Source: Azospirillum oryzae
GTDB taxonomy: Bacteria; Pseudomonadota; Alphaproteobacteria; Azospirillales; Azospirillaceae
Assembly: GCF_900177515.1 (NCBI RefSeq)
Contig: NZ_FXAK01000008.1
Coordinates: 247,501-311,500, forward strand
Length of the DNA stretch: 64,000 nt
Direction of reading: 5' to 3'
The position numbers and the translations under genes are program-made. This document shows positions 1-64,000 of this stretch, piece by piece. The notes beneath the pieces are model-generated. The model ran no database searches, was not told where the DNA came from, and worked only from the letters and a program-made list of their open reading frames with translations. Within the stretch, counting starts at the first letter, position 1. Every line of letters starts with the position of its first letter.

Positions 1-374
1 CGGAAGATGAAACTCAGCCCCAGTCCCATCAGGCCGGTGAACAGCATCACCCCCAGCGTCGCAAGCGCCAGCACCGTCCATTTCCGCTTCAGCAACGCAC
101 ACAGATCCTCATTCACCGCGGCAGCGTAGAGCAGCAGGCTGAGAATGCCGTCGAGCAGAATCTCCGGCAGGCTGATCTGCTGGATCAGGTTGCGCAGCCA
201 GTTGCCGACGCCCAGGGTGGCGCTGACCGAATCGACGCCGCTCACCAGCAGCGCCAGCGCCAGTCCTTCGAAGAACAGCGCGATGGTGCTGGGCAGCTTC
301 AGCCACTTGTGATTGATGAAGCCGAAGGTGGCCGCCAAGGTCAGCAAGATGGCGGAAAGATGGAACGGACCCAC
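1..374 (-). CDS. Cation:proton antiporter (CPA1/NhaP type), N-terminal part
   Basis: About 124 N-terminal codons are inside the window; the rest lies beyond base 1. The translation has hydrophobic helices and the stretch INHKWLKLPST, typical of the first helices of CPA1 sodium/proton antiporters, followed by FFEGLALALLVSGVDS. I start it at GTG 374, which has GGAG seven bases upstream (minus strand). As a family these are inner-membrane proteins that exchange Na+ or K+ for H+ in pH and salt homeostasis. It is divergent from the histidine kinase at 694. The family call rests on this fragment only. Confidence 0.72.
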   Translation of the reverse strand, partial: MGPFHLSAILLTLAATFGFINHKWLKLPSTIALFFEGLALALLVSGVDSVSATLGVGNWLRNLIQQISLPEILLDGILSLLLYAAAVNEDLCALLKRKWTVLALATLGVMLFTGLMGLGLSFIF

Positions 375-387
375 GGGCTTTCTCCAA

Positions 388-419
388 AAAAAGCGGTACA
401 GCCACAAAAAGCGGTACAG
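388..419. repeat. Two 14-bp direct repeats in a divergent promoter region
   Basis: AAAAAGCGGTACAG occurs at 388-401 and 406-419 (18-bp period), just upstream of the antiporter start. The remaining 375-693 spacer separates two divergent genes and must hold both promoters, but I see no clear -35/-10 pair. The repeat may be a regulator site or a simple duplication. Confidence 0.5.
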
Positions 420-693
420 AATGAACGGCTGCCCGTCTGATCTCCCGGGCCCGATCTCCCGGAAAGGACAAGAAGCGGCTTGCAGATATGATGATCTCGA
501 CAACATCGGTACAGGCGTTAAGGTCGCGCCCGCATGACGAGTCAAGAAAACTACTCCGAAATGGCTAGAGGCCGCTGATTGCCACCCATCTTGCGATTGC
601 CTATTCTCGCGCCATGACCTGTGTGAAAGCCCCTATCTTTTTCCGGACTACCGGGCATCGACGTCGTGAACCCGCGGCGGCGGTGTTCGTCGC

Positions 694-3669
694 ATGACGG
701 CCGATCCGGTATGGCAGGACGCCGCAAGGCTGCGGCAGGCCGGAGTGTCCGGCGGCCCGGCAGATGGCAGTCCGGCACAGGGCAGTCCGGCCCGCAGCCC
801 AGACGTCTTCACCGGCGGCGGAGAGATGGGCCGGCGGATGCGGGCGATGGACTGGTCGGCCACGCCGCTCGGCCCGGCGGAGGACTGGCCGCAGTCGCTG
901 CGCACCATCGTCAACCTGATGCTGACCTCCAGCTTCCCGATGTTCGCGGTCTGGGGGCCGCAGCTGACCTTCCTCTACAACGACAGCTACCGTCCGATCC
1001 TGGGCGACAAGCCTGAGGCGCTGGGCCGTCCCTTCGCGGAGGTGTGGGCCGACATCTGGCCCGATCTGACTCCCCTGGTGGCGCGGGCGCTCGCCGGCGA
1101 AGCGACCTATCACGAGGACCGGCTGCTGGTGATGGAGCGGCACGGCTATCGCGAGGAGACTTATTTCACCTTCTCCTACAGCCCGGTGCGCGACGAGACC
1201 GACCGCGTCGCCGGGATGTTCTGCGCCTGCACCGAGAACACCGCCCGCGTGCTGGCCGAGCGGCGTCTGACCTTCCAGCTCGATCTGGCGGAGCGGCTGC
1301 GCGGGCTGAACGACCCGGTCGGCATCACCGCCGCCGCCGCAGAGGCGATCGGCCGCCATCTGGGGGTGGCGCGGGCCGGCTATGGCCGCACCGATCCGAC
1401 CGCCAGCATGGTCTCGGTCGAGCGCGACTGGAGCGACAGCGGGGTGGCGAGCCTCGCCGGCGAATCCCGCCTGCTCGACAGCTTCGGGCCGGCGCTGATC
1501 GCAGAGCTGCGGGCGGGATACACGCTGCGCGTGGACGACGTCGCCACCGATCCGCGCACCAGCGGCAGCGGTCCGGCGGCGGCCTTCGCCGGCATCGGCG
1601 CGCGTTCGCTGCTGGTGGTGCCGCTGCTGAAGGCGGGGCAGCTGACGGCGATCCTCTATCTGCATGAGACCAAGGCGCGCCATTGGACCGACACCGATGC
1701 CGCCCTGGCGGAGGATGTGGCGGAACGCACCTGGGCCGCGGTGGAACGCGCGCTCGCCGAAGCGGCCCTGCGCGCCGCCAACAAGGCGCTGATGCGCGAA
1801 CGTGCCGCGGTCGAGGCGGCCAACGCCCGGCTGGCGGCGGAGGGGGAGCGGCTGCGCACCCTGTTCCGGCAGGCGCCGGGCTTCATGTGCGTGCTGCGCG
1901 GGCCGGAGCATGTCTTCGAGATGGCGAACGACACCTACATGCAGCTGGTCGGCCGCCAGGATCTGGTGGACCGGCCCGCGCGCGACGCGCTGCCGGAGGT
2001 GGAGGGGCAGGGATTCTTCGAGCTGCTCGACCGCGTCTATGCCAGCGGCGAGACCTTCGTCGGGCGCAACATGCCGATCCGGTTCCAGCGCCGGCCCGGC
2101 GAACCGCTGGAGGAGCGCTTCCTCACCTTCGTCTACCAGCCGATCCGGGATGAGGACGGGCGCGTCAGCGGCCTGTTCGTGGAGGGCAGCGACGTCACCG
2201 AGGCCAAGCGGGCGGAGGAGGAGCTGCAGCAGCTCAACGCCACGCTGGAGGCCCGCGTCGCCGAGGAGGTGGCGGAGCGCGAGCGCGTCCAGGTGGCATT
2301 GCTGCAGACGCAGAAGACCGAGGCGCTGGGCCAGATGACCGGTGGCGTCGCCCATGATTTCAACAATCTGCTGCAGGCGCTGTCGGGCTGCCTGCACATG
2401 ATCGAGAAGCGGGCGGAAGGAACGCGCATCCAGCCGCTGGTCGATGCCGGGCGGCAGGCGGTGGACCGCGGCGCCAAGCTGGTACAGCAGCTGATGGCCT
2501 TCGCCCGCCGTCAGGCGCTGCGGCCGGAGACCGTCGACCTGCGCGACCGCGTGCTCGGCATGTCGGAACTGCTGAACCGGGCGTTGCGCGCGGACATAAG
2601 GCTGAAGATCGACTTCACCACCGGACTGTGGCCGGTGGAGGTCGATGCGACCCAGCTGGAGCTGGCCCTGCTGAATCTCGTGGTCAATGCGCGGGATGCG
2701 ATGCCGGACGGCGGCGCCCTGACGATCCGGGCGGCCAACGTGATCCTGGAGCCAAGCGATGCGCGGGCACCGGACGGGCTGGCGGGCGAGTTCGTGCAGC
2801 TGACGGTGAGCGATACCGGCACCGGCATGCCGGCCGAGGTGCGGGCGCGTGCCTTCGATCCCTTCTTCACCACCAAGGAGATCGGCAAGGGCAGCGGGCT
2901 GGGCCTGTCGCAGGTCTACGGCTTCGCCCGCCATTGCGGTGGGACCGCCTGGATCGAGAGCGAGGAGGGGCACGGCACCACCATCGGCCTGCTGATCCGC
3001 CGCTCCGGCACCGCTCCGGCGACGGCGGCCGAACCGGCCGTGGCGGAGGCGGACGCCACCCGCATCGGCGGCCATGTGCTGGTGGTGGAGGACGACCCGA
3101 TCGTGGCGCTGACCGTGGCGACGGCGCTGGAGGATGCCGGCTTCACCATCACCCGCACCGCCACCGCCGACGAGGCGCTGCCCCTGCTGGAGGCCGGCGG
3201 GTTCGACCTCCTGTTCAGCGACGTGGTGATGCCCGGCACCCTGAGCGGCGTTGATCTGGCCCGCACCGCGCAACGGCTCCGGCCGGACCTGCCCGTCGTG
3301 CTGGCGACCGGCTACAGCGAGGATGTCGCCCGCGCCACCGGGGTGATGGTGCTGCCGAAACCCTACCGCATCGACCATCTGGTGCAGGTGCTGGACACGC
3401 TGCTGACGGATGCCGGGCGGGTGGGGGCGAAGATCCCCTCTCCCCGGGGGGAGAGGGGGATTCGGGCGGGAGAGAGGAAAGCGTCGTTTAATCCCCCGCC
3501 GCCGGCTGCGGCATGGCGCCGTGGCCGGGGCGGCGGCGGACGAACAGGCGGTAGACGGCGACGAAGAAGACCGGCACGAACAGGATCGCCAGCACGGTGG
3601 CGGAGATCATGCCGCCCATCACGCCGACGCCGATGGCGTTCTGGCTCTCCGACCCGGCGCCGGTGCTGA
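694..3669 (+). CDS. Hybrid sensor histidine kinase (PAS-GAF-PAS-HisKA-HATPase-REC) with abnormal C-terminal tail
   Basis: Predicted cytoplasmic sensor kinase of 991 residues, with no membrane segment. Domain order: PAS-like domain (about 50-170), GAF (190-350), short coiled coil, PAS (395-505, ending in [12 protein letters not shown]), HisKA with [11 protein letters not shown] (His554), HATPase_c with N box [14 protein letters not shown]1 DTGTGMP and [12 protein letters not shown], and a receiver domain from about 793 with phospho-acceptor Asp843 in FSDVVMPG and the lysine in LPKPYR. The receiver ends near residue 908. The final 83 residues are Arg/Pro rich, run through a palindromic repeat (3435-3458) and then antisense across the end of acrB, so the original stop codon seems to have been lost. 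The signal sensed is unknown. No response regulator lies next to it. Confidence 0.88.
3435..3458. repeat. REP-like GC palindrome (copy a) inside the kinase reading frame
   Basis: Two perfect 11-bp arms (CCCCTCTCCCC and its complement) around GG. The same core recurs at 28725-28747 and 33278-33300, and as a degenerate reverse copy near 33188-33228. This copy sits directly after the receiver-domain coding sequence and is read as [10 protein letters not shown]. Confidence 0.75.
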
Positions 3670-6631
3670 TCGCCAGCGGCAGCACACCGAGGATGAAGGC
3701 CATCGAGGTCATGATGATCGGGCGCAGGCGCTGGCGGCAGGCCTCCGCCGCCGCTTCCTTCAGCTCCATGCCCTGGTCGTAGAGCGACTTGGCGAACTCC
3801 ACGATCAGGATGGCGTTCTTCGCCGACAGGCCGATGGTGGTCAGCAGGCCGACCTGGAAATAGACGTCGCTCGGCAGGCCGCGCAGCGTCGCCGCGACGA
3901 CGGCGCCGATGACGCCCAGCGGCACCACCATGATCACCGACACCGGCACCGACCAGCTTTCATAGAGAGCCGCCAGACATAGGAAGACGATGATCATCGA
4001 CAGGGCGTAGAGCGCCGGCGCCTGCGAGCCGCTGAGCCGCTCCTCGTAGGACAATCCCGTCCATTCATAGCCGATGCCCGGCGGCAGTTTTTGCATCATC
4101 GCCTCCATCTCGGTCATCGCCTCGCCCGAGCTGACGCCCGGTGCGGCCGATCCCTGGATGTTCAGCGACGAGGAGCCGTTGTAGCGCTCCAGCTTCGGCG
4201 AGCCGTAGGTCCACTGCGCCGTCGTGAAGGCGGAGAAGGGGACCATCTGGCCGGCGGAATTGCGCACATACCAGCGGTCGATGTCGCTGGGCTGCATGCG
4301 GTAGGGCGCGTCGGCCTGGAGATAGACCTTCTTCACCCGGCCGCGGTCGATGAAGTCGTTGACGTAGGACGAGCCCCAGGCCGCCGCCAGCGTCGTGTTG
4401 ATGTCGCTGAGCGACAGGCCGAGCGCGCTCGCCTTCTCGCGGTCGATGTCCAGCTTGAATTGAGGGGTGTCCTCCAAGCCGTTGGGGCGGACGCCGACCA
4501 GCTTGGGGTTCTGAGCCGCCATGCCGAGAAGCTGGTTGCGCGCCTGCATCAGCCGGTCATGGCCAAGCCCGCCGCGGTCGACCAGCTGAAGGTCGAAGCC
4601 GGTGGCGTTGCCGAGGCCGGGAACCGACGGCGGCAGGAAGGAGAAGACCACCGCGTCCTTCAGCTTGGACATCGCGCCCATCACCCGGCCGGCGATGGCC
4701 TGTGGCTTCTGCGACGGCAGGGTGCGTTCGCTCCAGTCCTTCAGCCGGACGAAGGCCATGCCGGCATTCTGGCCGCGGCCGGAGAAGTTGAAGCCGACGA
4801 TGGTGAACAGGCCTTCGACGCTGTCCTTCTCCTTTTCCAGGAAATAGGTGGTGACGGCCTTGGCGGTCTCGGCGGTGCGCTGGGAGCTGGCGTTCGGCGG
4901 GGCCGACCACAGCACGAACAGCTGGCCGCGGTCTTCCGTCGGCAGGAAGGAGGACGGCATCTGCAGGAACAGGTAGCCGAGGCCGCCGAGGATCAGCAGG
5001 TAGGCGATGAAGAAGCGGCCCAGCCGGTTCACCGCCCCGCGCACGCCGCGGACATAGACCCGGCTGCCGGAATCGAAGCCGCGGTTGAAAAGGCCGAAGA
5101 AGCCGCCCTTCGCATGGCCATGGCCGACGGCGACCGGCTTCAGGATGGTGGCGCAGAGCGCCGGGGTCAGCACCAGGGCGACCAGCACCGACAGCGCCAT
5201 CGCCGACACGATGGTCAGCGAGAACTGGCGGTAGATCGCGCCGGCCGACCCGCCGAAGAAGGCCATCGGCACAAAGACCGCCGACAGCACCAGGGCGATG
5301 CCGATCAGCGCGCCGGTGATCTGGTCCATCGACTTGCGCGTCGCCTCGCGCGGGGGGAGCCCCTCCTCGCTCATCACGCGCTCGACGTTTTCCACGACAA
5401 CGATGGCATCATCCACCAGCAGGCCGATCGCCAGCACCATGCCGAACATCGTCAGCACGTTGATGGAAAAGCCGAAGGCCGACAGCACGCCGAAGGTGCC
5501 GAGCAGAACCACCGGCACCGCGATGGTCGGGATCAGCGTCGCGCGGAAATTCTGCAGGAACAGGTACATCACTACGAAGACGAGAACGATCGCCTCGAAC
5601 AGCGTCTTGATGACCTCGTGGATCGACAGCTGGACGAAGGGCGTCGTGTCGTAGGGGTAGATGACCTCGATGCCGCTGGGGAAGAAGGGCTGAAGCTCCG
5701 CCACCCGCGCCTTGACCGCGGCGGCGGTGTCCAGCGCGTTGGCGCCGGTCGCCAGCTTGATGCCCATGCCGGCCGCCGGCTTGCCGTTGTAGTTGGCGCT
5801 GATCTCGTAGGTTTCGGACCCGATCTCGATCCGCGCCACGTCGCGCAGCCGCACCTGGGAGCCGTCGGGATTGACGCGCAGCAGGATGGCACCGAACTGC
5901 TCCGGCGTCTGCAGGCGCGACTGGGCGGTGATGGTGGCGTTGATCTGCTGGCCCGGAACGGCGGGAGCGCCGCCGAGCTGGCCGGCGGAGACCTGGGCGT
6001 TCTGGGTCTTGATCGCGTTGGAAACGTCGGTGGTGGTCAGGGCGAAGTTGTTCAGCGCGTCGGGGTCGAGCCAGATGCGCATGGCATGCTGCGGCCCGAA
6101 GACGGTGACGTCGCCGACACCCTCCACCCGGCTGATGGTGTCCTGCAGGTTGGAGGTCACGTAGTCGGCGATGTCGCCCTGGCTGAGGCGCCCGTCGCTC
6201 GACACGAAACCGACCACCAGCAGGAAGTCGTTGCCGGCCTTCGACACCTGGAGACCGCGCTGCTGGACCTCCTGCGGCAGCAGGGGGACCGCCAGCTGCA
6301 GCTTGTTCTGCACCTGGACCTGGGCGATGTCGGGGTTGGCCTCCGGCTCGAAGGTCAGGGTGATGGTGACGTTGCCGGAGGAGTCGCTGTTGGAGGACAT
6401 GTAGCGGAAATGGTCGAGCCCGGTCATCTTCTGTTCGATGACCTGGGTGACCGTGTCCTCCAGCGTCTTGGCCGAGGCGCCGGGATAGCTGGTGGTGATC
6501 GACACCGTCGGCGGCGCGATCTTCGGATATTGCTCGACGGGCAGCCGCAGGATCGCCAGGGCGCCCGCCATCATGATGACGATGGCGATGACCCAGGCGA
6601 AGACCGGCCGGTCGATGAAGAATTTTGACAT
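3488..6631 (-). CDS. acrB: RND multidrug efflux permease, AcrB/HAE1 family
   Basis: Inner-membrane proton-driven pump of a tripartite efflux system, 1047 residues, the normal length for AcrB. Visible hallmarks: N-terminal [14 protein letters not shown] helix, TM4 proton-relay aspartates in [17 protein letters not shown], the TM10 lysine in [13 protein letters not shown], and two homologous halves each with a large periplasmic loop. I start at ATG 6631 (MSKFFIDRP) rather than further upstream because this is the conserved N-terminus and AGGA lies about 10 bases before it. It follows the adaptor gene by 31 bases on the same strand, and its 3' end overlaps the tail of the convergent kinase by 182 bases. 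Confidence 0.95.
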
Positions 6632-6633
6632 GT

Positions 6634-6661
6634 GACGGTATCCTGGGGACGGTATCCTGGG
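6634..6661. repeat. Perfect 14-bp tandem duplication carrying the acrB Shine-Dalgarno
   Basis: GACGGTATCCTGGG is repeated twice head to tail at 6634-6647 and 6648-6661, filling nearly the whole acrA-acrB spacer (6632-6662). On the coding strand each copy contains AGGA, so acrB has two possible ribosome-binding cores; only the one nearer acrB is at a normal distance. Confidence 0.8.
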
Positions 6662-6662
6662 A

Positions 6663-7868
6663 TCAGCGGGCCGAGGCGGCCTTTTCCGGCAGCGCGGCAA
6701 GAGCGTTCTGGGCCGGCACCGGCTTCACCTCGGCGCCCGGCTTGACCTTCTGCAGGCCCTCGACCACAACGCGCTCGCCGGCTGCCAGCCCGTCCGACAC
6801 CAGCCAGACGTTGCCGACCGCGCGTTCGGTCTTGATGGTGCGCGGGTTCACCTTGTTGTCGGCCCCCACCACCCAGACGCGGGCGGAGCCGTCCGGCCCG
6901 CGGGCGACCGCCGCCTGCGGCACGGTGATGGCGTTCTCGGCCACCCCCTGCTCGACACGGGCGCGGACGAACAGGCCGGGCAGCAGTTCCTTGTTCGGGT
7001 TGGGGAAGACCGCGCGCAGCTGGACCGAGCTGGTGCCGGCATCCACCGTCACGTCGGAGAATTGCAGCTCACCCTTGGCCGGATAGGCGGTGTCGTCGCC
7101 GCTGCCGTTGCTGTTCAGGAACAGCGTCACCGGGATCTTGCCGGGCTCCGCCGGGCGGATGCGGCCGGTCGCCATGTCCTCGCGCAGCTTCATCAGCTGC
7201 GAGGCGGTCTGCGTCACGTCGACATAGATCGGGTCGAACTGCTGGATGGTGGCCAAGGCCGTCGCCTGGTTGGCGGTGACCAGCGCACCCTCCGTCACCG
7301 CCGACTTGCCGATGCGGCCGGAGATCGGGGCGAACACCTTGGTGTAGTTCAGGTTGATGCTGGCGAGGTTGTAGGCGGCCTTGGCGGCGGCGACCTGCGC
7401 CTCGTTCTGCTTCAGCGTGGCCTGGACGTCGTCGAAATCCTGCTTGCTGACCACGCTGTTCTTCACCAGATCGCCGTAGCGCGACGCCTTGTTGCGGGCG
7501 GCCTGCAGGTTGGCTTCCGCCTTCTGCACGTCGGCCTGGGCGCTCGCCAGCGACGCCTCGTAGGTCGCGGGGTCGATCTGATAAAGCTGGTCGCCCGCCT
7601 TCACCTCGCTGCCCTCGCGGAACAGGCGCTTCAGCACGATGCCGCTGACCTGCGGCCGGATTTCGGCGATCCGGTAGGCGGCGGTGCGGCCCGGCAATTC
7701 GGTCGTCACGGTCAGGCGCTGCGGTTCGATGGTGGCGACGGACACCTCGGGCGGGCCGCCGGCACCCTGGGGGGCGCCGCCCGCCTGCTTCTGCTGGTTG
7801 CAGCCGGCGAGCAGCGCGATCAGGCAGGCCGCCGCGGCCAGCGTCATGAATGGATTGGATCTGGACAT
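6663..7868 (-). CDS. acrA: RND efflux periplasmic adaptor (membrane fusion protein), lipoprotein
   Basis: Periplasmic adaptor of 401 residues linking the AcrB-type pump to an outer-membrane channel. The N-terminus is a lipoprotein signal with lipobox LLAGC, so it should be anchored to the inner membrane through Cys23. Then come the barrel-sandwich half-motif ([19 protein letters not shown]), an alpha-helical hairpin rich in Ala and Gln (about 95-170), the second half motif ([18 protein letters not shown]), and the beta-barrel and membrane-proximal domains. AGGAAAG precedes the ATG. First gene of the acrA-acrB operon and divergent from the TetR gene. No TolC-type gene is next to it, so the channel must be encoded elsewhere. 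Confidence 0.94.
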
Positions 7869-7955
7869 CTCTTTCCTCGTCTCGGCGCCGCGCGCGGCGG
7901 ACCCGTCTCCCTGCTACGCCGGGGCTCGGCTGGTCCGGCACATCCCCGTTGCTTA

Positions 7956-7992
7956 GTACTGTCTCATACAGTACAGTGTACCAGACGATACA
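7956..7992. promoter_or_regulatory. Candidate TetR operator between acrA and tetR
   Basis: A perfect palindrome GTACTGTctcatACAGTAC spans 7956-7974, followed by a second inverted pair TGTA-N8-TACA ending at 7992. This AT-richer stretch lies in the divergent promoter region, about 90 bases upstream of acrA and 35 upstream of the regulator start. Position and symmetry are as expected for an AcrR/TtgR-type operator; binding is inferred. Confidence 0.65.
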
Positions 7993-8027
7993 GTGAGAAT
8001 GCTGCACCGCGCAAGAGGGTTCCGCGG

Positions 8028-8825
8028 ATGCCCGACAAGGGATCCCGCGGAAAGGCGCTGGAAAAAAATGAACCCGGCCGCAGCCGCCGCACCGGAATGG
8101 AACGCAGGATGACCAGCAGCCACCCCAGCAGCCACAAGGCCCGGATCGACACCGCGCAGGAACCACCCGCCAGTGGAGCCGCCATCTGCGGCCCGTCCAC
8201 CTGCGGTCCGCGCGGCATGGCGCGCCGGCAGGCGATCCTGACGGCGGCCCGCCGGCTGTTCATCGAAAAGGGGTTCGAAAAGACGACGCTGAGCGACATC
8301 ATCGCCGTCGCCGGCGGGTCGCGCGCCACGCTGTACGAGCATTTCGGCGACAAGGAAGGGCTGTTCCGCGCCATCATGGAAGAGGACAACGCGATGATCC
8401 TCTCCGGCCTCGCCCCCGCCCAGGCGGACGAGCGCGTAACGCCGGAGGCCGGTCTGACCGCCTTCGCCCTGCATCTGGTCAAGGCGCTGCTGAACGAGGA
8501 GACGACCGCCACCGTCCGCATCCTGATCGCGGAGGGCGACCGCGTGCCCGACATCGCCGAGGCCTTCTTCCGCATCGGACCTGAGAGCGCCATCGGCCGC
8601 TTGGCCGACTATCTGCGGCGGCTGTCCGACCGCGGCGACCTGCGCATCGACGATCCGGCAGCCGCGGCGCAGGCCTTTCTCGGCATGGTCACCGGCAATC
8701 TGGTGATCCGCCGCCTGATCCTGCCGCAGAGCGCACCGGCCATCCCCGACCTCGACCGCTATGTCCGGCATGCGGTGCGGCTTTTCCTGAACGGCGCCCG
8801 CGTGCCGAAGACGACCCGCGATTGA
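8028..8825 (+). CDS. TetR/AcrR family transcriptional regulator
   Basis: DNA-binding repressor, 265 residues from the ATG at 8028 (AGAGG about 10 bases upstream; ATGs at 8097 and 8109 are alternatives). After a long low-complexity N-terminal leader, the TetR helix-turn-helix is clear: ILTAARRLFIEKGFEKTTL then DIIAVAGGSRATLYEHFGDK. The C-terminal ligand domain ends with LGMVTGNLVIRRLIL. It is divergent from acrAB, with a strong palindrome between them, so it is very likely the local repressor of the efflux operon and of itself. The start is the least certain point, because the first 60 or so residues are not family-conserved. Confidence 0.88.
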   Translation: MPDKGSRGKALEKNEPGRSRRTGMERRMTSSHPSSHKARIDTAQEPPASGAAICGPSTCGPRGMARRQAILTAARRLFIEKGFEKTTLSDIIAVAGGSRATLYEHFGDKEGLFRAIMEEDNAMILSGLAPAQADERVTPEAGLTAFALHLVKALLNEETTATVRILIAEGDRVPDIAEAFFRIGPESAIGRLADYLRRLSDRGDLRIDDPAAAAQAFLGMVTGNLVIRRLILPQSAPAIPDLDRYVRHAVRLFLNGARVPKTTRD

Positions 8826-8845
8826 CCTCGGCCGCGTCCATGGCA

Positions 8846-8866
8846 CATGTAATTGGCATATACATG
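8846..8866. promoter_or_regulatory. Inverted repeat before the VapB-like remnant
   Basis: CATGTA and TACATG form 6-bp arms around a 9-bp AT-rich spacer, ending 12 bases before the likely antitoxin start at 8879. VapB/VapBC proteins commonly bind such repeats over their own promoter. Autoregulation here is inferred. Confidence 0.4.
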
Positions 8867-8878
8867 GAGCGCCGCGAC

Positions 8879-9058
8879 ATGCAGCAGCGCAAGGAAGTTC
8901 GCCTGTTCCGCAACAACCGCAGCCAAGCCGTGCGCATTCCGGTGGAGTTCGAACTTCCTGGAGAGACGGTGTTCATCAGTCGCGACGGAGATCGAGGACA
9001 GAGCCGCCGTCCCCAAGAACATTTTCTGAGGCGCCACATCTCGACGCCATCTTGGTGA
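8879..9058 (+). pseudogene. Degraded VapB-type (AbrB/SpoVT fold) antitoxin, toxin absent
   Basis: The N-terminal part, MQQRKEVRLFRNNRSQAVRI and on to GETVFISRDGD, matches the swapped-hairpin DNA-binding domain of VapB antitoxins, with the typical NxRSQAVRxP motif. After about residue 40 the normal continuation is missing: the frame goes on as an Arg-rich tail (GQSRRPQEHFLRR) to a stop at 9056-9058, suggesting a frameshift or truncation. No vapC PIN-domain toxin follows; the next gene is the convergent MFS transporter 13 bases on. It is probably a leftover of a toxin-antitoxin pair, possibly still able to bind DNA. Confidence 0.6.
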
Positions 9059-9071
9059 CCACTCAGCGCCC

Positions 9072-10544
9072 TCAAATCGTCTCCGCCTCCTCCTCCCCCA
9101 CGCCCTGGTCGCGGTTGGCCTTGGTCAGCGGTTCGGCGATGTCCTCCAGCCCCTTGCCTTCGGCATCGACGCCATAGACCAGCGCGACCATCCCACCGAA
9201 CATCATCACCACCGACCCCACCACATAGCCCCAGAACAGCGGGTCGCGCTCCGTCCCCTCCCCCACCAGCCAGCCGAACAGCAGCGGGCCGGTGGAGCCC
9301 ACCACCTGGGCGATGGCGAAGAAATAGGAGATCGCCTGCGCCCGGACCTCCAGCGGGAAGATCTCGCTGACCGTCAGATAGGCGGAGGAGGCGCCGGCCG
9401 ACGCGAAGAAGAAGGAGACGCACCAGAAGATCGTGTGCGTGTTCGCCGTCAGCACCCCCTGCCGGAACAGGAAAGCCGAGGCCAGCAGCACCACGCCCGC
9501 CAGCAGATAGGTGCCGAAGATCATCCGCCGCCGCCCCACCGTGTCGAACAGCGGTCCCAGCAACAGCGGCCCGATCAGGTTGCCGGCGGCGAAGGGGAAG
9601 AAATAGAGCGCGGTCTGCGATGGGTCGAGATGGTAGAAATTCTGCAGCACCAGGGCATAGGTGAAGAAGATCGCATTGTAGAGGAAGGACTGCGTCACCA
9701 TCATCGTCACGCCCAGGAAGGTGCGCGACGGATATTGCCGGAAGAACACGTCGACCAGTTGGGCGTAGGACACCGAATCCTCCGGAATGATGCACATCGC
9801 CCGCTTCGGGTCGACCGGCGCCAGCGTCCTTCCCTGCGCGCGCACGCTGGCCTCGATGTCGTCGACGATGCGCTCCGCCTCGTCCTCCATGCCGTGGGTG
9901 ACCATCCAGCGCGGGCTTTCCGGGATGTGCCGGCGCAGATAGATGATGATCAGCCCCAGCAACGGGCCGATGAAGAAGGCGATGCGCCAGCCGAGGTTTT
10001 CCGGGACCAGCGAGTGGTCGAGCAGGAAAACGCTGCCGACCGCGCCGATCATCGCCCCGCCCCAATAGGTGCCGTTGATGGCGATGTCGACCCGGCCGCG
10101 GAAGCGCGCGGGGATCAGCTCGTCGATGGCGGAGTTGACGGCTGCATATTCGCCGCCGATGCCCATCCCGGCGATGAATCGCCAGACATAGAGGAACCAG
10201 GGCGTCCAGGCGAAGCCGGCGATGCCCGACGCGATCAGGTAGAGCGCCAGCGTGGTGATGAACAGCCGCTTGCGCCCCCAGCGGTCGGTCAGCCGGCCGA
10301 AGACCAGCGCACCCACCACCTGCCCCATCAGATAGATGGTGCCGGCGAACCCGACCTCGGCGCTCGACATGCCCAAGGTTTCCTTGTAGCCGGAGGCGGA
10401 GATCAGCTGGATTTCGATGCCGTCCAGAATCCAGCTGACGCCCAGCCCGACCACCACCATCCAGTGGAAGCGCGCCCAAGGCAGGCGGTCCATCCGGGCG
10501 GGGACGAGGCTGCTCACCGCGGCGGTGCCGGTTCCTGCGGTCAT
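9072..10544 (-). CDS. MFS transporter, metabolite/sugar:H+ symporter type
   Basis: Inner-membrane carrier of 490 residues with twelve predicted helices. The loop 2-3 signature GRLTDRWGRKRL and the repeat in the second half (DTVGRRRMI), plus the long loop with RRHIPESPRWMVTHG, place it in the sugar-porter/NiaP-like part of the superfamily. Residues after the last helix are acidic. It stands alone on the minus strand, divergent from the amino-acid ABC operon at 10858. The substrate cannot be read from sequence; aromatic or organic acids and sugars are all transported by relatives. Confidence 0.85.
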   Translation of the reverse strand: MTAGTGTAAVSSLVPARMDRLPWARFHWMVVVGLGVSWILDGIEIQLISASGYKETLGMSSAEVGFAGTIYLMGQVVGALVFGRLTDRWGRKRLFITTLALYLIASGIAGFAWTPWFLYVWRFIAGMGIGGEYAAVNSAIDELIPARFRGRVDIAINGTYWGGAMIGAVGSVFLLDHSLVPENLGWRIAFFIGPLLGLIIIYLRRHIPESPRWMVTHGMEDEAERIVDDIEASVRAQGRTLAPVDPKRAMCIIPEDSVSYAQLVDVFFRQYPSRTFLGVTMMVTQSFLYNAIFFTYALVLQNFYHLDPSQTALYFFPFAAGNLIGPLLLGPLFDTVGRRRMIFGTYLLAGVVLLASAFLFRQGVLTANTHTIFWCVSFFFASAGASSAYLTVSEIFPLEVRAQAISYFFAIAQVVGSTGPLLFGWLVGEGTERDPLFWGYVVGSVVMMFGGMVALVYGVDAEGKGLEDIAEPLTKANRDQGVGEEEAETI

Positions 10545-10857
10545 GTCGGGCGGGCTCCTGAAGGCTGGCGATTGCTCGGCGCACCGGTGAAACGCCCTGT
10601 GCGGCTGGAAGGTTTCCGCACATGCTGGACCCGATCAAATGTCTGGCACACGAATTATCACGACACTCCTCATTTCCCATTGCGCTTTTGGATCGATCCA
10701 ATTACCGTGTACGAACACTGAGAGAGCGGGAATGCCGTCGTCGCGGCGTCCCGGCCATCCGGGTGAGGATTCCCCGGACGACAGCCCAAGCGGACAAAGG
10801 CAATCCGCGCGACGCCAACCTTGAAGGGCGGCGCGACGCGGGTGCGGAGGAACGCCC
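10545..10857. other. Divergent intergenic region
   Basis: 313 bases between the MFS gene and the amino-acid ABC operon. The central part (about 10645-10715) is AT-rich compared with the rest and should hold the promoters; it contains the palindrome listed at 10688. Small reading frames in it lack ribosome-binding sites and look non-coding. Confidence 0.6.
10688..10701. promoter_or_regulatory. Candidate LacI-family operator
   Basis: TTGGATCGATCCAA is a perfect 14-bp palindrome with a central CG, the symmetry usual for LacI/GalR operators. It lies 157 bases before the ABC operon that encodes a LacI-type regulator as its sixth gene. Assignment to that regulator is inference. Confidence 0.5.
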
Positions 10858-11532
10858 GTGACCTACGATTTTCAATTCGACGCGGTGTTCGCGTCATGGG
10901 ATTACCTGCTGGACGGCGCCTGGCTGACGGTCAGGCTGTCGTTCGGCGCCATGGCCATCGGACTGGCGGTCGCCATCGTCTGCGCGCTGGGCAAGACCTC
11001 CGGGCCGAAGCCGGTGCGCTGGCTGATCAACGCCTATATCGAGGTGATCCGCAACACGCCCTTCCTGGTGCAGATCTTCCTGATCTTCTTCGGGTTGCCG
11101 AGCATCGGGCTCAGGCTGTCGCCGGACGTGGCGGCACTGATCGCGATGGTCGTCAATGTCGGCGCCTATGCCACCGAGATCATCCGCGCGGGCATCGAAT
11201 CCATCCACAAGGGCCAGATCGAGGCCGGGCTGGCGCTCGGTTTGCGGCCATTGCAGGTCTTCCGCTATGTCGTGCTGAAGCCGGCGCTGCGCACGGTCTA
11301 TCCGGCGCTGACCAGCCAGTTCATCCTGCTGATGCTGAGTTCCAGCGTGGTGTCCGCCATCTCCGCCGACGAGCTGACCTCGGTCGCCAACAACATCCAG
11401 TCGCAGACCTTCCGTAGCTTCGAGATCTACATCGTCGTGACCGGCATCTATCTGGTGCTGGCGCTGATGTTCTCGGCGCTATTTGCCGGCATCTACCGGC
11501 TGGCCTTCGCCTATACCGTCGACCGGCGCTGA
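10858..11532 (+). CDS. Polar amino-acid ABC transporter permease (HisM/GlnP family), first
   Basis: Inner-membrane permease subunit, 224 residues with about five helices. The EAA loop that docks on the ATPase is seen as IRAGIESIHKGQIEAGLALG. The start is GTG 10858 with GGAGG seven bases before it. First gene of an operon encoding two permeases, a binding protein, an ATPase, a 2-hydroxyacid dehydrogenase, a LacI regulator and a hydratase, all on the plus strand with short gaps. The family imports polar or charged amino acids and related compounds such as opines; the ligand here is unknown. Confidence 0.92.
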   Translation: MTYDFQFDAVFASWDYLLDGAWLTVRLSFGAMAIGLAVAIVCALGKTSGPKPVRWLINAYIEVIRNTPFLVQIFLIFFGLPSIGLRLSPDVAALIAMVVNVGAYATEIIRAGIESIHKGQIEAGLALGLRPLQVFRYVVLKPALRTVYPALTSQFILLMLSSSVVSAISADELTSVANNIQSQTFRSFEIYIVVTGIYLVLALMFSALFAGIYRLAFAYTVDRR

Positions 11533-11545
11533 GGGGGATTGAGCG

Positions 11546-12199
11546 ATGATCCGCGCCTTTGGATACAATGAATTCCTGTTCCTGCTCAGCGCCGTGCAAT
11601 GGACGCTGATGCTGTCGGTCATCGCCTTCGTCGGCGGCGGCATCGTCGGGCTGTTCGTGGCGCTGGGCCGCACGGCGGACGTGAAGCCCGTGCGCTGGCT
11701 GGCGAACGGCTACATCCAGATCTTCCAGGGCACGCCGCTGCTGATGCAGCTGTTCCTGGTCTTCTTCGGCGCCACCGTGATCGGCATCGATATGAGCCCG
11801 TGGGTCGCCGCGGCGGTCGGGCTGACGCTGAACACCAGCGCCTTCCTGGGCGAGATCTGGCGCGGCTGCATCCAATCGGTGCCGCGCGGCCAGTGGGAGG
11901 CGGCCTCTTCGCTCGGCCTGCGCTATCCCGGCCTGATGCGCTACGTGATCCTGCCGCAGGCGGTGAAGGTCGCGGTGCCGCCGACGGTGGGATATCTGGT
12001 GCAGGTCATCAAGGGCACCTCGCTGGCCGCCATCATCGGCTTCGTCGAGTTGACCCGCGCCGGCCAGATCGTCAACAACGCCACCTTCCAGCCCTTCCTG
12101 GTCTTCAGCATCGTCGCCGCGATCTATTTCGCGCTGTGCTGGCCGCTGTCGCTGTTGAGTCAGCGTCTGGAAGCCCGCTACGCCGCGCCTTCCCGCTAA
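11546..12199 (+). CDS. Polar amino-acid ABC transporter permease, second
   Basis: Partner permease, 217 residues, 13 bases after the first and preceded by GAGGGGGA. Its EAA loop reads IWRGCIQSVPRGQWEAASSL, and the N-terminal helix is followed by the conserved YIQIFQGTPLLMQLF segment found in HisQ/HisM-type permeases. It should pair with the 10858 product to form the heterodimeric channel. Confidence 0.93.
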   Translation: MIRAFGYNEFLFLLSAVQWTLMLSVIAFVGGGIVGLFVALGRTADVKPVRWLANGYIQIFQGTPLLMQLFLVFFGATVIGIDMSPWVAAAVGLTLNTSAFLGEIWRGCIQSVPRGQWEAASSLGLRYPGLMRYVILPQAVKVAVPPTVGYLVQVIKGTSLAAIIGFVELTRAGQIVNNATFQPFLVFSIVAAIYFALCWPLSLLSQRLEARYAAPSR

Positions 12200-12234
12200 A
12201 GCCTCAAAAACACTCGCACTCGGAGGAAACACCC

Positions 12235-13044
12235 ATGGCTTTCACCGTCACCCGCCGCCTTGTCGTCGCCGGCGCCCTGCTGTCCGCCGCGGTCGGGCTC
12301 ACCGCCACGGCGCACGCCCAGAGCGTCGAGGAGATCAAGGGCAAAGGCAAGCTGACCATCGGCATGCTGGTCGATTTCCCACCCTTCGGCATCACCGACA
12401 GCGCAGGCAAGCCCGACGGTTACGACGCCGACGTCGCCAAGCTGATGGCCAAGCATATGGGCGTGCCGGTCGACATCGTGCCGGTGACCGGGCCGAACCG
12501 CATCCCCTACCTGCTGACCGGCAAGGTCGACGTGCTGGTCGCCTCGCTCGGCGTCACGCCGGAGCGCGCCAAGCAGGTCGCCTTCTCCGAGCCCTATGCC
12601 GCCATCGAGATCGGGCTGCTCGCCCCGCAGAAGTCGGCGGTCAAGAAGCCGGAAGACCTGTCGGGCAAGAGCGTCGGCGTTGCCCGCGCCAGCACGCAGG
12701 ACCAGTCGCTGAGCGCGGTGGCGCCGAAGGATGCCCGCATCATGCGCTTCGACGACGACGCCAGCGCCGTGCAGGCCCTGCTGTCCGGTCAGGTCGATGC
12801 GCTGGGCGTCAGCAACGTGGTGGCGCAGCAGATCAAGACGATGGCGCCCCAGGCCAATTACGAGATGAAGTTCGTCCTGAAGAGCCAGGTACAGGGCATC
12901 GCCCTTCGCCAGGGCCAGGACAAGCTGATGGGCTGGGTCAACGGCTTCCTCGACACCGTGAAGAAGAACGGCGAGCTGAACGCCATCCATCAGAAGTGGC
13001 TGGGCACCGACCTGCCGGCGGCGGTCACCGCCAGCAAGTCCTAA
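12235..13044 (+). CDS. Periplasmic amino-acid-binding protein of ABC transporter
   Basis: Solute-binding protein of the SBP_bac_3 family (HisJ/GlnH type), 269 residues. It has a Sec signal peptide (RRLVVAGALLSAAVGLTATA then HAQS, cleavage near 29). The mature part shows the lobe-1 motif GKLTIGMLVDFPPFG, then DGYDADVAKLMAKHMG and the hinge-proximal GKVDVLVASLGVTPERAK. I start at ATG 12235, with CGGAGGAAAC just upstream, instead of an earlier in-frame codon inside the permease gene. It delivers the ligand to the two upstream permeases. Confidence 0.93.
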   Translation: MAFTVTRRLVVAGALLSAAVGLTATAHAQSVEEIKGKGKLTIGMLVDFPPFGITDSAGKPDGYDADVAKLMAKHMGVPVDIVPVTGPNRIPYLLTGKVDVLVASLGVTPERAKQVAFSEPYAAIEIGLLAPQKSAVKKPEDLSGKSVGVARASTQDQSLSAVAPKDARIMRFDDDASAVQALLSGQVDALGVSNVVAQQIKTMAPQANYEMKFVLKSQVQGIALRQGQDKLMGWVNGFLDTVKKNGELNAIHQKWLGTDLPAAVTASKS

Positions 13045-13080
13045 GTCGAACGAAGCGCAATCCCGGTGGAGGACAGGACC

Positions 13081-13845
13081 ATGGAAACGACATCTGGACA
13101 GATGAGCGCGGATGTCGTCATCCGCATGGAAGGCGTCCAGAAATGGTACGATCATTTCCAGGTGCTGAAGGACATCGACCTGGAGGTCCACCGGGGTGAG
13201 CGCATCGTCATCTGCGGCCCGTCCGGATCGGGCAAATCGACCCTGATCCGCTGCATCAACCAGCTGGAACGCCACCAGAAGGGCCGGATCACCGTCAACG
13301 GGGTCGAGCTTGGGCCGCATCACCGCCAGCTCGACACCGTCCGGCGCGAGGTCGGCATGGTGTTCCAGAGCTTCAACCTGTTCCCGCACCTGACCGTGCT
13401 GGAGAACTGCATGCTGGCGCCGATGAAGGTGCGCGGCACCACCAAGGCCGAGGCGAAGGCCACCGCCATCCGCTATCTGGAGCGGGTGCGCATCCCCGAA
13501 CAGGCCGACAAATATCCGGGCCAGCTGTCGGGCGGCCAGCAGCAGCGCGTCGCCATCGCGCGGTCGCTGTGCATGAACCCGAAGGTGATGCTGTTCGACG
13601 AGCCGACCTCCGCGTTGGATCCGGAGATGGTGAAGGAGGTGCTCGACACCATGATCGGATTGGCCGAAGACGGCATGACCATGCTGTGCGTGACGCACGA
13701 GATGGGCTTCGCCAAGTCGGTGGCCCACCGCGTGATCTTCATGGACCGCGGCGAGATCGTCGAACAGAACACGCCGGAGGCGTTCTTCACCGATCCGAAA
13801 TCGGAGCGGACCCGAAGCTTCCTCGGCCAGATCCTGGCCCACTGA
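13081..13845 (+). CDS. Amino-acid ABC transporter ATP-binding protein
   Basis: Cytoplasmic ATPase, 254 residues from ATG 13081 (GGAGGACAGGACC before it; an upstream GTG at 13066 overlaps the ribosome-binding site). Complete nucleotide-binding domain: Walker [11 protein letters not shown] loop FQSFNLFPH, signature [15 protein letters not shown], Walker [13 protein letters not shown] and the switch histidine in CVTHEMGF. This is the GlnQ/HisP branch that energises polar amino-acid uptake, and it completes the transporter of the preceding three genes. Confidence 0.95.
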
Positions 13846-13875
13846 GGAATTTTCCTCCACCAAGGACGAGTTGCG

Positions 13876-14814
13876 ATGAAGCCCGAAATCTTGTTGGTAG
13901 AACCCATGATGCCCGCCATCGAGCAGGCTCTGGATGCGGCCTATACCGTCCACCGCCTGTCCGCCGCGCCGGATCGCGACCGGCTGATCGCCGAGGTCGC
14001 AGACCGGGTGCGCGCCGTCGTCACCGGCGGCGGGACCGGCGTGAAGAAGGCGGTGGTCGAGGCGCTGCCCAATCTCGGGATCGTCGCCATCAACGGTGTC
14101 GGCACCGACGCCGTCGATCTGGAGCATGCCCGCGACCGCGGCGTGCGCGTCACCAACACGCCGGACGTGCTGACCGACGACGTGGCCGACCTCGCCATCG
14201 GGCTGATGATCGCCGCCTCGCGCCGGATGATGGTGGGCGACCGCTTCGTCCGCGCCGGGCAATGGACGAAGGGCAAGCTGCCGCTCGCCCGCAAGGTCAG
14301 CGGCAAGCGGCTGGGCGTACTGGGGCTGGGCCGCATCGGCGAGGCCATCGCCAAGCGTGCCGAGGCCTTCGGCATGACCATCGCCTACACCAACCGCAAG
14401 CCGCGCGAAGGCGTGTCCTACCGCTTCGTCGCCTCGCCGGTCGAATTGGCGCGGGAGAGCGACATCCTGATCGTCGCCGCTTCGGCCGGGGCGGACGCCC
14501 GCAACATGGTCGGACGCGCCGTGCTCGACGCGCTGGGGCCGGACGGGCTGCTGGTCAACGTCGCCCGCGGCAGCGTGGTGGACGAGCCGGAACTGCTGGC
14601 AGCATTGACCGAGGGCCGGATCGGCGGTGCCGGGCTGGACGTCTTCGCCGACGAACCGAATGTGCCGGAAGGTTTCTACGGCCTCGACAACGTCGTCCTG
14701 CAGCCGCATCAGGCCAGCGCCACGGTCGAGACGCGGATGGCGATGGGCCAGCTGGTGCTGGACAATCTGGAAGCCTTCTTCGCCGGCCGGCCGCTGCCGA
14801 CCGCCGTGGTGTGA
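13876..14814 (+). CDS. D-isomer-specific 2-hydroxyacid dehydrogenase
   Basis: NAD(P)-dependent reductase of 2-oxoacids (glyoxylate/hydroxypyruvate reductase type), 312 residues, cytoplasmic. The nucleotide-binding core LGVLGLGRIGEAIAKRAEAFG lies in the middle. The catalytic triad is recognisable as Arg in NVARGSVVD, Glu in FADEPNVP and His in LQPHQASA. The gene sits 30 bases after the ABC ATPase, so it probably reduces or oxidises a 2-oxo/2-hydroxy acid made from the imported compound. It could instead act on a sugar-acid-derived 2-keto acid. Confidence 0.9.
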   Translation: MKPEILLVEPMMPAIEQALDAAYTVHRLSAAPDRDRLIAEVADRVRAVVTGGGTGVKKAVVEALPNLGIVAINGVGTDAVDLEHARDRGVRVTNTPDVLTDDVADLAIGLMIAASRRMMVGDRFVRAGQWTKGKLPLARKVSGKRLGVLGLGRIGEAIAKRAEAFGMTIAYTNRKPREGVSYRFVASPVELARESDILIVAASAGADARNMVGRAVLDALGPDGLLVNVARGSVVDEPELLAALTEGRIGGAGLDVFADEPNVPEGFYGLDNVVLQPHQASATVETRMAMGQLVLDNLEAFFAGRPLPTAVV

Positions 14815-14826
14815 GGCACCGCCGCC

Positions 14827-15912
14827 GTGGCCAGACCGCCCGATAACGGCAAGCCGGGGACCGTCACCCTGACGGAGGTCGCCGGCCATGCCGGGGTGTC
14901 GCGCTCCACCGTGTCGTTGGTGCTGCGCGGCAGCCCGCTGGTCGCGGCGGACACGCGGGAGCGGGTCCAGGCCGCCATGGCGGCGCTCGGCTACATCTAC
15001 AACCGCGGCGCCGCCAACCTGCGCGCCGCCCGCACCCACACGGTCGGGCTGCTGGTCTGCGAACTGAACAACCCCTTCTATGCCGAGCTGACGGCGGGGG
15101 TGGACGACGTGCTGGACACCGAAGGCTTCGTCGCCTTCATCGCCAACACCGCCGAGCAGCCGGAGCGCCAGGACCGCTTCCTGCAGCGGATGCGGGAGCA
15201 CAATGTCGACGGGGTGATCCTCTGCCCCGCCGCCGGCACGCAGCCAGAGCTGCTCGACCGGCTGGACCACTGGCGGCTGCCCTGCGTGCAGGCCCTGCGC
15301 TTCGTCTCCGATGACTTTGTCCGAGATGGGGGCCGGGACTATGCCGGGGTGGATTACCAGGCGGGCATGGAGACGGTGACCGAGCATCTCATCTCGCTGG
15401 GGCATCGCCGGATCGCCTTCGTCGGCGGGACGCTGGACCATTCCGCCTACGCGGCGCGGCATGCCGGCTTCGCCGCGGCGATGCGGCGGCACAAGCTCGC
15501 CGACGATCTGGTGCTGCGCTGCCCCCTGACCCGGCGGTCGGGTGCTGAGATGGCTGATCATCTGCCGAATCGGCCGCAGCCGCCGACGGCAGCGCTGTGC
15601 TACAACGACGTGGTGGCGCTTGGGCTGATGCTGGGGCTGGAGGCGCGCGGTCTCAGGGCCGGGCGCGATCTGGCCGTCACCGGCTTCGACGACGTACCGG
15701 AGGCCGCGCTCAGCCGGCCTGCGCTGACCACCGTCGCCACCTCCGCAAGGCAGATCGGGCAGGAAGCCGCCCGCCTGCTGCTGCGCCGCATCGCCGACCC
15801 GCAAGGCCCGCCCGAGCGGATCATCCTGCCCAGCCGGCTCGTGGTCCGCCAATCATGTGGCTCCCCTGGCGGCGCCCCCTCCCTTTCCCTCCACCACAGA
15901 GACCTGTCATGA
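14827..15912 (+). CDS. LacI/GalR family transcriptional regulator
   Basis: Effector-responsive regulator, 361 residues starting at GTG 14827. The N-terminal helix-turn-helix and hinge are complete: VTLTEVAGHAGVSRSTVSLV and then TRERVQAAMAALGYIYN. The periplasmic-binding-protein-like effector domain follows (TVGLLVCELNNPFYAELTAG, then DVAVTGFDD-type DLAVTGFDDVPEAALSRP). It lies inside the ABC/hydroxyacid dehydrogenase operon and overlaps the next gene by ATGA, so it most likely controls this operon in response to its substrate; the palindrome at 10688 is a candidate site. Confidence 0.92.
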   Translation: MARPPDNGKPGTVTLTEVAGHAGVSRSTVSLVLRGSPLVAADTRERVQAAMAALGYIYNRGAANLRAARTHTVGLLVCELNNPFYAELTAGVDDVLDTEGFVAFIANTAEQPERQDRFLQRMREHNVDGVILCPAAGTQPELLDRLDHWRLPCVQALRFVSDDFVRDGGRDYAGVDYQAGMETVTEHLISLGHRRIAFVGGTLDHSAYAARHAGFAAAMRRHKLADDLVLRCPLTRRSGAEMADHLPNRPQPPTAALCYNDVVALGLMLGLEARGLRAGRDLAVTGFDDVPEAALSRPALTTVATSARQIGQEAARLLLRRIADPQGPPERIILPSRLVVRQSCGSPGGAPSLSLHHRDLS

Positions 15913-16646
15913 CCGATACCGTCGAGGCCCTGATCGCCGCGCGCGAGACCCGCCAGTGGCTGACCGGGCTGGACAACCGCCCCGCGACCGAAGCGGAGGC
16001 CTATGAGATCCAGGATGCCGTCGCCCGCCGCCTCGGCCCCGTCACCGCCTGGAAGGTCGGCGCCGCCACGCCCGACGCCGAGCCTTTCCGCGCGCCGATC
16101 AACGCCGCCACCGTCTTCGAAGGCACCGATCACCTGCCGGCCAATCTCTTCCAGGTCATCGGGGTGGAGGCGGAGATCGCCTACCGCTTCGCCCGCGACC
16201 TGCCGGTGCGCGAGCAGCCCTACAGCCGGGAAGAGGTTCTGGACGCCATCGCCTCGGTCCATCCCGCCTGGGAGATCGTCGATACCCGCTTTGCCGGGTT
16301 CGGCAGCCAGGACCGGCTGAGCCACATGGCCGACCAGTTCAACCACGGCGCCTTGATCGTCGGGCCGGCCATTGCCGACTGGCGCTCGCTCGATCCGGTG
16401 AAGGAAACGGTGACGCTGGAGATCGATGGCGAGACCAAGGTCGATGTCGTCGGCGGCAACAGCGCCGGCGATCCGGTCCGTCTGCTGGTGTGGATGGCCA
16501 ATGTCGGCACCCGCAGCTTCGGCGGCCTGCATGCGGGAGAGGTGGTGACCACCGGATCCTGCACCGGCACCGTCTTCGTCGAGCCGGGCAGCCGGTCGGT
16601 CGCCCGCTACGGCACCATGGGCACCATCACGCTGAAGGTGGATTGA
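15909..16646 (+). CDS. 2-keto-4-pentenoate hydratase / fumarylacetoacetate hydrolase family protein
   Basis: Cytoplasmic metal-dependent hydratase or decarboxylase of the MhpD/FAH fold, 245 residues. Recognisable parts: AYEIQDAVARRLGPVTAWKVG near the N-terminus, metal-ligand acids in VEAEIAYRFARDLP, the pair HPAWEIVDTRF, and the C-terminal motif GLHAGEVVTTGSCTG. Translation is coupled to lacI (ATGA overlap at 15909-15912). With the neighbouring hydroxyacid dehydrogenase it suggests degradation of an unsaturated or 2-keto acid. The exact reaction is unknown; 2-oxopent-4-enoate-like and ketoacid substrates are both possible. Confidence 0.85.
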   Translation: MTDTVEALIAARETRQWLTGLDNRPATEAEAYEIQDAVARRLGPVTAWKVGAATPDAEPFRAPINAATVFEGTDHLPANLFQVIGVEAEIAYRFARDLPVREQPYSREEVLDAIASVHPAWEIVDTRFAGFGSQDRLSHMADQFNHGALIVGPAIADWRSLDPVKETVTLEIDGETKVDVVGGNSAGDPVRLLVWMANVGTRSFGGLHAGEVVTTGSCTGTVFVEPGSRSVARYGTMGTITLKVD

Positions 16647-16656
16647 GAGAGCGCGC

Positions 16657-16685
16657 GCGGGGCCGGCCTTCACGGCCGACCCCGC
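16657..16685. terminator. Bidirectional hairpin between convergent genes
   Basis: GCGGGGCCGGCC and GGCCGACCCCGC form a 12-bp stem with one mismatch around TTCAC, between the stops of the hydratase (+) and the D,D-carboxypeptidase (-). There is no U run, as is common in high-GC genomes. Confidence 0.55.
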
Positions 16686-16693
16686 GGCGCACC

Positions 16694-17926
16694 TCACGGC
16701 AAAAGTTGCCCCAGCCGCTGGCCGAGAGCGGTGAGGCCGCTGGAGGCCGGGACGTCGGCGCCGGCGACCAGATCGACCGTCCGGCGGACGGCGCCGTCAT
16801 AGTCGATGCGGAGCTTGCCGACGACGTCGCCGCGATGGACCGGGCTGGGCAGCGGCTCGGCCAGGGTGGCGACGACATGCAGGCTGCTGCGGTCGGCCGG
16901 CGCCATGGTCACGGTCACGTCGTCGGCGACCGTCACCGGCACGCTGTCCTCCGCCCCCATCCACACCGGCGCCTGTTCGACCAGCTCGCCCTTGTGCAGC
17001 AGGGGGTAGAGCTTGAAGCCGTTCCAGGCCCAGTCGAGCAGCCGGGTCGGCTCGTCATTGCGGGACTGCGGGCTGGGCAGGCCGTTGACCACCAGAACCA
17101 GACGGCGGCCGTTGCGCTCGCCCGAGGCGGTCAGGCCGTAGCCGCCGACCTCGGTGTGGCCGGTCTTGATGCCGTCGACGCTGACCGGGTGGTAGAGCAG
17201 CGGGTTGCGGTTGCCTTGGCGGATGCCGTTCCAGGTGAAGGTCCGTTCCGACTCGTAATGGTAGAATTGCGGGAAGTCGCGGATCAGGTGGGTGGCAAGG
17301 ATCGCCAGATCGCGGGCGGTGGTGTAGTGGCCCGGATCGGGCCAGCCGCTGGCGTTCATGAAGTGGGTGTCGGTCATCCCCAGTTCGCGCGCCTTGGCGT
17401 TCATCAGCGCGGCGAAGGCGGATTGGCTGCCGGCCAGCCCCTCGGCGAGCGCCACGGCGGCGTCGTTGCCGCTGTCGATCAGCAGGCCGCGCAGCAGATC
17501 CTCCACCCGCACCTGACTGCCCAGCTTCAGGAACATGCGCGAGCCGCCCATCTTCCAGGCGGTCTGGCTGACCGGAAAGCTGGTGTCCAGCGTCGTCCGC
17601 TTATGGACCAGCGCATCGTAGGTGAGGTAGGCCGTCATCATCTTGGTCATCGACGACGGCGCCATGCGGGTCTCGCCGTTCTTGTCGAGCAGCACATCCC
17701 CGCTGGTCAGATCGACCAGATAGGCCTGCTTGGCCGCCGTCTCCGGCGGGGTCAGCGCGGCGGCGGGAGCTGATGCCAGAAGGGGGGCCAGAATGGCGGC
17801 GGCGAGCGACAGGCAGGCGGCCAGATGACGGAACGGTGCGGCGGAACGGGACGGATTGGCGACGATCACCCTGCGGATCCTCTGAGGTGACGGATGGCTC
17901 CTTCGACGACCGTTTCCATGGACCAT
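16694..17926 (-). CDS. D-alanyl-D-alanine carboxypeptidase (class A low-mass PBP, DacA/DacC family)
   Basis: Periplasmic serine peptidase that trims the terminal D-Ala from peptidoglycan pentapeptides, 410 residues. Active-site motifs: SMTK (catalytic Ser in PSSMTKMMTAY), SGN in LIDSGNDAAVAL and KTG in IKTGHTEVGGYG, followed by the C-terminal beta domain and an amphipathic end (SGLTALGQRLGQLLP) of the kind that peripherally anchors these enzymes. A signal peptide (LAACLSLAAAILAPLLASAP) follows a 30-residue leader; GTG 17869 would give a more usual leader and is an alternative start. Monocistronic and convergent with the hydratase gene. Confidence 0.93.
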   Translation of the reverse strand: MVHGNGRRRSHPSPQRIRRVIVANPSRSAAPFRHLAACLSLAAAILAPLLASAPAAALTPPETAAKQAYLVDLTSGDVLLDKNGETRMAPSSMTKMMTAYLTYDALVHKRTTLDTSFPVSQTAWKMGGSRMFLKLGSQVRVEDLLRGLLIDSGNDAAVALAEGLAGSQSAFAALMNAKARELGMTDTHFMNASGWPDPGHYTTARDLAILATHLIRDFPQFYHYESERTFTWNGIRQGNRNPLLYHPVSVDGIKTGHTEVGGYGLTASGERNGRRLVLVVNGLPSPQSRNDEPTRLLDWAWNGFKLYPLLHKGELVEQAPVWMGAEDSVPVTVADDVTVTMAPADRSSLHVVATLAEPLPSPVHRGDVVGKLRIDYDGAVRRTVDLVAGADVPASSGLTALGQRLGQLLP

Positions 17927-18003
17927 CGCCGCGCCGCCTTCACCCCTTATTTTCGTATGGGCCGCAATTTTAATGTGGGTAAGCCCAAGATCAGGCGGCG
18001 GGA

Positions 18004-18459
18004 TCAGGCGGGATCGAGCAGCCGCGGGCCGGCGCCGCCGTCGCCAAGCTCGTCCCACGGGTTGCGCAGGGGGCAGTCGCGGATCGACAGGCAGCCGCAG
18101 CCGATGCAGCCGTCGAGATTGTCGCGCAGCTTGGTCAGCTTGGTGATGCGGTCGTCCAGTTCCGCCCGCCAGCGCTCCGACATGCGCTGCCAGTCGGCGG
18201 TGGTGGGGGAGCGGTCCTGCGGCAGGGCGTTCAGCGCGTCGGCAATGGAGGCGAGCGAGATGCCCAGCCGCTGCGCCACCTTGACGACCGCCACCCGCCG
18301 CAGCACGTCGCGGGAAAAGCGGCGCTGGTTGCCGGGATTGCGCCAGCTGCGGATCAGCCCCTGCGCCTCGTAGAAATGGATGGTCGAGACCGCCACGCCG
18401 GAACGGCGCGCCACCTCCCCCACCGTCAGGTCCTTGTCGTACTCCTCCGGCGACAGCAT
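18004..18459 (-). CDS. soxR: Redox-sensitive transcriptional activator SoxR
   Basis: MerR-family sensor of redox-cycling compounds, 151 residues from ATG 18459 (GGGAGG upstream; an ATG at 18483 is less well placed). It has the MerR helix-turn-helix ([38 protein letters not shown]), the dimer helix, and the diagnostic [2Fe-2S] cluster motif [12 protein letters not shown] with all four cysteines. It is divergent from the HPP-CBS gene, with a SoxR box in between. SoxR distorts promoters with overlong spacers when its cluster is oxidised; this identification is firm. Confidence 0.96.
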
Positions 18460-18516
18460 TCCGGCCCCTCCCCTCTCCTGCAACCCTCCATCCCGCCAGT
18501 CTGACGGCTTTTCCGC

Positions 18517-18547
18517 TTGACCTCAAGTTCTGTTGAGGTTTTAGGGT
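18517..18547 (+). promoter_or_regulatory. SoxR box in a 19-bp-spacer promoter
   Basis: CCTCAAGTTCTGTTGAGG (18521-18538) is an 18-bp operator close to the enterobacterial soxS box. It sits between -35 TTGACC (18517-18522) and -10 TAGGGT (18542-18547), which are 19 bp apart, the overlong spacing characteristic of MerR-family activated promoters. The promoter reads rightwards into the HPP-CBS gene at 18624 and can also overlap soxR's own promoter. Confidence 0.88.
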
Positions 18548-18623
18548 CGGCGGACTTTGCCGCCCGAATGGGCAAACTGCCGATCGCGTAATCAGGATTT
18601 TGGGCCAGGGGGACGGAGACCGT

Positions 18624-19814
18624 ATGACCAGGGGAAGGCTTGCCGCTCTGCAGGGGTGGATGGCGGCGTTGGGTGAGCGCGTGTTCCGGCCGATCCTGCC
18701 CGGCGCCACGCTGCGCGACCGGATGATCGCCTGCTGCGGCGCCCTGCTGGGCATCGCCGCGACCGGGCTGCTCTGCCGCAACATGCTGCATTACATGTCC
18801 AGCGCGCCGGTGCTGGTGGCGCCGATGGGGGCGTCGGCTGTGCTGCTGTTCGCCGTCCCGGCCAGCCCGCTGGCGCAGCCCTGGTCGATCGTCGGCGGCA
18901 ACACGCTGTCGGCCATCGTCGGCGTGCTGGTCGCCAGCGTCATCCCCGACCCGATGCTGGCCGGGGCCGCCGCGGTGGCGCTGGCCATCGCCACAATGTC
19001 GCTGACCCGCTGCCTGCATCCGCCCGGCGGCGCCGCCGCGCTGACCGCGGTGCTGGGCGGGCCGGCGGTGACGGAGATGGGCATCAAGTTCGCCTTCTTT
19101 CCGGTCGCGGTGAATTCCATCCTGCTGCTGACCGCCGGGCTGATGTTCCACCGGCTGTCCGGCCACCGCTATCCGCACAAGGCGGTCAACACCCACCGCA
19201 CCAACGACCCGCCGGCGCAGCTGCGCCCGGCCCTGACGCAGGGCGACGTGGACGATGCCTTGCGCACGCTGGCCGAGACGCTGGATGTCAGCCGCGACGA
19301 TCTGGGCGCCCTGCTGGTCAATGCCGAGCTGCACGCGCTGGAGCGGCTGCATGCCGACATCACCTGCCGGGAGATCATGTCGCGCGACGTGGTCACGGTG
19401 ACGCCGGACACCCACCCGCAGGTCGCGCGCGCCCGGCTGCTGGAGCATGGCTTCCGCACGCTGCCGGTGGTGGATGGGCAGAACGCCGTCGTCGGTATCG
19501 TCGGGCACGAGCAGCTGTCGCACGGCGATGCCCTGCATCACGGATCGCGCGTCGGCGCCGTGATGACGCCGGCGGCGACCGAGCTGCCCGACACGCCGGT
19601 CTTCCGCCTGCTCGGCCGGCTGTCCGACGGCCGCACCCACGACGTGGTGATCGTCGACCAGAACCGCCGGGTGCTGGGAATGATCACCCAGACCGACCTG
19701 CTGGTGGTGCTGGCCCGTACCGCGCTCGCCCGCGCGGTGCAGACCGGGGTCGACGGGCTGAACGAGACGCTGCCACGCGGCTATCTGCGCGACGTGGCGG
19801 CGGGACGGACGTAG
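18624..19814 (+). CDS. HPP family integral membrane protein with C-terminal CBS domain pair
   Basis: Membrane protein of 396 residues. The N-terminal half has four to five helices with the HPP family signature LHPPGGAAALTAVLGG; the C-terminal half carries two CBS domains (EIMSRDVVTVTPDTHPQVAR and VGAVMTPAATELPDTPVFRL, then LGMITQTDLL) that usually bind adenine nucleotides. Some plant and cyanobacterial HPP proteins transport nitrite; for bacterial CBS fusions the role is unproven. Start ATG 18624, with GGAGA before it. The SoxR-type promoter directly upstream implies induction by redox-cycling agents, a useful clue to function. Confidence 0.88.
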   Translation: MTRGRLAALQGWMAALGERVFRPILPGATLRDRMIACCGALLGIAATGLLCRNMLHYMSSAPVLVAPMGASAVLLFAVPASPLAQPWSIVGGNTLSAIVGVLVASVIPDPMLAGAAAVALAIATMSLTRCLHPPGGAAALTAVLGGPAVTEMGIKFAFFPVAVNSILLLTAGLMFHRLSGHRYPHKAVNTHRTNDPPAQLRPALTQGDVDDALRTLAETLDVSRDDLGALLVNAELHALERLHADITCREIMSRDVVTVTPDTHPQVARARLLEHGFRTLPVVDGQNAVVGIVGHEQLSHGDALHHGSRVGAVMTPAATELPDTPVFRLLGRLSDGRTHDVVIVDQNRRVLGMITQTDLLVVLARTALARAVQTGVDGLNETLPRGYLRDVAAGRT

Positions 19815-19865
19815 CAGTTCGGGAGGCGAGTCCCCTCCCTTCGCCGACCCTAAGGCGGCGGGGGA

Positions 19866-19919
19866 ATGGAACGTTTGAAACACCGTGAAACAGGATCCGG
19901 GGATCTGTTCACCTGTTCC
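19866..19919 (+). repeat. Dispersed short repeat, copy 1
   Basis: This 54-bp stretch is closely similar to 39088-39140: both start ATGGAACGTTTG, share CGCCGTGAAAC-like and TGTTCAC blocks and would encode MERLxxRETxSGxLFT. The unit is non-coding here as far as I can tell (no ribosome-binding site, and stops in other frames), so it looks like a dispersed genomic repeat. Confidence 0.65.
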
Positions 19920-20125
19920 ATCCGGGCGGAGCGGGTGGTTGGCGCTTCCGGTATCCTGTTGGTATCCCGGCGAGAACCGGGGGGAGCCGAAGATCCGCGA
20001 CAGGCTGAACATTCTGCGCCCCCCGTGGCGAAAGATAGGTTCATAGTCCTATCGTGGAGAGGGCGGGCGGATAAGCGGAGATGGGAAAATCGCCGGCGCA
20101 GACACGCTGCCACCGACGATTTTCC

Positions 20126-20141
20126 TTGAACTTTGGTGACG
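20126..20141 (-). repeat. Outlying origin iteron
   Basis: TTGAACTTTGGTGACG, the exact complement of the iteron core clustered at 22.1-23.9 kb, but 2 kb away from the origin. It sits directly beside the 9-bp inverted repeat ending at 20125. Confidence 0.8.
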
Positions 20142-20168
20142 TCCGCCCGGAGTTGAAGACAGGTACGG

Positions 20169-21176
20169 TCAGAGCACGATCTCAACGACGATCTTGCCGC
20201 CGGCGCTGCCGTCGGTCATAGCGGTGTGCGCGGCGCCGGCCTGCTCCAGCGAAAAACGCCGCGGATCGAGACGGGGCAGCAGCTTGCCGGCTTCGACCAG
20301 GGCGGCGGCGCGGCGCAGGATTTCGCCATGGTTCGCCATCCCTTCCCCCGTCAGCAGGGGCAGCAGGGTGAAGACGCCGGAATAGGTCGCGGCCCGGAAC
20401 GACAGCGGCGCCAGCGCATGCGTCCCCCAGCCCAGGCTGCTGACCACATGGCCGAAGCGCCGCACCGCCTGGAACGAGGCGTCGAGCACCGCCCCGCCGG
20501 CGGTGTCATAAACCAGATCGAAGCCACGGCCACCGGTGTGGCGGGCGACGTAGGCCTCGACCGTCTCGGCCCGGTAATCGATGGCGGTGGCGCCAAGCTG
20601 TTCGACAAGTGCCAGCTTTCCCGCCGATTCTGTCGCCCAGACGGTCGCACCGAAGGCATGGGCGATCTGCACCGCCACATGCCCCACGCCGCCGGCGCCG
20701 CCCTGGACCAGGACCGTCTGGCCGGATTGCAGGTTGGCGCGGTCGACCAGACCTTCCCAGGCCGTGATGGTGATCAGCGGCAGTGCGGCGGCTTCGCGCA
20801 TCGTCAGGTTTGCCGGCTTGTGCGCGAGCAGGTCGGCCTCGACCGCGGCGTATTCCGCCAGCGAGCCCTGCCGGCCACCGACGCCGCCGGTCATGCCATA
20901 GACCTGATCGCCCGGCTTGAAGGCGGTGACGCCGGGACCGACGGCGACGACCTCGCCCGCCAGATCGATGCCGAGGATGGCGGGCAGCGGATGCTTCGCG
21001 TGGCCGGCGGCGCCCGCCCGGATCTTGGTGTCCAGCGGGTTGACGCCGCTGGCGGCGATGCGGACCAGCACCTGGCCGGGACCGGCCACCGGCCGCGCCA
21101 CCTCGGTCAGCCGGAACGGGGCGTCATACGCGTCCAGCACCAGCGCGCGCATCGTGTTGTTCGGATCCTGGGACAT
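20169..21176 (-). CDS. Zinc-independent quinone oxidoreductase-like MDR (NADPH dehydrogenase)
   Basis: Cytoplasmic medium-chain dehydrogenase/reductase, 335 residues. It shows the GroES-like N-terminal domain (VRIAASGVNPLDTKIRAG, ILGIDLAGEVVAVGPGV) and the NADPH-binding motif VLVQGGAGGVGHVAVQIAHA, and it lacks the structural zinc cysteines, as in quinone oxidoreductases. I start at ATG 21176 (MSQDPNN) with GAGGAG before it; longer frames upstream overlap the divergent LysR gene. The substrate is probably a quinone or reactive enal/enone. The divergent LysR regulator at 21291 is the likely controller. Confidence 0.88.
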   Translation of the reverse strand: MSQDPNNTMRALVLDAYDAPFRLTEVARPVAGPGQVLVRIAASGVNPLDTKIRAGAAGHAKHPLPAILGIDLAGEVVAVGPGVTAFKPGDQVYGMTGGVGGRQGSLAEYAAVEADLLAHKPANLTMREAAALPLITITAWEGLVDRANLQSGQTVLVQGGAGGVGHVAVQIAHAFGATVWATESAGKLALVEQLGATAIDYRAETVEAYVARHTGGRGFDLVYDTAGGAVLDASFQAVRRFGHVVSSLGWGTHALAPLSFRAATYSGVFTLLPLLTGEGMANHGEILRRAAALVEAGKLLPRLDPRRFSLEQAGAAHTAMTDGSAGGKIVVEIVL

Positions 21177-21290
21177 GGCCTTGCTCCTCGTTGGGGTGCA
21201 TCGTGGTGATGTCCCGAAGAATGCGGCCAACGCGGATGTTTGAAAAACAACGATACTGTTTGAAATCCATTCATTTCTGTATGATGCGGC
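21177..21290. promoter_or_regulatory. Divergent promoter region of the MDR/LysR pair
   Basis: 114 bases between the two start codons. An AT-rich segment at about 21240-21280 (TTTGAAAAACAACGATACTG) stands out and contains T-N11-A type dyads, as expected for a LysR-regulated divergent promoter. No operator can be assigned confidently. Confidence 0.4.
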
Positions 21291-22139
21291 ATGGAGTGGA
21301 GCGACCTTCGGATTTTCCTGGCGATTGCCCGCGAGGGCACACTGGGCGCGGCGGCACGGCGGATCGGACAGACCCAGCCGACCATGGGTCGTCGTTTGCG
21401 CGCGCTGGAGGAGGCGGTGGGGCACACGCTGTTCCAACGGACCAGCGACGGCTTCGTGCTGACCGACGAAGGGGCCGCGGTGCTGCGCCATGCCGAGCGC
21501 ATGGAAGAGGAAAGCCTTGCGCTGGAGCGCGAACTGGCCGGCAAAAATGGACAACTGGAGGGCAGCCTGCGGCTGTCGTCCTCCGACTGGTTCGGCCTGC
21601 ACATGCTGACGCCGGTCATCCACGAGTTCACGCGGCGCCACCCCGGTGTGACGGTGGAACTGTTGACCGAGTCACGTTTGTTGAGCCTGTCCAGGCGCGA
21701 GGCCGACCTCGTGTTCCGCATCCGTCCGTTCGAGGAGCCGGAAGTGGTACAGCGCAAGCTGACCCGGATCGACTATGCCCTATACGGGATCGTCGGCAGT
21801 CCGCCACCGAAGGCAGGGGACGGGACCGGCTGCGCGCTGGTCACGATGGACGCCGCCTTCGGCGGCATGCCCGATGTCGCATGGCTGCAGCGGATGCTGC
21901 CGAACGCCCGTATCGCGTTTCGCAGCAACAACCGTGATGTCCAGGCCGCCATGGCCGCCTTCGGCATCGGACTGGCGGTCCTGCCGCGCCCGATCGGCGA
22001 TGCCCTGGACAGGCTGCAGGTCATCGACTTCGGCGAAGCGCCGCCCGGACGTGATGTCTGGGTCGGCTATCACCAGGATCTGCGCCGACTGGCCCGCCTG
22101 CGCGCCCTTCTGGATCTGATGATCGACCGCTTTTCGTGA
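21291..22139 (+). CDS. LysR family transcriptional regulator
   Basis: Regulator of 282 residues. The N-terminal winged helix-turn-helix reads WSDLRIFLAIAREGTLGAAA then RRIGQTQPTMGRRLRALEEA, followed by the linker helix and an effector domain beginning GQLEGSLRLSSSDWFGLHML. Divergent from the oxidoreductase gene, the usual arrangement for a LysR protein and its target. The inducer is unknown. Confidence 0.92.
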   Translation: MEWSDLRIFLAIAREGTLGAAARRIGQTQPTMGRRLRALEEAVGHTLFQRTSDGFVLTDEGAAVLRHAERMEEESLALERELAGKNGQLEGSLRLSSSDWFGLHMLTPVIHEFTRRHPGVTVELLTESRLLSLSRREADLVFRIRPFEEPEVVQRKLTRIDYALYGIVGSPPPKAGDGTGCALVTMDAAFGGMPDVAWLQRMLPNARIAFRSNNRDVQAAMAAFGIGLAVLPRPIGDALDRLQVIDFGEAPPGRDVWVGYHQDLRRLARLRALLDLMIDRFS

Positions 22140-22160
22140 CCACCGGCCTGTGATGCGCAG

Positions 22161-22208
22161 CGTCACCAGAGTTCAAGAATCGGCGGAACCGGCGTCACCA
22201 AAGTTCAG
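22161..22208 (+). repeat. Origin iterons, downstream pair
   Basis: CGTCACCAGAGTTCAA (22161-22176) and CGTCACCAAAGTTCAG (22193-22208), 32 bp apart, lie just beyond the 3' end of repA. They match the core iteron CGTCACCAAAGTTCAA with one change each. Confidence 0.82.
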
Positions 22209-22228
22209 CGCCGGGAGTCCGCAGGACA

Positions 22229-23158
22229 TCAGGCGATGCGCGCCATCGCCCGCTCGTTGATCGGCGGACGCGACGGATAGAGGATCAGCCCCTCGGCCGC
22301 CTCCTCGACACGGGCGTCGGGATAGGCCGCCATGGCATATTTCAGATTCGGGATGAACTTGGTCTTGAACTGGCGCACCAGGGCGTAGCCGGCGCCGAAC
22401 TGGCCGTGCAGGGCTGCCCAGGTGATCGGCGTCGGCTTGTCCAGCGAATGCAGGCGGTATGCCAGCCAGATATAGACGTCGAGCGCCATCGACTTGCCGC
22501 TGATCGCCTTCAGCGCCTCTTCCGCCACCGGAACCGGATGCTCGCGCAGGGCCTTGAAGAAGCTGTCGCTGAGCCGCACCGTCTCGGTGAACAGGGTTCC
22601 CTGGCGGTCGTCGGGCCGGCGCAGCTGGATGGCGTCGGCGACGATCGATTCCTTGCTCTGCCGCCGGCCGCCGTCGGCGTCGGTGAAGAAGGTCAGATGG
22701 CAGGCGGACAGCCGCGCCGCCTGATCCTCCACGTCGCGATAGGCCTTGCCGCAGATCGGAATGTCCATGCGCTTCAGCCAGTCGTGCATGGAGCCGCCCA
22801 GTTCCACCTCCGGATTGCCTGTCTGGATGGCGCGGGTCTGCAGATAGAGCAGGATCATGCGCGCCCGGCTGCCATAGGGGACGCCGATTCGGCGGGTGAC
22901 GCCGTTGCGGTCCTCGATCACGCCGGGCTGGATCACGAGCTTCACCTTGTGGCCCGGCCGTTCCCAATGCTGGTCGTCGGGAAGCTGGCGGTGGGGCAGC
23001 GCCGTCTGGCAGAATCCGGCATAGGTGATGCCGAGCTTGCCGTTCTCCGCCGCCTGGACCGCGGCGGCGATGTCGATCAGGGGCCGTTCCTCGTCCGAAA
23101 CGAGGGCCAGCGCGCCGTCGCGTCCGTGAGTCTCGATCAAACGATGAATGCTGCCCAT
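22229..23158 (-). CDS. repA: Plasmid replication initiator RepA
   Basis: Replication initiation protein of 309 residues, of the RepA_C type found on Azospirillum and rhizobial plasmids. It would bind the iterons on both sides of the gene and open the origin. Recognisable stretches: LGITYAGFCQTALPHRQLPD, GVPYGSRARMILLYLQTRAI and the winged-helix part MALDVYIWLAYRLHSLDKPT followed by WAALHGQFGAGYALVRQFK. I start at ATG 23158 (MGSIHRLIE), with GGGAGG before it; the longer upstream frame enters the iteron region. Transcribed away from the main iteron cluster and from parAB. Confidence 0.87.
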   Translation of the reverse strand: MGSIHRLIETHGRDGALALVSDEERPLIDIAAAVQAAENGKLGITYAGFCQTALPHRQLPDDQHWERPGHKVKLVIQPGVIEDRNGVTRRIGVPYGSRARMILLYLQTRAIQTGNPEVELGGSMHDWLKRMDIPICGKAYRDVEDQAARLSACHLTFFTDADGGRRQSKESIVADAIQLRRPDDRQGTLFTETVRLSDSFFKALREHPVPVAEEALKAISGKSMALDVYIWLAYRLHSLDKPTPITWAALHGQFGAGYALVRQFKTKFIPNLKYAMAAYPDARVEEAAEGLILYPSRPPINERAMARIA

Positions 23159-23267
23159 GCCGACCTCCCGCTTTTGTCCCCGGCGACGGTGCTGTGGCCA
23201 ACCGTCATGTGACGGGCTGGTGACCGAACCTGCCAGATACAACACCCCGGATCGCGCCGAAGGCAAT

Positions 23268-23514
23268 TTGAACCTTGGTGACGCAGGCTAATTGGAAGCT
23301 ATTTGGAACCAACTATTAGATTCGTCACCAAGGTTCAGGGGATAAGTCCGAGTCGCGTCACCACAGTTCAAGAGTGGCGTCACCAGAGTTCATGGGGAAA
23401 AACCGGGGGCCTGTGGACGAATCGGTGCCGTGGATCGCCTGGCGGCTTGAACCTTGGTGACGCTGGACTTCTCGATTCGGGCGGCGGCGCCTGCGGGGCG
23501 TCACCAAAGTTCAA
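23268..23514. repeat. Origin iteron group 1 (six copies, both orientations)
   Basis: Copies at 23268-23283 (-), 23323-23338 (+), 23356-23371 (+), 23378-23393 (+), 23447-23462 (-) and 23499-23514 (+). Core CGTCACCAAAGTTCAA, with variation mainly at the AAA triplet (AAG, ACA, AGA). The spacing of the three central copies is 33 and 22 bp, multiples of about 11 bp, so they face the same side of the helix. Confidence 0.9.
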
Positions 23515-23604
23515 GGATTCCAGCGGGTAAGATGGTGGCGTGTCGTGCCTATAAGAGGGGCGCGCTCTTCGATCCAACCCCTGGACCCTTGGAAAGCGCG
23601 GGCT

Positions 23605-23692
23605 TTCCGTCATCCGCGCGAAGGCGGGGAGCCAGGAAACGTCGCGGATAAGCCGCTGAAATGTCTGGATTCCCGCCTTCGCGGGAATCCAG
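23605..23692. repeat. Inverted pair of GC-rich palindromic repeats inside oriV
   Basis: 23665-23692 is a perfect stem of 12 bp (CTGGATTCCCGC and its complement) with loop CTTC. A degenerate copy of the same unit in opposite orientation lies at about 23608-23637 (CCGCGCGAAGGCGGGGAGCC). This resembles widespread proteobacterial REP-type elements and divides the two iteron groups. Confidence 0.7.
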
Positions 23693-23746
23693 CCGACCTA
23701 AGCGGAGGCTCGTCCGGTCACCTTTCACCGGTCCGCACTGTCCGGG

Positions 23747-23942
23747 CGTCACCAAAGTTCAAACTGCCGGTCGAGTCGATTCGGGACCGATGGCGTCACC
23801 AAAGTTCAAACCCCAGAACCGCCGCTGAACCGCCCGGCGTCACCAAAGTTCAGGAGTCTTGCCGAGTCGGTTCGGCCAGGGGCGTCACCAAAGTTCAAAT
23901 CCAGGCGGCCCATATCGCCGTCGGGGCGTCACCAAGGTTCAG
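23747..23942 (+). repeat. Origin iteron group 2 (five regularly spaced copies)
   Basis: Direct repeats at 23747-23762, 23794-23809, 23838-23853, 23883-23898 and 23927-23942, all CGTCACCAAAGTTCAA or one base off. Periods are 47, 44, 45 and 44 bp, about four helical turns. Together with group 1 this is the main RepA-binding array. Confidence 0.92.
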
Positions 23943-24092
23943 GCGTCCCGCCGCCGGGGAGTCGGCCGGCGGCAGCGGAGTTGTCTTGCCCTGAGCCAAG
24001 CCGGGCGGAGGGGTGATATGGCGCGAAATGCGATGACCGCGTCGGCGGACGGGCGGGAACTGCGACCACGACCTGACTGAGGGCGGGCGTTT

Positions 24093-24137
24093 GTTGTGGC
24101 AACTCCGAGCAGGCTCCATTGACAAAGTTCCGGCAAC
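24093..24137. promoter_or_regulatory. Two GTTSYGGCAAC motifs upstream of parA
   Basis: GTTGTGGCAAC (24093-24103) and GTTCCGGCAAC (24127-24137) share the partial dyad GTT-N5-AAC and lie 34 bp apart, 60-100 bases before parA. They are candidates for a ParA autoregulatory operator or a ParB centromere site. Confidence 0.35.
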
Positions 24138-24197
24138 TTGCTCAGACTCCGCGCGGCCGTATCTGTGGGCCGCCGGAGTTGAAGGGGAATGACCGGA

Positions 24198-25211
24198 ATG
24201 CTGTCGATCGGGGGCGACGACATGCGCCAGCTGCGCGAGCGCCGCGGCGAGAACCAGACGCAGTTCGCCGAGTGGCTGAACGCGCAGCTCGGCCGCAGCT
24301 ATACCAAGGCGCGGATCAGCCGCTGGGAAAGCGGGGCGGAGCGCATCCCGCAGCAGCTGGTCGATTTCCTGACCCGCCACAAGGCGGACGAGAAGCCGCG
24401 TTCGGCAACCTATCTGGCCGTCGCCAACCAGAAGGGCGGCGTCGGCAAGACCGCAACCGCCGTCAACCTCGCCTACGCCCTGACGGAGGGCGGCGCGCGG
24501 GTGCTGCTGATCGACTGCGATTCGCAGAGCAACGCCACCGTCCATGTCGGCATCGGCAACGCCGCCATCGTCGCCTTGGAGCAGCAGCGCAAGACACTCT
24601 ATTATGTGCTGCGCTCGGAAGAGCCGCTGACCTCGGTCATCATGCCGACGGCGGAGCGCGGGCTGGACCTCGCCCCGGCCGGGCTGTCGCTGGCCGACGC
24701 CGACGTGGAACTGGCGGCCGATTCCACCGGCGGGCTGATCCTGCGCGAGAAGCTGGACGAGGTGCGCCACGCCTATGATTTCGTGGTGATGGACTGCGCC
24801 CCCAACCTGGGGCTGGTCACCGCCAACGCGCTGTCGGCGGCGGAGCTGGTGGTGGTTCCGGTGCAGACGGAGGCGCTGGCCCTGCTGGGCGTCAAGCGGC
24901 TGGTCGACACCATCGGCCGCATCCGCCGCCGGGTGAACCCGTCCTTGCGCATCGCCGGCATCATCCCGACCATGTACAACGACCGGCTGACCCAGGACCG
25001 CGCGACCCTGCAGGAGCTGCACGAATCCTACGCCGATCAGGTGCCGGTCTTCGCGCCCATCCCGCGCGCCACCGTCTATGGCAAGGCGGCGGCGGCCGGC
25101 ATGATCACGCTGGCCGGTGATCCGAAGGCGCCGGGGGCAGAGACCTTCCGCGAGGTGGCGCGCCAGATCCGCGCCTATGCCCAGAACCGGGAGACGGCCC
25201 ATGTCGCGTAA
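24198..25211 (+). CDS. parA: ParA partition ATPase with N-terminal helix-turn-helix (type Ia)
   Basis: Walker-type ATPase that moves and positions the replicon, 337 residues. The first 70 residues form an Xre-like DNA-binding domain (QLRERRGENQTQFAEWLNAQ, ISRWESGAERIPQQLVDFL), the mark of type Ia ParA proteins that repress their own operon. The deviant Walker A is NQKGGVGKTATAVNLA, Walker A' is LLIDCDSQSNAT and Walker B is DFVVMDCAPNLG. I prefer ATG 24198 because GGGG lies 10 bases before it; ATG 24189 is nearly on top of the ribosome-binding site. Its end overlaps parB by 11 bases. Confidence 0.93.
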   Translation: MLSIGGDDMRQLRERRGENQTQFAEWLNAQLGRSYTKARISRWESGAERIPQQLVDFLTRHKADEKPRSATYLAVANQKGGVGKTATAVNLAYALTEGGARVLLIDCDSQSNATVHVGIGNAAIVALEQQRKTLYYVLRSEEPLTSVIMPTAERGLDLAPAGLSLADADVELAADSTGGLILREKLDEVRHAYDFVVMDCAPNLGLVTANALSAAELVVVPVQTEALALLGVKRLVDTIGRIRRRVNPSLRIAGIIPTMYNDRLTQDRATLQELHESYADQVPVFAPIPRATVYGKAAAAGMITLAGDPKAPGAETFREVARQIRAYAQNRETAHVA

Positions 25212-26127
25212 GTTCGAACGCAAGACGCGCGAGCTGCTGGGCACCGCGGCGGAGCCGGCGGGTGCGATGGCCGGCGGGCTGACGGTGGGCAGCGACCGGC
25301 TGTTCGGCACCTCGGCCGGGTTCCCGCATGTGGTGGAACTGGACCTCGCCCGCGTCCACCGCAACCCCGACCAGCCGCGCCGCCATTTCGACGAGGCGGA
25401 ACTGCGCAGCCTGGCATCCTCCATCGAGCGGCACGGGCTGCAGAACCCGATCCTGGTCCGCCCCCTGCCGCAGGGCGAGTATCTGCTGATCGGCGGCGAG
25501 CGCCGGGTGCGCGCGCACGAGATGCTGGGCCGCAAGACGGTCTTCGCCATCCTGACCTCCGGCGATCCGGACGAGATCGGGTTGATCGACAATGTCCAGC
25601 GCGTCGACCTGAACGCGGTGGAATATGCGGCGGCGCTGGCCCGGCTGATCGACAAGCACGGCTACACCCATGACGAGCTGGCCGCCGTGGTCGGGCGCGA
25701 CCGCACCGACGTGACCAAGCTGCTGGCGATCATGGGGCTGCCTGCGGAGATGCGGGAGGAGTATGCGACGCAGTTCGCCCATGTCTCCCGTTCCGTCATG
25801 ATCGAGATCGCCGCCGCCCCGGCGGAGCTGCACGCCCGGCTGTGGGAGCGCGCCAAGGAGGGCGCCAGCGTCAAGGCGGTGCGGCAGGCCAAGCGCGACC
25901 ATGCCAGCGGGGGCGCCGCCGGGTCTGATGCCGTTCCCCAGGACCCGGACGCCAAGCCGGATGCCAAGGAGGCCATGCGGACCCTGCAGGCCAGCGTGAA
26001 GCGTATCCTGCGCGACGTGGCGGTGGTGCGCGAGCAGCGCCGCTACCTCGACCCCGACAACCGCGACCGACTGATGCGGCTGCGGGCGGAGATCGACGCC
26101 ATCCTGGACGGGGAAGCGGGCGCCTAG
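25201..26127 (+). CDS. parB: ParB partition protein
   Basis: Centromere-binding CTPase-fold partition protein, 308 residues. The ParB/Spo0J N-terminal motifs are clear: VELDLARVHRNPDQPRRHFD, LRSLASSIERHGLQNPILV, and the GERRxR box in YLLIGGERRVRAHEML; the helix-turn-helix follows (HDELAAVVGRDRTDVTKLLAIM). C-terminal helices probably dimerise. Start ATG 25201, overlapping the end of parA, so the two are translationally coupled. Its TAG stop shares the CTAG palindrome with the stop of the convergent aldehyde dehydrogenase gene. Confidence 0.93.
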   Translation: MSRKFERKTRELLGTAAEPAGAMAGGLTVGSDRLFGTSAGFPHVVELDLARVHRNPDQPRRHFDEAELRSLASSIERHGLQNPILVRPLPQGEYLLIGGERRVRAHEMLGRKTVFAILTSGDPDEIGLIDNVQRVDLNAVEYAAALARLIDKHGYTHDELAAVVGRDRTDVTKLLAIMGLPAEMREEYATQFAHVSRSVMIEIAAAPAELHARLWERAKEGASVKAVRQAKRDHASGGAAGSDAVPQDPDAKPDAKEAMRTLQASVKRILRDVAVVREQRRYLDPDNRDRLMRLRAEIDAILDGEAGA

Positions 26128-27545
26128 ACGCCCTCCCCTAGCAGCGCCTTGGGTTCCAGGAAGGCGTCCAGCCCGAAGCTGCCATATTCGCGGCCGATGC
26201 CGGACTGCTTGAAGCCGCCGAAGGGCGCCTTCGGGTCGTGGGTCAGGCTGTTGATCAGCACGCGGCCGGCAACGATGCGCTCCGCCACGCGGCGGGCACG
26301 GGCGGTGTCGCCCGACAGCACATAGGCCTGCAGGCCGTAGACGGTGTCGTTGGCGATGGCGATCGCCTCCTCCTCGTCCTCATAGGGGAGGATGGAGAGG
26401 ACGGGGCCGAAGATCTCCTCACGCGCGATGGTCATGTCGTTGCGGACCGCGGTGAACAGGGTCGGGCGCACGAACCAGCCTTCGGTGCCGTCCGGACGCC
26501 CTGCTCCGCCGGCCAGCAGGACGGCGCCCTCCTCGATCCCGACGCGGATGTAGCGCTGTACCCGTTCCCACTGGGTGCGGCTGACCATCGGGCCGACAAT
26601 GGTGGCCGGATCGCGGGGATCGCCGGCGCGTACCGCCTCCACCGCCGCCTTGGTCAGCGCTTCGATCTCGGCGAGGCGGCTGCGCGGGGCGAGCAGGCGG
26701 GTGCCGGCGATGCAGGCTTGGCCGCTGTTCATGAAGGCGGCGTTGACCGCGATCGGGATCGCCTGCGACAGGTCGGCGTCGTCGAGGATGACGGTTGGCG
26801 ACTTGCCGCCCAGCTCCAGCGTCACCCGCTTCAGCGTGTCGGCCGCCGCGCGCAGAATCGCCTTGCCGGTGGCGGTGGAGCCGGTGAAGGAGATCTTGGC
26901 GACGTCCGCATGGCTGGAGATCACCGCCCCCACCCGGTCGCCGCGGCCGGTCACGATGTTGAACAGGCCGGGGGCCAAGCCGGCGGCATGCAGCGCCTCG
27001 GTAACGATCTGGGTCTGGCGGGCGCTCATCTCGCTGGGCTTGATCACGGCGGTGCAGCCGGCGGCGATGGCGGTGGCGAGCTTGCCGCAGATGAAGCCGG
27101 CATTGCTGTTCCACGGCGTGATCAGCCCGGCGACGCCGAGCGGTTCCATGCTGACCGCGGCCGTGCCCATCCGGCGGAGGAAGGGATAGTCGGCCAGCAG
27201 TTCGGCGGTTTCGCGGAAGGCGTTCACCGGGTGATCGACCATGAAGGCGGCGCGCGAGGCCGGGGCGCCATACTCGTCGATCACGGCGTCGAGCAGGTCG
27301 TCGCGCCGGGCGGCGACGGCATCGGCCAGCCGGTGCAGCATGTCGATCCGCTCCGCCTTGCCGGTGCGGGAGAAGGCGGGAAAGGCGCGCTTGGCGGCGG
27401 CGATGGCGGCGCGGGCATCCTCCTCGTCGGCAAGGCGGACGCGGCCGGTGACGGCGCCGGTCGCCGGGTTGTGCAGGTCGAACAGTTCCGTGCCGTGCGC
27501 GGTGACGAAGCGGCCGTCGATATAGATGGTATCGATGCTGTGCAT
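26124..27545 (-). CDS. Aldehyde dehydrogenase family protein
   Basis: NAD(P)-dependent aldehyde dehydrogenase, 473 residues, cytoplasmic. Catalytic Cys in NSGQACIAGTRLL, general base Glu in VTLELGGKSPTV, cofactor loop SFTGSTATGKAIL and the oxyanion Asn in TPWNSNAGFI. C-terminal KAPFGGFKQSGIGREYG is typical. Start ATG 27545 (MHSIDTIYIDG). The divergent LysR gene at 27650 probably regulates it. The substrate is not predictable; the nearest style is broad-range aliphatic or betaine-type enzymes. Confidence 0.92.
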   Translation of the reverse strand: MHSIDTIYIDGRFVTAHGTELFDLHNPATGAVTGRVRLADEEDARAAIAAAKRAFPAFSRTGKAERIDMLHRLADAVAARRDDLLDAVIDEYGAPASRAAFMVDHPVNAFRETAELLADYPFLRRMGTAAVSMEPLGVAGLITPWNSNAGFICGKLATAIAAGCTAVIKPSEMSARQTQIVTEALHAAGLAPGLFNIVTGRGDRVGAVISSHADVAKISFTGSTATGKAILRAAADTLKRVTLELGGKSPTVILDDADLSQAIPIAVNAAFMNSGQACIAGTRLLAPRSRLAEIEALTKAAVEAVRAGDPRDPATIVGPMVSRTQWERVQRYIRVGIEEGAVLLAGGAGRPDGTEGWFVRPTLFTAVRNDMTIAREEIFGPVLSILPYEDEEEAIAIANDTVYGLQAYVLSGDTARARRVAERIVAGRVLINSLTHDPKAPFGGFKQSGIGREYGSFGLDAFLEPKALLGEGV

Positions 27546-27649
27546 GACGGGTCTCGTGGAATGGCTGTTGGCTGGCCATTCAGGTGGCGCAAGGGCCGTC
27601 GGGTGATAAGATGGACAATCCCGCATGAATCGGTGAACGGATCGGGACA

Positions 27650-28549
27650 ATGTCACTCACTGGATTGGCGGAGCTGGAGGCCGTGCAGGCGGTTGCCCGG
27701 CATCGCGGCTTCCGCGCCGCGGCGGCTGAGCTGGGGATGTCACGCTCGGCGCTCAGCCATGCCATTGCGGCGCTGGAGGAGCGGCTGGGGGTGCGGCTGT
27801 TCCACCGGACGACGCGCAGCGTGGCGCTGACCCAGGCGGGGGAGCAGTTCGTCGCCGACACCGCCCCTGCCCTGCGCGACATCCGTGCCGCGTTCGACCG
27901 GCTGGGTGAGCATCGAGCGGCGCCTGCCGGAACGCTGCGCATCAACAGTTCGGCCGGAGCCGCGCGGATGATCATGAAGCCGGTCATCCTGGAGTATCTG
28001 CGCCGTTATCCCGAGATGACGGTGGACATCGTCACCGAAGGCAAGCTGGTCGACATCGTGCTGGAGGGATTCGATGCCGGGGTGCGGCTGGCGGAGCAGG
28101 TGCCGCAGGACATGATCGCCATCCCGCTCGGCCCCGAGCTGCGCTTCGCGGTGGTCGGAACGCCGGAGTATTTCGCCGGTCGGTCCCTGCCCGCCACGCC
28201 GGCCGACCTTGCCGGGCACCGCTGCATCCGCAGCCGGCTGCCGAGTGGCGCGCTCTATCGCTGGGAGTTCGAACGCCATGGCGAGACGGTGACCATCGAC
28301 GGCAGCGGGCCGCTGATCCTGGACAATCCGGATTTGATGCTCGAGGCCGTGCGGGCCGGGATGGGGCTGGGATATCTGGCGGAGTGGCATGTCGCCGACG
28401 ACATCGCCGCCGGGAGGTTGCTGCGCGTGCTGGAGGCCTGGACGCCGCCGTTTCCGGGCTTGTGTCTTTACTATTCAGGCCGGCGCCATCTGCCGCCGGG
28501 GCTGCGGGCGCTGGTCGATCTGGTGCGGGAGATCGGGGGCGGGCGGTAG
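27650..28549 (+). CDS. LysR family transcriptional regulator
   Basis: Regulator of 299 residues with helix-turn-helix [20 protein letters not shown] and [20 protein letters not shown], and an effector domain starting [18 protein letters not shown]. Its sequence resembles the CrgA/AaeR-like branch often tied to aldehyde or quinone responses. Divergent from the aldehyde dehydrogenase at 27545, with a 104-base shared promoter region. The stop is eight bases before a GC palindrome at 28558. Confidence 0.9.
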
Positions 28550-28557
28550 GGCAGCGA

Positions 28558-28573
28558 TGTGGGACGTCCCACA
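28558..28573. repeat. 16-bp palindrome TGTGGGACGTCCCACA, site 1
   Basis: Perfect palindrome eight bases after a stop codon, followed by AATTTCTTCCC. The same word occurs at 33148, once with a G at the last base at 40420, and as a variant with a TAT centre inside the terminator at 45554-45593. Confidence 0.8.
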
Positions 28574-28580
28574 ATTTCTT

Positions 28581-28658
28581 CCCTCTCCCGCTCTCGCGCA
28601 AACTTCGTTTGCGCTGACGCGACAGGTGACCATAGGTCCGCCGAACGCGGGAAGAGGG
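28581..28658. repeat. Composite hairpin element
   Basis: Outer arms CCCTCTCCCGC (from 28581) and GCGGGAAGAGGG (ending 28658) pair with one bulge. Inside is a perfect 8-bp hairpin GCGCAAAC-ttc-GTTTGCGC (28596-28614). It could fold as one long structure in the RNA of the LysR gene and act as terminator or REP element. No coding function. Confidence 0.6.
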
Positions 28659-28708
28659 TTAAGGAGAGGGGGAAGCGCCGCAGGATTTTCACGAAGGTCC
28701 CGCCGTGC

Positions 28709-28755
28709 ATCCCCCTCACCCCGACCCTCTCCCCGGGGGGGAGAGGGGGATTGAG
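28709..28755. repeat. REP-like element (copy b) overlapping the lodB-like stop
   Basis: Contains the palindrome CCCTCTCCCC-N3-GGGGAGAGGG (28725-28747) with the flank CCCCCTCACCCC that is also seen in the copies near 33.2 kb. On the minus strand it encodes the last dozen residues of the flavoprotein gene, ending PLSPPGRGSG. Confidence 0.72.
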
Positions 28756-29906
28756 AGACGCCGTTGCCAGAAGGGGCGGTCTTGCCAGCGGCGTTCCAGG
28801 CCGTACCAAGAGCGCAGATGGGCGCGGTAGGCGTCGCGGATCGGAGCGAGGCCGGCGGCGTAGCCGGACAGCGCGCCGGGATCGCCGAACAGATGACGGT
28901 GGGCGGCCTCGGCGGCGGCCAAGCCGGTGTAGAGCGCGTTGAAAATGCCCTGCGACGACAACGGGTCGAAGCCCAGCGCGGCGTCGCCGACGGCCAGCCA
29001 GTCTTCGCCGGAAGCGGGGGACAGGCTGCTGCTGTGGGCGGCGCAGAAACCGCCCCTCCCCTCCCCCTGCCCTTCCGGTTCGAAGCCGCAGGCGCGCAGC
29101 GAGGCCGCAAGCACGGAACAAGTCGACAGCCGGCGCAGCAGCGATGCCGTGTCGCGGGCATCCGCCGCGGCGGGCAGGTCGGCGTCGGTGTGGAAGGCGA
29201 CGACCCGGCGGCCCTCGGGCAATGGGGCGCTGTACCACCAGCCTTCCGGCTCCGCCTCGATCCAGGTCAGGCCGGACTGGCGGCCGGGGGCATCAAAGCC
29301 ATGGACCCAGCCGCAGACCAGCCGGTCCGATATCGCCCGCCGGGCGCCGAAGCGCTTGGCGAGCGGCGAGCCGCGTCCGCCGGCATCGACCAGCAGGCGG
29401 GCGTGGATGGGAAGGCGGCGGCCGGCGGTCTCCACCTCCAGCAGCCAGCCCTGCCCTGCCCTGTCCACCGACAGCATCTGGGCCGGGATCAGCAGGACGG
29501 CGCCGCGAGCGGCCGCCACCCGGCGCAGCCAGCCGTCGAACCGGCCGCGGTCGAGGTGCCAGCCCGGCCCGTCGAGGTCGCGCAGATTGTCGGCCTCGAC
29601 CGGCAGCGGTCCGCCCCAGACCGACCGGCCGCCATGGCAGGGGGAATGGCCTTCGGCGAGGAAGGCGTCCCACAGACCCATGTCGGTCAGCAGCCGGCGC
29701 GCCGCCGGGGCCAGCGATTCGCCGATACGGACGGCGGGACCCGCCCGCCGGTCCAGCACCAGCACCCGGTGCATCGGCGCGAGATTGAGGGCGAAGGCGG
29801 CGCCGGCGGGACCCGCCCCGACGACGACCGCATCCACCCCGACCGCACACGCCACAGCCTTGTCCGTCTCCGTCCGGTCCCTGACGGCTGCACCAACTCG
29901 GATCAC
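28716..29906 (-). CDS. LodB-like FAD-dependent oxidoreductase (cofactor maturation partner of LodA)
   Basis: Cytoplasmic flavoprotein of 396 residues related to tryptophan halogenase/geranylgeranyl reductase-type monooxygenases. FAD motif VDAVVVGAGPAGAAFALNL at the N-terminus, then GESLAPAARRLL and the second FAD motif in WLAVGDAALGFDPLSSQGIF. In Marinomonas, LodB is needed to build the tryptophylquinone cofactor of LodA. Starting at GTG 29906, it overlaps the stop of the LodA-like gene by GTGA, so the pair is translationally coupled. Its C-terminal residues derive from a REP-like palindrome, suggesting that the original stop was displaced. Confidence 0.85.
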   Translation of the reverse strand: MIRVGAAVRDRTETDKAVACAVGVDAVVVGAGPAGAAFALNLAPMHRVLVLDRRAGPAVRIGESLAPAARRLLTDMGLWDAFLAEGHSPCHGGRSVWGGPLPVEADNLRDLDGPGWHLDRGRFDGWLRRVAAARGAVLLIPAQMLSVDRAGQGWLLEVETAGRRLPIHARLLVDAGGRGSPLAKRFGARRAISDRLVCGWVHGFDAPGRQSGLTWIEAEPEGWWYSAPLPEGRRVVAFHTDADLPAAADARDTASLLRRLSTCSVLAASLRACGFEPEGQGEGRGGFCAAHSSSLSPASGEDWLAVGDAALGFDPLSSQGIFNALYTGLAAAEAAHRHLFGDPGALSGYAAGLAPIRDAYRAHLRSWYGLERRWQDRPFWQRRLSIPLSPPGRGSG

Positions 29907-32902
29907 CGCAGCCCGCGCGGGAAGCGGCGGACCTTGTCGATCCGGCTGAGGTCGACCGGCTGGGTCGCCCGCAGCCCGGCCCCGCCGCCCGACGGGGCCG
30001 GCGCCTTGGTGGACAGCGTGCGGTGGGCGGCCCGGACGGCCTTGGTGTCGACGGTGTCGTCGACGTCGGGGATCGGGATGTGCTGGTCCTCCACCTCGAT
30101 CAGCGGCGGGAACAGCTTGGCGCCTTCCGGATCGGTCGGGCCGGGATTGACCTCCACCACGCCGAGATGGTCGAAGTGATGGATCATGTTGTTGATCTGG
30201 TCGGTGTAGCTGGTGGTGCCCAGCGGCGCCACCCAGGCGGCGCGGTTGGCGAAGGCGGCCAGACGCACCTGGGCCGGCTGGGCGGCGTCCATCACGATGT
30301 CGTAGTTCTCGCGGGTCAGCACCTCGTTGGGCACGCGGGCCGGCCAGAAGGTGGGGACGTTGGGGTCATAACTTGGATCGTAGCCGGAGCGGCAGCTGCC
30401 GGTGTCGGTCTGCCATGGCACCGCCATCCAGCGGGTGATGCCGCCGGGAAGCTGGCCATAGAGCGGGCCGTTGGGGATGGTCACGGTGTCGCTGGACAGG
30501 ATGGCGCCCAGCCCCGGCTCGACCCAGCCCTTCGGCGCGTGGGCGAAGCGGAACGGCTCCATATAGAGGGTGGCAGCCCGCACCGGCCACGTCATCTCGC
30601 AGCCGGGATGGAAGGCGTCGGCAAGGCAGAAGTCGAGCGCGGCGCGGGTCAGCACGTCGCCCTGCTCGTCCAGCGGCACCTGATCGAAGTCGGTGTAGAC
30701 CGGGACCTTGCCCCAATCGTCGTCGAAATCGCCGGCCACCCACTGGTCGAGGAACTCCAGCTGGGTCTGGGTCAGCGAGGTGTACTGGCGCGGCGTCTCG
30801 GCCGGCGGGATGTTCATCGCGTCGCCATAGACCCATGGCCAGGGCGTCGGCGACCAGCTGTCCACCGCGTCATGGCGGAAGGCGTTCTTCAGCACCCGCC
30901 GGGTTTCCTGGTTGGCGAGGCTGCGGTCGCTGAGCCGCGCGATCCATTCCGGCTTGGTGAAGTCGTTGGCGGAGTTCCAGCCGAATCCGGCGGCGAAACC
31001 GGCATTGACCCATTGCAGGCCGGTCATTCGCTCGAACACCGGGTAGATGTCGTGGGTGAAGGACGGGCGGGCGGGCTTCGGCAGGGTGCCCGCCTGGATC
31101 GCCACGTCGCGCATCAGATCCCACATGGTGCGCACCGACTTGCGCTGCGGCCCGTAGTTCGGCGGAGCCACCACGATCCAGGCGGGGGTGACCGGCAACT
31201 CCATGCCGTTCAGCTTGACGATGGCATCGACCGGGCCGTCTGAGGTGTCGTCGTGCCAACCCTCGTTGTTGCCGAAGGTGATCGCCTTGGTGCCGTTGTA
31301 GGAGGAGGAGAAGCCGCGTCCGCCGGTGACCAGCAGGCGGTGGTCGCCCTCCTCGCACCACATGCGGCCGAGATAGACCCGCTCTCCCTGGTGCATGAAT
31401 TTGCCGGCGATCAGCTCGTGGCTCTGGCGGCCGTGGCCGGCGTGAATGGCATGCTCCCCGGCATCCAGCACCAGAGCCTGACGGTCGGCGACGATCGGGT
31501 TGCGCAGCGTGGTCGGGTCGGCGGAGGCCGCTTCCGGGATGTCGAGTGCCAGTTGGAAGCCGTACCAGGCCGACTTCTTGTTGGCGAGATGGACCTTCCA
31601 GGTGATGTCGGCGCCGCTGTCGGCCGCGGTCAGCTCGCGCACGATCCGGCCCATGGCGTTGACGCCATAGATGCGGAAGCGCGCCGCCTGCGGCAGAAGC
31701 CGGCCTTCGGCGTCACGGTAGGGATTCCGCGCCGGGTCGTCGCCGGCCATCAGCGGCTTCGGGTTCGGCACCTCGGGGCCGACGACATAGCCTTCCGGCG
31801 CGTTGCCGATGCGGGCGATGCCGATGGGCGGGTAGATCACCGCCTTGATGATGCAGTCGTCCTTGGGGAGCGGCGGCGCTTCGGTGCGGGGTTGGGTCGG
31901 CTGCTGAAGCGGCTGGCCGTTGGCCTGATGACGGACGTCGGCGCCGTGGTTGTAGACCACCTTGCGCACCGCGGCGATGCTGCCCTGCGGCGCCTGCTCC
32001 ACCGGCGTGCGCCAGATGTTGAAGGCCAGCTCCTGCCCGTAATCGCCCTGGCCGCGGGTGCAGACATCCTGCTTCGGCAGGATCAGCGTCGCCACCGGCT
32101 GATAGGGATACTGGTCGGTCGGCCATTCCTCCGTCGCCTTGTCCAGTGGAAAGCCGACGCTTTTCGGCACCACCTGCACCATGAAGGTGAAGCGGTAGTC
32201 ATCCTCCAGCAGCCGGTTGGCGAGGTCGGTGGCGAGGTAATTCTTGTCGTCCGTGGGCACATTGACCGCCGGATGGCCGGGCGGCGGCGTTTCCGGCACC
32301 AGCGAGTATTTGGCGTAATGGTCGGGGCCGAAGGCGAAGGGCAGGATTGCCCAGTACTGGGTGGTCAGCACGCTGCCGTCGACCTGGGCCGACATGGCGT
32401 TGAGGATGCCGTCGGTCTTCGGGTGTTTCTTGAGATAGCCGGGATAATCCTTCAGGACCGTGCCGGCATAGGTGAACTCGCACATCTCCTCCGCGTTGTC
32501 GACGAAGAAGACGGGAAAGTTCTGCATGATGAAGTCGGCGACGTCGCCGGTCTCGCCCAGCGCGTTGACGCCATCGACGCCCCAGACCTTCAGCCCGATG
32601 CCGAGCGTCGAGCCCAGATCGGGCGAGGTCGGCCCGGTGTCGCTGGAAAAGCGCATCCAGGCCGGAAGCTCGTCCCTGGCAAAGACGCCGACGCGAAGCG
32701 CCTCCGGCCGGTTGGGGTCCATCACCAGACGGCCATGGGCGGCCCCGTGCAGCTTGCGGAACACCGCGCGTTCCGCCGGCTTCTGGCCCAGCGCGATGCG
32801 CTTCATCTGGCCCATGGCGATGAACATCTCGTCCAGCCGCTGGGTGGCGTTGGTCGCGCAGTCGAAGCAGGGGGGACTCTTGTTGGGGTCTTCGGCCGTC
32901 AT
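29903..32902 (-). CDS. Catalase-like domain fused to LodA-type tryptophylquinone amino-acid oxidase
   Basis: 999 residues, two units. Residues about 30-345 resemble heme catalase-like proteins (y4iL type): LHGAAHGRLVMDPNRP with candidate distal His52/His56, and candidate proximal Tyr317 in RKVVYNHGADVRHQANG. Residues about 350-999 resemble LodA/GoxA oxidases: AVIYPPIGIARIGNAPEGY, GRMWCEEGDHRLLVTGG, AFHPGCEMTWPVR (Cys768) and RWMAVPWQTDTGSCRSGY (Trp830). LodA enzymes oxidise amino acids and release H2O2, so the fused domain may remove it. No signal peptide. I start at ATG 32902 with GGAG before it. Whether Cys768 or another residue forms the quinone cross-link needs alignment. Confidence 0.82.
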   Translation of the reverse strand: MTAEDPNKSPPCFDCATNATQRLDEMFIAMGQMKRIALGQKPAERAVFRKLHGAAHGRLVMDPNRPEALRVGVFARDELPAWMRFSSDTGPTSPDLGSTLGIGLKVWGVDGVNALGETGDVADFIMQNFPVFFVDNAEEMCEFTYAGTVLKDYPGYLKKHPKTDGILNAMSAQVDGSVLTTQYWAILPFAFGPDHYAKYSLVPETPPPGHPAVNVPTDDKNYLATDLANRLLEDDYRFTFMVQVVPKSVGFPLDKATEEWPTDQYPYQPVATLILPKQDVCTRGQGDYGQELAFNIWRTPVEQAPQGSIAAVRKVVYNHGADVRHQANGQPLQQPTQPRTEAPPLPKDDCIIKAVIYPPIGIARIGNAPEGYVVGPEVPNPKPLMAGDDPARNPYRDAEGRLLPQAARFRIYGVNAMGRIVRELTAADSGADITWKVHLANKKSAWYGFQLALDIPEAASADPTTLRNPIVADRQALVLDAGEHAIHAGHGRQSHELIAGKFMHQGERVYLGRMWCEEGDHRLLVTGGRGFSSSYNGTKAITFGNNEGWHDDTSDGPVDAIVKLNGMELPVTPAWIVVAPPNYGPQRKSVRTMWDLMRDVAIQAGTLPKPARPSFTHDIYPVFERMTGLQWVNAGFAAGFGWNSANDFTKPEWIARLSDRSLANQETRRVLKNAFRHDAVDSWSPTPWPWVYGDAMNIPPAETPRQYTSLTQTQLEFLDQWVAGDFDDDWGKVPVYTDFDQVPLDEQGDVLTRAALDFCLADAFHPGCEMTWPVRAATLYMEPFRFAHAPKGWVEPGLGAILSSDTVTIPNGPLYGQLPGGITRWMAVPWQTDTGSCRSGYDPSYDPNVPTFWPARVPNEVLTRENYDIVMDAAQPAQVRLAAFANRAAWVAPLGTTSYTDQINNMIHHFDHLGVVEVNPGPTDPEGAKLFPPLIEVEDQHIPIPDVDDTVDTKAVRAAHRTLSTKAPAPSGGGAGLRATQPVDLSRIDKVRRFPRGLR

Positions 32903-33147
32903 TCGCTCCGTCTCCTGGTTCGTCCGGCGGCACTGCCGGGGCGGGGGCATGTCGGGTGCGGGAGGTTGTTTTTGTGTGGTGATTTTCCCGTACCATGACT
33001 CGTGCTTACGCGAGCACTTCAAGGGTTTCCACCGGAAATAATCGGGAGGACGCACATTTTTGGTGGATGGGAGAGATGATGGCGGTGAGGCGTTGCCGGA
33101 GTTGAGGTAGTCTGCGGCTGTTCGTGCCGGTGATCCGGAAGTGCGGA

Positions 33148-33163
33148 TGTGGGACGTCCCACA
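33148..33163. repeat. 16-bp palindrome TGTGGGACGTCCCACA, site 2
   Basis: Identical to site 1 at 28558 and again followed by a T-rich tract (TTTTTCTTGG). It lies in the divergent region upstream of both lodA-like and matB genes, so it cannot be a simple terminator of an adjacent gene here. Confidence 0.8.
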
Positions 33164-33187
33164 TTTTTCTTGGTTGCTGCCTGTGCC

Positions 33188-33228
33188 CCCCTCCCACCCG
33201 GGGAGAGGGCCGGGGTAAGGGGGATGCA
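33188..33228 (-). repeat. REP-like element (copy d), reverse orientation
   Basis: On the minus strand it reads ATCCCCCTTACCCCGGCCC then TCTCCCCGGGTGGGAG, matching copies b and c with a few changes. It forms a head-to-head pair with copy c, 35 bases away. Confidence 0.6.
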
Positions 33229-33261
33229 CAATGGTGGATTCTCGGGTGAGGCACGCGGTGC

Positions 33262-33305
33262 GACCCCCTCACCCTAACCCTCTCCCCGGGGGGGAGAGGG
33301 GATTC
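33262..33305 (+). repeat. REP-like element (copy c)
   Basis: CCCCCTCACCCTAACCCTCT followed by the palindrome whose arms are CCCTCTCCCC and GGGGAGAGGG (33278-33300). It ends 57 bases before the matB start. Confidence 0.7.
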
Positions 33306-33361
33306 CCCCTGCCCCATTGATGTGTATGATGAACAATCCGTTCCGCAGAGGTCCGACCAGA

Positions 33362-34882
33362 ATGAGCGACAACTTCTTCGACATCGCCGCCGCCCGCTTC
33401 CCCGCCGATGCCGACAGCAGCTTCATCGAGCTGGAGTCCGGCCGCCGCTACAGCTACCGCGACCTGATGGAGATCAGCGGCCGTTATGCCCGGCTGCTGG
33501 CGGAGCTGGGCGTCGCCAAGGGCGACCGGGTGGCGGTGCAGGTGGAAAAGTCGGCGGAGGCGGTCTTCCTCTATCTCGCCTGCCTGCGCGCCGGGGCCGC
33601 CTATCTGCCGCTGAACACCGCCTATACGAAGGCCGAGGTCGGCTACTTCCTGGGCGATGCCGAACCGGCGGTCTTCGTCTGCACGCCGGGCAACGAGGCG
33701 GCGCTGGCCGACACCGCGACGGGCGCGGGGGTGGGCACGCTGCTGACGCTGGGCACCGGCGGCGACGGCAGTCTGCCGGACCGGGCGGCGGAGCTGGACC
33801 CGGAGTTCGACACGGTGGCCTGCGCGGCCGACGATCTGGCGGCGATCCTCTATACCTCCGGCACCACCGGGCGGTCGAAGGGGGCGATGATGAGCCACCG
33901 CAACCTGTCGTCCAACGCCGCCACCCTGCACCGCATCTGGGGCTTCCGGCCCGACGACGTGCTGCTGCACGCCCTGCCGATCTTCCACACCCATGGCCTG
34001 TTCGTCGCCACCAACTGCGTGCTGATGAACGGCACCGGCATGCTGTTCCTGGGCAAGTTCGATCCGGATGCCGTGTTCCGCCTGCTGCCGCGGGCGACCG
34101 TGATGATGGGGGTGCCGACCTTCTACACCCGCTTGCTGGCCGACCCGCGCCTGACGCGGGAGGCGGCGGCGCATATGCGGCTGTTCATCTCCGGCTCCGC
34201 CCCGCTGCTGGCCGACACCCACCGGGAGTTCAGGGAGCGCACCGGCCACGCCATCCTGGAACGCTACGGCATGACAGAGACCGGCATGCTGACCTCCAAC
34301 CCGCTGGACGGCGACCGCATCCCCGGCACCGTCGGCTTCCCGCTGCCCGAGGTGTCGGTGCGGGTCGCCGACGAGAAGACCGGGGAGCCGGTTGCGGATG
34401 GCGATGTCGGCGTGCTGGAGGTGAAGGGGCCGAACGTGTTTTCCGGCTATTGGCGCATGCCGGAAAAGACGGCGCAGGAGATCCGCCCCGGGGGCTGGTT
34501 CATCACCGGCGATGTCGGCCGGATCGACGAGCGCGGCTATGTCCACATCATCGGCCGCGCCAAGGATCTGGTGATCTCCGGCGGCTTCAACGTCTACCCC
34601 AAGGAGGTGGAGACGGTGATCGACGGCATCGACGGCGTGGTGGAATCGGCGGTGATCGGCATCCCCCACCCGGATTTCGGCGAAGCGGTGATGGCGGTGG
34701 TGCTGCGCCGTCCGGGCGCTGCGGTCGATGAGGCGGCGGTGGTCGGCGCCTGCCGGGAGCAGCTGGCGAAGTTCAAGGTGCCGAAGGCGGTGGCCTTCGT
34801 CGACGAGCTGCCGCGCAATGCCATGGGCAAGGTGCAGAAGAACCTGCTGCGGGAGGCGTACAAGGGCAAGTTCGGGGCGTAA
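33362..34882 (+). CDS. matB: Malonyl-CoA synthetase (acyl-CoA synthetase, MatB type)
   Basis: ATP-dependent ligase converting malonate (or methylmalonate) and CoA to the thioester, 506 residues, cytoplasmic. AMP-binding signature LYTSGTTGRSKGAMMSHRNL, adenylate motif ERYGMTETGM, hinge motif GWFITGDVGRIDERGYVHI, and C-terminal catalytic lysine in RNAMGKVQKNLLRE. Overall wording (FHTHGLFVATNCVLMNGTGM, IISGGFNVYPKEVE-type) is that of MatB. Start ATG 33362 (MSDNFFDIA), with GAGG about 10 bases before; in-frame starts from 33317 exist. No malonyl-CoA decarboxylase or malonate carrier is next to it, so its pathway context is open. Confidence 0.8.
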   Translation: MSDNFFDIAAARFPADADSSFIELESGRRYSYRDLMEISGRYARLLAELGVAKGDRVAVQVEKSAEAVFLYLACLRAGAAYLPLNTAYTKAEVGYFLGDAEPAVFVCTPGNEAALADTATGAGVGTLLTLGTGGDGSLPDRAAELDPEFDTVACAADDLAAILYTSGTTGRSKGAMMSHRNLSSNAATLHRIWGFRPDDVLLHALPIFHTHGLFVATNCVLMNGTGMLFLGKFDPDAVFRLLPRATVMMGVPTFYTRLLADPRLTREAAAHMRLFISGSAPLLADTHREFRERTGHAILERYGMTETGMLTSNPLDGDRIPGTVGFPLPEVSVRVADEKTGEPVADGDVGVLEVKGPNVFSGYWRMPEKTAQEIRPGGWFITGDVGRIDERGYVHIIGRAKDLVISGGFNVYPKEVETVIDGIDGVVESAVIGIPHPDFGEAVMAVVLRRPGAAVDEAAVVGACREQLAKFKVPKAVAFVDELPRNAMGKVQKNLLREAYKGKFGA

Positions 34883-35016
34883 GGGGAACTCCGGCCAGGG
34901 TCTCCAAGATATCGCTTGTCCGCCTTTCGCGGAGGGCGCAATGCTCGGCCCTCTGCCCGCGCCCTACTCCTTTCGAAGGGGGTGGCGCGGCTCCGGCTTT
35001 TTCATGTGCGCCCGCG

Positions 35017-35814
35017 ATGATGACCCTGTTCCGCCGTGCCGTCCTGCCGCTGGCGGCGGCCCTGCTCGCCCTGCCCGTTTCGGCCATCGCCGGCCAGCGC
35101 AGCTATGCCGCCACCCATGGCGCCGCTCCCTTCGTGACGGAGCATCTGATCCCCGGGTCGGACCTCGACCTCGATCAGGTCGACCGGACCCTGCCGCAGG
35201 CGCGGGTGGTGGCGCTGACGCTGGACGACGGGCCGGATGCCAATGATCCGCGCATCCTCGATATTCTGCGGGCCCATGGGGCGAAGGCGACCTTCTTCTA
35301 CATCGGCGCCAAGATCCCCGCGCATCACAACATCGCCCGGCTGGTCGCGGCGTCGGGCAACGAGGTCGGCAGCCACACCCAGACCCACCCGATGACCACC
35401 GACCTGCCGCCGGCGGAGCGCGAGTGGAACCTGGCGCAGGCGGAAAAGGCGCTGGCCTCGGTCGGGGTGACCGCGTCCTGGTTCCGGCCGCCCTTCGGCG
35501 ATGTGGACGACGCGCTCGCGGCGCTGGCGCACCGGCATGGCATGGCGACGGTGCTGTGGACCGGCGACAGCCAGGACTGGAAGGACAGCGGTCCCGACGT
35601 GATCCGCCACCGGGTGACCGAACGGCTGGCGCCCGGCGCCGTCCTGCTGATGCACAGCACCAAGGCGGCGACCGTCGCGGCGCTGCCGGCGATCCTGGAG
35701 GAGGGGGAGAGGCGGGGCCTGCGCTTCGTCACGATGAGCGAGTGGGAGGCGGCGATGCGGCAATCGGTGACGCCGGAAATGGCGTTGCTGCACCCGGCGC
35801 CGCGGCGGCGCTGA
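35017..35814 (+). CDS. Polysaccharide deacetylase (NodB homology domain), secreted
   Basis: Carbohydrate esterase family 4 protein, 265 residues, with a signal peptide (FRRAVLPLAAALLALPVSAIAG). All five CE4 motifs are recognisable: VALTLDDGPD, HTQTHP (metal histidines as HxxTH-like), FRPPFGDVD, VLWTGDSQDW and VLLMHS. Expected to act in the periplasm on N- or O-acetylated glycans such as peptidoglycan or exopolysaccharide. ATGs at 35017 and 35020 are both possible; the ribosome-binding site is weak. Stands alone between matB and the LytS-type kinase. Confidence 0.9.
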   Translation: MMTLFRRAVLPLAAALLALPVSAIAGQRSYAATHGAAPFVTEHLIPGSDLDLDQVDRTLPQARVVALTLDDGPDANDPRILDILRAHGAKATFFYIGAKIPAHHNIARLVAASGNEVGSHTQTHPMTTDLPPAEREWNLAQAEKALASVGVTASWFRPPFGDVDDALAALAHRHGMATVLWTGDSQDWKDSGPDVIRHRVTERLAPGAVLLMHSTKAATVAALPAILEEGERRGLRFVTMSEWEAAMRQSVTPEMALLHPAPRRR

Positions 35815-35938
35815 GAGCCTGCCTTGGGGTAGGGCCAGGGTAGGGATGCAAGGATGTCCCATCGGCGGGGGCGCCCGGCCGGTGTAGGATGACGGCGAGC
35901 GGCCATCATTGTTTCGAGCCGCCGTTGGAAGCACCGCC

Positions 35939-37636
35939 ATGCCCATCGAGCCCTTCACCCTGGTCCTGTCGCTGCTTCAGCAGATGTGCGTCTATCTGGT
36001 GATCGCCTATCTGCTGAGCCGCACACCGCTGTTCCTGCCGCTGACCCATGTGACGGTGCGCTGGCCGCACAAGCTGGCCTGTTACGCGATCTTCTCGATC
36101 TTCTGCATCATGGGCACCTATTTCGGCCTGCACATCGACGACAGCATCGCCAACACCCGCGCCATCGGGGCGGTGCTGGGCGGCATCTTCGGCGGGCCGT
36201 CGGTGGGGCTGGCGGTCGGGCTGACCGGCGGGCTGCACCGCTATTCGCTGGGCGGCATGTCGGCGCTGGCCTGCGCCATCTCCACCATGGCGGAGGGGCT
36301 GATCGGCGGGCTGGTCCACCGCCACATGGTGCGCCAGGGCCGGATCGAACCGCTGTTCAACCCGCTGCGCGTCGGCGCCGTCACCTTCGTGGCGGAGGTG
36401 GTGCAGATGCTGATCATCCTGGCGGTGGCCCGGCCCTTCGAGGCGGCGGTGCATCTGGTGGAGGTGGTGGCGGCGCCGATGATCATCGCCAACACAGCAG
36501 GCGCGGCGCTGTTCATGCGCATCCTGCTGGAGCGGCGCGTGCTGGACGAGAAGCAGTCCAGCGCCTTTTCCGCCAAGGCGCTGAAGATCGCCGCGCGCTG
36601 CGACGGCGTGCTGCGCGGCGGCTTCAACAGCGAGAACAGCACCCGCGTCGCCCGCATCATCTATGAGGAGACCGGCGTCGGCGCCGTCGCCATCACCGAC
36701 CGGGAGAAGCTGCTGGCCTTCATCGGCATCGGCGACGACCACCATCTGCCGGGTACGCCGATCAGCTCAAAGCAGACGCATCAGGCCATCGCCAGCAACC
36801 AGGTCATCTATGCCGACGGCAACGAGGTGGCCTATCGCTGCTCGATCAGTCCGGGCTGCCGGCTGGGGGCGGCGCTGGTCATCCCGCTGGTGGGCGAGGA
36901 GGGCGGGGTGATCGGCACCATCAAGCTGTATGAGCCGAAGACCAAGATCTTCTCCACCATCAACCGCACGCTGGGCGAGGGCGTGGCGCGGCTGCTGTCC
37001 AACCAGATCCTGGCCGGCCGCTACGAGCAGCAGAAGGCGCTGCTGGCGCAGTCGGAGATCAAGCTGCTGCATGCTCAGGTGAACCCGCATTTCCTGTTCA
37101 ACGCGCTGAACACCATCTCCGCCGTCATCCGCAACGACCCGGAGCGGGCACGGCAGCTGGTGCAGAACCTGTCGACCTTCTTCCGCAAGAACCTGAAGCG
37201 GCCCAGCCAGATGGCGACGCTGGCCGACGAGGTCGAGCATGTCAGCGCCTATCTGCAGATCGAGCTGGCGCGCTTCACCGGCCGGCTGGCGGTGGAGATC
37301 GAGGTGCCGGACGAGCTGCGCCACGCCCGGCTGCCGGCCTTCTCGCTCCAGCCGCTGGTGGAGAATGCGATCAAGCACGGTACGGCGCAGCTTCTGGGCG
37401 ATGGGCAGGTGCGCATCGCGGCCCGGCGGGAGGGCGGCGATTTGCTGCTGTCGGTGGAGGACAATGCCGGGCTGTACGAGGCGAAGCCGGGCGGCGACGG
37501 GCTGGGGATGACCATCGTCGACCGCCGCATCCGCAACCGCTACGGTGAGGATTACGGCGTCTCGATCGCCTGCGAGCCCGATGCCTTCACCCGCGTCACT
37601 TTGCGCCTGCCCCTGGAAGAGACCGTGCCCGCATGA
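35939..37636 (+). CDS. LytS/BtsS-type sensor histidine kinase
   Basis: Membrane sensor kinase of 565 residues. N-terminal 5TM-LYT domain (about 1-185: [40 protein letters not shown]), GAF domain (200-345, [20 protein letters not shown]), His_kinase domain with the phospho-acceptor in [20 protein letters not shown], and HATPase with [14 protein letters not shown] and [13 protein letters not shown]. This is the architecture of BtsS (YehU), the E. coli pyruvate sensor, and of LytS. It overlaps the LytTR regulator gene by ATGA. Start ATG 35939. The window also contains a CstA-family transporter, the class of target regulated by BtsSR, which supports a similar role. Confidence 0.92.
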
Positions 37637-38361
37637 TGGTTCCCATGAACGTCCTGATCGTCGATGACGAGCCGCTGGCGCGGGAGGAGCTGCGCCGCAT
37701 GCTGGAGGAGGCCGCCGACATCCGCATCGTCGGCGAATGCGCCAACGCCATCGAGGCGATCGGCGCCATCAACCGGCAGGCGCCCGACGTGGTCTTCCTC
37801 GACATCCAGATGCCGCGGGTCAGCGGGCTGGAGATGCTGAGCATGCTCGATCCTGAAAGGATGCCGCGCATCGTCTTCCTGACCGCGCATGACGAGTATG
37901 CCGTCCAGGCCTTCGAGGAGCATGCCTTCGACTATCTGCTGAAGCCGGCCGATCCGGCGCGGCTGGAGAAGACCCTGCAGCGCCTGCGCCGGCAGCGCGC
38001 CCCGCAGGAGGTCGCCGTGTTGCCGGGGGCGGCGGAACTGCGCCACATCCCTTGCACCGGGGTCAACCGCATCACGCTGATGAAGCTTGCCGATGTCGAG
38101 TATGTCGTCTCCCGCCCCGCCGGCGTCTATGTGGTGGGGGAGGACGGGCAGGAGCGCTTCACCGAACTGACGCTCCACACCATCCAGGAAAAGAGCCCGC
38201 TGTTCCGCTGCCACCGCCAGCATCTGGTCAATACGGACCGCATCCGGGAAATCCGCTTCGTCGACGGCGGGCTGGCGGAAATTCAGACCAGCGGCGGCCA
38301 TGTGGTGCCGGTCAGCCGCCGCTTCCTGGGTGCGCTCAAGGAACGGCTGGGAATGGGGTGA
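37633..38361 (+). CDS. LytTR response regulator (BtsR/LytR type)
   Basis: Response regulator of 242 residues. Receiver domain with [16 protein letters not shown], phospho-acceptor Asp in [13 protein letters not shown] and Lys in YLLKPADP; C-terminal LytTR DNA-binding domain ([33 protein letters not shown]). LytTR domains bind pairs of direct repeats about 21 bp apart, and such repeats lie upstream of the YbdD-like gene (40474-40520) and cstA (43609-43658). Coupled to the kinase by a 4-base overlap. Its 3' end overlaps the convergent racemase gene by 26 bases. Confidence 0.94.
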
Positions 38362-39061
38362 AGCCGTCGATTGCCCGCTCCACCGCCGCTTCGGCATGGA
38401 TGGCGGTGGTGTCGAACAGGGGAACGTCGCTGTCCTCCGGCTTCACCAGCAGCATGATCTCGGTGCAGCCGAGGATGATCGCCTCGGCCCCGCGCTCCAC
38501 CAGCCGGGCGATGACCTCGCGGTAGGCTTGGCGGGAGGCGGCCTCGACCCGGCCCTGGACCAGTTCCTCGTAGATGATGCGGTGCACTGTGGCGCGGTCG
38601 GCCTCGTCGGGGATCAGCACCTCCAGCCCGTGGCGGTCGGCCAGCCGGCCCTTGTAGAAGTCCTGCTCCATGGTGAAGGCGGTGCCGAGCAGCCCGACGC
38701 GGCGGTGGCCGGCGGCGCGGATGCGCTCGGCCGTGGGGTCGGCGATGTGCAGCAGCGGGATGGCGACGGCGGCCTGCACCTCCTCGGCCATGCGATGCAT
38801 GGTGTTGGTGCAGATCAGCAGGAAGTCGGCGCCGCCGCGCTCCAGCCGGCGGGCGGCGTCGATCATCAGGGTGGTGGCGTCGTCCCAGCGGCCGGCATGC
38901 TGCAGCGCCTCGACCTCGGCGAAGTCGAAGGACCACATCAGGCAGCGTGCCGAGCGCAGCCCGCCCAGCCGGTCGCGGACGCCTTCGTTGACGATGCGGT
39001 AATATTCGGCGGAGCTTTCCCAGCTCATGCCCCCGATCAGGCCGATCACCTTCTGCGACAC
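38336..39061 (-). CDS. Aspartate/glutamate racemase family protein
   Basis: Cofactor-independent racemase, 241 residues, YgeA type. Both catalytic cysteines are present: CTNTMH (about residue 83) and [10 protein letters not shown] (about 197). N-terminal [20 protein letters not shown] is a signature of the group. Start GTG 39061 with CAGGAG upstream. These enzymes interconvert L and D forms of amino acids; YgeA prefers homoserine. Convergent with, and slightly overlapping, the LytR gene; no operon partner. Confidence 0.9.
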
Positions 39062-39087
39062 CGGGCGCGTCTCCTGTCTTGGATTGG

Positions 39088-39140
39088 ATGGAACGTTTGG
39101 AACGCCGTGAAACGCTTTCCGGCGCGTTGTTCACTGTTCA
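39088..39140 (+). repeat. Dispersed short repeat, copy 2
   Basis: Matches 19866-19919 (ATGGAACGTTTG, GCCGTGAAAC, TTGTTCAC). It lies in the 230-base spacer between the racemase start and the YihY gene. The shared potential peptide MERLxRRETxSGxLFT is conserved more than the bases around it. Confidence 0.65.
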
Positions 39141-39291
39141 ATGGGCAGTAACGGGTCAATGGGCGGCGACGGGCGGAGTCCGGCCGCCGACGCCTTCTTC
39201 CTACCATGAAACGGGCCCGCGAGGTTACCGGTATGACCAAATCGCCACCGTCGCTGTTACCCCAGGGATGGGACGGTTCGGGGAGGGGGCG

Positions 39292-40251
39292 ATGGGCAGC
39301 TTGCGGCGGTGGTGGGGGATCGTGGTCGATGCGGTCTATGGCTGGATGAACGACGACGCGATGAGCATGGCGGCGTCCATCGCCTTCTACACCATCTTCT
39401 CGCTGGCGCCGCTGGCGATCCTGGTGATCGCGCTGGCCGGGCTGGTGTTCGGCGACGAGGCGGCGCGCGGCGCGTTGGTCGACCAGCTGACCGCGCTGGT
39501 CGGGCGCGACGCCGGGCAGACCCTGCAGGACCTGATCGCGCGGGCCGGGGCGCGGGAGACCGGGATCGTCGCCAGCATTATCGGCATCGGCACCATCATC
39601 GTCGGCGCCACCACCGTCTTCGTCGAGCTGCAGACCGCACTGAACCGCATCTGGCGGGTGGCGGCGCCGCAGGAATCGACCATCACATGGCTGGTGCGGG
39701 TCCGGCTGAAGGCGCTGGCGCTGATCGGTGCCATCGGCTTCCTGCTGATCGTGTCGCTGGTGGTCAGCGCGGCGCTGGCGGCGGCCGGCCGCTGGGCCGC
39801 CGGCTATCTGCCGGCGATGCCGTCGCTGCTGTGGCTGGTCGACATGGCGACGTCCTGGGCGGTGCTGACCGGGCTGTTCGCGATGATCTACCGCATCCTG
39901 CCCGACACCTATATCCGCTGGACCGACGTCTGGCTGGGGGCGGCGGCGAACGCCTTCCTGTTCGCGGTGGGGAAGTTCCTGATCGGCTTCTACATCGCCA
40001 CCAGCGGGGTGGTGTCGGTCTATGGCGCGGCGGGGTCCTTCGTGCTGATCCTGCTGTGGGTCTATTACTCGGCGGTGATCTTCCTGTTCGGCGCGGAACT
40101 GACCCGCGCCTATTCCGAACGCAGCGGCAGCCGGGCGCGGATGCCGGGGCTGAATCCGGAGGCGGGGCCGCAAGTAGGCCCCGGGGTGGGGGAGGGGCCT
40201 ACCGTCCGCAGCAGCCGCGTCCCAGAGTCATCAGGATCTGCCGGGCCTTGA
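39292..40251 (+). CDS. YihY/virulence factor BrkB family membrane protein
   Basis: Inner-membrane protein of 319 residues with about six helices. It carries the family's hallmarks: DDAMSMAASIAFYTIFSLAP near the N-terminus, STVFVELQTALNRIW-like IVGATTVFVELQTALNRIWR in the middle, and AAGSFVLILLWVYYSAVIFL followed by GAELTRAY. Start ATG 39292 with GGGAGG upstream; ATG 39268 is possible. Function is poorly defined in the family (it was once mistaken for RNase BN). Its tail overlaps the convergent YbdD-like gene by 53 bases. Confidence 0.9.
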   Translation: MGSLRRWWGIVVDAVYGWMNDDAMSMAASIAFYTIFSLAPLAILVIALAGLVFGDEAARGALVDQLTALVGRDAGQTLQDLIARAGARETGIVASIIGIGTIIVGATTVFVELQTALNRIWRVAAPQESTITWLVRVRLKALALIGAIGFLLIVSLVVSAALAAAGRWAAGYLPAMPSLLWLVDMATSWAVLTGLFAMIYRILPDTYIRWTDVWLGAAANAFLFAVGKFLIGFYIATSGVVSVYGAAGSFVLILLWVYYSAVIFLFGAELTRAYSERSGSRARMPGLNPEAGPQVGPGVGEGPTVRSSRVPESSGSAGP

Positions 40252-40393
40252 AGGACCGCTCGTCGAGCGGTGATTCGTCCGGAGCAAGGCGCGCCTGGGC
40301 CTCGCGGTAGCGGTCGTAGGAGTCGTCGTTGAACAGGCGACGCAGGTTGGCGAGGACCTTGCGCAGGGGCGTGCGGGGGCAGGGACTGTTCAT
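40199..40393 (-). CDS. YbdD/YjiX-like small protein (partner of CstA/BtsT transporters)
   Basis: 64 residues. The pattern SYDRYREAQARLAPDESPLD then SFKARQ, with a C-terminal Cys pair (GRGCCGR), lines up with E. coli YbdD/YjiX (DYDNYVEH, PDQTPM, FFRERQ, C-terminal CC) as I remember those sequences. These proteins are encoded next to cstA and btsT, whose function they appear to support. Start ATG 40393 with AGAGG before it. Here it is separated from cstA by 3.3 kb, but both carry matching CCGCTC repeats upstream. Confidence is limited by the small size. Confidence 0.65.
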   Translation of the reverse strand: MNSPCPRTPLRKVLANLRRLFNDDSYDRYREAQARLAPDESPLDERSFKARQILMTLGRGCCGR

Positions 40394-40419
40394 CGGAGGC
40401 CTCTGGCAGGAGCCGGCGT

Positions 40420-40435
40420 TGTGGGACGTCCCACG
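40420..40435. repeat. Palindrome TGTGGGACGTCCCACG, site 3
   Basis: Same word as sites 1 and 2 except the last base. It lies 26 bases upstream of the YbdD-like start codon, so it would be in its 5' untranslated region or promoter. Confidence 0.75.
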
Positions 40436-40473
40436 TTAGCGCCGTTCCCGCACGCGCTGGGGCGGTTTCCGGC

Positions 40474-40520
40474 GAGCGGCGGTTTGACCGATTGAGCGGC
40501 AGATTTCGGGGTTTGAGCGG
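40474..40520 (-). promoter_or_regulatory. Triple CCGCTC direct repeat upstream of the YbdD-like gene (candidate LytTR site)
   Basis: In gene orientation CCGCTC occurs with 5' ends at 40520, 40499 and 40479, spaced 21 and 20 bp, at -127, -106 and -86 relative to the start codon. The same hexamer at the same spacing and a similar distance precedes cstA. Direct repeats two helical turns apart are the known binding mode of LytTR regulators; binding by the 37633 product is inferred. Confidence 0.55.
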
Positions 40521-40544
40521 TTCGATGGTGATCGCGATGACCCG

Positions 40545-41441
40545 TCACAATGATCCCCGTGCCTCACCGACAAGCCAGTCGACGAAGCCGGCAACCAGCT
40601 TTCCCGCATCGGCCTGACGTGGAACGAGGGCGACGTACCCCGTCCTTGGAACCCGGATCTCGGGCAGCGGCGTCATCAGCCTTCCGCTGGCGACGTCGAT
40701 GTCCAGCATCGGCAACGGGCCGATCCCGATGCCCAGCCCGTCCTCCACCGCCTGACGGGTTACGAAGAAGTGATCGAATATCTGGCGGGGATGCCCTGCA
40801 AGATGCTGGAGCCCCGCCGCCTCGAGCCAGCCGGTCCAATCGCCTGGACGGGTCTCGCTTGCGAACAGGGTGTGCCCCTCGATGTCGGCGGGCTTGCGGA
40901 TCGGCCGCCGCGCGAACAGCGCCGGGCTCATGATCAGCGTATCCACATCGTCCAGCACCGGCACTATCCGATGCTGAGGCCAGACATGCTCCCGGGCGGC
41001 CCCGCGCCGGATCGCCACGTCGACGCCGCCACGCAATTCCTCCAGCACGGTCGAAACCGTCGTGACCGCCACCTCGACCTGCGGATGGTCGGCGTGATAG
41101 CGGCCGAGCCGGGGGATCAGCCAGCGCATCGCGAAGCTGGTCGGGGCGCTGACACGCAGGATGCGGCGGGCGTCGGGCCGGCCGCAGGCTTCCGCCGCGA
41201 CGGCCAGCCGGTCGAAGGAAAGGCCGACCTCGGACGCGAAGATCCGCGCCATCGGCGTCGCGACCATGCGGCGCCCGTCCTTCACGAACAGCCTCTGTCC
41301 GAGCCAGCTTTCGAGAGCGGCGATCTGCCGGCTCACCGCGCCATGGGTGAGGCCGAGTTCGGCCCCGGCTTCGGCATAGCTGCCGGTCCGGGCCGCGACC
41401 TCGAAGATGCGCAGGGCGTTTAGGGGAGGAAGGCGGCGCAT
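40545..41441 (-). CDS. LysR family regulator, GcvA-like
   Basis: 298 residues from ATG 41441 (MRRLPPLNALR, AAGGATCG upstream), the usual N-terminus of GcvA/AmpR-type LysR proteins. Helix-turn-helix ALRIFEVAARTGSYAEAGAE and LGLTHGAVSRQIAALESWLG; effector domain starts RRILRVSAPTSFAMRWLIPR. It is divergent from the MFS-SDR pair at 41603 and probably regulates it. Confidence 0.92.
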   Translation of the reverse strand: MRRLPPLNALRIFEVAARTGSYAEAGAELGLTHGAVSRQIAALESWLGQRLFVKDGRRMVATPMARIFASEVGLSFDRLAVAAEACGRPDARRILRVSAPTSFAMRWLIPRLGRYHADHPQVEVAVTTVSTVLEELRGGVDVAIRRGAAREHVWPQHRIVPVLDDVDTLIMSPALFARRPIRKPADIEGHTLFASETRPGDWTGWLEAAGLQHLAGHPRQIFDHFFVTRQAVEDGLGIGIGPLPMLDIDVASGRLMTPLPEIRVPRTGYVALVPRQADAGKLVAGFVDWLVGEARGSL

Positions 41442-41602
41442 GAGCGATCCTTGAGGGCGATCCCTGGGGGTGATCCGTGAGAAAAACGAACGGTATCCGT
41501 GATTCAAAGCATACTAGTCGATGAATTCTCACACATATAGCATGCCTTCCCGATGAGACCAGCCGGGCAATGCCTGTGGCACCTCCGGGAAAGCCATTGA
41601 AG
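41442..41602. promoter_or_regulatory. Divergent LysR/MFS promoter region
   Basis: 161 bases. AT-rich between 41480 and 41550, with GTATCCGTGATTCAAAGCATAC (a long dyad GTAT/ATAC, 41493-41514 approximately) as a possible LysR-type site. Site assignment is tentative. Confidence 0.4.
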
Positions 41603-42775
41603 ATGAATCCGAGACAGTGGTGGACAGAGAAGAAGAAAAGTTTGGCGAGCGCGTGCCTAGCCCATGCGCTGCATGATGGGTACACCGACGCCCTCTATGT
41701 CTTCCTGCCGGTATGGCAGGCGCAGTTCGGTCTTTCCTATGCGATGCTTGCCATCATCCGCGCCCTTTACTCCGGTACGATGGGAGGGCTGCAAATCCCG
41801 GCCGACCGGGCCCTTCGCGGCCTGTCGCCGCGGGCGGCGCTGATCCTGTCGACAATCCTCGCGGCGGCGGGCTTGCTGATCATGGCGTTGCCGTTGGGCT
41901 TTGCCGGCCTTTGCGTCGGCCTCGTCGTCGCCGGCATCGGATCGAGCATCCAGCACCCCTGCGGATCGATGCTCGTCACCGTCAGCTACGGCTCGGCATC
42001 GCGGCATCCGCTCGGCATCTACAATTTCTCGGGCGATCTCGGGAAAGCCGCGCTGCCGGCGCTCGTCGCGGTGCTGCTGCCTTTTCTCGGCTGGCAACCG
42101 GTGCTGGGGCTGATGGCGGGGATAGGGCTTATCGTGTCACTCGCCCTGCTGCCTCTGGCGCCGGCGGTTCCCATCGTGAGGGCCGCCAAATCGGGGACCA
42201 AGGCGGGGCAAGGTCGTGGCGGCTTCGGCATCCTGACGGTGATCGGCGCGCTCGATACGGCGACCCGCATGGGCTATCTGCTGTTTCTGCCCTTCCTCAT
42301 CCATGGTCAGGGCGGCGACACCGCGACGGTCGGACTGGCGCTGGCCCTGCTGTTCATCGGCGGCGCGCTGGGAAAGGCGACATGCGGCCTGCTGGGGGAG
42401 CGGCTGGGGGTCGTCGGCAGCGTCATGGTGACCGAAGCCGCCACCGCCGTGCTGATCGCGGCGACGCTGTTCACCTCGCTGACGCCGACGCTGGTCCTGC
42501 TGCCGCTGCTCGGGATCGTGCTCAACGGCACCTCCTCGGTGCTCTACGGCACCGTGCCGGAGCTTTCCAACGGCGATACCGGCCGGGCCTTCGCGGTCTT
42601 CTACACCAGCGTCATCGGGGCCGGCGGCTTGGCCCCGATCCTTTACGGCGCAATCGCCGACCACAGCAGCCAGACGACCGGCGTGCTGGCCTCGGCGGCG
42701 ACCGCCGCCCTGATCGTGCCGCTCGTCCTGATGCTGAGGCCCCATCTGGGCGCCGCTGTTCCCCGCCTTGCCTGA
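41603..42775 (+). CDS. MFS transporter, Fsr-like
   Basis: Inner-membrane major facilitator of 390 residues with about twelve helices. The opening LAHALHDGYTDALYVFLPVW and VAGIGSSIQHPCGSMLVTVS resemble the fosmidomycin-resistance (Fsr) branch of exporters. I start at ATG 41603 (GGGAAAG about 10 bases upstream); ATG 41570 would add 11 residues. An SDR gene follows after 30 bases, so the two form an operon; the divergent LysR gene is the likely regulator. Drug or metabolite efflux is likely, substrate unknown. Confidence 0.85.
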   Translation: MNPRQWWTEKKKSLASACLAHALHDGYTDALYVFLPVWQAQFGLSYAMLAIIRALYSGTMGGLQIPADRALRGLSPRAALILSTILAAAGLLIMALPLGFAGLCVGLVVAGIGSSIQHPCGSMLVTVSYGSASRHPLGIYNFSGDLGKAALPALVAVLLPFLGWQPVLGLMAGIGLIVSLALLPLAPAVPIVRAAKSGTKAGQGRGGFGILTVIGALDTATRMGYLLFLPFLIHGQGGDTATVGLALALLFIGGALGKATCGLLGERLGVVGSVMVTEAATAVLIAATLFTSLTPTLVLLPLLGIVLNGTSSVLYGTVPELSNGDTGRAFAVFYTSVIGAGGLAPILYGAIADHSSQTTGVLASAATAALIVPLVLMLRPHLGAAVPRLA

Positions 42776-42805
42776 CCATCCCGCCACCACTTGGAGAGTC
42801 TTGCA

Positions 42806-43567
42806 ATGACCACCGATTCCGAGGTGCCGCTGATCCTGATTACGGGCGGGGGGCGTGGCGTCGGCGCCGCGACCGCAAGGCTTGCCGCCGCCCAGGGCTA
42901 TGATGTCGCGATCAGCTTCGTCGCCGACGAGGCCGCCGCCCGCGCGGTGACGGCGGATGTCGAAGCCTTGGGGCGCCGGGCCTTGGCCGTGCGGGCCGAC
43001 AGCGCCGATCCGGCGCAGGTCGTCGCGCTGTTCGACGCAATCGACCGCGAGTTCGGCCGGATCGACGTGCTTGTCAACAACGCGGCGGTGCTCGCGCGGC
43101 AGTGCCGGACCGAGGATCTCGGCTTCGAGCGGATGCAGCGCATCTTCGCGGTCAACGCCATCGGTCCGATCCTCTGCGCCCAGCAGGCGGCGAAGCGCAT
43201 GTCGCAGCGCCACGGCGGGCGGGGCGGCGTGGTCATCAACATCTCGTCGGCAGCCGCCCGGCTCGGCAGTCCGAACGAATATGTCGACTATGCCGCCTCC
43301 AAGGGCGCGCTCGAAACCTTCACCATCGGCTTCGCCAAGGAGGTCGCGCGGGACGGCATCCGCGTCAACTGCATTCGCCCCGGCCACATCTACACCGACA
43401 TGCATGCCAGCGGCGGGGAGCCGGGGCGGGTGGACCGTGTCAAGGACACGATCCCGATGGGACGGGGCGGCCAGCCCGAGGAGGTCGCGCGGGCGATCCT
43501 GTGGCTGGCGAGCGCCGAGGCCTCCTTCATCACCGGCACCTTCCTGGACGTCACCGGCGGCAAGTGA
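42806..43567 (+). CDS. SDR family oxidoreductase
   Basis: Classical short-chain dehydrogenase/reductase, 253 residues. Cofactor motif LITGGGRGVGAATARLAA, NNAAV motif in IDVLVNNAAVLA, catalytic Ser in VINISSAAARLG and YxxxK in VDYAASKGALE, then PGHIYTDMH. Wording is that of glucose-1-dehydrogenase/3-oxoacyl-ACP reductase-like enzymes using NADP(H). Start ATG 42806 with GGAGAG upstream. Follows the MFS gene in the same operon. Confidence 0.92.
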   Translation: MTTDSEVPLILITGGGRGVGAATARLAAAQGYDVAISFVADEAAARAVTADVEALGRRALAVRADSADPAQVVALFDAIDREFGRIDVLVNNAAVLARQCRTEDLGFERMQRIFAVNAIGPILCAQQAAKRMSQRHGGRGGVVINISSAAARLGSPNEYVDYAASKGALETFTIGFAKEVARDGIRVNCIRPGHIYTDMHASGGEPGRVDRVKDTIPMGRGGQPEEVARAILWLASAEASFITGTFLDVTGGK

Positions 43568-43608
43568 GCGTGGGCGGGGCGGCGGCATTTGACGGGGGCT
43601 TGAGCGCC

Positions 43609-43658
43609 GCCGCTCGCCCCCCGCCGGCTGCCGCTCGGCACGTCCCGGCTGCCGCTCG
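43609..43658 (+). promoter_or_regulatory. Triple GCCGCTCG direct repeat upstream of cstA (candidate LytTR site)
   Basis: GCCGCTCG at 43609-43616, 43630-43637 and 43651-43658, exactly 21 bp apart, at -119, -98 and -77 from the cstA start. The last two repeats are extended to the 14-mer CCGGCTGCCGCTCG. Same hexamer CCGCTC, spacing and orientation as upstream of the YbdD-like gene. LytTR regulators bind such helically phased direct repeats; the link to the regulator at 37633 is inference. Confidence 0.6.
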
Positions 43659-43727
43659 CGGCATTCCACCACACAAGCGCAAGCGGCGGGCGTACACCGG
43701 CGGCATATCCTTTTCAGGAGAGCCGTC

Positions 43728-45533
43728 ATGGATCACGCCCTAACCTTTGTGATCGCGACACTCTGCATTCTTGCGCTCTGCTACCGCTTCTACGGCGTGT
43801 TCTTCGTGCGCAAGGTTCTCCGTGCCGACGATTCGGAAGTCACCCCGTCCCACATGCTGGCGGACGGCCGAAACTATGTACCCACCAAGAAGTGGGTGAA
43901 TGCCGGGCAGCATTTCGCCGCCATCGCCGCCGCCGGCCCGCTGGTCGGTCCGGTGCTGGCCGCCCAGTTCGGCTATCTGCCGAGCTTCCTGTGGCTGCTG
44001 ATCGGCTGCGTCATCGGCGGCGCGGTGCATGACACCGTCGTGCTGTTCGCCTCGATGAAGCACAAGGGACAGTCGCTGTCCGAGGTCGCCAAGGCCGAAC
44101 TCGGCCCGGTGGCCGGCTGGTGCACCGGTCTGGCGATGCTGTTCATCATCACCATCACCATGGCCGGCCTGTCGATGGTCGTCGTCCATGCGCTGGAACG
44201 CAACGCCTGGGGCGCCTTCGCGGTGTTCATGACGATCCCGATCGCCATCGCGCTGGGCCTCTACGAGAAGATCACCGGCTCGTCCAAGGGCGCCACCCAG
44301 GTCGGCATCGCCGCCATCGCCGCGTCCGTCTTCGCCGGCCCCTACATCCAGGGCACGCTGCTGGGCGAATGGCTGACCCTGCATGCCGAGACGGTCGCCG
44401 TCATCCTGCCGGTCTATGCCTTCTTCGCCACGGCGTTGCCGGTGTGGCTGCTGCTGACCCCGCGCGGCTATCTGTCCAGCTTCATGAAGGTCGGCGTGTT
44501 CGGCGCGCTGGTGGTCGGCGTCGTCTTCATCAACCCGGAGATCCGCTTCCCCGCCCTGACCGACTTCATCCATGGCGGCGGCCCGGTGCTGAACGGCCCG
44601 GTCTGGCCCTTCATCTCGATCACCATCGCCTGCGGCGCCATCTCCGGCTTCCATGCCTTCATCGGGTCGGGCACCACGCCCAAGCTGATCGACAAGTGGA
44701 GCGACATCCGTCCGGTGGCCTTCGGCGGCATGCTGGCGGAATGCCTGGTCGGCGTCATGGCGCTGATCGCCGCGACCTCGCTGCATCCGGCCGATTACTT
44801 TGCCATCAACTCCGCGCCGGCCGCCTTCAAGGCCCTGGGCATGGATGTGGTGGACCTGCCGCGGCTGAGCCAGGAAATCGGTCTCGACCTCTATGGCCGG
44901 ACCGGCGGTGCGGTGACCCTGGCGGTCGGCATGACCGAGATCTTCACCCGCGTGCCGTGGTTCAACAGCCTCGCCTCCTACTTCTTCCAGTTCGTCGTGA
45001 TGTTCGAGGCGGTGTTCATCCTGACCGCCGTGGACAGCGGCACCCGCGTCGCCCGTTACCTGATCCAGGACCTGCTGGGCGACCTCTATGCCCCGATGAA
45101 GCGGCTGGACTGGGTCCCCGGTTCGATCATCGCCAGCGTCATCGCCTGCGTGGCCTGGGGGTATCTGCTGACGTCGGGCGACATCAACTCGGTCTGGGCC
45201 CTGTTCGGCGTGTCGAACCAGCTGATGGCCTCGGTCGGCCTCATCATCGGCGCCACCATCATCCTGCGGCTGGCCCAGAAGCGGATCTACATGCTGACCT
45301 GCCTGGTCCCGCTGGCCTACCTGTTCGTCACGGTGAACGTCGCCGGCTACTGGATGATCGCCAACGTCTATCTGAACAAGGCGGCCAAGGGCTACAACCC
45401 CTTCAACGCCGGCATCTCGATCATCATGCTGGTGCTGGGCTTCGTCATCCTGATCGCCGCGTTCCGGAAGTGGAAGGAACTGCTGCAGGCCCGCGCCGTC
45501 GAGGTTCCGATGGTCGCCACCCCGGCCGAATGA
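43728..45533 (+). CDS. cstA: Carbon starvation protein CstA family transporter (peptide/pyruvate uptake)
   Basis: Inner-membrane transporter of 601 residues with about 16 helices. Family hallmarks: HFAAIAAAGPLVGPVLAAQF, GAVHDTVVLFASMKHKGQSL, GFHAFIGSGTTPKLIDKWSD and MFEAVFILTAVDSGTRVARY. E. coli members are CstA (peptides, pyruvate; about 700 residues) and BtsT/YjiY (pyruvate), so this is a shorter member. GGAGAG precedes the ATG. Upstream lie three 21-bp-spaced repeats that may be bound by the LytTR regulator at 37633; a perfect hairpin terminator follows. A yjiX-like partner is at 40199 rather than adjacent. Confidence 0.93.
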   Translation: MDHALTFVIATLCILALCYRFYGVFFVRKVLRADDSEVTPSHMLADGRNYVPTKKWVNAGQHFAAIAAAGPLVGPVLAAQFGYLPSFLWLLIGCVIGGAVHDTVVLFASMKHKGQSLSEVAKAELGPVAGWCTGLAMLFIITITMAGLSMVVVHALERNAWGAFAVFMTIPIAIALGLYEKITGSSKGATQVGIAAIAASVFAGPYIQGTLLGEWLTLHAETVAVILPVYAFFATALPVWLLLTPRGYLSSFMKVGVFGALVVGVVFINPEIRFPALTDFIHGGGPVLNGPVWPFISITIACGAISGFHAFIGSGTTPKLIDKWSDIRPVAFGGMLAECLVGVMALIAATSLHPADYFAINSAPAAFKALGMDVVDLPRLSQEIGLDLYGRTGGAVTLAVGMTEIFTRVPWFNSLASYFFQFVVMFEAVFILTAVDSGTRVARYLIQDLLGDLYAPMKRLDWVPGSIIASVIACVAWGYLLTSGDINSVWALFGVSNQLMASVGLIIGATIILRLAQKRIYMLTCLVPLAYLFVTVNVAGYWMIANVYLNKAAKGYNPFNAGISIIMLVLGFVILIAAFRKWKELLQARAVEVPMVATPAE

Positions 45534-45553
45534 CGGTTCCGCCGTACTGAAAA

Positions 45554-45593
45554 GCGAACGGGCCATGTGGGATATCCCACATGGCCCGTTCGC
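45554..45593. terminator. Perfect 40-bp palindrome, bidirectional terminator
   Basis: Two perfect 20-base arms, GCGAACGGGCCATGTGGGAT and its complement, flanked by AAA and ATTT. It lies between the convergent stops of cstA (45533) and the RNase J-like gene (45631). The centre TGTGGGATATCCCACA is a variant of the palindrome at 28558, 33148 and 40420. Confidence 0.82.
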
Positions 45594-45630
45594 ATTTGTC
45601 AGTTTGGAGAGGGGAGGCGGAGGGCGGCGG

Positions 45631-47151
45631 TCAGGCCGCGACGCGCTCTTCCTCTGCGTCCACCGCCACCGGCGGGACCCAGGGGATCAGCTCCCGCCCG
45701 GTGTTGGCGAGGCGCCTCGGCTCGATGCGGCCGATGACGCGGGTGCCTTCCTTGGCGATGCGCAGGATGTCGCCGTCCTCCGGAACCAGCGCGCGCTCGA
45801 CGCCGCAAGTGCGGGCGAGGCGGGCGTGGGCCTCCATATGCTCGATGGTGCCATGGACCGGCACGGCGAAGCGGGGGCGGACCATCCCGTACATACGGGC
45901 GAGGTCGTCGCGCTTCGGGTGGCCGGAGACATGGACCGGCGCGTCGGCCGGGGTGACGATCTCGACACCCATGCCGCGCAAATGCTCGTGGATTTCGGCC
46001 AGAGCCTCCTCGTTGCCGGGGATGGCGCGGGCGGAGAAGATGACGGTGTCGCCCTCTTCCAGCCACAGCTCGCGGTGCTCGTTGCGGGCCAGACGGCTGA
46101 GCGCCGCACGCTCCTCGCCCTGGCTGCCGGTGCACAGGAACACGAGGTTGTCGCGCGGGGTCCAGGAGGCCTCGCGGACATCCATGAAGTCCGGCACATG
46201 GTCGAGATAGCCGCAGGCCTGCGCCGCCTTTTCCATGCGCAGCATGGAGCGGCCGACCAGAACCACCTTGCGCCCGACCGCCGCCGCCGCTTCCGCCACC
46301 GCGGTCATGCGGGCGACGTTGGAGGCGAAGCCGGTCACGGCGATGGCGCCCGAACGGCCGGCGAAGGCGCCGATCAGGCCGGCGCGGGCGTCGGCCTCCG
46401 ACCCGGTCGAGCCGGGCACGTCGGCGTTGGTGCTGTCGCACATCATGGCGAGCAGCCCTTCGTCGCCCAGGCGCTTCAGCGCGGCGAAATCGGTGCTGCG
46501 GCCGACCAGCGGGTTGGGATCGAACTTCCAGTCGCCGGTGTGCAGGACCGTGCCGGCCGCCGTGCGGATCGCCAGCGACATCGGTTCGGGGATCGAATGG
46601 GTGACGGCGATGGTCTCGATCCGGAACGGACCGATGTTCAGCGTGTCGCCGATCTCGAAGGTCTGCACCTTGGCGGCGCGGTGGGCGCCCTTTTCCTTCA
46701 GCCGGTCCCGGATGATGTGGGAGGCGAAGGGGCTGGCATAGATCGGGCAGCGCAGGCGCGGCCACAGATGGTGGATCGCGCCGATATGGTCCTCGTGCGC
46801 GTGGGTCACCACGAGGCCGACGACGTCCTGCATCCGCTCTTCGATGAAGGTCGGATCGGCCATCAGGCTGTCGATGCCCGGCGCCTCGTCGCCCATGAAG
46901 GCGACGCCGGCGTCGACGATCAGCCATTTGCCGGCATGACCGTAGAGCGCCATGTTCATGCCGATGCGGGAACAGCCGCCCAGCGGAAGGAACAGGATCT
47001 CGTCCTTGCCCGGAACCGGGCCGGTGGGGCCGCCGCCATGGACCGTGTTGGCGGTCGGGCGGGAGCCGTCGAAATCGTCACGCGGACGCGGGTTGCGGTT
47101 GCGTGCGCGGTTGTTCGGCGCCATCCGGCGCCGCTTCGAATCAAACGTCAT
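45631..47151 (-). CDS. RNase J-like metallo-beta-lactamase/beta-CASP nuclease
   Basis: Zinc-dependent endo/5'-exoribonuclease family, 506 residues. Metal motif VVTHAHEDHIGAIHHL, further ligands in LHTGDWKFDPNP and in VHVSGHPKRDDLARM, and the RNase J opening EILFLPLGGCSRIGMNMALY and beta-CASP region CTGSQGEERAALSRLA. Usual RNase J proteins are about 555 residues; this one stops after PRRLANTGRELIPWVPP and seems to lack the small C-terminal domain. ATG 47151 chosen; ATG 47124 is an alternative. Probably a 5' exonuclease acting on RNA, though such shortened paralogues may act differently. Confidence 0.87.
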   Translation of the reverse strand: MTFDSKRRRMAPNNRARNRNPRPRDDFDGSRPTANTVHGGGPTGPVPGKDEILFLPLGGCSRIGMNMALYGHAGKWLIVDAGVAFMGDEAPGIDSLMADPTFIEERMQDVVGLVVTHAHEDHIGAIHHLWPRLRCPIYASPFASHIIRDRLKEKGAHRAAKVQTFEIGDTLNIGPFRIETIAVTHSIPEPMSLAIRTAAGTVLHTGDWKFDPNPLVGRSTDFAALKRLGDEGLLAMMCDSTNADVPGSTGSEADARAGLIGAFAGRSGAIAVTGFASNVARMTAVAEAAAAVGRKVVLVGRSMLRMEKAAQACGYLDHVPDFMDVREASWTPRDNLVFLCTGSQGEERAALSRLARNEHRELWLEEGDTVIFSARAIPGNEEALAEIHEHLRGMGVEIVTPADAPVHVSGHPKRDDLARMYGMVRPRFAVPVHGTIEHMEAHARLARTCGVERALVPEDGDILRIAKEGTRVIGRIEPRRLANTGRELIPWVPPVAVDAEEERVAA

Positions 47152-47424
47152 GCCTCTGTCGTACGTCTCACATAAGCCGGCATTCGACGCTGCCGGACGG
47201 GCGTGCATCGCTCGTCGATGCGGATCTCGGGGGTGGGAGGGACCCGGCCGGAGGCGCCTTGTCGGCGGCCGTCAAACGGCTGGGGTTGGATGTCTCGTGA
47301 GGGCTTATGTGGGCAAAGCGGGGCGTACGTCAAGGGCGGGCGTAAAAGGTCACACGGAATGGTGGGGCATTGCTGGGATGCGTGGGGGGTGATTTCCGCC
47401 CACCATGGCCTCTGCGGCCTGTTG
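47152..47424. other. Intergenic region upstream of the RNase J-like gene
   Basis: 273 bases. A 10-bp inverted repeat CACATAAGCC (47169-47178) / GGCTTATGTG (47302-47311) flanks 123 bases of GC-rich sequence. It could form a long stem in the 5' leader of the nuclease gene transcript. No ORF with a ribosome-binding site seen. Confidence 0.5.
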
Positions 47425-48303
47425 TCAGGTAAGGTCGCGCACGCCGTCCGTGACGATGTCGATCAGCCGTTCCGCCGTCGGGTCGAGCGTCGCATCCTTC
47501 CGGTAGATCGCCAGCTTTATCGAGGGAAGCGGCGGAAGACCGTGGGTTCCTTCCTCCAGCACGCGGACGCCGGACGACAGGCCGATCGACGTTCGAAGGG
47601 TGAGCCCCAGTCCCGCTTCGACGCCGGCCCACAATCCCGAAAGGCTCGGGCTCGTCAGCGCAATGTGCCATGCGAGACCGGCCCGGTCGAGCGCAGCCGT
47701 GCCGACACTCCGGAACCAGCAGCCGTCGTCGAAGGAAACCAGCGGCAGCGCCCCGTCCTCGGATGTCGGCACCGCCATGCCGGTGCCGGGCGCGATCCAG
47801 CGCGTCGGGAAGGTGGCGATGTCGGTCTTGAACGGTGCCGCCGCCCCGTTGTCCCAGGCGAGGGCGAAGTCCAGCTGTCCCCGCGCCACCCGGTCGAGCA
47901 GGTCGGTGTTGCGGCCGATGCGCGCCTCGATCCGGACCTTGGGATGCGCGCGGGCGAAGCGGCCGAGCGCCGCCGGCAGCAGCCTTTCGGCAAAATCCTC
48001 CTGCATCCCGACCCGCAGCCAGCCTTCGGACGTCATGCCGCGAAGGGCGGTGACCGCCTCGTCGTTGAGGTCGAGCAGGCGCCGGGCGTAGGCGAGCATG
48101 GTCTCCCCCGCCTCGGTCAGCGCGAGACCCCGGCCTGCCTTGCGGAAAATCGGCATGCCGGCCTGATCCTCCAGCTTCCGGATCTGCGCGCTGACGGCGG
48201 AGGTCGATCGTCCCAGCCGGTCGGCTGCCTTGGCAAAGCTGCCGAGGTCCATTCCGGTGACGAAGCTGCGCAGCACGTCGAGGTCGAAGGTCACCTTGCT
48301 CAC
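47425..48303 (-). CDS. LysR family transcriptional regulator
   Basis: 292 residues from GTG 48303 (AAGGACGG upstream). DNA-binding part LDVLRSFVTGMDLGSFAKAA and RLGRSTSAVSAQIRKLEDQA; effector domain begins SEGWLRVGMQEDFAERLLPA. Divergent from the MFS gene at 48417, its probable target. Resembles regulators of the LrhA/OxyR-like shape, but the inducer is unknown. Confidence 0.92.
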   Translation of the reverse strand: MSKVTFDLDVLRSFVTGMDLGSFAKAADRLGRSTSAVSAQIRKLEDQAGMPIFRKAGRGLALTEAGETMLAYARRLLDLNDEAVTALRGMTSEGWLRVGMQEDFAERLLPAALGRFARAHPKVRIEARIGRNTDLLDRVARGQLDFALAWDNGAAAPFKTDIATFPTRWIAPGTGMAVPTSEDGALPLVSFDDGCWFRSVGTAALDRAGLAWHIALTSPSLSGLWAGVEAGLGLTLRTSIGLSSGVRVLEEGTHGLPPLPSIKLAIYRKDATLDPTAERLIDIVTDGVRDLT

Positions 48304-48416
48304 GGTCAACCGTCCTTGTTTATGGGATCGAATGTACAAATAATCCTGATTATCAGAATGATTGTGGCGCTGTATCAGCAAGGAGGCAAGGACAAGCGAC
48401 ATCGAGGCTTCCGGAC
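48304..48416. promoter_or_regulatory. Divergent LysR/MFS promoter with AT-rich dyads
   Basis: Contains ATAAT-cctg-ATTAT (48340-48353) and the overlapping palindrome CTGAT-t-ATCAG (48346-48356), a strong candidate LysR operator in an otherwise GC-rich region. Confidence 0.6.
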
Positions 48417-49736
48417 ATGACGACCACAACTGAAGAAAGGGGCCGACGGGCCTCATTGCGAAACATCGCGGACGATGCTGCCTGCGGAGCGTCGGCGGGG
48501 CCGGATCCCCATCGCTGGAAAGTGCTGGGGGTCGGCGTGGCCGCCAACGGCAGCTTTGCCGCGGCCTTGACCGGGCTTCCGGCGACGGCTGTCTCCATGC
48601 GGGCCGACTACGGGCTGGCGGCGGCCGAACTGGGGCTGGTGATCGGGGCCATGGGGCTGGGGGTCGCCGTCAGCGAATTGCTGTGGGGGATGCTGACCGA
48701 CCGCTGGGGCGACCGCAAGGTGCTGTTGACGGGGCTCGGCCTGACCGGATTGGTGCTGGCGCTCATGGCGCTGCTGCTGTCGCCGGCGCCGGGCCGCGTT
48801 CCGTCCGCCATGCTCCTCGCCGGTGCCTTCCTGCTGGTCGGCATGATCGGCGGCAGCCTGAACGGGTCGAGCGGGCGCGCGGTCATGGCGTGGTTCGGCG
48901 AAGGCGAGCGGGGCTTCGCCATGAGCGTCCGGCAGATGGCCTTGCCGGCCGGAGGCGCCGCCGGGGCGCTGATCCTTCCGCCGCTGGCCGACGGTGTCGG
49001 ATTCCAGGGCGTCTACGGTACGCTGGCGGCGCTCTGCCTGATCACGACGGGGCTGGTGTGGCTCTGGGTCGGCGACCCCCCGGTGACGGCGGCGCGGAGC
49101 CAGGCGGGGACTGCTTCGGAATTGTCCGGAAAGGGACCGTTGCGCAACGGACAGGTTTGGAAAACGGTCTTCGGCGTCGGCGCGCTGTGCATTCCGCAGG
49201 TGGCGGTCGTGACCTTCGCGGCGATCTTCCTGAACGATGTCGGCCATCTCGGCACCGCGGCGGTGAGCGCCAGCATCGTGTCGATCCAGCTTGGCGCGGC
49301 CGTCGTCCGCGTGTGGAGCGGCCATTTCACCGACCGGCACCGCAACCGGCGGCCGTTCCTCAAGGCATGCGCCCTGCTGACGGCCGCCGTCTACTGCGTG
49401 CTGGCCGGCTGCGTCGCGCTCGAATCCGCCCTGCCGGAGTGCGGCGGAGCAATCGTGGCGGCCGTGGTCGTCGCCCTGGTCGCCGGCGGGATCGTCGCGT
49501 CCAGCTGGCACGGCATCGCCTTCACCGAACTCGCCAGCATCGCCGGCATCGCGCACACCGGCACGGTTCTCGGCCTCGGCAACACCTTCGCCTTCGGCGC
49601 CTACTTCCTCGCCCCGCTGGCCATTCCCCATGTCCTGGAACGGGCGAGCTGGAGCGGGGTGTGGCTGGCGGCGGCCGTTGCTGCGCTCGCCGCCTTCCTC
49701 CTGTTCCCGAAGGTGGCACCGGCGGCGGGCCGCTGA
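48417..49736 (+). CDS. MFS transporter
   Basis: Inner-membrane major facilitator of 439 residues with about twelve helices; loop 2-3 signature GMLTDRWGDRKVLLTGLGL and a matching SGHFTDRHRNRR in the second half. A 30-residue hydrophilic N-terminus precedes helix 1. Style (GFAMSVRQMALPAGGAAGAL) is that of CynX/NimT or oxalate-formate-type organic solute carriers. Divergent from LysR; the dioxygenase gene is convergent after 22 bases. Confidence 0.86.
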   Translation: MTTTTEERGRRASLRNIADDAACGASAGPDPHRWKVLGVGVAANGSFAAALTGLPATAVSMRADYGLAAAELGLVIGAMGLGVAVSELLWGMLTDRWGDRKVLLTGLGLTGLVLALMALLLSPAPGRVPSAMLLAGAFLLVGMIGGSLNGSSGRAVMAWFGEGERGFAMSVRQMALPAGGAAGALILPPLADGVGFQGVYGTLAALCLITTGLVWLWVGDPPVTAARSQAGTASELSGKGPLRNGQVWKTVFGVGALCIPQVAVVTFAAIFLNDVGHLGTAAVSASIVSIQLGAAVVRVWSGHFTDRHRNRRPFLKACALLTAAVYCVLAGCVALESALPECGGAIVAAVVVALVAGGIVASSWHGIAFTELASIAGIAHTGTVLGLGNTFAFGAYFLAPLAIPHVLERASWSGVWLAAAVAALAAFLLFPKVAPAAGR

Positions 49737-49758
49737 ATGGCCGGAGGGCAGGGCCGGG

Positions 49759-50481
49759 TCACGGGCGCCGCAGGGTGACCACGAGAACGTCGCGGAAGGC
49801 GGGTCGGTCCGGGTCGGCGGGTTCCACCGGCGTCACGCCATGGAACACCCGCGCGTCGTTCAGAACCGCAGACTCCAACGGGTGGCGCAGGGTGAAGCTT
49901 CCCAATGGGCGGCCATTGAGGTCGTGGATGGTGGTGGTACCGCTGGCGATGTTCTCGCGCCGGATCAGCATCACAAGGACCCAGTCGACGCCGTCCCGGT
50001 GCATGCCTTCGGGCGTGGGTTGGGCGGCTTCGCCTGCGCGCGCCTCGATGCGGAACTGATGGACCTCCGTGTGCCAGACGTCGGGACGGACATCGGGCGG
50101 CGTCAGCGGATCGAACAGGGCGAAACCGGTCGCCAGGATCGCGCGCAGGGCGGGATGCGCCGCGATCCCGTCGGTGACCGGCTCGAACCAGCGCTCGATC
50201 CCGCCGTTCAGCGGGTTGTAGTCGCGGCTCTGGTAATGGGGCTGGTGCGGCTTGCGCCGGATGTCCCCGGCCGACAGGGCAAAGGCGGCATGGCGCCGCC
50301 GCCGGTAACGGCCGCCGTCCGCCATGTAGAGGTCGAGGCCCAGATCGTCCCAGCTGCGGCTGAAACCGTCCCAGTCCGCCAGCCCGGCCTCGCCCAGCAA
50401 GGTTCGCATATCCGGTGCCTCGACGAACGAGAATCCGTCGGTCGCGATCCCGTCCCGCACCCGTTGCGTCAGCGTATCCAT
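49759..50481 (-). CDS. Fe(II)/2-oxoglutarate dioxygenase, amino-acid hydroxylase type (IDO family)
   Basis: 240 residues, matching the 2OG-Fe dioxygenase family that includes Bacillus L-isoleucine 4-hydroxylase (also about 240 residues). The facial triad is visible: HxD in EGMHRDGVDWVLVMLI and distal His in ARVFHGVTPVEP, with 2OG-binding Arg likely in the C-terminal FRDVLVVTLRRP. EVHQFRIEA upstream is family-typical. It would hydroxylate a free aliphatic amino acid in the cytoplasm. It precedes iclR on the same strand only by position; a tandem repeat lies between. Confidence 0.85.
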   Translation of the reverse strand: MDTLTQRVRDGIATDGFSFVEAPDMRTLLGEAGLADWDGFSRSWDDLGLDLYMADGGRYRRRRHAAFALSAGDIRRKPHQPHYQSRDYNPLNGGIERWFEPVTDGIAAHPALRAILATGFALFDPLTPPDVRPDVWHTEVHQFRIEARAGEAAQPTPEGMHRDGVDWVLVMLIRRENIASGTTTIHDLNGRPLGSFTLRHPLESAVLNDARVFHGVTPVEPADPDRPAFRDVLVVTLRRP

Positions 50482-50515
50482 GTCAACTCCCTGTCGCCGG
50501 CCTTGTAGCCCCAGC

Positions 50516-50575
50516 GAAATCTCAGAACGCGAAATCTCTGACCGGGAAATCTCAGACCGCGAAATCTCAAGCCGG
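50516..50575. repeat. Four-copy 15-bp tandem repeat
   Basis: GAAATCTCAGACCGC-like units at 50516, 50531, 50546 and 50561, one to three mismatches each. The last unit includes the iclR stop codon (50567-50569), and the array fills most of the spacer before the dioxygenase gene. Confidence 0.88.
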
Positions 50576-51280
50576 ATAGTGCCCGCCCAGCGTTTCGGAC
50601 AGCCGCCGGCCGGCGGCCAGCAACAGGGGGGCCATCACCGCCACGCGATCCTCGGTGAAGCGGGTCAGCGGACCCGACAGGGTCAAGGCGCCGACCAGCC
50701 CCTCCCGCTGGGAAAAGACCGGCACGGCGGCGGCCCCGGTCTCGGACTCGCGCTCGCCGAAGGAGCGCAGGGGCAGGGCGGCGAAATCGGCCGCCGACAC
50801 CGTTCCGGCGAAGCGGCTGAGCACATGGCCGGCGGCCCCGCGATCCAGGGGCAGGCGGTCGCCTTCGTGGACGTGGTCGCGGATCGCCTGGGTCGAATCC
50901 TCGCGGAATGCGCAGATGCGCCATGCCCCTTCGCGGCGGAAGAAGGACGCGCTCTCGCCGCTTTCCCGCATCAGCTGGCGCAGCACCGGCCGGACATGGT
51001 CCTCCAGCCGCAGCGAGCGCTGATAGAGCCCCCCCAGCCGCATCAGCTCCGGGCCGAGCCGATAGGACTTGTCCTGGTGGCGGACCAGATAGCCGGCCTT
51101 CTCCAGCGACACGGTCAGCCGCAGGATGGTGCTTTTGTAAAGGCCGGTCCGCGCCGCGATCTCCGTCAGGCTCAGGGCGTGATCGCCCGCCTGGAAACAG
51201 CCGACGATGCTCAGCGCCCGGTCGACGGACTCCACCCCGCCGGAGGATGCCGTCGTCGTGTTGGCCTTCGCGTCGGTCAT
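50567..51280 (-). CDS. IclR family transcriptional regulator
   Basis: 237 residues from ATG 51280 (AAGGACG upstream). N-terminal winged helix: VESVDRALSIVGCFQAGDHA, LSLTEIAARTGLYKSTILRL; C-terminal GAF-like effector domain with LPLDRGAAGHVLSRFAG and LSGPLTRFTEDRV. It is divergent from the catabolic and transport cluster that begins at 51487, with a dyad-rich promoter between, so it is the probable repressor/activator of that 12-kb cluster. Confidence 0.93.
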   Translation of the reverse strand: MTDAKANTTTASSGGVESVDRALSIVGCFQAGDHALSLTEIAARTGLYKSTILRLTVSLEKAGYLVRHQDKSYRLGPELMRLGGLYQRSLRLEDHVRPVLRQLMRESGESASFFRREGAWRICAFREDSTQAIRDHVHEGDRLPLDRGAAGHVLSRFAGTVSAADFAALPLRSFGERESETGAAAVPVFSQREGLVGALTLSGPLTRFTEDRVAVMAPLLLAAGRRLSETLGGHYPA

Positions 51281-51433
51281 ATCGCGTCCTTCATTGGCAG
51301 ATGAGCCATAAGCAGCCTCGGCGCGCATTGTTCCCCGACACCACCATCGTACGTCAAGGACGGCCGGTACAAGGCCCCGGCTGAAAAAGTGGGGAGGCGA
51401 ATGGTTCGGACTTGACGCATTTGGCACGCCTAT

Positions 51434-51470
51434 GTTCTCTTAGATGAAACACAGTTCTATCTAACAGAAC
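51434..51470. promoter_or_regulatory. Candidate IclR operator before the carboxylate cluster
   Basis: GTTCTatctaacAGAAC (51454-51470) is a dyad with 5-bp arms; GTTCTCTTAGATGAAAC (51434-51450) is a related half 20 bp before it. Both sit 17-50 bases upstream of the GTG at 51487, where a regulator could block transcription. Confidence 0.55.
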
Positions 51471-51486
51471 TTATGCGAGGCCGAGG

Positions 51487-52965
51487 GTGGAACGCTATAA
51501 GCTGTTCATCGACGGGGACTGGTGCGATCCGGTTTCCAACGAGTGGTATGAGACGACGGAGCCCTTTTCTGGGCGCGCCTGGGCGGAGATCCCGCGCGGC
51601 ATGCAGGCCGACGCCGACCGCGCGGTGGACGCGGCGCACCGCGCCTTCCTGTCGCCGGAGTGGGCCGGACTGACCGCGACCCAGCGGGGCGCCCTGCTGC
51701 GCCGGCTGGCCGAACTGATCGAGGCCAACGTCGACCGGCTGGGCGCCATTGAGCAGCGCGACAACGGCAAGCTGATGGCCGAGGTCAGCGGGCAGGTGCG
51801 GAACGTCGCCCAATGGTTCCATTACTATGCCGGGCTGGCCGACAAGGTTCAGGGCGCGGTCGTGCCGATCAACAAGGCCGACGTCTTCAACTATGTGAAG
51901 TATGAGCCGCTCGGCGTCGTCGTCGCCATCACGCCGTGGAACTCGCCGCTGGCGCTGACCACCTGGAAGATGGCGCCGGCGCTGGCGGCCGGGAACACCA
52001 TCGTCATCAAGCCGTCGGAATACACCTCCGCCTCCATCCTGGAGCTGGCGAAGCTGGCGCATGAGGCGGGATTCCCGCGCGGCGTCGTCAACGTCGTCAC
52101 CGGCTTCGGCGCGGAGGTGGGCGAGCCGCTGGTGCGCCACCCCCTGACCGCCAAGATCGCCTTCACCGGCGGCGACATCGGCGGCCAGCGCGTCAACGAG
52201 GCCGCGGCGCCGGGCCTGAAGAAGGTGACGCTGGAGCTGGGCGGCAAGTCGCCGAACATCGTCTTCGACGACGCCGACCTCGACCAGGCGGTGAAGGGCG
52301 CCATCTCCGGCGTGTTCGGCGCCTCGGGCCAGACCTGCATGGCCGGTTCGCGCCTGCTGGTCCAGAAGTCGATCCACGATGCCTTCGTGGAGAAACTGGT
52401 CGCGGCGGCGGCCGAGGCGCGCATCGGCGACCCGTCGAGGATGGAGACGCAGATCGGCCCCATCGCCACCCGTCCGCAATGGGAGAAGATCCTGCGGATG
52501 ATCGAGATGGCGAAGCAGGAGGGCGCGGTCTGCGCGCTCGGCGGCCATGCCCTGTCGGGACCGGAGTACGGCCAGGGGCAGTTCGTGGCGCCGACCATCT
52601 TCACGCAGGTGCGCAACGACATGCGCATCGCCCAGGAGGAGGTGTTCGGCCCGGTCCTCTGCGTCATCCCGTTCGAGGACGAGGACGATGCGCTGCGCAT
52701 CGCCAACGACGTCGAGTTCGGTCTGGCGGCCGGCGTCTGGACGCGCGACCTGCACCGCGCGATGTACTGCGTCGACCGGCTGCGCGCCGGGACGGTGTGG
52801 GTGAACAACTACCGCTCCACCAGCTTCACCACGCCCTTCGGCGGCTACAAGCGCTCCGGCCTCGGCCGCGAGGGCGGCGTGGAGGCGATCAAGGAATATC
52901 TCCAGACCAAGTCCGTCTGGATCACCACCAAACCCAACCGAGCCAATCCCTTCGTGCTCGGCTGA
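51487..52965 (+). CDS. Aldehyde dehydrogenase
   Basis: NAD(P)-dependent aldehyde dehydrogenase of 492 residues starting at GTG 51487. General-base Glu in LELGGKSPNIVF, nucleophile Cys in GASGQTCMAGSRLLV, Asn in TPWNSPLALTTWKM, C-terminal TTPFGGYKRSGLGREGG. First gene of the IclR-flanked cluster, 38 bases before the citryl-CoA-lyase-like gene. It may oxidise a semialdehyde made in the same pathway; relatives include succinate-semialdehyde and carnitine-related enzymes. Confidence 0.92.
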   Translation: MERYKLFIDGDWCDPVSNEWYETTEPFSGRAWAEIPRGMQADADRAVDAAHRAFLSPEWAGLTATQRGALLRRLAELIEANVDRLGAIEQRDNGKLMAEVSGQVRNVAQWFHYYAGLADKVQGAVVPINKADVFNYVKYEPLGVVVAITPWNSPLALTTWKMAPALAAGNTIVIKPSEYTSASILELAKLAHEAGFPRGVVNVVTGFGAEVGEPLVRHPLTAKIAFTGGDIGGQRVNEAAAPGLKKVTLELGGKSPNIVFDDADLDQAVKGAISGVFGASGQTCMAGSRLLVQKSIHDAFVEKLVAAAAEARIGDPSRMETQIGPIATRPQWEKILRMIEMAKQEGAVCALGGHALSGPEYGQGQFVAPTIFTQVRNDMRIAQEEVFGPVLCVIPFEDEDDALRIANDVEFGLAAGVWTRDLHRAMYCVDRLRAGTVWVNNYRSTSFTTPFGGYKRSGLGREGGVEAIKEYLQTKSVWITTKPNRANPFVLG

Positions 52966-53003
52966 GGCCGGGCCCGCGGAGGGAGTCCTCCGGGAGCATT
53001 CCC

Positions 53004-53843
53004 ATGTCCGAAGCGACCATCGACAGCGCCACCGGCTGGTGGCGGACGTCGATCATCGACATCCATCCGGGTTCGATCCGGGTGCGCGGCTATGCCATCG
53101 AGGAGCTGATCGGCACGATCGGCTTCCCCGACATGGTCTGGCTGATGCTGCGCGGCGACCTGCCGACGCCGGCGCAGGGCCGGCTGCTGGGTGCCGCCCT
53201 GGTGGCGGCGGTGGACCACGGGCCGCAGGCGCCGTCCATCGCCACCGCCCGCATGGCCGCCACCTGCGGCGTCGGGCTGAACAACGCCATGGCATCCGGC
53301 ATCAACGCGCTGGGCGACGTCCATGGCGGCGCCGGCCAGCAATGCATGGAGCTTTACGCCGCCGTCGCCGCCCGCATGGCCGATCATATGGCAGGCGGCC
53401 TGTCCCTGGCCGGGGCGGCGGAGAGCGAGATCGCCGCCCGGCTGGAGCGGCGCGAGCATATCCCCGGCTTCGGTCATCGCTTCCACCCCGTCGATCCCCG
53501 CGCCGGCCGGCTGCTGGCCCTGGTGGATGCGGCGAAGGGGGAGGGCGCCGTGACCGGAGAGGCCGCCGCCATCGGCCGCGCGGTGGAGGATGCGCTGGCC
53601 GCGCGCAAGGGCAGGCGGCTGCCGATGAACATCGACGGCGCCACCGCCGTGGTGTTCGCCGAACTCGGTTTCCCGGCGGGGCTCGGGCGCGGGCTGTTCG
53701 TGCTGTCGCGCTCGGTCGGCATCCTAGCGCATGCCTGGGAGCAGTCGCAGCAGGGCGGCCGCATCAAGGGACCGATGCCGCCGTCCATTCCCTACCGCTA
53801 CGACGGGGCCGCGCCGCGTCCGGTTCCAGGAGACGGAGCATGA
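53004..53843 (+). CDS. Citryl-CoA lyase-like (short citrate synthase family)
   Basis: 279 residues, about two-thirds of a citrate synthase: the small-domain and active-site core without the usual N-terminal extension. All three catalytic positions are kept: His107 in GDVHGGAGQQ, His158 in GFGHRFHPVDPRA, and Asp211 in NIDGATAVVFA. Such short forms are commonly called citryl-CoA lyases (citryl-CoA to acetyl-CoA plus oxaloacetate). It overlaps the CoA transferase by ATGA, so activation of an acid to its CoA ester followed by carbon-carbon cleavage is the simplest reading. Start ATG 53004 with GGGAG upstream. Confidence 0.82.
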   Translation: MSEATIDSATGWWRTSIIDIHPGSIRVRGYAIEELIGTIGFPDMVWLMLRGDLPTPAQGRLLGAALVAAVDHGPQAPSIATARMAATCGVGLNNAMASGINALGDVHGGAGQQCMELYAAVAARMADHMAGGLSLAGAAESEIAARLERREHIPGFGHRFHPVDPRAGRLLALVDAAKGEGAVTGEAAAIGRAVEDALAARKGRRLPMNIDGATAVVFAELGFPAGLGRGLFVLSRSVGILAHAWEQSQQGGRIKGPMPPSIPYRYDGAAPRPVPGDGA

Positions 53844-55090
53844 CCGATCAATCCCCCGCCGGATCCCTGGGCAAAAAGCTCCCGCTGGCCGGCGTCAAAA
53901 TCCTCGATTTCGGGCACACGGTGATGGGGCCGTCCTGCGCGATGATCCTGGCCGATCTCGGCGCCGACGTGGTGAAGATCGAGCCGGTGCCCAACGGCGA
54001 GCCGACCCGCCATCTGAAGGGCTTCGGCACCGGCTATTTCGGCTATTTCAACCGCAACAAGCGCTCCATCGCCGTCGACCTGAAGACGCCGGAGGGCCGC
54101 GGCATCGCGCATCGCCTCGTCGCCGAGGCCGATGTGCTGGTGGAGAATTTCGCCCCCGGCACGATGGAGCGGCTGGGGCTGGGCGCCGAGGCGCTGGCCC
54201 GCGTCAACCCGCGCCTGATCTATGCCAGCCTGAAGGGGTTCCTCGACGGCCCCTATGCCGGCCGCCTCGCGCTGGACGAGGTGGTGCAGATGATGACCGG
54301 GCTCGCCTACATGACCGGGCCGAGCGGCCGGCCGCTGCGGGCCGGCACGTCGGTCGTCGACATCACCGGCGGCATGTTCGCGGTCATCGCCATCCTGGTG
54401 GCGCTGCGCGAGCGGGAACGGAGCGGCAAGGGCCAGACCATCGAAACCGCCCTGTTCGAGACGACGGTGTTCCTGATGGGACAGCATCTCTGCTACGCCG
54501 CCCAGTCGGACGGGCCGATCCCGCCGATGCCGGAGCGGGTGTCGGCCTGGGCGGTCTACGAGACCTTCCGCACCGCCGACGGGCGGCCGATCTTCGTCGG
54601 CATCACCACCGACAGCCATTGGGAGCGCTTCTGCGCCGTCATCGACCGGCCGGACCTGCGCGACGATCCGGATTTCCGCACCAATAACGACCGCATCGCC
54701 GCCCGGCCGCGCCTGCTGCCGCTGCTGACCGGGCTGTTCGGCGGCCTGTCGATGGAGGAGGCGGTGTCGGTGTGCGAGCGCGCCCGCATTCCCTTCGCGC
54801 CCATCGCCCGGCCGGAGGATCTGTTCGAAGACCCGCATCTGCGCGCGACCGGCGGGCTGATGCCGACCACCCTGCCCAACGGGGTGCGGACCGCCCTGCC
54901 GCGGCTGCCGATCCATGTGGCGGACACCGATCTGGCGATCCGCCGCGATCCGCCGCGCGTCGGGCAGGACACGGACGCGGTGCTGGCCGAACTCGGCTAC
55001 GGCCCGGCGGCGATCGCGCAGCTGGCGGAGGCCGGGATCGTCGTGGCCGACAGCGAGGCCGGCGGCAACCAGCAGCGCCTTACGGGATGA
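53840..55090 (+). CDS. CaiB/BaiF family (class III) CoA transferase
   Basis: 416 residues, cytoplasmic. N-terminal VKILDFGHTVMGPSCAMILA then LGADVVKIEP, NRNKRSIAVDLKTPEG, and candidate catalytic Asp in LALDEVVQMMTGLAYMTG. Family members move CoA between carboxylic acids through an aspartyl-CoA thioester. It is translationally coupled to the citryl-CoA-lyase-like gene (ATGA at 53840-53843), which suggests that it makes the CoA thioester that the lyase cleaves; succinyl-CoA or acetyl-CoA would be a plausible donor. Confidence 0.92.
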   Translation: MTDQSPAGSLGKKLPLAGVKILDFGHTVMGPSCAMILADLGADVVKIEPVPNGEPTRHLKGFGTGYFGYFNRNKRSIAVDLKTPEGRGIAHRLVAEADVLVENFAPGTMERLGLGAEALARVNPRLIYASLKGFLDGPYAGRLALDEVVQMMTGLAYMTGPSGRPLRAGTSVVDITGGMFAVIAILVALRERERSGKGQTIETALFETTVFLMGQHLCYAAQSDGPIPPMPERVSAWAVYETFRTADGRPIFVGITTDSHWERFCAVIDRPDLRDDPDFRTNNDRIAARPRLLPLLTGLFGGLSMEEAVSVCERARIPFAPIARPEDLFEDPHLRATGGLMPTTLPNGVRTALPRLPIHVADTDLAIRRDPPRVGQDTDAVLAELGYGPAAIAQLAEAGIVVADSEAGGNQQRLTG

Positions 55091-55139
55091 TGTGGGCGGA
55101 ATGCCTCGGGAGATCAAAGAAATGACGGAGGAAACACGG

Positions 55140-56621
55140 ATGTCTGAGCACGCGATCAGCGAACAGGCCATCAGCGATCTGGTCATCGTCGGCTGCGGCA
55201 TCGCCGGGCTTTCGGCGGCGGTGACGGCGTTGCAGGCCGGCCTGTCGGTCACCCTGCTGGAGCGGGCGCCCGAGGAGGATTTCGGCGGCAACTCGCGCTG
55301 GACCGAAGCCTATATGCGGATGAAGAACGATTCCGAGATCGCCGACGATTTCGAGGAGCATTTCGCCGCCAACGCCGGGCTGAACATCGACCCCAACGTA
55401 CTGGCCGCCGCCGCCGAACCGTACGAGCATTGGCCGGACTATGTGAAGGCCCACCCCTTCCCCGATCCGGAGGTGATTTCCCGCTTCGCCGAGCGGGTGC
55501 CGCCGACCATCGCCTGGCTGAAGGGCTTCGGCCTGCGTTTCGAACCGCAGCCGATCTATCTGCTGACCCAGAACACCCAGCGCATCGCGGCGCAGGGCGG
55601 CGGTCTCGCCCTGATCGAGCGTCTGATGGCGGAGGCGAAGGCGCTGGGCGCCCGCGTGCTCTACCGCACCACCGCGCTCGACCTGCTGCGCGACGACCAG
55701 GGCCGCATCGGCGGCGTTTACGCCACCGGGACGGACGGCCTGCGCGTCGCCATCCGCGGCCGGTCGACGATCCTGGCGTCGGGCGGCTATCAGGGCAATC
55801 CGGAGATGATGACCCGCTACATGGGCCAGCGCGCCAAGCATGTGCGGCCGGTGGCGCGCGGCGGCTATTACAACCGCGGCGAGGGCATCCGCATGGCGCT
55901 CGACGCCGGGGCGGCGGCGGCCGGCGATTTCGGCTCCTACCATGCCGAACCGGTCGATCCGCGGTCGCGCCAGCCGGAAGCGGTGATCTTCATCTGGCCC
56001 TACGGCATTCTGGTCAACAAGCGCGGCGAACGCTTCCTCGACGAGGCGCCGGGCACCGCCGACGCGACCTATGACGCCATCACCCGCGTCGTCGCCGACC
56101 AGCCGGACGGGATCGCCTATGTCCTGTTCGACGATCAGGTGGAGGACATCCCGCGCTGGCGCGCCAGCATCCGCAGCGACGTGCCGGCCATCGAGGCACC
56201 GACGCTGGACGCCCTGATCGACAAGCTGGGTCTGCCGCCGGATGCCACGCTGGCGACGGTCGCCGCCTACAACGCCGCCTGTCCGGCCGATGCCGCCTGC
56301 TTCGACCCGACGCGGGTGGACGGTCTGGCGACCAGCGGCTTGAGCCCGGCCAAGACCAACTGGGCCCGCCCGCTGACCAAGGCCCCGTTCCGCGCCTTCC
56401 CCATCGTTTCGGCCAACTGCTTCACCTTCGGCGGGCTGAAGGTGGACGCCGATGCCCGCGTGCTGGACGGCAATGGCCGGCCGATGCCGGGCCTCTATGC
56501 GGCGGGCGAGACGGTCGGCCTCTACCACCAGGTCTACACCGGCTCGACCTCCGTCCTGCGCGGCGCCGTGTTCGGCCGGCTGGCCGCCCAGCATGCCGCC
56601 GCGTCAAGCGACGCCGGCTGA
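55140..56621 (+). CDS. FAD-dependent tricarballylate dehydrogenase-like flavoprotein
   Basis: 493 residues from ATG 55140, with GGAGG nine bases upstream. FAD-binding LVIVGCGIAGLSAAVTALQA then GLSVTLLERAPEEDFGGNSR, and the fumarate-reductase-type C-terminus (FGGLKVDADARVLDGNG, GLYAAGETVGLYHQVYTGST). Closest in style to TcuA, which oxidises tricarballylate to cis-aconitate, and to fumarate reductase flavoprotein-like dehydrogenases. No TcuB or TcuC gene is adjacent. Position in the cluster suggests a dehydrogenation step on a carboxylic acid substrate. Confidence 0.85.
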   Translation: MSEHAISEQAISDLVIVGCGIAGLSAAVTALQAGLSVTLLERAPEEDFGGNSRWTEAYMRMKNDSEIADDFEEHFAANAGLNIDPNVLAAAAEPYEHWPDYVKAHPFPDPEVISRFAERVPPTIAWLKGFGLRFEPQPIYLLTQNTQRIAAQGGGLALIERLMAEAKALGARVLYRTTALDLLRDDQGRIGGVYATGTDGLRVAIRGRSTILASGGYQGNPEMMTRYMGQRAKHVRPVARGGYYNRGEGIRMALDAGAAAAGDFGSYHAEPVDPRSRQPEAVIFIWPYGILVNKRGERFLDEAPGTADATYDAITRVVADQPDGIAYVLFDDQVEDIPRWRASIRSDVPAIEAPTLDALIDKLGLPPDATLATVAAYNAACPADAACFDPTRVDGLATSGLSPAKTNWARPLTKAPFRAFPIVSANCFTFGGLKVDADARVLDGNGRPMPGLYAAGETVGLYHQVYTGSTSVLRGAVFGRLAAQHAAASSDAG

Positions 56622-56677
56622 GCATCCACGACGCCCACGACGCCGACCATCCATAAAAATGCCCTAGGGAGGAACTG

Positions 56678-57907
56678 ATGAACCGTTACGCCGTAACGGC
56701 GGCCGTCGCCGCCTGCCTGTTCGCCCACACCTTGTCGCAGCCGGCGCTTGCGCAAAGCGCCGCCTACAGCGACGGAAAGATCAAGATCGGCATCCTGACC
56801 GACCTGTCGGGCCAGCTGTCCGACAGCACCGGACAGGGCTCGATCACCGCCGCGCAGATGGCGGTGGAGGATTTCGGCGGCGCCGTCAACGGCACGCCCA
56901 TCGAGCTGATCTTCGCCGACCACCAGAACAAGGCCGACGTCGGTGCCTCGACGGCGCGGCGCTGGTACGACGTCGATCAGGTCGACGCCATCATGGATGT
57001 GCCGAACTCCGCCGTGGCGCTGGCGGTGCAGCAGATCACCAAGGAGAAGAACCGCGTCGCCATCTTCTCCTCGCCGGCCAGTTCGGACCTGACCGGCAAG
57101 GCCTGCACGCCGAACGGCATCCACTGGACCTACGACACCTATGCGCTGGCCCATGTGACCGGCGAGGCGGTGGTGGCCTCCGGCCTCGACAGCTGGTACT
57201 TCCTGACCTCCGACTATGCCTTCGGCCATGCGCTGGAGCGCGACACCGGCGCCGTCGTCGAAAGCCAGAAGGGCAAGGTGGTTGGCAGCGTGAAGATGCC
57301 GGCCAACAATGCCGACTTCTCCTCCTTCCTGCTCCAGGCCCAGGCGTCGCCGGCCAAGGTCGTGGCGCTCGCCACCGCCGGGGCCGACACCCAGAACGCC
57401 ATCAAGCAGGCGGCGGAATTCGGGCTCGGCCAGTCGGGCAAGAACATCGTGGCGCTGCTGCTGGCCATCAGCGAGGTCCATGCGCTGGGCCTGCCGGCGA
57501 CGCAGGGCATCATGCTGACGACGCCCTTCTATTGGGACATGAACGACGAGACGCGCGCCTTCTCCAAACGCTTCTTCGACAAGCGCAAGGCGATGCCGAC
57601 CTTCTATCAGGCCGGCGTCTACGGTGCGGTCAGCCATTATCTGAAGGCGATCAAGGCCGCCGGGACCGATGCCGCCCCCACCGTCATGAAGACGATGAAG
57701 GAAACGCCGGTGAACGACTTCATGACGAAGAACGGCACGGTGCGCGAGGACGGCCGGGCGCTGCGCGACATGTACCTGTTCCAGGTCAAGACCCCGGCCG
57801 AATCCAAGGCGCCCTGGGACTATTACAAGCTGGTCCGCAGCATTCCCGCCGACCGCGCCTTCCGGCCGCTGTCGGAAAGCGAGTGCCCTCTGGTCAAGAA
57901 GATGTGA
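56678..57907 (+). CDS. Periplasmic binding protein of LIV-type (branched-chain amino acid family) ABC transporter
   Basis: 409 residues with a Sec signal peptide (VAACLFAHTLSQPALAQS). The mature protein begins IKIGILTDLSGQLSDSTG, then AAQMAVEDFGG and DVGASTARRWYDVDQVDAIM, the fold of Leu/Ile/Val-binding type I proteins. This family also binds amides, urea and aromatic or aliphatic acids, so the ligand need not be an amino acid; the surrounding genes point to a carboxylate. Separated from its ATPases and permeases by the 58064 gene. Confidence 0.92.
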   Translation: MNRYAVTAAVAACLFAHTLSQPALAQSAAYSDGKIKIGILTDLSGQLSDSTGQGSITAAQMAVEDFGGAVNGTPIELIFADHQNKADVGASTARRWYDVDQVDAIMDVPNSAVALAVQQITKEKNRVAIFSSPASSDLTGKACTPNGIHWTYDTYALAHVTGEAVVASGLDSWYFLTSDYAFGHALERDTGAVVESQKGKVVGSVKMPANNADFSSFLLQAQASPAKVVALATAGADTQNAIKQAAEFGLGQSGKNIVALLLAISEVHALGLPATQGIMLTTPFYWDMNDETRAFSKRFFDKRKAMPTFYQAGVYGAVSHYLKAIKAAGTDAAPTVMKTMKETPVNDFMTKNGTVREDGRALRDMYLFQVKTPAESKAPWDYYKLVRSIPADRAFRPLSESECPLVKKM

Positions 57908-58063
57908 GCGGCACCCGGCAGAGTTCCGGCAGCCATTGACGCATAACCGATTGTAATGCGCCGCTTACATATACGAAGTTGAGACGGAGGGCCGATTGTT
58001 TAGGATGCGCACGGAATCCGCCGCGGCCCTCCCGGCGGCGCCCCTTCCCCCTTACCGGACAGC

Positions 58064-59158
58064 ATGATGATGGAGCGGATATCGGCCGCCGAAACCAGCC
58101 TGAGCGGGGGCGACCCGGCGACGGGTGAGATGGTGATGCGCGGGCATCGACTGCCCGATCTGATCGACCGCTCCTATGAAGAGGTCGTGGCGATCCTGTG
58201 GGATGCGGAGATCCCGGCGCAGATGGGCCCGGATGCTCTGGGGGCGGCGAGATGCGACGCCTTTGCGCGGCTCTCTCCCCGTTTCGCGGCGATGCCGTCC
58301 GATCTCACGGTGATCGAGATTCAGCGCTGCCTGCTGGCCTCGCTGCCGGGGGCCGCGATGACGCCGCTGCTGCTGGTGGCGGGGACCGCCGTCGCCGCCG
58401 CTTCGGCGATCCGGCTGGTTCACGGCCAAACCCCGACGGCGCCCGACCGCTCCCTGCCGCATGCGGCCGATCTGCTGCGCATGATCCATGGTGCCGCCGC
58501 CGGCGAGGCGGAAACGCGGGCGCTGGGCCGCTATCTGGTTGCGATGGCCGATCATGGCGTGAACGCCTCGACCTTCACCGCCCGTGTGGTCGCCTCGACC
58601 GGGGGCGGCCTGTCGGCCGCCGCGGTGGCGGCGCTGGGCGCGCTGGAAGGGCCGCTGCATGGCGGTGCGCCGGGGCTGGTCCTCGACATGCTGGACGCCA
58701 TCGGCGAGGCGGACCGTGCGGAAGACTGGGTGGCGGCGGCGCTCGACCGCGGGGAGCGCCTGATGGGCTTCGGGTCGCGGGCCTACCGCATCCGCGATCC
58801 TCGCGCGGACATCATGAAGGACAGCCTCCTGGCTCTGCAGCGGTCCGGCGCGAGCCGGATGCCGGAGGGTAGGCTCGCCTTTGCCGAAGCGGTGGAGCGA
58901 ACGGTCCTGTCGGTGACGGCATCGCGCCGTCCCGACCGGCCCCTGCACACCAATGTGGAATTCTACGCCGCCCTGCTGCTGGAAGCGCTGGGCGTGCCGC
59001 GTGCCGGCTTCACACCGCTCTTCGCCGCCAGCCGCGCGGCCGGATGGGCGGCGCATGTGCGTGAACAGGAACGAACCGGACGCATGCTGCGGCCGACATC
59101 ACGCTATGTCGGCCCGCCGCCGGCCGGCCGGCCCAAGACCGGGAGAGGACAGGAATGA
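58064..59158 (+). CDS. Citrate synthase family protein with altered active site
   Basis: 364 residues. The citrate-synthase fold is clear: ISAAETSLSGGDPATGEMVM, HGGA histidine (His199, EGPLHGGAPGLVLDML), RLMGFGSRAYRIRDPRADIM and NVEFYAALLLEALGVPRAGF. In citrate synthases the third motif reads GFGHRVYxxxDPR; here the catalytic His is Ser238, and the later catalytic Asp is Glu299 (Glu also occurs in some family branches). It may bind acyl-CoA without normal condensation, or work with the 53004 product. It is coupled to livG by ATGA. Confidence 0.84.
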   Translation: MMMERISAAETSLSGGDPATGEMVMRGHRLPDLIDRSYEEVVAILWDAEIPAQMGPDALGAARCDAFARLSPRFAAMPSDLTVIEIQRCLLASLPGAAMTPLLLVAGTAVAAASAIRLVHGQTPTAPDRSLPHAADLLRMIHGAAAGEAETRALGRYLVAMADHGVNASTFTARVVASTGGGLSAAAVAALGALEGPLHGGAPGLVLDMLDAIGEADRAEDWVAAALDRGERLMGFGSRAYRIRDPRADIMKDSLLALQRSGASRMPEGRLAFAEAVERTVLSVTASRRPDRPLHTNVEFYAALLLEALGVPRAGFTPLFAASRAAGWAAHVREQERTGRMLRPTSRYVGPPPAGRPKTGRGQE

Positions 59159-59914
59159 CCACCGGACCCACCGACGACATCATCCTGGAAGCGCGCGACC
59201 TGACGAAGGAGTTCAAGGGCTTCGTGGCGGTTCGGGGTGTGAACCTTCAGGTTCGCCGCGGCACCATCCACGCGCTGATCGGCCCGAATGGCGCCGGCAA
59301 GAGCACGGTGTTCAACCTGCTGACCAAGTTCCTGACGCCCACGCGTGGCCAGATCCTCTACAAGGGCCGCGACATCACCCGCACCAAGCCGGCCGACATC
59401 GCGCTGATGGGGCTGGTGCGCTCCTTCCAGATCTCGGCCGTCTTCCCGCACCTCAGCGTGCTGGAGAATGTCCGAGTCGCGCTGCAACGCCCGCTCGGCA
59501 CCAGCTTCCATTTCTGGAAGTCCGAGTCGTCGCTCTACGACCTGCACGACCGGGCGCTGGAACTGATCGAGGCGGTGAACCTCACCCCCTGGGCCGGCCA
59601 CACCGCCGCCGAGCTGCCCTATGGCCGCAAGCGCGCCCTGGAGATCGCCACCACCCTGGCGCTCGACCCGGAGGTGATGCTGCTGGACGAGCCGCTGGCC
59701 GGCATGGGCCATGAGGACATCGAGGGCACCGCGGCGCTGATCAAGCGCGTCGCCGCCGACCGCACCGTGCTGATGGTGGAGCACAATTTGTCGGTCGTCG
59801 CCCACCTGTCGGACACCATCACCGTGCTGCGCCGCGGCGAAATCCTGGCGGAGGGACCGTACGAGGTCGTCTCCAAGAACCCGCAGGTGATGGAAGCTTA
59901 TATGGGGACCGGAC

Positions 59915-59922
<8 letters not shown>
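59155..59922 (+). CDS. livG: LIV-type ABC transporter ATP-binding protein (LivG)
   Basis: 255-residue ATPase. Walker A GPNGAGKSTVFNLLT, signature region LPYGRKRALEIATTLA (the YG form normal for LivG), Walker B VMLLDEPLAGMGHEDIEG and the switch histidine in LMVEHNLSVV. Starts within the stop of the citrate-synthase-like gene (ATGA) and overlaps livF by eight bases, so these genes are one transcription unit. Works with LivF on the LivH/LivM channel. Confidence 0.94.
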
Positions 59923-60637
<715 letters not shown>

Positions 60638-60653
60638 GCGGGAGAGACGTCCG

Positions 60654-61541
60654 ATGTCCCAACTGCTCGGCATTCCGCCGCAGGCCCTGTTCGGCCAGCT
60701 TCTGCTCGGCCTGATCAACGGCTCCTTCTATGCGCTGCTCAGCCTTGGGCTGGCGGTGATCTTCGGCATGCTCAATGTCGTCAACATGGCGCATGGCGCG
60801 CTCTACATGGTCGGCGCCTTCGTGGCGTGGCTGCTGCTGAGCTATGCCGGCGTCGGTTACTGGGGGGCGCTGGTGCTGGCGCCGCTGGTGGTCGGCCTCA
60901 TTGGGCTGGTGCTGGAGCGCACCATGCTGCGCCGGCTCTACAAGGTCGACCATCTCTATGGGCTGCTGCTGACCTTCGGGCTGGCACTGATCTTCGAGGG
61001 CGCCTTCCGCCATTGGTACGGCGTGTCGGGCCAGCCCTATCCCATCCCCGACCTGCTGAAGGGCGGCACCAACCTGGGTTTCATGTATCTGCCGACCTAC
61101 CGGGGCTGGGTGGTCGCGGCCTCGCTGCTGGTGTGCCTGGGCACCTGGTTCGCCATCGAGCGGACCAAGCTGGGGGCGTATCTGCGGGCGGCGACGGAGA
61201 ACCCGACGCTGGTGCAGGCCTTCGGCATCAACGTGCCGGTGATGGTGTCGCTGACCTACGGCTTCGGCGTGGCGCTGGCCGGGCTGGCCGGGGTTCTGGC
61301 GGCGCCGATCTATCAGGTGTCGCCGCTGATGGGGTCGAACCTGATCATCGTGGTGTTCGCGGTGGTGGTGATCGGCGGCATGGGCTCGATCCTGGGCGCC
61401 ATCGTCACCGGCCTGGGGCTGGGGCTGCTGGAAGGGCTGACCAAGGTGGTCTACCCGGAAGCCTCCAACATCGTGGTGTTCGTGATCATGGCGGTGGTGC
61501 TGATGATGAAGCCGGCCGGCCTGTTCGGACGGGAGAGATAG
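60654..61541 (+). CDS. livH: LIV-type ABC transporter permease (LivH)
   Basis: Inner-membrane permease of 295 residues with about eight helices; LGLAVIFGMLNVVNMAHGAL, LERTMLRRLYKVDHLYGLLL and GMGSILGAIVTGLGLGLLEG are family stretches. It follows livF by 16 bases with GGGAGAG in front of the ATG. Confidence 0.94.
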   Translation: MSQLLGIPPQALFGQLLLGLINGSFYALLSLGLAVIFGMLNVVNMAHGALYMVGAFVAWLLLSYAGVGYWGALVLAPLVVGLIGLVLERTMLRRLYKVDHLYGLLLTFGLALIFEGAFRHWYGVSGQPYPIPDLLKGGTNLGFMYLPTYRGWVVAASLLVCLGTWFAIERTKLGAYLRAATENPTLVQAFGINVPVMVSLTYGFGVALAGLAGVLAAPIYQVSPLMGSNLIIVVFAVVVIGGMGSILGAIVTGLGLGLLEGLTKVVYPEASNIVVFVIMAVVLMMKPAGLFGRER

Positions 61542-61543
61542 CC

Positions 61544-62521
61544 ATGACCATGCAAACCCGCGACACAGTGCATGAAGGTATCGTCATGTATGGCGGCTCG
61601 CCGAAAATCCTGATGGTCGGAGCCGGGCTGCTGCTGGCGGTCCTGGCGCCCTATGTCCTTTATCCTGTCTTCCTGATGAAGGTGCTGTGCTTCGCGCTGT
61701 TCGCCTGCGCCTTCAACCTGCTGATCGGCTTCGCCGGCCTGCTCAGCTTCGGCCATGCCGCCTTCTTCGGATCGGCGGCCTACATCGCCGCCCACACCGT
61801 GAAGGAATGGGGCTGGGCGCCGGAGGCAGGGCTGCTCGCCGCCACCGTGGTGGCCGGGCTGATGGGGCTGGTCTTCGGCCTGATCGCCATCCGCCGCCAG
61901 GGCATCTATTTCGCCATGATCACCCTGGCGCTGTCGCAGATGGTGTTCTTCCTGGCGCTGCAGCTGCCCTTCACCCATGGCGAGGACGGCATCCAGGGCG
62001 TGCCGCGCGGCCTGCTGTTCGGGCTGTTCGACCTCAGCCAGCCGCTGACCATGTACTACACCGTGTTGGCGATCTTCCTCGCCGGCTTCGCCCTGATCTG
62101 GCGCACGGTGCATTCGCCCTTCGGACAGGTGCTGAAGGCGATCCGCGAGAACGAGCCGCGCGCGGTGTCGCTCGGCTACCGCACCGACCGCTACAAGCTG
62201 GTCGCCTTCGTGCTGTCGGCCTCGCTGGCCGGGCTCGCCGGCGGGACAAAGGCGATTGTGTTCCAGCTCGCCAGCCTGACCGACGTGACGTGGCAGATGT
62301 CGGGCGAGGTGGTGCTGATGACGCTGCTGGGTGGCATGGGCACGCTGTTCGGGCCGGTGGTCGGTGCCGGGCTGGTGGTGACGCTGGAAAGCTACCTCGC
62401 CTCCACCAGCCTGCCGGTGCCGGTGGTGATCGGCTGCATCTTCGTCGTCTGCGTGCTGGTCTTCCGCAGGGGTATCGTCGGCGAGCTGATGCACCGGCTG
62501 ACAGGAAAGGGGAACCGCTGA
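61544..62521 (+). CDS. livM: LIV-type ABC transporter permease (LivM)
   Basis: Second permease, 325 residues from ATG 61544. Family landmarks: CAFNLLIGFAGLLSFGHAAF, AIRRQGIYFAMITLALSQMV, AIRENEPRAVSLGYRTDRYK and LLGGMGTLFGPVVGAGLVV. Its TGA shares a base with the ATG of the chemoreceptor gene (TGATG), so the receptor is expressed with the transporter. Confidence 0.94.
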   Translation: MTMQTRDTVHEGIVMYGGSPKILMVGAGLLLAVLAPYVLYPVFLMKVLCFALFACAFNLLIGFAGLLSFGHAAFFGSAAYIAAHTVKEWGWAPEAGLLAATVVAGLMGLVFGLIAIRRQGIYFAMITLALSQMVFFLALQLPFTHGEDGIQGVPRGLLFGLFDLSQPLTMYYTVLAIFLAGFALIWRTVHSPFGQVLKAIRENEPRAVSLGYRTDRYKLVAFVLSASLAGLAGGTKAIVFQLASLTDVTWQMSGEVVLMTLLGGMGTLFGPVVGAGLVVTLESYLASTSLPVPVVIGCIFVVCVLVFRRGIVGELMHRLTGKGNR

Positions 62522-64000
62522 TGTCCCGTCTCGACGGACGGCGCCTGCTGCTGCGCCACAGGATTCCCGGTGCGCTGGTGGGCGCGGCGGTGGTCACGGC
62601 GATCCTGCTCGGCGGCTTCGCCTATTTCGCAGCGTCGAGCCGCCTGCGCGCGGCGGCCGGTGAAAAGCTGGTGGCGCTGGCCGATGCGCGCGCCGCCAGC
62701 GTGCGGTCCTACATCGACGGGCTGGAGGGCGACGTCGTGCTGACCGCCAACACCCGGTCGATGCGCGACGCGGCGGTGGCCTTCGTCAATGGATGGCGGA
62801 TCGAAGCCGACCGCGGCGATCCCACCGCCCTGCTGCGCAAGCGGTATGTCGACGACAACCCCCATCCGGCCGCCGAGCGCTACAAGCTGGAGAAGTCGGC
62901 CGACAACGCCATGTACGACACGGCGCACCTGCGCCTGCATGGCTGGATGAGCGACCTGATGCAGCGGCGCGGGCTGGCCGATGTGCTGCTGGTGGCGCCG
63001 GACGGCACCGTCCTCTACAGCGCCGCCAAGGGCGATGATTTCGCCCGGCCGGTTGCCGACGGCGCGCTGCGCCGTCTGGTGGACGGTATCAAGGCGGGCG
63101 ACCTGAGCGAAGAGGCGAAGATTGCCGACTTCTCGCCCTATGCCGCCGGCAAAGCCGCCTCCGCCTTCCTGGCGGCGCCGGTCGCCCTGCGCTTCCCGGA
63201 CGGCCGCCGGCAGCTTCTGGCGATGCTGGTGTTCCGGATCGAGGCGGGCGGGCTCGACCGCATCATGCTGGCGAGTGACGGCATGGGCGAAACCGGGGAC
63301 ACCTTCCTGGTCGGCGAGGACGGGCGTCTGCGCAGCACGCCGCGTTTTTCCGGTGGGCAGGGCATATTGGCACCTTACGACAGCCCCGTCGTCGCGGCGG
63401 CGAAGGCCGATCCCGATCATATCGGGGTCATGGAGGCCACCCGCTTCGGCGGCAGCTCTCCGGCGCTGGCCGCCTATCGGCCGGTGAACCACGGCGGGCT
63501 GCACTGGCTGGTGCTGGCCGAGGCGTCGGTCGACGAAATCCTGGCCCCCGTCCGCGCGATGCGCAACCAGATGATCGGGGTGGGGGCGGCCCTGCTTCTG
63601 ATCGTCAGCGTGGCCGGAATCCTGCTGGCCCGCGGCATCGTCCGGCCGCTGACGGCAATGTGCGCGGCGATGCAGCGCCTTGCCGAAGGCGACCGCCGGT
63701 TGGCGATCCCCGCCACCGAACGGGGCGACGAGATCGGGCGGATGGCCGGGGCCATGCAGGTGTTCAAGGAGGCGCTGATCCGTGCCGACGCGCTCCATGC
63801 CGAACAGGAGCGTGTCCGTGCACTGCGCGATCAGCGGGCGCAGGAACTGGAACGGATGACGCAGGATTTCGACCAACGCGTCGGCGGCATCGTCCGCACC
63901 GTCACCGCGGCGGCCGAGGGGCTGGAGGCGACGGCACGCTCGATGAGCATCGGTGCCGACCGCACGCTGAGCGAGGCGACCGGCGTCACCGCGGCAGCCG
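62521..64000 (+). CDS. Methyl-accepting chemotaxis protein, partial (runs off the window)
   Basis: 493 codons are visible. An N-terminal membrane helix (GALVGAAVVTAILLGGFAYF) and a second one (MIGVGAALLLIVSVAGILLA, about 350-370) bracket a large periplasmic sensor of the dCache/mCP type (SYIDGLEGDVVLTANTRSMR; ADVLLVAPDGTVLYSAAKGD; GETGDTFLVGEDGRLRSTP). A HAMP domain follows (ARGIVRPLTAMCAAMQRLAE, RGDEIGRMAGAMQVFKEAL), then the start of the signalling coiled coil. Coupled to livM by TGATG, it probably senses the same compound that the transporter imports. Confidence 0.9.
   Translation, partial: MSRLDGRRLLLRHRIPGALVGAAVVTAILLGGFAYFAASSRLRAAAGEKLVALADARAASVRSYIDGLEGDVVLTANTRSMRDAAVAFVNGWRIEADRGDPTALLRKRYVDDNPHPAAERYKLEKSADNAMYDTAHLRLHGWMSDLMQRRGLADVLLVAPDGTVLYSAAKGDDFARPVADGALRRLVDGIKAGDLSEEAKIADFSPYAAGKAASAFLAAPVALRFPDGRRQLLAMLVFRIEAGGLDRIMLASDGMGETGDTFLVGEDGRLRSTPRFSGGQGILAPYDSPVVAAAKADPDHIGVMEATRFGGSSPALAAYRPVNHGGLHWLVLAEASVDEILAPVRAMRNQMIGVGAALLLIVSVAGILLARGIVRPLTAMCAAMQRLAEGDRRLAIPATERGDEIGRMAGAMQVFKEALIRADALHAEQERVRALRDQRAQELERMTQDFDQRVGGIVRTVTAAAEGLEATARSMSIGADRTLSEATGVTAAA

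Follow-up and report, generated by a model that had tools for sequence, protein, structure and literature searches.

A predicted BtsSR regulon in Azospirillum oryzae

Which regulator acts on two sets of evenly spaced CCGCTC repeats in the genome of Azospirillum oryzae, and do the genes behind them form one regulon? The window analysed here, a stretch of 64,000 nucleotides, carries one such triple before cstA and one before a gene for a protein of 64 residues, and both were found where a preliminary description of this DNA had placed them. The gene coordinates of LytS, LytTR, the 64-residue open reading frame and cstA (43728-45533) hold as well. Judged from the sequence, the locus is very probably a BtsSR pyruvate-uptake regulon in which BtsR would act on the CCGCTC boxes of cstA and ybdD and activate both genes. 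The features discussed below are the following.

35909..37636, plus strand: btsS, LytS-type, with 5TM-5TMR_LYT, GAF and His_kinase domains (Pfam); predicted pyruvate sensor
37633..38361, plus strand: btsR, receiver and LytTR DNA-binding domain (NCBIfam NF008677, PF04397)
40199..40393, minus strand: ybdD/yjiX-like small gene, 64 aa (PF04328, below cut-off)
40422..40433, no strand: predicted parS, a palindrome (TGGGACGTCCCA) within the ybdD leader (genome copies; parA/parB in the window)
40474..40520, minus strand: ybdD boxes, three CCGCTC (40515-40520, 40494-40499 and 40474-40479) at -127, -106 and -86 from the ybdD ATG
40521..43590, no strand: cassette of LysR, MFS and SDR genes between the two arrays (Pfam)
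43610..43657, plus strand: cstA boxes, three CCGCTC (43610, 43631 and 43652) at -118, -97 and -76 from the cstA ATG
43728..45533, plus strand: cstA, CstA family, 601 aa, predicted pyruvate symporter (PF02554)

In the proposed mechanism external pyruvate would be sensed by BtsS through its membrane pocket, and BtsS would phosphorylate BtsR. The regulator would then bind the helically phased CCGCTC boxes, three ahead of cstA and a separate three ahead of ybdD, and both genes would be activated. CstA would act as a pyruvate symporter with YbdD as its accessory protein. The sequence itself shows to which families the proteins belong, which pocket residues are kept, where the boxes lie, how well they are conserved and how the locus is arranged in relatives; we infer BtsR binding, activation, pyruvate as both ligand and substrate, and cooperation of YbdD with CstA. 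Titles and abstracts on BtsR in Azospirillum, on BtsSR or CstA in Alphaproteobacteria and on LytTR with serine or sdaC, few of them from subscription papers, contained no description of this arrangement.

Sensor, regulator and transporter proteins

The LytS/LytR pair to which control of both genes had been ascribed could be identified as BtsS and BtsR by an equivalog match of the regulator together with the identity and pocket residues of the sensor. BtsS, probably translated from the ATG at 35939, is identical to E. coli BtsS at 386 of 561 residues (69%). Pocket residues R72, R99, C110 and S113 are all kept, and so is the phospho-histidine H382; the roles of these five residues in E. coli are described in the excerpts of PMC10653868. 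Two of the nine positions compared differ from E. coli, namely K26, which is R here, and R131, which is Q. BtsR scores 372.9 bits on the NCBIfam equivalog NF008677 (cut-off 246) and 67.4 bits on the LytTR domain PF04397. It shares 146 of 238 residues with E. coli BtsR, the phospho-acceptor D54 being kept (D54 aligned to D57), and when searched against its own genome the next best protein among the matches listed had an E value of 2e-13.

Only one CstA was found in the genome, with 589.7 bits on PF02554 (threshold 27). The protein fell short of the E. coli CstA equivalog PRK15015 in NCBIfam (450.7 bits versus 1188), and by its scores it is a CstA-family protein of another subtype than E. coli CstA. 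Its identity to E. coli BtsT amounts to 252 of 596 aligned residues; no solved structure matching CstA was found.

The 64-residue protein had been likened to the YbdD/YjiX family. Its own score on Pfam PF04328 was 20.8 bits, below the gathering threshold of 25, and it was absent from the whole-genome search listing, but membership stood by way of intermediates. An orthologue in another genome of the genus, 58% identical, reaches 28.8 bits, and two proteins encoded after long cstA genes (L136 and L146) score 57.1 and 56.2 bits; these two and the protein of L145 align with the 64-residue protein. Across eight aligned proteins, Y29, F48, C61 and C62 are invariant. By alignment the protein is thus a divergent YbdD/YjiX, linked to the family through these above-threshold relatives. 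In E. coli, deletion of ybdD impairs pyruvate uptake, according to the excerpts of PMC5847655. YbdD of the window is predicted to be induced together with the transporter, from a unit of its own. A ybdD gene was found near cstA in no more than 18 of the 37 genomes of the genus and at 11 of the 80 named loci, and is therefore not an obligate neighbour.

Occurrence and conservation of the box arrays

Within the 7.67-Mb genome, three CCGCTC boxes at 20-21 bp occur only twice, upstream of cstA and upstream of the gene for the 64-residue protein. Exact pairs at this period are not enriched, with 26 genome-wide against 47 for the backwards pattern; besides the four in the window there are 22, and the 16 of these that were examined all fall within an open frame of 106 codons or more, which is weak evidence in GC-rich DNA. 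Overlapping pairs, that is, triples, were seen at two places only in the complete list of 26, and about 0.03 triples would be expected from the pair count. Single hexamers were not enriched in the window either (78 found, 108 expected). The similar distances noted earlier were borne out: the ybdD array resembles the cstA array in orientation as well as in distance to the ATG.

Conservation in relatives had been proposed as a check on the repeats, and they are indeed conserved, the cstA triple being kept in 35 of the 37 genus genomes that have CstA of the window type. Mean conservation of this array in the genus, with kinship ignored, was 98.6% in 18 box columns versus 71.8% in 30 spacer columns. 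The ybdD genes of the genus carry the triple in 12 of 18 cases, a pair in four and neither in two. BtsR1 and window-type CstA occur together in 37 genus genomes, BtsR1 alone in one, CstA alone in none, and seven have neither. G028 retains BtsSR1 without window-type CstA and showed no array in the 19 kb examined, and four genomes (G001, G007, G014 and G027) have the cstA triple although btsR is absent from the examined stretch around cstA.

A set of 80 named loci comprised 48 with a triple, 25 with a pair only and seven with neither (L165, L167, L190, L194, L214, L218 and L222), and BtsR was present in the examined stretch of six of these seven. At least a pair was found in 21 of 23 named genera, and the array lies at similar distances in three classes. 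Among 4000 dinucleotide-shuffled upstream regions none contained a triple and five contained a pair. The long CstA paralogue had no triple at any of the 11 loci examined. The boxes seen at E. coli btsT are hereby extended to alpha- and betaproteobacteria, and related transporter genes of many other bacteria also carry them. The array can serve as a searchable signature of BtsSR targets.

Layout of the locus

The regulon had been described as scattered and unlinked. These terms do not fit, since all parts lie inside 10 kb and five relatives (G018, G020, G021, G034 and G036) have ybdD and cstA head to head on 247-265 bp with the arrays back to back. The accompanying idea, that transporter and small partner were separated while keeping their operators, survives in so far as the two arrays are parted by a cassette and three boxes precede each gene. 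In the window's lineage the LysR-MFS-SDR cassette stands between the arrays, each gene still having its three boxes; the cassette may have been inserted there, or the undivided relatives may have lost it. The cstA tree mixes divided and undivided forms and leaves 10 of its 34 inner branches open. When the window is set against G020, where the region is undivided, homology on the ybdD side extends as far as position 127 of G020, which is the edge of the outer ybdD box; on the cstA side the border of the cassette falls at most some tens of bases beyond the outer box. That the operator is a three-box unit is suggested by the end of homology in the divided region, at the outer boxes or just beyond them, and by the third, upstream box at E. 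coli btsT.

The ybdD leader also contains the palindrome TGGGACGTCCCA, which is a probable parS because a ParB-like open reading frame (judged by eye) adjoins it at 7 of the 10 loci examined and parA and parB lie within the window, at about 24588-26109; on the same grounds a role as another regulator's operator or as a terminator was dropped for the copy in the leader. The genome has three copies, every one of them within the window (28560, 33150 and 40422), against one for the backwards control. The copies at 28560 and 33150 may be terminators. Against parS speak the one copy of the control, the lack of enrichment in the window of matches with up to two mismatches (5 found where 3.97 were expected), the absence of the palindrome from 19 of the 45 genomes of the genus, and imperfect copies in the ybdD leader of some relatives (G018, G020 and G034).

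Alternative explanations

The boxes might be operators of a regulator other than BtsR, either another LytTR protein or the local LysR, since the genome encodes three LytTR proteins and the LysR gene adjoins the ybdD array. However, on the BtsR model, with its cut-off of 246, one of the other LytTR proteins scores 37.7 bits, and the second has no receiver domain evident by eye, while the five relatives with head-to-head genes lack the LysR cassette, yet have the cstA triple. Like boxes are also present at E. coli btsT and at sdaC, where they accompany BtsSR paralogues, and we regard another regulator as improbable. Slightly less improbable, but still unlikely, is that the ybdD array serves cstA only, in an auxiliary or looping role, and that ybdD itself is no target. 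Such a role would agree with the single region of about 250 bp that carries both genes in five relatives, with the incomplete triple in 6 of 18 ybdD genes and with the predicted parS between array and start codon. It agrees less with the window, where the array stayed with ybdD, 3 kb from cstA, and resembles that of cstA in orientation and ATG distance.

That the repeats have no function, being either chance or GC-rich tandem sequence, is scarcely credible. The region is GC-rich, and hexamers and pairs are not enriched, but exact triples stand at cstA and ybdD only, boxes are conserved above spacers, and distances are similar in three classes. A chance origin is rejected on the rarity of triples, this conservation and the shuffled upstream regions, none of 4000 with a triple. 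Control of both genes by BtsR remains the preferred reading.

A BtsSR paralogue at serine genes

A BtsSR paralogue of Azospirillum adjoins sdaC-sdaA, where sdaC has the same boxes before it in 9 of 10 genomes. Use of the array as a signature led to this paralogue, in whose sensor pocket R72 is replaced by P, C110 by A and S113 by G or D, with R99 kept, in all ten. We tentatively suggest, as a view nearly as probable as its opposite, that the array is the mark of a BtsSR family that is wider and evolvable, in which a duplicate with altered pocket controls sdaC-sdaA via the same boxes, a natural change of ligand. The new ligand is perhaps serine or a related amino acid. If true, serine uptake and serine-to-pyruvate deamination would be under a duplicated BtsSR whose ligand has changed and whose DNA code has not. 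The altered pocket residues beside serine genes make a change of sensor ligand testable.

Comparison with known systems

The locus resembles E. coli BtsS/BtsR with btsT-yjiX (formerly YehU/YehT with yjiY) in its homologous sensor and regulator with conserved pocket residues, in its CC(A/G)CT(C/T) boxes at 20-21 bp and in its CstA-family target with a YbdD-family partner. The btsT promoter boxes read CCGCTC-20-CCGCTT-21-CCACTC, and the window boxes follow the same pattern, CC(A/G)CT(C/T) in tandem at a spacing of two helical turns, ahead of a CstA-family gene. The E. coli BtsR consensus of Kraxenberger (2012) is reportedly ACC(G/A)CT(C/T)A with a 13-bp spacer. The systems differ in that sensor and regulator share one 10-kb cluster with their targets in the window, and in that its CstA is of a shorter, 601-aa type than BtsT. 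Moreover, yjiX of E. coli comes after btsT and lies on its strand, whereas ybdD is a separate unit in opposite orientation with three boxes of its own, and the analogy therefore needs care.

The constitutive E. coli pyruvate importer CstA-YbdD consists of the same two protein families, and in the excerpts of PMC5847655 YbdD is needed for its uptake. E. coli CstA itself is reported to be outside BtsR control, only its paralogue BtsT being controlled, in the corresponding parts of PMC7730263. The E. coli YpdA/YpdB system with yhjX (PyrSR) is likewise a LytS/LytTR pair responding to pyruvate, as the excerpted text of PMC5552118 describes. Its target, however, is an MFS protein, and the equivalog matched by the window regulator is BtsR.

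Regulator, sensor and operator arrays

The LytTR protein encoded at 37633-38361 was identified as BtsR by an NCBIfam equivalog model (372.9 bits, cut-off 246) and shares 146 of 238 aligned residues with E. coli BtsR, while the sensor encoded at 35909-37636 has 386 of 561 residues in common with E. coli BtsS. Of nine positions compared, the sensor differs at K26 (R) and R131 (Q); it retains R72, R99, C110, S113 and H382, to which PMC10653868 assigns roles in pyruvate binding and phosphorylation in E. coli BtsS. The genome encodes three LytTR proteins: the second (L022) reached 37.7 bits on the BtsR model and the third (L024) was judged by eye alone. The next best match to BtsR within this genome, among the matches listed in the genus search, had an E value of 2e-13. 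The cstA product was the only CstA protein found in the genome.

40199-40393, minus strand: ybdD, 64-residue protein
40474-40520, minus strand: three CCGCTC boxes preceding ybdD
43610-43657, plus strand: three CCGCTC boxes preceding cstA
43728-45533, plus strand: cstA, short type (601 aa)

Both triples were re-read, and the six box positions of the preliminary description proved exact. Neither single CCGCTC boxes in the window (78, against 108 expected) nor exact pairs at 20-21 bp in the whole genome (26, against 47 for the backwards control) are enriched. Of all 26 pairs in the genome (7.67 Mb), only those preceding ybdD and cstA overlap to form triples, whereas the pair count predicts about 0.03 triples.

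We infer that external pyruvate would be perceived by BtsS, that the sensor would give rise to BtsR~P, and that BtsR~P would bind the three-box arrays and activate cstA and ybdD. Direct-repeat binding is established for LytTR regulators (PMC4064291), and the assignment of YbdD to the importer is based on a deletion studied in E. coli (PMC5847655). The earlier proposal that the LytS/LytR pair controls both genes is largely right and is well supported at the sequence level by family identity, boxes, conservation and layout.

Conservation within and beyond Azospirillum

Among 45 genomes of the genus, this CstA is present in 37 (89-100% identical) and BtsR1, the regulator of the type seen in the window, in 38 (72-100%). 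Both occur together in 37 genomes, BtsR1 alone in one (G028), CstA alone in none and neither in seven, including G026, which carries only the paralogous pair BtsSR2. In G028 (L123, 8327-13115) BtsSR1 without short CstA is followed by a gene that we take, by eye, to resemble pyruvate formate-lyase.

The expected conservation of the repeats in relatives was borne out. The cstA triple is found in 35 of 37 genomes (missing in G035 and G031), spaced 21/20 in 19 and 21/21 in 16, including G001, G007, G014 and G027, where btsR lies outside the stretch fetched around cstA. Ignoring kinship, raw mean conservation is 98.6% in the 18 box columns (12 invariant) versus 71.8% in the 30 spacer columns (2 invariant). 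The 18 ybdD genes found are preceded by a triple (12), a pair (4) or neither (2; G034, G044). Across 41 scanned stretches, made up of 40 loci plus 20 kb of the window, triples were located only at cstA, at ybdD, in the ybdD-cstA region of G031 and beside the BtsSR paralogue of G026.

In a scan of named loci, among the best 80 of 161, 18 of them from Azospirillum, 48 had a triple, 25 only a pair and seven neither (L165 and L167, both Telmatospirillum, and L190, L194, L214, L218 and L222); 4000 shuffled upstream regions yielded no triple and five pairs. Across 23 named genera, loci without a genus name being left out, a triple occurred in 15 and at least a pair in 21. BtsR lay within the fetched stretch in 56 of these 80 loci, across all three classes, and in six of the seven with neither triple nor pair, so that in those six either the boxes have diverged or a different site is used. 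Outside cstA promoters this set holds eight triples, every one of them in the ybdD region of an Azospirillum locus. The long CstA paralogue had a triple in 0 of 11 loci fetched.

The 64-residue protein

Membership in the YbdD/YjiX family was not borne out by the protein's own PF04328 score (20.8 bits, below the 25-bit cut-off), and it was absent from the matches listed in the whole-genome PF04328 search; E. coli YjiX scored 94.9 bits. Membership is supported by the G031 orthologue, 58% identical, with 28.8 bits, and by Y29, F48, C61 and C62, invariant across eight aligned rows. In L136, L145 and L146, genes that follow the long cstA paralogue encode products with which the protein also aligns. 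We accept it as a divergent YbdD.

Layout and the intervening cassette

The description of the regulon as scattered and unlinked has to be corrected, since ybdD and cstA are divergent and 247-265 bp apart in five relatives (G018, G020, G021, G034, G036); in G020 and G021 two full triples meet in GAGCGGCGCCGCTC. In the window a LysR-MFS-SDR cassette lies between the arrays. Compared with the G020 region, the ybdD side matches at positions 1-127, up to the outer box of ybdD, and the cstA side from position 103 (local alignment), so that some 13-25 bp are present on both sides. The ybdD-side match also ends at 127 in G033, G024, G022, G030, G013 and G029, with inserts varying in length or content, and reaches further in G032 (137), G044 (147) and G040 (221). 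In the ten genomes aligned, cstA-side homology starts at positions 93-124, which leaves 6-37 bp of it beyond the outer cstA box. The cassette may have been inserted, or lost from undivided relatives; divided and undivided layouts intermingle in the cstA tree, whose forks are weak. With insertion and loss alike, the retained homology extends at least as far as the outer boxes, an argument for the relevance of all three.

In L093 (G040) and L101 (G044) the insert lies between repeated, partly decayed operator-region copies, a pattern that would fit a duplication of the intergenic region.

Predicted parS sites

28716-33229, minus strand: LodA-type oxidase gene (LodA_N, LodA_C) and FAD-dependent gene, LodB-like by analogy

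The palindrome TGGGACGTCCCA, a predicted parS, has three copies in the genome, all within the window (28560, 33150, 40422; backwards control 1), which also carries parA-parB at about 24588-26109. The copy at 40422 lies in the ybdD leader between array and start codon, and the LodA-type and LodB-like genes sit between two of the copies. GTGGGACGTCCCAC is present in 26 of 45 genus genomes and adjoins a ParB-like ORF, by eye, in seven of ten loci examined.

A second BtsSR pair beside serine genes

L124 (G026), 9273-14931: BtsSR2 near sdaC-sdaA with tandem boxes; also L127 and L129-L135

BtsSR2 occurs in ten genus genomes (BtsR 64-68% identical), in nine near sdaC-sdaA, divergently in eight; in G028 the two share a strand. 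The genes were identified in G026 by TIGR00814 and TIGR00720 above cut-off and elsewhere by tblastn; in G040 neither matched in the 13.5 kb fetched. Two to four tandem CCGCTC copies at 20 bp precede sdaC in all nine. In all ten BtsS2 sensors R72 is P, C110 is A and S113 is G or D, with R99 retained. BtsS1 rows covering these pocket positions (34 or 35) retain R, R, C and S, and 47 named relatives retain R72, R99 and C110, with S (41) or A (6) at 113. According to PMC5431176, L-serine does not compete with pyruvate for E. coli BtsS binding. A changed BtsS2 ligand is therefore a fair prediction. BtsS-like sensors are patchily distributed; with a BtsS2 query at E <= 1e-100, the window's genome was the sole match among 240 genomes sampled across the class.

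Comparison with E. coli btsT

L025, 9463-9417, minus strand: E. coli btsT promoter, third, upstream box CCGCTC (-183) before two downstream boxes

By direct reading, the btsT promoter region contains CCGCTC at -183, CCGCTT at -163 and CCACTC at -142, spaced 20 and 21 bp. The published site we take to comprise the two downstream boxes only. E. coli cstA is reported (PMC7730263) to be outside BtsR control, and the functional counterpart of the window cstA is therefore btsT.
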